Assembly: GCA_017397605.1 (NCBI GenBank)
Contig: JAFQII010000255.1
Coordinates: 1-20,745, forward strand
Direction: 5' to 3'
Length of the DNA stretch: 20,745 bases
Source of the DNA: Clostridia bacterium
GTDB taxonomy: Bacteria > Bacillota > Clostridia > Oscillospirales > CAG-382
The position numbers were made by a program, and so were the translations under genes. Shown piece after piece: positions 1 to 20,745 of this stretch. The notes under the pieces were generated by a model. That model saw only the letters and a list, made by a program, of their open reading frames with translations. It was not told where the DNA came from and searched no databases. Positions within the stretch are counted from its first letter, which is position 1; each line of letters starts with the position of its first letter.

Positions 1-17
1 AAGGGGCGGCGCCCCTT
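1..17 (-). terminator. Probable terminator hairpin at the end of the ADP-ribosylglycohydrolase gene
   Basis: A perfect 7-bp inverted repeat (AAGGGGC, loop GGC, GCCCCTT) overlaps the TAA stop at 16-18. It would fold at the very 3' end of the minus-strand transcript. The T-tract that would prove an intrinsic terminator would lie outside the window, so the call rests on stem strength and position alone. Confidence 0.5.
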
Positions 18-1350
18 AAAGAGAATTCAACTGCTCGCGCAGGGATTTGACTTCTTTTGCAAACGCGCGGATCGAGTAGTTGTCGTACGGTGCGACGCCG
101 ACGCTGAAGGTGTCCTTGATCGCGTCGGACAGATCGACGGGAATGCCTTGTTCGCCCAGCAACGCGCCCATAAACGAGCCGACCGTCGCGCCGTTGCAAT
201 CGGTGTCCATGCCGCATTCCACGGCAAACGCGACCGCGTTTCGGAAATCTTCGGGATAGCGCATGATCGCCGCGATGCAGAACGTCGCGTTGTTGATCGT
301 GTGCACGCCGTTGTATTTCTCCGACGGTGCGAGAATTTTCTCCATCAGCTCCTCGCGCGTTTCGCAGGTTTCCGCAAGGTGCTTTGCCCACAGCACTTCC
401 TCGGCAAAACGGCTCTTTTGGGGAATCGTCGCCAGCGCGATGTCAAAGCACTTGTGTGCGTCTTTATGGACAAATGCCGCGGCAATCATTGCGGCAAAGA
501 ACATCTCGCCGTAGATACCGTTTTTGACGTGCGAGAACGACGCGTCGACGTACGCCAGCTCGGATGCGAGGATCGGCATGCCTGCCGCCACGTAACCAAA
601 CGCGTCCGCGCGAATCTGTGCGCCGATCCACTCGCGGTAGGGGTTGAGGTAGGTCGCGGTCTGCGCTTTTTCCATGACCTCCGCTGCATTTTCGGGCTTG
701 CCCCAAGGCCAGATGTCCTCGCAGTTGATAAAATTGAGGTACGCCTGCGACTCCGCGGTAAACACGTTGCGGAACGGCACGCGGTATGACCACATGTTGC
801 CGATGTCATATGCGTCGATCGCGTAGCCTTTTTCTTTGAGAAGCAGGTAGTTGAGCACCGTAAAGCGCGTGTCGTCGTCCGGCGGCATGCCGCACAGCTT
901 TTCGTCCGAGCTTTCGCGCTCGTTGCGTTTGTCGCCCGAAACGGTGGGAAAATACGAGCGAACGGGGTATTTGCCCGCGTTTTTGTACCACTCGACGATC
1001 GCGGGGTGACGCCAGCCCTCGCAGGGCTGTCCCCACGCACAGCCGATGCATCTGCCCAGCCACGCACCGCTGAAATACGTGTCGTCGACCGGAACGTATT
1101 GGTCCGATTCCAACGCCGAAACGTTGCTTTCTTTTTTGATCTCACTCAGCGCCGTCGGCTCGGCGTACGCAAAATCCGCGCGCATCGGCAGTGCCGTCAG
1201 CTTGTCATAGACTGCCAACAGCTTTGCCTTGTCCGTTCCGCACGCGGCGATCTTGTTTTGCCAATACGCGCGGTCGATCTCTCTGCCTTCCTGCTCCAAC
1301 TGGATCAGCTCTTCTGTCAATAACTGTTCAATTCTTCCGCATCCTGCCAT
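16..1350 (-). CDS. ADP-ribosylglycohydrolase family protein
   Basis: 444 aa. The protein has the two metal-binding signatures of the ADP-ribosylglycohydrolase (ARH/DraG) fold: a DDDT motif near residues 158-161, and GMDTDCNGATVGSFMGA near the C-terminus (D382, D384, N386). In the family these bind two Mg ions and cleave N- or O-glycosidic ADP-ribose bonds; some relatives act on other ribosides, so the substrate here is open. The first ~90 residues are a charged, probably helical extension. The ATG at 1348-1350 is chosen because a GGAGG Shine-Dalgarno (1357-1361) sits 6 nt upstream; an in-frame TTG 8 codons earlier has no such site. A terminator at 1453-1480 separates it from the upstream DUF4855 gene, so it is probably transcribed separately or by read-through. 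No clear promoter was found in the gap. The function in vivo is not known. Confidence 0.85.
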   Translation of the reverse strand: MAGCGRIEQLLTEELIQLEQEGREIDRAYWQNKIAACGTDKAKLLAVYDKLTALPMRADFAYAEPTALSEIKKESNVSALESDQYVPVDDTYFSGAWLGRCIGCAWGQPCEGWRHPAIVEWYKNAGKYPVRSYFPTVSGDKRNERESSDEKLCGMPPDDDTRFTVLNYLLLKEKGYAIDAYDIGNMWSYRVPFRNVFTAESQAYLNFINCEDIWPWGKPENAAEVMEKAQTATYLNPYREWIGAQIRADAFGYVAAGMPILASELAYVDASFSHVKNGIYGEMFFAAMIAAAFVHKDAHKCFDIALATIPQKSRFAEEVLWAKHLAETCETREELMEKILAPSEKYNGVHTINNATFCIAAIMRYPEDFRNAVAFAVECGMDTDCNGATVGSFMGALLGEQGIPVDLSDAIKDTFSVGVAPYDNYSIRAFAKEVKSLREQLNSL

Positions 1351-1376
1351 ATGTGACCTCCGTAAAAGGTTCAAAC

Positions 1377-1440
1377 CTCGCCTTCGGCGAGCTTAAAGAA
1401 TCTCCAAAAAATTTTTAGTGCCGAAAGCTTTCGCTTTCGG
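1377..1440. repeat. Two small perfect hairpins in the gap upstream of the ADP-ribosylglycohydrolase gene
   Basis: CTCGCC-TTC-GGCGAG at 1377-1391 and CCGAAAG-CTTTCG-CTTTCGG at 1421-1440. They resemble in size the hairpins of the array at 5575-6066 but lack its ATGAAG spacer. They would lie in the 5' leader of the minus-strand gene that starts at 1350. The role is unknown. Confidence 0.6.
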
Positions 1441-1452
1441 GAGAAAAGAGCA

Positions 1453-1480
1453 AAAGGGGCTTTTGGAATAAAGCCCCTTT
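1453..1480 (-). terminator. Intrinsic terminator of the DUF4855-like gene
   Basis: A 9-bp perfect stem (AAAGGGGCT 1453-1461 against AGCCCCTTT 1472-1480, 10-nt loop) lies just past the minus-strand stop at 1487. Read on the minus strand it is followed by a T-rich run (TTTTGCTCTTTT), as expected for Rho-independent termination. Confidence 0.8.
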
Positions 1481-1486
1481 GATTGT

Positions 1487-2527
1487 TTAACCGTTTAAAA
1501 AATTACCCATCAATTCATACAGCTTGACTGCCGTATCGGGGCATCCTGCGTAATACGCGGTCGGGTACTTGCCGACCAGGTGGCCAAACGCTTCTTCGTA
1601 TGCAAAGTAGCGCTCGTGGTAGTCTTCTTTGTCAAAAAACTGCGAGTCGATCTCCATTTCAAAGCCCAATACGGTTTTGGAGGTCTTTTCGCCGCCGATC
1701 ACACTGCCGTCTGTGTCGATGACCTGTTGCTGTTCGACACTGCGGCGTACCATTTCCAAGCCCGGCTTTCGCACTTCGTGGAAGAAGTACGACGGCTGAA
1801 TGATCGCCGTGTCAAAGATATCCGTGCGGTTGAGCACGTGACCGAGGTTGACATGCGAGCTTGCCGCGGCATCGTAGTAGGGAATCCACAAAAATTCCTT
1901 GCCGTACTTGTGCACTTCGTCGGAGACTTTGTGCATCGCGCGCACGATCGGGTTATGGAAATCTTCTTCGGGGCAGGACGTGTCAAACTTGGTGTAATAC
2001 GCCGTGACGATGTCTTCCAACGCAAAATACACGCCGCTGACGTGCTTGTCCCAGATCTCTTGTCCGACGACCTCTTTGAATCTGCGCACCGCATACACCC
2101 AAAGGTCGGAGAAATGATAGGTCAGCGCGTGCAGACAGCCCTCGTGCGGAACGGAGAACCACAGCTTGACGCTCGGCTCCAGCGCGATCAGGCGTCTTGC
2201 GTAATCCGCCGCATCCTCGACAAAGTCGTCGATATGGAAATTGGCTTTGGTATACGTTTCGATTCGGGGCGCATACTCGCTCTTGATCGTCTCGAGCATG
2301 TTGGGGTCGCCCACCATGTCGGCGGTCAGCCCGTCCAGCGTATGCTCGTCCAGCACCTGCTTTTCGTTTCCGCTTTCGTCGCGGTAGCGGTTAAACGCCG
2401 CGATGGGGATGAGCAAAATTTCCTTGCTTGCCGAGAGGAGCATTTTCAGCTCCTCATCGGTCGGATTGTAGTATTTGTTTCCGCTGTAGCCCCAATAGCC
2501 GGTGTACAGCAAAAGTCCTTTTTTCAT
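1487..2527 (-). CDS. DUF4855-like protein (putative TIM-barrel, function unknown)
   Basis: 346 aa, cytosolic, with no signal peptide. The pattern resembles DUF4855 proteins: an N-terminal LLLYTGYWG strand, GVYFALED around residues 165-172, FLWIPYYDAA around 212-221 and IIQPSYFFHE around 242-251. These are spaced like successive strands of a TIM barrel, with acidic residues at strand ends (E171, E290, E292) that could be catalytic. The family has no established activity that I can name; a glycosidase-like role is inference. The start is the ATG at 2525-2527, which overlaps the TAA of the upstream gene by one base (TAATG). Its Shine-Dalgarno (GAGGT) lies in the last codons of that gene, so the two are translationally coupled and probably work on the same substrate. 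Confidence 0.6.
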   Translation of the reverse strand: MKKGLLLYTGYWGYSGNKYYNPTDEELKMLLSASKEILLIPIAAFNRYRDESGNEKQVLDEHTLDGLTADMVGDPNMLETIKSEYAPRIETYTKANFHIDDFVEDAADYARRLIALEPSVKLWFSVPHEGCLHALTYHFSDLWVYAVRRFKEVVGQEIWDKHVSGVYFALEDIVTAYYTKFDTSCPEEDFHNPIVRAMHKVSDEVHKYGKEFLWIPYYDAAASSHVNLGHVLNRTDIFDTAIIQPSYFFHEVRKPGLEMVRRSVEQQQVIDTDGSVIGGEKTSKTVLGFEMEIDSQFFDKEDYHERYFAYEEAFGHLVGKYPTAYYAGCPDTAVKLYELMGNFLNG

Positions 2528-4248
2528 TATACCTCTACCCAAACGCCGGGCGTCTGCAGAGCGCGGTTGCCCGCTTCGATGACTGCCATGATCGCAACGG
2601 TCTCATCGTGAGCCGCGTAGATCTTGCCGGTGCGGAAGAAGTCAAGCAGTGCTTTCATAAAGTTGGGGAAATTGTTGGACATCTGCGGAATCTTGACGTT
2701 GGTGCCGTCTGCGTAGCTTGCGGTGAACTCAAAGTCGATGCCGCCGTTCCAGCCGTAGTGAGACATGACAGCGCTTCTGCCGTCTGCAAACTGCAGTACC
2801 AGAGACTCGTATTTGCCGCTGCCGACAGACATGACGCGGCTGACGTTGCTGCCCATCAGCATGAGCATCGGCTCGAGCTGGTGGATTGCGTAGGTGTCAA
2901 AGTTGCCGGGGCCGCGGGAGTTGATAAACACGATGCCCTCGCGGGACAGGGGTGCCAACTCGTCTGCAAAACGCAGTGCGGAGGAGGAGAAGAAGGGCGT
3001 GCCCGATTCCTCGCCCAAAGCGACCAGATCCTTTGCGATCTGCTTAGAGAGTGCAAACGTTTTGTCAACGTAGACGGGCTTGCCGCTGCGCAGAGGCAAC
3101 TGGCAGAGATCCCAGTGACGCTCGGGGTTGTCGGGGCTCATCACGACGATGCAGTCGCTCTTTTCGACGACTTCTTCGATGGACTCACAACGCTGAATGC
3201 CGAATTTTGCGCAGTATTCGTCGGTGGTCATCGTGCCGCCTTCTTTTTTGTCCAGCTCGGCATACGCATAAGAAACGACAAAGTCGCCGTCGGGATCTGC
3301 CTCGCGGATAAACTGCGGGTAGTTGAGCGCGTGCCACTCTTCCAGGAAGTAGTCGATAAAGCCGATCTTGTACTTGATCTTTTCTTTGAGGAAGTTGACC
3401 GCCATCTGGATATCTGCGTACGGATCGTCGCCGCACTCGCGCTCTACGGTCAAGAAGCCCTTGTAGCCGATGTCTTCCAGCGCTTTGAGGTACGCGTCAA
3501 ACGGCACGTTGCCCTCGCCGAGCGGAACTTCCAGGAAATAGTCGGACAGACGCAGGTCCTCGATGCCGCCTTCCGCAAAGAAGGTGTATACCTTGCGGGG
3601 ATCGATGATAAAGCCCTTGCCGTCCTTTGCATGGGTGTGCACGATGTAGTCGCCCAATGTATAAACAGCCGCAACGGGATCGGTGCCCGTGCACATGACG
3701 AGGTTTGCGGGGTCCATGTTGACGCCGAAGCCCTTGCTGCCGACATCGTCAAGGAATGCCTTGAGTCTTTCTGCGGGCTCGGGACCGGTCTCGATCGCAA
3801 ACGTCACGCCGACGGAAGCGGCATAATCGCCGATCTCACGGCATGCCGCAACCATGTTTGCATATGCCTCGCAGGAAGTATCTGCTTTTGCGGGATCGTT
3901 TTTGTCCTCGGGAACAACGCCGATGTGCGTGGTGACAACCTTGGTGCCCAAACGGACCGCGAGGTCTGCAACCGCCTTGGATGCGGGGATTTTCCATGCG
4001 TTTTCGTCCGCACGCTCAAAGCCGTGACCGCCGAAGTCACCGCAGAGTGCGGAGATGACGAGATTGTTTTGCTCCAGCAGTCCGCGGACGCGCGCAACCT
4101 TGGCGTCATCAAAGGTATCGTACTTCATTTCGCCGTCCACGACGTAGAGCTGAATGCCCTGCGCGCCGACCTTGGCTGCTTTTGCAAGCCCCTGCTCAAA
4201 CGGGAGCTTGAATGAGTCTGTCATAACGCCGATCTGAAACTTTGCCAT
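2527..4248 (-). CDS. Fused sugar phosphate isomerase/epimerase and Gfo/Idh/MocA-like oxidoreductase
   Basis: 573 aa, about twice the length of either family alone. Residues 1-290 are a xylose-isomerase-like TIM barrel (AP endonuclease 2 superfamily) with the usual metal ligands: E153 (AIETG), D179 (NMDPAN), H206 (HTHAKD) and E269 (TVEREC). Residues 291-573 match a Gfo/Idh/MocA oxidoreductase: a Rossmann-like start (KIGFIDYF), VDK at 394-396 where the family often has EKP, and IHQLEPM with H456 in the C-terminal domain. The GxGxxG nucleotide-binding motif is not evident, so NAD(P) use is uncertain. Such pairs are often separate genes in sugar or inositol catabolism; here they are one reading frame. 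The ATG at 4246-4248 has AGAGGT upstream. It is coupled to the DUF4855-like gene. The substrate cannot be read from the sequence; a sugar or polyol is likely. Confidence 0.8.
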   Translation of the reverse strand: MAKFQIGVMTDSFKLPFEQGLAKAAKVGAQGIQLYVVDGEMKYDTFDDAKVARVRGLLEQNNLVISALCGDFGGHGFERADENAWKIPASKAVADLAVRLGTKVVTTHIGVVPEDKNDPAKADTSCEAYANMVAACREIGDYAASVGVTFAIETGPEPAERLKAFLDDVGSKGFGVNMDPANLVMCTGTDPVAAVYTLGDYIVHTHAKDGKGFIIDPRKVYTFFAEGGIEDLRLSDYFLEVPLGEGNVPFDAYLKALEDIGYKGFLTVERECGDDPYADIQMAVNFLKEKIKYKIGFIDYFLEEWHALNYPQFIREADPDGDFVVSYAYAELDKKEGGTMTTDEYCAKFGIQRCESIEEVVEKSDCIVVMSPDNPERHWDLCQLPLRSGKPVYVDKTFALSKQIAKDLVALGEESGTPFFSSSALRFADELAPLSREGIVFINSRGPGNFDTYAIHQLEPMLMLMGSNVSRVMSVGSGKYESLVLQFADGRSAVMSHYGWNGGIDFEFTASYADGTNVKIPQMSNNFPNFMKALLDFFRTGKIYAAHDETVAIMAVIEAGNRALQTPGVWVEV

Positions 4249-4293
4249 AGTGTTTTTACCTCTTTAAAAAAGTTTTTTTATGAAACAATTTTT

Positions 4294-4755
4294 TTATATC
4301 AACAGTTCAAACACGCCTCTTGCGGTGACCGACAGGATCAGCATGATCAAGCCTGCCGTCACTACGCCGAGCGTAATGGGAGGAACGGCGCGCTTGAGAT
4401 CCAATCCCAAAATGATCGAGATCAACGCACCTGTCCAAGCGCCTGTGCCGGGGAGAGGGATTGCGACGAAGACAAACAAGCCCCAAAACAGCGTTTTGTG
4501 CATTTTTGCGACTTTTTTCTCGCCGATTTTCAGAATCTTGCGGAACGGTTTGCCCAAACGGGGAAACTTTGCCAGCCAACCGAGCACCTTGCCGCCAAAC
4601 AGCACCAGAAACGGAATGGGAACCATATTGCCCACGATCGCAATCAAAATGACCAGCATCTCGTTGAGACCGTAGCCGATGCCGAACGGAATTGCGCCGC
4701 GAAGCTCGATGACGGGCACCATACTGATCAGAAATGTCAAAAGATAATAAAACAT
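4294..4755 (-). CDS. Small multidrug export family membrane protein
   Basis: 153 aa, very hydrophobic, with about four membrane segments. It carries the family signatures ELRGAIPFG (17-25) and PLPGTGAWTG (100-109), which form the re-entrant loops of this group (COG2426/Sm_multidrug_ex, related to DedA/SNARE-associated proteins). The family name is historical; transport of drugs is poorly proven. The length is typical. AGGAGA lies 11 nt before the ATG, and a good sigma-A promoter lies at 4789-4817. The next gene starts only 45 bp after its stop with no clear terminator between, so it may head the operon that runs down to 1487. Confidence 0.85.
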   Translation of the reverse strand: MFYYLLTFLISMVPVIELRGAIPFGIGYGLNEMLVILIAIVGNMVPIPFLVLFGGKVLGWLAKFPRLGKPFRKILKIGEKKVAKMHKTLFWGLFVFVAIPLPGTGAWTGALISIILGLDLKRAVPPITLGVVTAGLIMLILSVTARGVFELLI

Positions 4756-4788
4756 GTTTTTTTGTTTCTCCTGTTGTTTTACACAGCC

Positions 4789-4817
4789 ATTATACTATAT
4801 TCGGATGCATTTGGCAA
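4789..4817 (-). promoter_or_regulatory. Sigma-A promoter for the 4755-1487 gene cluster
   Basis: On the minus strand: TTGCCA (4812-4817), 17-bp spacer, TATAAT (4789-4794). It sits between the sigK stop at 4826 and the start at 4755, pointing at the small membrane protein gene. Confidence 0.75.
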
Positions 4818-4825
4818 GTACTGTT

Positions 4826-5515
4826 TTACGTTTCTCCGAGATATTTTTTGATTTTTTCGAGTGCGGCTTTTTCGATGCGCGACACGTAGGAGCGTGAGAT
4901 GCCCAGGCGGGATGCCACCTCGCGCTGTGCATACGCTTTGCCTTCCTCGGTGAGTCCGTACCGCAACACGATCACGGCTTTTTCGCGCTCGTCCAGCACC
5001 TCGCGCACCGCACGGTAGATTCCTGCATGCTTGATCTTGGTGTCCAGCGTTTCGATGATATCCTCGTCGTCCGACAAAACATCCAGATACGTCAGCGGGT
5101 TTCCTTCTTTGTCGACATCCACGGGCTCGTTGATCGACGTCTCCTGCGCATGCTTTTTTTGCGCGCGGAAATACATGAGGATCTCGTTTTGCAGGCATTT
5201 GCCCGCATAGGTCGCAAACCTTGCACCGTTTTGCACGTCAAAGCTGTCGATCGCTTTGATCAGCCCGATCGTTCCGACCGAAAGCAGGTCCTCCTGGTCG
5301 CGGTAGGAAAGATAGTATTTTTTGACGATGTGCGCCACCAGACGCAGATTGTGCTCGATGAGCGTGTTGCGCGCTTCCGCGTCGCCCGCATGCGCACGCA
5401 AAAACAGCTCGCGTTCCTTGTCCTTTGGCAGCGGCGGAGGAAACGACTGCACCCCCGACACGCGCAGAAACAAGCCGAAAAAGCGGGAAAATAACGTTAA
5501 AAGCCCTTGTAACAT
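4826..5515 (-). CDS. sigK: RNA polymerase sporulation sigma factor SigK (pro-sigma-K)
   Basis: 229 aa, sigma-70 family. It directs late mother-cell transcription (coat and lysis genes) during endospore formation. Region 2 spans about residues 48-120 (NTLIEHNLRLVAHIVKKY, then DLLSVGTIGLIKAIDSF). Region 4 spans about 165-225 and ends in the helix-turn-helix REVASRLGISRSYVSRIEKAALEKIKKYL. Both lie very close to Bacillus sigma-K as I recall it. The N-terminus (MLQGLLTLFSRFFGLFLRVS) is a hydrophobic pro-sequence followed by SFPPPL, which aligns with the pre-cleavage segment of Bacillus pro-sigma-K. Activation by an SpoIVFB-type intramembrane protease is therefore likely, unlike in species that lack the pro-sequence. 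The frame is intact, with no skin-like insertion. The weak Shine-Dalgarno (GGGTGA) lies inside the palindrome at 5516-5554. Confidence 0.93.
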   Translation of the reverse strand: MLQGLLTLFSRFFGLFLRVSGVQSFPPPLPKDKERELFLRAHAGDAEARNTLIEHNLRLVAHIVKKYYLSYRDQEDLLSVGTIGLIKAIDSFDVQNGARFATYAGKCLQNEILMYFRAQKKHAQETSINEPVDVDKEGNPLTYLDVLSDDEDIIETLDTKIKHAGIYRAVREVLDEREKAVIVLRYGLTEEGKAYAQREVASRLGISRSYVSRIEKAALEKIKKYLGET

Positions 5516-5554
5516 AAAATCACCCGGAAAAAGTGTATGTGCGCGGGTGATTTT
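5516..5554. repeat. Perfect 11-bp palindrome abutting the sigK start codon
   Basis: AAAATCACCCG (5516-5526) and CGGGTGATTTT (5544-5554) form 11-bp arms around a 17-nt centre. On the plus strand the second arm runs into TTTTTT (5551-5556), so it looks like an intrinsic terminator for plus-strand transcription towards proA. On the minus strand it ends in TTTT just before the sigK ATG and could also stop read-through from proA. It overlaps the predicted sigma-E promoter, and one arm contains the sigK ribosome-binding site. Confidence 0.75.
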
Positions 5555-5560
5555 TTATGA
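5532..5560 (-). promoter_or_regulatory. Putative sigma-E-type promoter of sigK
   Basis: On the minus strand: TCATAAA (5554-5560), 14-bp spacer, CATACACT (5532-5539). The -10 element matches the Bacillus sigma-E consensus CATACAMT fully; the -35 matches KMATATT at 5 of 7. The start of transcription would fall near 5525, giving a leader of only about 10 nt before the ATG. That sigma-E drives sigK is known in Bacillus. Confidence 0.55.
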
Positions 5561-5574
5561 AAAAACGGAGTGCC

Positions 5575-5709
5575 GTGCTTGCGCACATATGAAGTTGCGG
5601 CTATGCCGCAAATGAAGTTGTCCTTGCGGACAAATGAAGTGCCCTACGGGCAATGAAGTTGTCGCTTACGCGACAAACGATGTTGCGCGCACGGCGCGCA
5701 AACGTTAAG
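5575..5709. repeat. Array of small variable hairpins separated by an ATGAAG spacer (left half)
   Basis: Six successive perfect hairpins: 5575-5586 (GTGC/GCAC), 5595-5611 (TTGCGGC/GCCGCAA), 5618-5633 (TTGTCC/GGACAA), 5640-5652 (TGCCC/GGGCA), 5659-5676 (TTGTCGC/GCGACAA) and 5683-5701 (TTGCGCGC/GCGCGCAA), each with a 3-4 nt loop. The linkers are ATGAAG at 5612-5617, 5634-5639 and 5653-5658, degenerating to ACGATG at 5677-5682. Stem sequences differ from unit to unit, yet nearly all begin TTG and end CAA. There is no open reading frame of note. The function is unknown. Confidence 0.85.
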
Positions 5710-5716
5710 TTGTTTG

Positions 5717-5889
5717 CCCGCGGAAAATCACCATACGTAAACAACTCTCCGTTTGCGCACGAATAGTCCGCAACGCGGACGGGTGCGTAACTTCATTGCA
5801 AGCATCGCTTGCTCTTCATTTGCGGCGCAAGTCGCAACTTCATTTTGACGCGAAAGCGTCAAACTTCATTGACGCCAACGGCGTCACCT
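5717..5889. repeat. 173-bp direct repeat, copy 1, with hairpins in inverted orientation
   Basis: This copy and the one at 5898-6070 match except for six bases, with 8 bp between them. It contains GTCCGC-AAC-GCGGAC inside a larger imperfect stem (TTGCGCAC against GTGCGTAA), then GCAAGC-ATC-GCTTGC, TTGCGGC-GCAA-GTCGCAA, TTGACGC-GAAA-GCGTCAA and GACGCC-AAC-GGCGTC. The linkers are CTTCAT, the reverse complement of the spacer in the left half. Confidence 0.9.
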
Positions 5890-5897
5890 CACCCGTT

Positions 5898-6070
5898 CCC
5901 GCGGAAAATCACCATACGTAAACAACTCTCCGTTTGCGCACGAATAGTCCGCAACGCGGACGGGTGCGTAACTTCATTGCAAGCGCAGCTTGCTCTTCAT
6001 TTGCGGCGCAAGCCGCAACTTCATTTTGACGCAACAGCGTCAAACTTCATTGACGCCAACGGCGTCACCT
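5898..6070. repeat. 173-bp direct repeat, copy 2, ending in the proA stop codon
   Basis: Same layout as copy 1. Loops differ (GCA for ATC, AACA for GAAA) and one stem base differs (GCCGCAA for GTCGCAA, turning a G-U into a G-C pair). The last hairpin (GACGCC-AAC-GGCGTC, 6052-6066) lies 2 bp beyond the proA stop at 6069-6071, so these structures would be in the 3' part of the proBA transcript. Confidence 0.9.
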
Positions 6071-7298
6071 ACCTCACCTGTCCGTTTCCTTCGACGATGT
6101 ACTTGACCGTCGTCAGCGCCGAAAGTCCCATCGGGCCTCTGGCGTGCATCTTTTGGGTGGAGATGCCGATCTCCGCACCGAAGCCGAACTCGCCGCCGTC
6201 GGTAAAACGGGTGGACGCGTTGACATACACTGCCGCCGCGTCGACGCGGGAGGTAAAGTATTCTGCGTTTGCAATGCTTTGCGTCAGGATCGACTCGGAG
6301 TGTCCCGTGTTGTGCTCGTTGATAAAATCGACCGCTTCTTCCACACCGCCGACGACTTTGACGTGCAGAATGAGGTCGTTGTATTCGGTATAAAAATCCT
6401 CGTCCGTCGCGGGCTTGCAACCCAAAATTCCGACCGTTTCTTCACAGCCGCGCAGCTCCACATCGTGCAGACGCGCCTGCAAAAGCGGCAAAAATTCCGA
6501 TGCGACCGCGCGGTGAACCAAAAGCCCTTCTGCGGCGTTGCAGACCGACGGACGCTGACGCTTGGCGTTGTCTACGACGGAAAGCGCCATGTCCACATCC
6601 GCGCTCTCGTCCACATAGACGTGGCAGTTGCCCGCACCCGTTTCGATCACGGGGACGGTTGCGTTCTCTACGACCGAGCGGATCAGGTTTTTGCCTCCGC
6701 GCGGAATCAGCAGGTCAACGATGCCGCGCAGCTTCATCAGCTGTGTCGCCGTCTCGCGGGACGGATCCTCGGGCATCGAAACGGCATCCGCGGGCAATCC
6801 GACCGAGACAAGCGCCTCGCGCAAGACCGCGACCATCGCGCGGTTGGTTGCAAATGCTTCCTTGCCGCCGCGCAGGATCACGCAGTTGCCCGATTTGACG
6901 CAAAGCGCCGCCGCATCTGCCGTGACATTGGGGCGCGCCTCGTAGATCATGGCGACCAGTCCGATCGGTACGGCGGTTTTGCGGATGCGCAAGCCGTTGG
7001 GGCGCACCCATGTCTCACCGTTCCCCAAAGGATCGGGGAGGGAAGCGACCTCCGCGAGTGCGTCGGCAATGCCCTGCAAACGCTCGCGCGTCAGGCGCAA
7101 TCTGTCGATCATCTGTGCGGGAACGCCGTTGTCGGCGGCGTTTGCCAGATCGGTTTCGTTTGCCTGCAGAATTTTGTCCGCATGCGCCATCAGCATGCCC
7201 GCCATGGCGAGCAACGCGTCGTTGCGCTGTTTGCCCGATGCGTTTTGCATAGCGGGAATGGCAGTCCGCGCCTGCATGCATATTTGTTGAATGGTCAT
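6069..7298 (-). CDS. proA: Glutamate-5-semialdehyde dehydrogenase (gamma-glutamyl phosphate reductase)
   Basis: 409 aa, normal length. It catalyses the NADPH-dependent reduction of gamma-glutamyl phosphate to glutamate semialdehyde, the second step of proline synthesis, in the cytosol. Family marks: VGLVAMIYEARPNVT-like segment at about 111-126, LLIPRGGKNLI near 196-206, ETGAGNCHVYVD near 219-230, the catalytic cysteine C253 in RPSVCNAAEGLLVH, and GFGAEIGISTQKMHARGPMGL near the C-terminus. The start ATG overlaps the proB stop (ATGA), which indicates translational coupling, and a GGGGG tract in the proB end serves as ribosome-binding site. The stop codon lies at the edge of the 173-bp repeat. 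Confidence 0.96.
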   Translation of the reverse strand: MTIQQICMQARTAIPAMQNASGKQRNDALLAMAGMLMAHADKILQANETDLANAADNGVPAQMIDRLRLTRERLQGIADALAEVASLPDPLGNGETWVRPNGLRIRKTAVPIGLVAMIYEARPNVTADAAALCVKSGNCVILRGGKEAFATNRAMVAVLREALVSVGLPADAVSMPEDPSRETATQLMKLRGIVDLLIPRGGKNLIRSVVENATVPVIETGAGNCHVYVDESADVDMALSVVDNAKRQRPSVCNAAEGLLVHRAVASEFLPLLQARLHDVELRGCEETVGILGCKPATDEDFYTEYNDLILHVKVVGGVEEAVDFINEHNTGHSESILTQSIANAEYFTSRVDAAAVYVNASTRFTDGGEFGFGAEIGISTQKMHARGPMGLSALTTVKYIVEGNGQVR

Positions 7299-8095
7299 AA
7301 CTGTTCCCCCTTGGACATAAAGTACGTTCCGATAAAGGTGCCGTCCATGATCGCGTAGAGCATGGCGGGATCGTCGCCGTTGCAGATGATCATCGGAATG
7401 CCCGCTTCGGTGACGGTCTGCGCGGACTGCAGCTTGGCGACCATGCCGCCCGTTCCGCGCGCCGAGCCTGCACCGCCTGCGCAGGCGAGCAGCTCGGGTG
7501 TGATTTCTTTGACGCAGTCGATCAGCGTTGCGTCGGGGTTTTGTCTCGGGTCTGCGGTGTACAAGCCGTTGATGTCCGACATGTTGATCAGAAGATCCGC
7601 GCCCGACAGCAAGGCGACCACCGCCGCGAGCGTGTCGTTACTGCCGAATTTGATCTGCTCGCCCGAAACGGTGTCGTTTTCGTTGACGATCGGCAAAACG
7701 CCTGCTTCCAGCAGTGTTTCCATCGTGTTTTTGGCGTGCTCGTAGCGCACGCTGTTGTCTACGACGTCCTTGGTCAGCAACAGCTGTGCGATCGTGTGTC
7801 CGTATTGCGCAAACTCGCGGGAATACATGCCCAGAAGGTCGCACTGGCCCACTGCCGCCGCGGCTTGCTTTTGACGCAGGGTCAGCGTCTCTCTGTCAAA
7901 CTGCAGCTTGGACAGACCGCATCCGACCGCGCCCGAGGACACCAGAATGACCTGCACGCCCGTGTTTTTGATGTCCGAAAGACAGCGCGCAAGCTTTTCG
8001 ATCTTGCGCAGGTTCATCGTGCCGTTTTCGTGCGTCAACGTGGAGGTGCCCACCTTGACGACGATGCGGCGTATATGCTCCGTTTTGATTTTCAT
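7295..8095 (-). CDS. proB: Glutamate 5-kinase, short form without PUA domain
   Basis: 266 aa. It phosphorylates glutamate to gamma-glutamyl phosphate, the first and usually feedback-regulated step of proline synthesis. It has the amino-acid-kinase fold throughout: VGTSTLT (15-21), LVSSGAVGCG (51-60), VNENDTV (137-143), FGSNDTLAA (150-158), SDINGLYTADPR (173-184) and GTGGMVAK (214-221). The RNA-binding-like PUA domain found at the C-terminus of the ~367-aa E. coli enzyme is absent; short forms are known. First gene of a proB-proA operon, with its own promoter at 8134-8162. No proC is seen nearby. Confidence 0.95.
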   Translation of the reverse strand: MKIKTEHIRRIVVKVGTSTLTHENGTMNLRKIEKLARCLSDIKNTGVQVILVSSGAVGCGLSKLQFDRETLTLRQKQAAAAVGQCDLLGMYSREFAQYGHTIAQLLLTKDVVDNSVRYEHAKNTMETLLEAGVLPIVNENDTVSGEQIKFGSNDTLAAVVALLSGADLLINMSDINGLYTADPRQNPDATLIDCVKEITPELLACAGGAGSARGTGGMVAKLQSAQTVTEAGIPMIICNGDDPAMLYAIMDGTFIGTYFMSKGEQL

Positions 8096-8112
8096 AAATT
8101 CACGTTTCTCTC

Positions 8113-8141
8113 TTGCTTTTTGTTGTTCAGTTTATTATAAT
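8113..8141 (+). promoter_or_regulatory. Promoter of maf
   Basis: TTGCTT (8113-8118), 17-bp spacer, TATAAT (8136-8141) on the plus strand. It overlaps the proB promoter; the two -10 boxes share the palindromic core ATTATAAT. Confidence 0.6.
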
Positions 8142-8162
8142 AGAACCAGAAGATTTTTGCAA
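8134..8162 (-). promoter_or_regulatory. Promoter of proBA
   Basis: On the minus strand: TTGCAA (8157-8162), 17-bp spacer, TATAAT (8134-8139). About 35-40 nt of leader would precede the proB ATG. It is a close match to sigma-A and overlaps the maf promoter. Confidence 0.7.
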
Positions 8163-8201
8163 TAGCAAATCGCAATTTTTGTTGCCAAAAAAGGAGTTTT
8201 T

Positions 8202-8780
8202 ATGATGACGCAACCGCTTTTGCTCGCGTCCGCCTCGCCGCGGCGCAGGGAAATACTCGAAACGGCGGGCATTCCGTTTGAGGTCTGCCCCTCGTGTGCG
8301 CAAGAAATATGCGCGGACGGCGTTTCTGTCGGAACGCTTGTCACCGAAAATGCAAAGTGTAAGGCGCTGGAGGTTGCGTCACGGAATCCCCGCCGTCTTG
8401 TGCTGGGGGCGGATACGCTGGTCACCGCCGACGGCAAAGCGCTGGGCAAGCCCCGCGACCGCGCGCACGCAAAGGAGATGCTTCGCTTTTTGTCGGGCAG
8501 AACGCACGAGGTGATGACGGGCATTTGCATCACGGACGGAACGCGCACCGAAACCGCCCTCTCCGTCTCGCGCGTCACGTTTCGCACACTGAGCGACGAG
8601 CTGATCGAGCGCTATGCTGCCACGGGCGAGTGCGACGACAAAGCGGGCGCGTACGGCATTCAGGGAAAAGGGTGCATTCTGGTCGAACGGATCGAGGGCG
8701 ATTATTTTTCGGTCGTCGGGCTTCCCGTTTGTTTGGTCTGCCAAATGCTGGAGCGGTTTTTTGGCAGTTTTTCCAATTGA
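8202..8780 (+). CDS. maf: Maf family nucleotide pyrophosphatase
   Basis: 192 aa, usual length. Maf proteins hydrolyse non-canonical or modified nucleoside triphosphates, mainly dTTP/UTP in the YhdE-like branch, as house-cleaning enzymes; several are linked to septum formation. Visible signatures: LLLASASPRRREIL (6-19) with the phosphate-binding Ser/Arg cluster, LGADTLV with D71 as likely catalytic base, GKP at 82-84, SGRTHEVMTG near 98-107, and DKAGAYGIQGKG near 146-157. AAGGAG lies 5 nt before the first of two adjacent ATGs (8202, 8205), so the true start may be either. It is divergent from proBA and shares its promoter region. The -35 box of the next gene overlaps the maf stop codon. Confidence 0.93.
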   Translation: MMTQPLLLASASPRRREILETAGIPFEVCPSCAQEICADGVSVGTLVTENAKCKALEVASRNPRRLVLGADTLVTADGKALGKPRDRAHAKEMLRFLSGRTHEVMTGICITDGTRTETALSVSRVTFRTLSDELIERYAATGECDDKAGAYGIQGKGCILVERIEGDYFSVVGLPVCLVCQMLERFFGSFSN

Positions 8781-8805
8781 CAAGAAAAGTTTGTTACAAT
8801 ATAAT
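8777..8805 (+). promoter_or_regulatory. Perfect-consensus sigma-A promoter for secreted protein A
   Basis: TTGACA (8777-8782), 17-bp spacer, TATAAT (8800-8805). The -35 box overlaps the maf TGA (8778-8780). Transcription would start near 8812, leaving a leader of about 27 nt before the ATG at 8839. Confidence 0.85.
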
Positions 8806-8838
8806 ATAAGCAGTTTTGTTTTGGAAAGGAATCGGAAT

Positions 8839-11800
8839 ATGAACAGCAAGCGATTTTTCTCTTTGGTGCTGACCGTGCTTTTGCTGCTCGGCGCGCTCCC
8901 GCTTGGGGTAGGCGCAACGGTCGAGGACGACTTCGGCTACGAGATCGAAAACGGCGGTGCGGTCATCACCGCGTATTACGGCTCACATGAGGACCCGTAC
9001 CATCTTACCATCCCGGGGACGCTGGGCGGATATCCCGTTACGGCGATCGACGGATGGGTGTTCCAGTACGTATCGAATCTGGAGCGGATCACGGTTCCCG
9101 GCTCTGTCAGGGAGATCCGTTCGTGTGCCTTTTACGGTTGCCCCGACCTCAAAAAGGTTGTTGCGGAAAGCGGCCTGCAAACGGTCGGCGACGAAGCATT
9201 TGCCTACTGCGGCAAGCTCCAAAGCGTCACCCTGCCCGATACCGTCACCGAGCTTGGCAGCGGTATCTTTTTGAACTGTGAAAACGTCACCTCGTTTTCC
9301 ATCCCCGCAGGCGTCACCGATCTGACGACTGTGTTTGCAAACGCGATCGGACTCCAAACGGTCGCGATCCCCGCGACCGTGCAGATTGTCGGTTATAACG
9401 CATTCTGGTATTGCTCGGAATTGATAAGCGTTACCTTTGATGCAAACAGCACGGTAGAGATCGTTGGCAACGGTGCCTTTGAAGGCTGCTGCCAATTGAC
9501 CTCCATTGCGCTCCCTTCGTCTGTGAAGACGGTCGGCGAATACGCCTTCTCCGGCTGTACCGAGCTCGTCTCCTTTTCTGCGGAGGAAGGACTGGAGCAG
9601 ATCGAGTATTGTGCATTTGCAAGCTGTACGGAGCTGACGAGCGTCAATCTGCCCGACTCGGTGGAGCTTCTGGGGCACAGTCTGTTTGCGGACTGTGAAC
9701 TGCTCAAAACCGTCCGCATCCCCGCAGGCGTGACCGATCTGACAAGCGTGTTTGCGGAGTGCTACGGTCTGACCGAAATCACCATCCCCGCCAATGTGCT
9801 GACCATCAACGGCGCTTTTTACAACTGCGAAAGCCTGCAAAGCGTCACCTTTGAGACGGGACGCAAGTTTAAGAGCATCGGCAGCAATGCGTTTGAGGGT
9901 TGTATCTCGCTGACGGGCATCGAGTTCCCCGCGACGGTCGAAACGATCGAATCCTACGCATTTTTCCGCAGCGGTCTGACGAGCATCTCCCTGCCGTCCC
10001 ACATCAAGACGGTCGAAAACGATGCGTTTTCGTACTGCGAGGAGCTGCAGAGCTTTTCTGCCGAGCAGGGTCTGACGTCGATCGGCTCGTACGCGTTTGA
10101 GCATTGCACCGCGCTGCACGAGGTATTGCTTCCCGACAGCGTAACATATATCGACTACTACGCCTTTGCTGAGTGCGAGAGCCTGTCTTCGGTTGAGATT
10201 CCCGCAGGGATTACGGATTTGGGCGGTATTTTTGCGCTGTGCAACGGTTTGCAGACCATCCACATTCCCGAAACCGTCACCGTCATCGGCTCGTCCGCAT
10301 TCTACGGATGCACCAATCTCAGAAACGTTACCTTTGCAAAGAATGTAAACGTCACCACCATCGGCGACAATGCGTTCCACGACTGCGACTCGCTGACGTA
10401 TTTTGAGATCCCCGAAACGGTTGAAACGGTGCAATGGGAAGTGTTTGCGGATTGTGATGCGCTGATTACGGTGGTGATCCCCGAAAGCGTACAATCGATC
10501 TATAACAATCCATTTTACGGATGTGTCAGTCTCTCCAATCTCTATTTTGAAGTGAGCGCACCGCCCGAAAGCTGGGGCGACCTTTATTGGCTGGAGGAAA
10601 CCGACGCGGACGTGTACTGGGATTATTTCATTCCCTGCAAGCACCGTTTTGTCAAGCTGGCGGGCTGTCCCGCGACCTGCACGACCGTCGGTTACAACGC
10701 CGTCGTCTGCAAAAAATGCGGTATTGATCTGGAATACGAGGTTATTCCCGCGCTGACGCACAGCTACCGGACCGCAGTGGAGGTCGAGCCCGGCTGTACG
10801 ACCGAAGGCAGGACGCGTTATATCTGCGACCTTTGCGGCGACAGCTATGTCGTCACGACTCCCGCGGCAGGCCATACCGAGACCGAGACTTATGTTGCAC
10901 CCACCTGCACGCAGTCGGGCTCCTACCGTCTGACCTGTGCGGTCTGCAAGCAGATTCTGAGCGCGGCCGACTATGCGCCGCTTGCGCATTCCTACAACAG
11001 CGAAATGACCGTGCCCGCAACCTGCACTGCAAACGGCACGCTGACGTACACCTGCACCACCTGCGGTGATACGTATTTTGAAGTGATCGACGCGCTCGGA
11101 CATAACTACGTTTGCACCGAGACGCTGCCCGTCACCTGCACGCAGGACGGCATCGACACTTATCTCTGCACCAATTGCGGAGAGGGCTACACCCGCACCG
11201 TTACGGCAAAAGGGCACAGCTACCTCAAAACCGAGACGCAGGGTGCGGCTTGCACGCAAAACGGCTCGGTTGTTGCCGTCTGTGAAATCTGTGGCGACAG
11301 CTACACCGATCTCATCCCCGCATACGGGCACACGACCGAAACCGTTACGACAAAAGCCACCTGCGTTTCGGACGGCTCTGTTTCGATCGTCTGCACTGTT
11401 TGCGGCGAAACGGTTTCCCACACGGTGATCCCCGCGGCGGGACATGCGTTTGTGACCGAACGTACCGAGGCGGACTGCGATTCGGACGGAACTGCGACGC
11501 ACACCTGCACGGTTTGCGGATATACCGAGACCGAGGTCACGGCGCCGGCGTGCCATGCTTACGAAACGGCCGAGGTCATGCCGACCTGCGTTTCGGACGG
11601 CTTCCGTCGGATCGCCTGCACGCGTTGCGGTGTCATTCTGCTGGATGAGAAATTTGCGGCATACGGGCACAATTACGTCAAAAACGAGACAGTCACGCTT
11701 CCGACCTGTACGGAAAGCGGATACGTCACGGTCGAATGCGAGCGTTGCGGCGATCTGTTTGCCGAAACGCGTCCCGCGGTCGGACACAGCATTTGCGAAA

Positions 11801-12795
11801 CGCGCGTCCACGCCACCTGCACGGCGGAAGGCTTTGTGCAGACCGAATGTACCGTTTGCGGCGAGATCATGTCGTACACGGCGATTCCGCCGATGGGGCA
11901 TACCATGAGCGAGTGGACGGTCAGCAAGGAACCGACCTGCACCGAGCACGGCATCCGCACAAGACACTGTATCTACTGTCCCGATGCGGGTGAAAGCGAG
12001 CTGATTACGGCGGCAGGCCACCGCGAGACGCTCGAATCCTCGGTTGACACTTCCTGCACCGCGGCGGGTTCTGTCACGTTTGCATGTACCGTCTGCGGCA
12101 GCAAGCGCACCGAGGCGGTTCCCATGGCAGTACATCAATATAATAAAGAAGGCATTTGCATCAACTGCGGCACGGAGCACGGCATTTGCATCACCGTCGG
12201 CAGCATCAGCGCATCGGCGGGCGAGACCGTGACGGTTGAATTGCTTGTGGAGCACAACAGCGGATTTGCGTACCTCAATCTGGACCTTTTGTACGATCAG
12301 ACCGCACTGGAGCTGCTTTCGGTCGAAAACGGCACGCTGTTTGACAACTTTGTGCAGGGCGACCATTGCATCTGGGCGTCGGCAGAGAACGTGACTGCGG
12401 CGGGTGTGCTTGCGACGCTGACCTTTGCGGTAAAAGAAACCGCGGCAAACGGCAGCTACGGCGTTGCGGTGTACGAAAACGAGTGCGTCTCCGACGCGGA
12501 GCAAAGACTTGCGGTCTATGTGACGGACGGCTTTGTTTCGGTCGAGAGCTGTATGTACGGCGACGTCAACGGCGACGGCATCATCGGCGGTATGGACGCG
12601 ACCAGACTGCTTCGCTATCTCGCATATTTTGATCCGTTTGCCGGCAGCTCCGAAATCGAAATCGGCGCGGGCGCGGATTGCAACGGCGACGGCAAGATCA
12701 GCGGTGCGGACGTCACGAGACTGTTGCAGTATCTTGCTTATCAAAATCCCCTCACGGGCGAGTCGACCGTTGTGTTGGGCCCTGCGGCAGGTTAA
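8839..12795 (+). CDS. Secreted protein A: BspA-type LRR, His/Cys repeats, cohesin-like domain, dockerin
   Basis: 1318 aa. Residues 1-26 are a signal peptide (charged start, hydrophobic core, VGA/T cut). Residues ~40-590 are BspA-type leucine-rich repeats (LRR_5; pattern AFxxCxxLxxVxLPxSVxxI), known in other bacteria from adhesion proteins. Residues ~600-1116 hold 13 full and one partial ~38-aa repeats with one His and three Cys each (H, then CTxxG, then CxxCG). Residues ~1117-1236 look like a cohesin: AGETVTVELLVEHNSGFAYLNLD-type strands. Residues 1239-1318 are a type I dockerin with two Ca-binding loops (DVNGDGIIGGMD and DCNGDGKISGAD). The ATG at 8839 is chosen for the signal peptide and the AAAGGA site 8 nt upstream; the frame is open further upstream but overlaps maf there. 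No catalytic domain, SLH or sortase motif is seen. It is probably a cell-surface adhesin or adaptor. Confidence 0.88.
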   Translation: MNSKRFFSLVLTVLLLLGALPLGVGATVEDDFGYEIENGGAVITAYYGSHEDPYHLTIPGTLGGYPVTAIDGWVFQYVSNLERITVPGSVREIRSCAFYGCPDLKKVVAESGLQTVGDEAFAYCGKLQSVTLPDTVTELGSGIFLNCENVTSFSIPAGVTDLTTVFANAIGLQTVAIPATVQIVGYNAFWYCSELISVTFDANSTVEIVGNGAFEGCCQLTSIALPSSVKTVGEYAFSGCTELVSFSAEEGLEQIEYCAFASCTELTSVNLPDSVELLGHSLFADCELLKTVRIPAGVTDLTSVFAECYGLTEITIPANVLTINGAFYNCESLQSVTFETGRKFKSIGSNAFEGCISLTGIEFPATVETIESYAFFRSGLTSISLPSHIKTVENDAFSYCEELQSFSAEQGLTSIGSYAFEHCTALHEVLLPDSVTYIDYYAFAECESLSSVEIPAGITDLGGIFALCNGLQTIHIPETVTVIGSSAFYGCTNLRNVTFAKNVNVTTIGDNAFHDCDSLTYFEIPETVETVQWEVFADCDALITVVIPESVQSIYNNPFYGCVSLSNLYFEVSAPPESWGDLYWLEETDADVYWDYFIPCKHRFVKLAGCPATCTTVGYNAVVCKKCGIDLEYEVIPALTHSYRTAVEVEPGCTTEGRTRYICDLCGDSYVVTTPAAGHTETETYVAPTCTQSGSYRLTCAVCKQILSAADYAPLAHSYNSEMTVPATCTANGTLTYTCTTCGDTYFEVIDALGHNYVCTETLPVTCTQDGIDTYLCTNCGEGYTRTVTAKGHSYLKTETQGAACTQNGSVVAVCEICGDSYTDLIPAYGHTTETVTTKATCVSDGSVSIVCTVCGETVSHTVIPAAGHAFVTERTEADCDSDGTATHTCTVCGYTETEVTAPACHAYETAEVMPTCVSDGFRRIACTRCGVILLDEKFAAYGHNYVKNETVTLPTCTESGYVTVECERCGDLFAETRPAVGHSICETRVHATCTAEGFVQTECTVCGEIMSYTAIPPMGHTMSEWTVSKEPTCTEHGIRTRHCIYCPDAGESELITAAGHRETLESSVDTSCTAAGSVTFACTVCGSKRTEAVPMAVHQYNKEGICINCGTEHGICITVGSISASAGETVTVELLVEHNSGFAYLNLDLLYDQTALELLSVENGTLFDNFVQGDHCIWASAENVTAAGVLATLTFAVKETAANGSYGVAVYENECVSDAEQRLAVYVTDGFVSVESCMYGDVNGDGIIGGMDATRLLRYLAYFDPFAGSSEIEIGAGADCNGDGKISGADVTRLLQYLAYQNPLTGESTVVLGPAAG

Positions 12796-12810
12796 TTTTG
12801 TACTTTTTAC

Positions 12811-12841
12811 AAGGCGATCGGATTCGATCGCCTTTCTTTTT
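12811..12841 (+). terminator. Strong intrinsic terminator after secreted protein A
   Basis: A 10-bp perfect stem (AAGGCGATCG 12811-12820, loop GATT, CGATCGCCTT 12825-12834) is followed by TCTTTTTTT. It lies 15 bp past the stop codon. Confidence 0.93.
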
Positions 12842-12874
12842 TTACATTTGAAACAAAAAAAGTGATCAATATGC

Positions 12875-12903
12875 TTGACAAATCCAACTCAAACGGCTAT
12901 AAT
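12875..12903 (+). promoter_or_regulatory. Perfect-consensus sigma-A promoter for secreted proteins B and C
   Basis: TTGACA (12875-12880), 17-bp spacer, TATAAT (12898-12903). Transcription would start near 12910, leaving about 60 nt of A-rich leader before the ATG at 12972. Confidence 0.85.
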
Positions 12904-12923
12904 GAGTTATAAGTATCCCTTGC

Positions 12924-12955
12924 TGTAAAAAATAAAATAAAATAAAATTTTTACA
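12924..12955 (+). promoter_or_regulatory. AT-rich 5' leader hairpin with pentamer repeats
   Basis: TGTAAAAA (12924-12931) and TTTTTACA (12948-12955) can pair as an 8-bp stem; the 16-nt loop is made of tandem ATAAA units. It ends two bases before the GGAGG ribosome-binding site (12957-12961). A role in mRNA stability or in keeping the start site open is inference. Confidence 0.5.
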
Positions 12956-12971
12956 CGGAGGAAAAACAGCG

Positions 12972-15900
12972 ATGAAAAAAACCCTATCCCTGGTTTTGAT
13001 GCTCTGCATGCTCGTATCGGTTGCAGCACCGGCACTTGTGTTTGCAGAAGCAGGCAAAGCGGTCACCGTTAATGTCGGTGATGTCCCTGTCGCTTTTGAT
13101 GAGGCAAAGCTCGATCTGCTTGCAGACGGCAACACCGCATCCGATGCGACTGCTTTCTCCAACGCAGGCCTTGTTGGTTTTGAAAACAAAGGCTTTACGC
13201 ACACTGATGGCGTGGATGCCGCAGTCGAAGCTACGTTTGAGATTATTCTTGATCTCGGCGAAGTGCAGACGATCGGCTCGATCTCTCTGGATGCTTATAA
13301 AGAATCCAACAGCATGATCGCGCTTCCCACCGTCAACTACTATGTTTCTGTCGATGGTGTCAACTACTATCAGATCAACGCGGGCGGCAAGGTGAGCCCT
13401 GCGGCTGATGCGGCAGAAAGCAAAGTTCACACGCTTAAGGCAGACTTCTCTACCAGAATTGCTGTCGAAGCGCAGTACGTCAAAGCAGTTGTCAGCTTCA
13501 AAAACGGTTGGGTATTCCTGTCCGAGCTTTCTGTCGGCGCAGGCAACGAGACCGTAGCGAGCGAAGCTCCCGACAAAGCTTATCCCTACTCCAGACACAC
13601 CGTTCCCAACCCCGGTGTCGGTATCTTTGATATTGGCGACGGCGTTTTGGATCTTGCAGTCAACGACGGTACGACCGGTCAATTGTTCCGCAATGCACAG
13701 TTGATCAAAGCTGCATATGATGCAGAGCTTGGCGCGTACGTGATCGAATACAGCAAGGTCAACCCCTGGCCGGACGGACACAGCGGTACCGAAGAACTTG
13801 CAGAGGGTGAGATCCTTGTTGCGATCTCTACCGGCGGCGTCGTCACGTCCGACGAATTCTCCGGTTGCAAGTGGATCGCACGCGGTCTGACTGCAGGCGA
13901 CCTGATCGTTTTGAACGAAGACACGATTCAGTTCCTCCCCGCAGGCGCACTTGTTCCCGAAGTTCCGGACAAACCCGAACCCGTTGAGCTTCCCGAAGGC
14001 GCACTCCTTCTTGACTATGCAGGCTATAAGCATGCAGGTGTCAACTCTATTGTTGCAGGTGACGGCATGACCGTTTCCGAGCTGACCGCTCTCGGCAACG
14101 ACGGCAACGCAAAAGATATGAACTATGCGTATATCGTTGTTGTTGACGCTGACAATGTGGTTGTTCAGACCTGGTGCGAGCTCTCTGTTGCGAAGTCTGA
14201 CGTTGTATGCCCCGAAGGCGGCTACATCATCTCCTTCAACGGCAACAAAGACGGCTACAAGGATCTTGCGGCGATCAAAGAAGGCGCGGTTATCACGCTC
14301 TACAATGTCGATGTTGACGCGTTCCGCGGCGCAGAAGGCAACTACGAGCTGACAAACGCAGGCTTTACTTATGAGAATCCTGCAGTAGACGAGCCCGTGA
14401 CACCTCCCGTAGCGGTTGAAAAACCCGAAAACGCAGAGATGTTCTGGGTAACCCACTATGAGAATAACACGGTAGAAGGCTCCGGCGTTATCTTTACCCA
14501 GCCTTACTCCGGCGCGGTTTGGTGGCTCCACTTTGCATTTGCACCGATCGATGGCGTCGAAAACGCATACGAGATCGTTGAGATTTCCAACGGCCTTTCC
14601 GACGGTTCCGGCACTGCTCTTGCAATCCCCGAAGGCGGTTTTGTATGGGCAACCAACACCGGCAACGACTATCCCACTCTCGGCATGGATGGTCCCGACT
14701 ACACCAGCCCCAACTGCAACGACGCGATCGGACGTGCGTTGAATTGGGCAATCGGTGATCAGTTTGTGGTCGGCGGCTTTGACTTTGTCAATGTTCCCAC
14801 CTCTACTCCCGATGTAGACTGGTACGACGATGCATACGTTTGCACCGCATGGATCGCTCCTTATGTCGATGAGGAAGAACCCGTAGTTCCCGAACCTCCC
14901 GTAGCAGGCGGCAACCTTGCAGCAGGCAAGGATTATACCACTTCTGCTATTTACACGACCAACGGCGTTCAGAACTGGCCCGATGAAGGCGGCGTGACTC
15001 TGACCGACGGCATCAAGGCTGCTGCAGGTGCCGGTTATACGGATACAGCATGGGTCGGCTTTAACAAGCAGAGCCCCGATTATGATGCATCCGAAGGCGG
15101 CTTCGGCGCAACGGTTGTGATCAACCTCGGCGCTGTCGCAGATCTCTCCAAGGTTGTATTTACCGCATTCGGCGGCGCTGTAGACGGTATCAATGCTCCT
15201 TACTGGGTCAACCTCTACGCATCCTCTGACAACGAGAACTTTACGTTTGCAGGTTCTCTCGAAATCGATCCTTCCGAGGCTGTTGCAGGCTCCAACGAAT
15301 ACACTGTAGAAACCGTTGCTTCTGCACAGTATGTCAAGGTTTGCTTCTACGGCTACGGCTGGATCTTTGTCGACGAGATCGAGATCTACGGCGCAGAAGG
15401 CACGGATACTCCTGTTGATCCCGAGCCTCCCGTTGATCCCGAACCCGAAAACAAGACCTACGAAAACACCATGGTAAAAGGCGAAGACGGCAACTTCTCT
15501 TGCGAAGTTCCCTACGGCTTTACTTGGGTAATTGACGATCTCAACGGCTCCATCGGCGGTGAAGATAACACCATCTGCACCACGCAGGATGCTTACAACG
15601 CATGTAACCCCAACTGGGCGATCACCATTTATGCTGAGAAGCAGGCTGACGGCACTTACGTTGCACTCAAAGATGCAATCGTAACTCCCGGCTCTGCTGC
15701 AAATGCAGGTATCACCATCGGTGAGAACCAGATCGCAATCGTTATGCACTCCGCATACTCCAACCCCAACGGCACCAACTGGGAGTCCAAGGTTGTTGCA
15801 ATGGCAGTCAAGGCAGGCGACGTCCTCGTCGTTGATATGGACGCTATGACTGTATACGCACCCATTCCCGGCGAAGATATCGTTCTTCCCGAGCCTCCCG

Positions 15901-18275
15901 TAGATCCCGAAGAACAGATTACGACCGTTGTTGAGACGATTGTCAACGATGACAACACCGTGACCGTAAACGTTTCCTTTGCAGGCATCGTTTCCGAGCT
16001 CACCGGCGCAAGCGCAAAACTGTACTTTGACGGCGCAGTTCTGACGCTCCTCAACGAGATCAAGAAGGATAACGCTATCGATTGCCTTGTCAAGGTTCCC
16101 AGCGAAAAGTGGGAGAACCTCACTTCTCTCTCTGCTGACGGCTCTTACATCGCAATCAACGTATGCATTACCGAGGATGTAGATGCAATTCTTGCAGACG
16201 GCAACCTCGTACTGTCCTTTACCTTTGCAATCAGCGCAGGCTACGAGACCACTTTGGTTGAAGTAACTGACGTTGAATTCCTTGACACGAACATCGATTA
16301 CGTTTACGGCAACGGTTCTGCAGTCGAGATCGAGCTCCCCGAGCAGGAAATTCCCGACGAGCCTACCAACCTCGTAGCAGGCAAAGACTGGACCGGCGAC
16401 ACCAACATCGGTACCTCGTATGTCGGCAACCTGACCGACGGCGTGATCGAGCCCGACGGCAAGTACGACACGACTCTCTGGTACGGTGCAGACAACAGAC
16501 TGGATGACAACGGCGCATTCACGATGATCTTTGATCTCGGCGGCAAGTACAGCGTCAGCGAAGTTCTTGCACACGTATGGCCCGCAGGTCACTCCGGCAT
16601 TGTCATTCCCGCATCTATCGACGTTTATGTATCCGTAGACGGCGAAAACTATGAGCTGTACGGTTCTGTTTCCGAGTTCGACGGCACTTCTCCCCAGTGG
16701 GTAAGATTTGCTGAAGGCAGTGTTGATGCAACGCACGTACGCGTTGATATGGTCGGCGGCGAGCCCGGCGTATTCTGGTTCGCATCCGAAATCGAGGTAT
16801 ACGGCGTTCCCGCAACCGCAGAGCCCGAGCCTCCCGTAGATCCCGAAGTTCCCACCGGTTCCGAATCCCTGATTCCCGGCGAAGGCGCTAACTGGATCAA
16901 AACCGACCACGGCGACGTATCCGTTGACGTGATCTACAACGAAGACGGTTCTGTAACCTTTACCGGTTCCGTATCCGGCACCTGGCCTTGCGTTGAAACC
17001 TGGTACATCGATACCCCGATCATCGCAGACACGCTGGATGACTACCTGTCCATCGACTTTACGGTCGCAGGCGGTACCACCAACATCAACTTCTTCTTTG
17101 ATGACGGCAATGGCGGCAGCGTAAGCTTCTCCATTTCCAACACCGCACTCAACGCAGCATGCCCCGGCGCTCCCATTGACGCAGGCAGCGGCGACATCTA
17201 TGACGGCACTTACAAGTGCAACATTTCGATCGCAGACTTGATTGCTTCCACGATGAATCTCTACGACCAAGCATTCCCCGAAGCTGCAATCATCGACGGC
17301 ACTGTCAAGTTTATCGGTATCAACGTTTACTCCGTCAACGGCGCGACCATCACGGTCAACGACCTGAGCGTTGTACACGTTTCCGAAGAAGAACCCGAAC
17401 CTCCCGTAGATCCCGAAGACCCCGAGACTCCCGCAGGCACCATCAACGTTGACGGTAAGCTTGACGAGAATGCATACGACAATGCAGTCTGGTTCGATAA
17501 GGGTGTATGGCAGTCGGTCGGCGAAACCTCTCCGATTCTTGCAGATCTTGACATCGCTTACACGACGCTTGCAGACGCAGAGAACATCTACCTTGCAATC
17601 CGCGTCAACAAGGGCGTAGATTTCAAGACTGCGCTCAATCCCGATGCTTGGGATCAGTCCGGCGCAACCAACTTCCGTCTCTGGTTCAAGGGCGACGGCA
17701 TGGAATCCCGTGTATTCTATGACCTGCTCTGGAACGGCGAAGAGTTTGCTCCCTTCCTGATCAAGAAGCCCACCGAACAGATGACCTATGCGGCTACCTA
17801 CGGCGACGACTATATCGCTCTGGAAGTCAAGATTGCAAAGGCAGATCTCTCCATCACCGACTCCTTTGAGATGATGGTTACCTACTCCACGCCTTACTGC
17901 GGCGAGGGTGAGAACGTTGGTTACAACGCATTCCACATGACCTCGTTCGTACGCGGCGAGGACGGCGCGCTTCCTTCCGGTTGGTCCGGCAACACCTCTA
18001 TGTACGAGTCCTACAATGTTGAAGACATCACGCTTGCAGAGGTTGCTCTCGGCGACGTCAACGGCGACGGCAAGATCAGCTCTCTCGACGTTGTGAAACT
18101 GCTCAACTACCTGGCAAACTACAACTACGCAGACGGTACTTGCGACGTTGAGATTACCGAGGGTGCAGACGTGACCGGCGACGGCATCGTAGACGGCAGA
18201 GACTCTGTCCGCTTGCTCAAGTACCTCGCAAACCGCGATCCCGCGACCGGCGAGTCCAGCGTAGAGCTCGGCTGA
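12972..18275 (+). CDS. Secreted protein B: discoidin-like, cohesin-like, CBM9-like and dockerin modules
   Basis: 1767 aa. Signal peptide 1-25 (VFA/E cut). Modules in order: discoidin-like (F5/8 type C) ~28-192; an unrecognised module ~209-322; again ~344-470; again ~487-632; discoidin-like ~649-811; the module a fourth time ~828-967; cohesin-like ~982-1126; discoidin-like ~1131-1281; an unassigned beta-rich domain ~1296-1470; CBM9/DOMON-like ~1489-1687 (starts INVDGKLDENAYDNAVW); dockerin ~1692-1767 (DVNGDGKISSLD and DVTGDGIVDGRD). Linkers are Pro/Glu-rich (PEPPVDPE). The discoidin and CBM9-like folds suggest glycan binding; no enzyme domain is seen. GGAGG stands 10 nt before the ATG, and the promoter is at 12875. 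Codons are strongly biased, suggesting high expression. Protein C follows after 47 bp without a terminator. Domain limits are estimated by eye. Confidence 0.85.
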   Translation: MKKTLSLVLMLCMLVSVAAPALVFAEAGKAVTVNVGDVPVAFDEAKLDLLADGNTASDATAFSNAGLVGFENKGFTHTDGVDAAVEATFEIILDLGEVQTIGSISLDAYKESNSMIALPTVNYYVSVDGVNYYQINAGGKVSPAADAAESKVHTLKADFSTRIAVEAQYVKAVVSFKNGWVFLSELSVGAGNETVASEAPDKAYPYSRHTVPNPGVGIFDIGDGVLDLAVNDGTTGQLFRNAQLIKAAYDAELGAYVIEYSKVNPWPDGHSGTEELAEGEILVAISTGGVVTSDEFSGCKWIARGLTAGDLIVLNEDTIQFLPAGALVPEVPDKPEPVELPEGALLLDYAGYKHAGVNSIVAGDGMTVSELTALGNDGNAKDMNYAYIVVVDADNVVVQTWCELSVAKSDVVCPEGGYIISFNGNKDGYKDLAAIKEGAVITLYNVDVDAFRGAEGNYELTNAGFTYENPAVDEPVTPPVAVEKPENAEMFWVTHYENNTVEGSGVIFTQPYSGAVWWLHFAFAPIDGVENAYEIVEISNGLSDGSGTALAIPEGGFVWATNTGNDYPTLGMDGPDYTSPNCNDAIGRALNWAIGDQFVVGGFDFVNVPTSTPDVDWYDDAYVCTAWIAPYVDEEEPVVPEPPVAGGNLAAGKDYTTSAIYTTNGVQNWPDEGGVTLTDGIKAAAGAGYTDTAWVGFNKQSPDYDASEGGFGATVVINLGAVADLSKVVFTAFGGAVDGINAPYWVNLYASSDNENFTFAGSLEIDPSEAVAGSNEYTVETVASAQYVKVCFYGYGWIFVDEIEIYGAEGTDTPVDPEPPVDPEPENKTYENTMVKGEDGNFSCEVPYGFTWVIDDLNGSIGGEDNTICTTQDAYNACNPNWAITIYAEKQADGTYVALKDAIVTPGSAANAGITIGENQIAIVMHSAYSNPNGTNWESKVVAMAVKAGDVLVVDMDAMTVYAPIPGEDIVLPEPPVDPEEQITTVVETIVNDDNTVTVNVSFAGIVSELTGASAKLYFDGAVLTLLNEIKKDNAIDCLVKVPSEKWENLTSLSADGSYIAINVCITEDVDAILADGNLVLSFTFAISAGYETTLVEVTDVEFLDTNIDYVYGNGSAVEIELPEQEIPDEPTNLVAGKDWTGDTNIGTSYVGNLTDGVIEPDGKYDTTLWYGADNRLDDNGAFTMIFDLGGKYSVSEVLAHVWPAGHSGIVIPASIDVYVSVDGENYELYGSVSEFDGTSPQWVRFAEGSVDATHVRVDMVGGEPGVFWFASEIEVYGVPATAEPEPPVDPEVPTGSESLIPGEGANWIKTDHGDVSVDVIYNEDGSVTFTGSVSGTWPCVETWYIDTPIIADTLDDYLSIDFTVAGGTTNINFFFDDGNGGSVSFSISNTALNAACPGAPIDAGSGDIYDGTYKCNISIADLIASTMNLYDQAFPEAAIIDGTVKFIGINVYSVNGATITVNDLSVVHVSEEEPEPPVDPEDPETPAGTINVDGKLDENAYDNAVWFDKGVWQSVGETSPILADLDIAYTTLADAENIYLAIRVNKGVDFKTALNPDAWDQSGATNFRLWFKGDGMESRVFYDLLWNGEEFAPFLIKKPTEQMTYAATYGDDYIALEVKIAKADLSITDSFEMMVTYSTPYCGEGENVGYNAFHMTSFVRGEDGALPSGWSGNTSMYESYNVEDITLAEVALGDVNGDGKISSLDVVKLLNYLANYNYADGTCDVEITEGADVTGDGIVDGRDSVRLLKYLANRDPATGESSVELG

Positions 18276-18322
18276 TTGAATCGTAAAACAAAAAAGCAAA
18301 AATAAACCAAGGAGACCCCAAA

Positions 18323-19540
18323 ATGAAAAAAATTCTTACCGTATTGCTTGCACTGCTTACGATGGCAGTTCTGGCAACCACCGTTGCAGCAGAAGAGCCT
18401 GCAACTCTTAAGGTCAGCTTCGGCGAAGCTGTCTACAACGAAGATGGCACCGTTAGCATGGATCTCATCGTTGATGAGAACCCCGGCTTTGCTATCCTCT
18501 CCGTTTTCCTCGATTATGACACGAATGTCATTACCGAATGGAAGGCAGTAAACGCAAACAGCAAGCTTACCCAGACTGCAGGCTACGGCCTGATCTACAG
18601 CATGGATGGCAACTTTACCGAAACCGGTAAGATCGCTACCATCACCTTCACGCTTGTTGAAAACGCTCCTCACGGCAACCTTGTTGTTACCCTTCTGGAC
18701 GGCGTCAACTTTGAAGGCACCCCCAACCGTGACTGTGTCAACTACGACGAAGAAACTATCAATGTTGAAGTTGAAGACGGCACCATCGCAATCGCTCACG
18801 ACCTCGTTCACGTAGAAGCTGTTGAGGCTACCTGCGAGAAAGAAGGTAACGTTGAGTACTGGTACTGCAAGGACGAAGCTTGCGGCCTCGTATGGGAAGA
18901 CGAAGCACTGACGATCGTTTCCAACCACAAGAACGTTAAGCGTGGCGTGAAGGAACACACCGTTGTTGCTATGGATGCAGTTGCTCCCGGTTGCCACAAC
19001 ACCGGTAACGTCGCTTACTGGTTCTGCTCCGTTTGTAACGCAGTCTGGACCGACGAAGAGTGCACGCAGGTTTCCAACCATCTGAGCGTAGTCCTTCCCG
19101 AACTTGGCGGCGACGTCATCCACGTAGAAGCTAAGGCTGCTACCAAGGAAGAAGAGGGTGTTAAGGAACACTGGTACTGCGAAGAATGTGAAAAGGTTTG
19201 GGAAGACGAGGCTCGTACTCAGCTCAGCAACCACAAGAACGTGATCATTCCCAAGCTTCCCGAGTTTGCACTTGCAGACGTTAACGGCGACGGCGAAGTC
19301 AATGGTCTTGACTACATGCTCGTTAAGAGACATGTTCTCGGTACTCACGAAATGACCGAAGAGCAGAGCGCAAGAGCTGACCTCGACGGCAACGGCGTGA
19401 TCGAAGGTCTTGACTACATGTTCGTTAAGAGAGCAGTTCTCGGCACCTGGCCCGTAGTAGAAGATGAGCCCGATGCAGGCGAAGGCGAAAACACCGAAAA
19501 CACTGAAGGTGAAAACACCGACGCAAGCGACGCTGAATAA
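18323..19540 (+). CDS. Secreted protein C: cohesin-like domain, His/Cys repeats, dockerin
   Basis: 405 aa. Signal peptide 1-23 (VAA/E cut). Residues ~26-156 form a cohesin-like beta sandwich (DENPGFAILSVFLDYD, then GKIATITFTL, as in protein A). Residues ~160-311 hold three ~50-aa repeats related to those of protein A: H163/C171/C182/C187, H212/C224/C235/C238 and H267/K274/C286/C289, each ending in SNH. The third has lost one Cys. Residues 319-375 are a dockerin with two nearly identical halves (DVNGDGEVNGLDYMLVKR and DLDGNGVIEGLDYMFVKR). The tail 379-405 is acidic low complexity. AAGGAG is 8 nt before the ATG. It is probably co-transcribed with protein B and ends at the terminator at 19565. 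Codon choice is the most biased in the window, with Ala almost only GCT/GCA. The small size suggests an adaptor linking other dockerin and cohesin proteins. Confidence 0.87.
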   Translation: MKKILTVLLALLTMAVLATTVAAEEPATLKVSFGEAVYNEDGTVSMDLIVDENPGFAILSVFLDYDTNVITEWKAVNANSKLTQTAGYGLIYSMDGNFTETGKIATITFTLVENAPHGNLVVTLLDGVNFEGTPNRDCVNYDEETINVEVEDGTIAIAHDLVHVEAVEATCEKEGNVEYWYCKDEACGLVWEDEALTIVSNHKNVKRGVKEHTVVAMDAVAPGCHNTGNVAYWFCSVCNAVWTDEECTQVSNHLSVVLPELGGDVIHVEAKAATKEEEGVKEHWYCEECEKVWEDEARTQLSNHKNVIIPKLPEFALADVNGDGEVNGLDYMLVKRHVLGTHEMTEEQSARADLDGNGVIEGLDYMFVKRAVLGTWPVVEDEPDAGEGENTENTEGENTDASDAE

Positions 19541-19564
19541 GTAACGCGGCTTTTCAAAGCAATC

Positions 19565-19597
19565 AAAGCGAGATGCATTTTGCATCTCGCTTTTTTT
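19565..19597 (+). terminator. Strong intrinsic terminator after secreted protein C
   Basis: A 13-bp perfect stem (AAAGCGAGATGCA 19565-19577, loop TTT, TGCATCTCGCTTT 19581-19593) runs into a T-tract. It closes the B-C transcription unit. Confidence 0.95.
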
Positions 19598-19610
19598 GTT
19601 GGTTTCCGAA

Positions 19611-19633
19611 AACCACCCGCTAAGCGGGTGGTT
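19611..19633. repeat. 10-bp perfect palindrome in a convergent intergenic gap
   Basis: AACCACCCGC, loop TAA, GCGGGTGGTT. There is no T-tract on either strand, so it is not a typical intrinsic terminator. It resembles hairpins of REP-type or IS200/IS605-related elements in Clostridia as I remember them, but no transposase gene or second copy is present here. Confidence 0.6.
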
Positions 19634-19655
19634 CAATAGAGGCTTTTGCCGTTGA

Positions 19656-19689
19656 ACAAAAAAGACGACCGCTTTGCCGCGATCGTCTT
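19656..19689 (-). terminator. Second (distal) terminator behind the RpiR-family gene
   Basis: AAGACGA (19662-19668) pairs with TCGTCTT (19683-19689), extended by CGC/GCG past one mismatch. On the minus strand it is followed by TTTTTTG, the form of an intrinsic terminator. Confidence 0.7.
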
Positions 19690-19695
19690 ACACCA

Positions 19696-19741
19696 AACAA
19701 AAATCTCCGCAAAAGCTGCTGTGCAAGCGGCTTTTGCGGAG
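19696..19741 (-). terminator. First (proximal) terminator behind the RpiR-family gene
   Basis: A 12-bp perfect stem (CTCCGCAAAAGC 19705-19716 against GCTTTTGCGGAG 19730-19741, 13-nt loop) is followed on the minus strand by ATTTTTGTTTGG. It lies 21 bp past the stop at 19763. Confidence 0.85.
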
Positions 19742-19762
19742 TTTCTTTTGCTTTAAAACCTA

Positions 19763-20617
19763 TTATCTTGCTTTGTTGTACACGCTGTACTCGTCCCAGA
19801 GCTGTTCCAGGCGCGAAAGGCGCGCGGCGCACTCGTCGGGACGCCTTGCCGCAATCGCGGCAACCAGGGCGTTTACGACCGCCATGGGCGCTACCAGCGA
19901 GTCGACAAAGCCTTCGTTCTCGTTGTGCGCGTAGATCGCCGTGTCCGCAAGCGGTGCAAGCGGGCTGTGCGCGCTGTCCGTGATCGCGCAGATGTAAGCG
20001 CCTTGCTTGCGCGAGTAATCCAGCGCGTCGACCGTTCGGCGGGAATACCGCGGGAACGAAATGCCGATGATCACGTCTTCCTCGCTGACCGACAGCAGTC
20101 TGTCAAACACCTCGCCGCCCAGCGCGATCTGTACCAATCGCACGTCGTCAAACAGCTGCGACAGATAAAAATCCAAAAAGATCGCAAGCGACAGCGAGCT
20201 TCTCGCGCCGATGACGTAGATGCGTCTTGCGGCGATCAGCTTTTCCGCGATCGTATCAAAGGTGCTTGCGTCCGTTTCGGCAAGCGTTTTTTTGATGTTC
20301 TCAAGGTCGGCGTGCATACTGCGCGCAAACGCTTCGGCACCCGTGGACGCGTGGGACATCTCCATTCTCTGCAGGGAAGTCAGCGAGCCGCGGATCGACT
20401 CCTTGAGTGCGGTCTGCAGTTCGGGATAGCCGCGGTAGCCGAGCTCTGCGGCGTAACGCACCACGGTGGATTCCGACGTGCCGACCACGGATGCAAGCTT
20501 GGCGGCAGTCATACCCGCCGCGGTTGCGTAATGATCCAGCAGATATCTGCCGATCTTTTTTTGTGCCTTGGAGCCTGTCGAGAGACGTTCTTCAATCAAC
20601 TGCAACGCATCACACAT
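19763..20617 (-). CDS. MurR/RpiR family transcriptional regulator
   Basis: 284 aa, normal length. An N-terminal HTH_6 domain (about residues 10-80) holds the helix-turn-helix TAAKLASVVGTSESTVVRYAAELGY at about 37-61. A C-terminal SIS domain (about 131-230) has the sugar-phosphate-binding pattern RIYVIGARSS at the start and ICAITDS near 209-215. Members sense phosphosugars and control sugar or amino-sugar uptake and catabolism; the ligand and targets cannot be read here. The ATG at 20615-20617 is preferred over an in-frame TTG five codons earlier because GAGGAA (20625-20630) stands 7 nt upstream. That site overlaps the stop codon of the glycyl-tRNA synthetase gene, so the two are probably one operon. 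No sugar-transport gene lies next to it in the window. Confidence 0.9.
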   Translation of the reverse strand: MCDALQLIEERLSTGSKAQKKIGRYLLDHYATAAGMTAAKLASVVGTSESTVVRYAAELGYRGYPELQTALKESIRGSLTSLQRMEMSHASTGAEAFARSMHADLENIKKTLAETDASTFDTIAEKLIAARRIYVIGARSSLSLAIFLDFYLSQLFDDVRLVQIALGGEVFDRLLSVSEEDVIIGISFPRYSRRTVDALDYSRKQGAYICAITDSAHSPLAPLADTAIYAHNENEGFVDSLVAPMAVVNALVAAIAARRPDECAARLSRLEQLWDEYSVYNKAR

Positions 20618-20628
20618 GGTTTCGTTCC

Positions 20629-20745
20629 TCAATATGCGATGCGCTCTTCGATGACCTTTTTGAGGTCTGCGATCGGAACGCGGATCTGTTCCATCGTGTC
20701 GCGGTCGCGCACGGTGACACAGCCGTCGGTTTCGCTGTCAAAGTC
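20629..20745 (-). CDS. glyQS: Glycine--tRNA ligase, C-terminal end (partial)
   Basis: Only the last 38 codons and the TGA stop are present; the gene continues past the right edge. The peptide contains TVRDRDTMEQIRVPIADLKK, which matches the C-terminal anticodon-binding domain of the single-chain, dimeric class II glycyl-tRNA synthetase (often named glyS or glyQS). It charges tRNA-Gly. Its stop is 11 nt from the start of the RpiR-family gene and overlaps that gene's ribosome-binding site, so translation is probably coupled. A regulator of sugar genes behind a tRNA synthetase is an unusual pairing. Confidence 0.8.
   Translation of the reverse strand, partial: DFDSETDGCVTVRDRDTMEQIRVPIADLKKVIEERIAY

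Follow-up and report, generated by a model that had tools for sequence, protein, structure and literature searches.

Cohesin-dockerin pairs, most familiar from the cellulose-digesting cellulosome, have been studied mainly as enzyme scaffolds. Ruminococcus flavefaciens ScaC exemplifies the monovalent adaptor scaffoldin (term as in PMC11557425), a non-catalytic protein with one cohesin and one dockerin for which a switching of types has been proposed. The same species encodes many LRR-dockerin proteins; most of the dockerins tested bound no cohesin that was offered, and two of group 1a did (PMC5301203, PMC2930009). Cohesin and dockerin proteins of the sulfate-reducing partners of ANME archaea, finally, are listed among putative adhesins (PMC9012536, PMC10553843).

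The window analyzed here is the whole 20,745-nucleotide stretch of contig JAFQII010000255.1 from an uncultured Clostridia bacterium. All features described below lie on the + strand, where three adjacent genes encode proteins A (8839..12795, 1318 aa), B (12972..18275, 1767 aa) and C (18323..19540, 405 aa). According to the initial annotation, each begins with a signal peptide, contains a single cohesin-like domain, ends in a dockerin and shows no visible catalytic domain, and this description was upheld by Pfam, by profiles built with the protein in question left out and by predicted folds. The reading that we favor, by a modest lean, gives A, B and C a non-cellulosomal role, as members of a set of cohesins and dockerins through which large adhesin-like proteins without catalytic function are presented at the cell surface. 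In it, F-type cohesins would pair with alpha-class dockerins, C would act as an adaptor and A would allow for chaining. The basis of this reading in sequence is the modules, the existence of two dockerin classes and the joining in C of an F-type cohesin to the beta class; the pairing of cohesin and dockerin classes is deduced from architecture and linkage.

Modules and transcription of A, B and C

Signal peptides of the three proteins were read from the sequence, and none of the three has a catalytic Pfam domain that reaches its cut-off. The duplicated calcium-binding repeat of the dockerin (PF00404) scored above the Pfam cut-off in each. One cohesin and one dockerin without a catalytic domain is the module content of C, and also of A and B.

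Protein A consists of a signal peptide, a BspA-type LRR region (8917..10635; Pfam LRR_5, E 2.6e-128, limits read from the sequence), a Cys/His repeat spacer with 14 CxxC motifs (10636..12171), an F-type cohesin (12190..12534) and an alpha-class dockerin (12556..12783). It is the sole member of the three whose cohesin is recognized by Pfam (PF00963, E 2.4e-10, 41.2 bits against a cut-off of 24.1). The dockerin starts 7 residues past the Pfam cohesin match; the Dockerin_1 match (E 1.3e-10) spans 12556-12735 and the alpha model, scoring 134.9 bits, reaches 12783.

Protein C has a signal peptide, an F-type cohesin (18404..18793), three Cys/His (zinc-ribbon-like) spacer repeats read from the sequence (18797..19261) and a beta-class dockerin marked by DYMLVKR and DYMFVKR (19274..19441; PF00404, Dockerin_1 E 2e-16), a class not carried by A or B. 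Pfam found no cohesin at E<=0.1 in C. Nevertheless, the domain scored 59.6 bits against a profile made, with C left out, from five further cohesin segments of this genome. Its nearest homologues, P0002-P0004 and P0007, are also without a precomputed PF00963 match, and P0005, a remoter homologue of the same layout, has one. The AF2 model of C has a pLDDT of 83-95 per 10-residue block across residues 31-160, and all 50 PDB matches listed were cohesin-bearing structures. The cohesin of A is a less close relative of the C cohesin than are cohesins at the N termini of other scaffold-like proteins.

Protein B combines a signal peptide and F5/8C (discoidin) domain(s) (PF00754, E 1.2e-13 for the whole protein; best domain at 16455..16757) with a W-type cohesin (15909..16334) and an alpha-class dockerin (18048..18272; PF00404, Dockerin_1 E 3e-10; alpha model 129.6 bits). 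Here too Pfam found no cohesin at E<=0.1. Against a W-type profile whose every segment was taken from PF00963 matches in relatives, with B excluded, the domain scored 52.5 bits (E 4.2e-15), and by profile comparison its type differs from that in A and C. For the AF2 model of residues 975-1135, the 11 best PDB matches by Foldseek were cohesins, led by the Clostridium perfringens CohX fold. Thus the cohesin calls, which the initial annotation had held less sure, now rest on Pfam for A and on held-out profiles and AF2 models for B and C, and the comparison with cohesin structures that it had proposed returned cohesins as the best PDB matches for both.

From rank 12 onward the Foldseek list for B turns to collagen-adhesin domains, and several W-type proteins appear, by reading, to bear discoidin domains, with PF00754 matches on P0057 and P0058. 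Both observations would fit W-type domains, and perhaps F-type domains, being generic adhesin beta-sandwiches of cohesin fold with host or matrix ligands instead of dockerins. We find this improbable: among solved structures, the F-type and W-type profiles each matched cohesin or scaffoldin chains and no others at E<=0.01, the best fold matches of B and C are cohesins, and 23 of the 24 genomes of the genus that were analyzed have W-type cohesins, alongside abundant dockerins resembling that of C.

A perfect sigma-70 consensus promoter (TTGACA-17-TATAAT) lies upstream of A (8777..8805) and another upstream of B (12875..12903), and terminator-like hairpins follow A (12811..12834) and C (19565..19593). 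A single A-B-C operon is thought unlikely, given two perfect promoters and a hairpin that separates A from B; A and B-C are probably separate transcripts. The motif is not confined to dockerin genes, since 11 of 15 occurrences of TTGACA-16..18-TATAAT in 232,448 bases of contigs from the same genome lie upstream of other genes.

Two dockerin classes in the genome

The genome, 61% complete, yielded 37 dockerin matches, 35 of which fall into two classes. Alpha dockerins (15, including A and B) sit on LRR_5 proteins (8/15), cohesin proteins (7/15) and discoidin proteins. Beta dockerins (20 by motif, including C) are carried by glucosaminidase, GH25, amidase, CAP, GDSL, lipase-like and NAGPA proteins, by one LRR_5 protein and by C; half of them (10/20) are on proteins with no other Pfam domain.

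The initial annotation had suggested a closed set of A-B-C contacts. This ring is unsupported because A and B share a dockerin class (134.9 and 129.6 bits with the alpha model) while C has the other (15.1 bits), and because the cohesins of the three fall in different groups. Its label of adaptor fits C best. C was the only protein in the recovered genome found to join an A-like, F-type cohesin to a beta dockerin, and therefore looks like a candidate class-switching monovalent adaptor. A and B look instead like adhesin-like proteins that also bear a cohesin, and may be displayed or chain-extending units.

Could the genome encode an ordinary polysaccharide-degrading cellulosome or amylosome, with its enzymes within the missing 39%? 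Besides this incompleteness, the cellulosomes of R. flavefaciens also contain LRR-dockerin and adaptor proteins, and two LRR dockerins bound scaffoldin cohesins (PMC2930009, PMC5301203, PMC4081043). However, the 35 dockerin proteins scanned from the 61% recovered include no plant-polysaccharide glycoside hydrolase and no CBM match; the hydrolases present are wall-type, lipase-like or NAGPA. Furthermore, Merdimmobilis hominis retains a pair of LRR-dockerin and anchored cohesin genes without a further Pfam dockerin match. In our view such a cellulosome is quite improbable, and the dockerin set looks non-cellulosomal, in agreement with the initial annotation. The largest number of cohesins in one protein of this incomplete genome is two (L055), and a multi-cohesin primary scaffoldin with a cellulose-binding module was absent from the recovered portion. 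The 61% recovered also held no anchored cohesin, a kind of protein that relatives do have.

Cohesin-dockerin gene pairs in relatives

In relatives, a gene for an LRR(-cohesin)-dockerin protein recurrently adjoins a gene for a single cohesin with a TM, SLH or sortase-type anchor. SIG626 has LRR-cohesin-dockerin, LRR-dockerin and cohesin-TM genes in tandem; SIG480 has LRR-cohesin-dockerin beside cohesin-SLH; and in M. hominis An559 an LRR-dockerin gene is adjacent to a cohesin gene with a VPQTG anchor. At E<=0.001, SIG480 has two dockerin and two cohesin matches, and M. hominis has one of each, both in this pair. Genome G009, of the same genus, has a single alpha dockerin and two F-type cohesins, all of them in two neighboring genes with the layouts of A's end and of C. 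W-type cohesins of the genus often carry a C-terminal membrane segment, and such a TM-anchored cohesin is a plausible but unproved receptor of beta dockerins; none was found in the 61% of the genome recovered here.

Across genomes, the adjacency of cohesin and dockerin genes is enriched only modestly. Dockerins occur on 8 of 172 non-cohesin neighbors at distance 1 and on 9 of 556 at distances 2-6. Of 111 cohesin genes, 16 have a dockerin-bearing neighbor on the same strand according to an automatic gene caller, which misses some pairs visible as open frames and may be misled by long antisense frames. When the two cohesins of a gene pair were compared, each was the other's best match in 5 of the 16 pairs, and two of those five had no detected dockerin; the relation did not hold between A and C or between A and B. 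Matches above 100 bits to both the alpha dockerin and F cohesin models were confined to G000 and G009 among 60 genomes, with weaker matches in two further genomes for alpha and seven for F. We give this profile little weight because G000 and G009 were the source of both models.

The dyad at the end of A also recurs. Among 53 alpha-dockerin proteins (>=44 bits, retrieved with a query of W-cohesin plus alpha dockerin), 23 have an F-type cohesin that ends 1-7 residues before the dockerin. This tight and constant spacing (about 3-5 residues in five SIG626 dyads), the clustering of dyad cohesins in the tree (7 label changes, compared with 20.3 on average after shuffling) and the precedent of XDoc dyads (PMC5301203) fit a different role, in which the A-type cohesin stabilizes its own dockerin as an X-module does, offers no socket, and A and B merely dock without forming a chain. 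Yet cohesins of the same type also occur singly, next to dyad or dockerin genes, on proteins with TM, SLH and sortase-type anchors, which fits a socket; an adjoining cohesin is absent from many alpha dockerins; and P0095 and P0090 have two or three cohesins ahead of the dockerin. We consider the stabilizing role unlikely, although it is the most serious of the alternatives. Chain formation, as raised in the initial annotation, is made plausible by the recurrence of cohesin-dockerin dyads beside cell-anchored single cohesins.

In the surface-display reading that we favor, F-type cohesins would bind alpha dockerins. The beta dockerin of C would plug into a cell-bound receptor, whose presence we assume, and its cohesin would catch alpha-dockerin proteins. 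One of these may be A, whose own alpha dockerin directly follows a fused cohesin; once captured, A would present a new socket. Dyad proteins could extend in this way as chains or branches, and dockerin-only LRR or discoidin proteins would form the ends.

A broader and more tentative hypothesis, which we think may well fail, is that gut Clostridia build non-covalent surface fibers by cohesin-dockerin polymerization. An anchored cohesin or a C-like adaptor would capture LRR-cohesin-dockerin dyads, each joined head to tail to the next, and LRR or discoidin proteins with a dockerin but no cohesin would cap the fiber. The LRR-dockerin/anchored-cohesin pair would be a recurring, possibly mobile cassette, with a minimal form of one plug and one socket in M. 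hominis, and would provide the kind of partner that is missing for those LRR dockerins of R. flavefaciens to which none of the assayed cohesins bound. If LRR and discoidin adhesins are indeed displayed and chainable in this manner, the system would be a separate route of surface assembly beside pili and S-layers.

Comparison with described systems

Several described systems share features with this locus. C resembles the monovalent adaptor scaffoldins in module content but has three Cys/His spacer repeats and the company of LRR and discoidin proteins instead of cellulases. The ScaO-like Coh1-Doc1 bi-domain proteins of Acetivibrio (PMC11557425) are similar to A in that a large multidomain protein ends in a cohesin-dockerin unit. 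In contrast to these proteins of a cellulosome producer, A is otherwise made up of LRR, and its dyad is found again on many LRR/Ig-like proteins.

Non-cellulosomal use of these modules is not unique. The CohX (X82)-Doc glycosidase complexes of C. perfringens are non-cellulosomal and pairwise, but their cohesins are on glycoside hydrolases (PMC12997984), enzymes that A, B and C do not have. The Limousia mucinolysome (PMC12997984) likewise involves a gut bacterium, a non-plant use of cohesins and dockerins and an adaptor to a cell-wall anchor. It displays mucin-degrading enzymes, however, and the main text of that paper contains no occurrence of LRR or discoidin. The cohesins and dockerins of ANME archaea, and of the sulfate reducers associated with them, are non-cellulosomal as well but belong to other lineages, and the LRR-dockerin/cohesin-anchor cassette is not described in the parts of PMC9012536 and PMC10553843 available to us.

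Like the genomes studied here, R. flavefaciens has LRR-dockerin proteins as well as a wall anchor with a single cohesin, the sortase-anchored ScaE (PMC2930009, PMC5301203). The question of which partners its LRR dockerins bind becomes testable, with M. hominis An559 as a named minimal case. Unlike in R. flavefaciens, as far as these sources describe it, the LRR-dockerin gene here adjoins a candidate cohesin gene in several genomes.

Layout of A, B and C and their cohesin domains

Proteins A (8839-12795; LRR_5, Cys/His repeats, cohesin, dockerin), B (12972-18275; F5/8C (discoidin) domain(s), cohesin-like domain, dockerin) and C (18323-19540; cohesin-like domain, three Cys/His repeats, dockerin) are secreted-type and lie on the plus strand of contig C240, in a genome of 1.71 Mb, 300 contigs and 61% completeness. 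In A, the Cys/His stretch covers 512 residues with 14 CxxC motifs, and the dockerin begins 7 residues past the Pfam cohesin match. A perfect TTGACA-17-TATAAT box at A, a hairpin and T run 3' of A, a second perfect box at B, a B-C spacing of 47 bases (with a ribosome-site-like AAGGAG before C) and a hairpin at the end of C together suggest that A probably has its own transcript and that B and C probably form one operon. Minus-strand open frames opposite A (8983-12744, 1253 aa) and B (12984-18299, 1771 aa) most likely arise from codon use rather than being genes. None of the surrounding genes (window 1-8780 and 19763-20632), which we take to be ADP-ribosylglycohydrolase-like, proA, proB, maf-like, an RpiR-like regulator and, at 4826-5515, a sporulation sigma-like factor, was tied to the cohesin-dockerin finding.

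A Pfam scan at E<=0.1 listed a cohesin in neither B nor C. A profile made from five further cohesin segments of the genome, C excluded, scored C at 59.6 bits. Similarly, B scored 52.5 bits (E 4.2e-15) against a W-type cohesin profile built, with B excluded, from relatives' segments sharing a Trp-Glu/Asp motif, every one from PF00963 matches. Against solved structures at E<=0.01, the family profiles of C (A2) and B (A3) matched 25 and 13 distinct sequences, respectively, all cohesin or scaffoldin chains; two bear the molecule name endoglucanase, yet are titled as cohesins. The AF2 model of C (mean pLDDT 82, 23 sequences) had cohesins as all 50 PDB matches listed, and that of B 975-1135 (mean pLDDT 80, 9 sequences) had cohesins as its best 11 matches, with collagen adhesins from rank 12. 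The held-out profiles and the models, closest to cohesins in the PDB, thus bear out the cohesin domains that the initial annotation had called in B and C from sequence pattern.

Two dockerin classes and a proposed mechanism

The own genome (G000) has 37 PF00404 matches. Fifteen are alpha dockerins, each above 129 bits on a profile made from these and one dockerin of the same-genus genome G009; 20 others carry the beta motif DYxxxK; the dockerin of C is one of these and reaches 15.1 bits with the alpha profile. Two are left unclassified: C292 holds a truncated match, and a 1014-aa LRR protein has a weak second match. Alpha-dockerin proteins carry LRR_5 (8/15), a cohesin (7/15), F5/8C above cut-off (2/15) or a transglutaminase-like domain (1/15). 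Their cohesins are F-type in A and at loci L055 (two), L056 and L057 (cut by the contig end), and W-type in B, at L070 and in the 1014-aa protein of L059. C, also F-type, is the only protein found to join such a cohesin to a beta dockerin in this 61%-complete genome. Beta proteins comprise Glucosaminidase (2), GH25, Amidase_3, CAP, GDSL, Lipase_3, NAGPA and LRR_5 (1) proteins, C, and 10 without a further Pfam domain at the cut-offs applied; the class may serve to dock wall-type hydrolases. No plant-polysaccharide enzymes were seen among the 35 scanned dockerin proteins, an absence that is weak evidence in an incomplete genome. Beta-dockerin proteins lie at L057, L058, L060-L063, L065-L068, L072-L075 and L078-L081, and some of their dockerins are N-terminal. 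Immediately 3' of the two-cohesin scaffold-like protein lies a further open frame (L055 1-1987, minus strand) of ~621 aa, preceded by a perfect promoter and truncated at the contig end, whose beginning (MKKALSLILMLVMVFS...) closely resembles that of B.

Close homologues of C are P0002 (87%) and P0003 (82%); P0004 and P0007 are more distant and share C's layout. P0010 and P0017 combine a C-like cohesin and C's Cys/His repeats with a further cohesin plus an alpha dockerin, and P0008, P0009, P0039 and P0041 combine a cohesin and these repeats with a C-terminal membrane segment. In G009, an open frame of ~2957 aa (C3 1434-9134) repeats C's Cys/His unit many times in tandem and carries a dockerin close to its end.

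In the most likely mechanism, alpha dockerins would plug into F-type cohesins. The cohesin of C would catch alpha dockerins, and its beta dockerin would plug into a putative cell-bound receptor common to the wall-type enzymes. Once docked, A would expose its cohesin for a further alpha dockerin, and a polymer could grow. In relatives, a directly anchored cohesin would stand in for the adaptor. The sequences show the modules, the dockerin classes, the gene linkage and the anchors of relatives, and the binding events, the beta receptor and polymer growth are proposed.

Pairing of dockerin and cohesin genes in relatives

Counting the own genome, 44 of the 60 searched genomes have PF00963 matches, and W-type cohesins are present in 30 of the 60, including 23 of the 24 in the genus; several relatives' W-type proteins end in a common membrane segment. 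Above 100 bits, alpha dockerins (15 and 1) and F-type cohesins (5, plus the cut one at 82 bits, and 2) were confined to G000 and G009, a restriction partly built in because the models derive from these genomes; weaker matches to the alpha-dockerin model fall in two further genomes and to the F-type cohesin model in seven. Neighbouring genes in G009 encode cohesin plus alpha dockerin and cohesin plus beta-like dockerin, resembling the end of A and protein C, respectively.

Scanning 123 loci for same-strand open frames <=200 bases apart, one with a dockerin and one with a cohesin, gave 27 pairs; excluding own-genome rows and the L093/L196 duplicate, 20 genomes contribute pairs, at 22 loci in all. 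Genes called automatically at unnamed relatives' loci included 111 cohesin genes, of which 16 had a same-strand dockerin neighbour. The distance control for this adjacency is modest, with dockerins in 8/172 non-cohesin neighbours at distance 1 versus 9/556 at distances 2-6. The displayed proteins vary, with GDPD, SH3/cadherin-like and Ig-like also occurring. At L216, L229 and L239, from three other families of the order, SH3/cadherin-like/Ig-like dockerin proteins are paired with cohesin-cadherin-like proteins, each with a hydrophobic stretch close to the C-terminus. Among 16 gene pairs tested, the cohesins were reciprocal best matches in five (L083, L201, L224, and L087 and L113, where a dockerin was not detected), close in four (L093, L197, L198, L213) and neither in the remaining seven, A-C and A-B included.

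The A-type cohesin-dockerin dyad found six loci in a named-species collection, which are no random sample, being selected by dyad similarity. The SIG690 locus is a contig also seen in G009, and four others show pairing. SIG626 has consecutive genes for LRR-cohesin-dockerin, LRR-dockerin and cohesin-TM proteins; an LRR-cohesin-dockerin gene is followed by cohesin-SLH in SIG480 and by cohesin-dockerin in a sheep Ruminococcus. In Merdimmobilis hominis An559 an LRR-dockerin gene precedes one for a cohesin with Cys/His repeats and a VPQTGD sortase-type end. The remaining locus, L200, carries two cohesins and, close to its end, a hydrophobic segment; a dockerin was not detected. Across whole genomes (completeness not given), Pfam matches at E<=0.001 to dockerins and cohesins numbered 17 and 9 in SIG626, 2 and 2 in SIG480, 59 and 8 in the sheep Ruminococcus, 23 and 2 in SIG690, and 1 and 1, in adjacent genes, in M. 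hominis. Unless Pfam missed divergent modules, the M. hominis dockerin and cohesin would therefore pair solely with each other. This gene pair (L263:5170-12248) is followed by two genes for serine recombinases (Resolvase; Recombinase), and the cassette may therefore be mobile.

A W-cohesin plus alpha-dockerin query found 54 proteins. In 53 of them an alpha dockerin scores 44 bits or more, and in 23 of the 53 an F-type cohesin ends 1-7 residues before this dockerin. When a cohesin with any dockerin within 25 residues was scored as a dyad, the dyad state required 7 changes on a 60-cohesin tree versus 20.3 in shuffles (0/500 as low); near-copies favour dyad clustering in this tree, and its bootstrap had not converged. 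P0090 has three cohesins ahead of its dockerin.

Comparison with known systems

Non-cellulosomal uses of cohesin and dockerin appear in passages of PMC12997984, PMC9012536 and PMC10553843. PMC5301203 states that most LRR-derived dockerins bound none of the tested cohesins, and a table in it lists two group-1a LRR dockerins with binding. A description of the LRR-dockerin/anchored-cohesin gene pair was not found in the open-licence literature searched. Already in print, in PMC4081043, PMC5301203, PMC2930009 and PMC11557425, are single-cohesin, single-dockerin adaptors, Coh-Doc bi-domain units, LRR-dockerin proteins, TM-, SLH- and sortase-anchored cohesins, and one genome, presumed non-cellulolytic, that encodes as many as 39 dockerin proteins.
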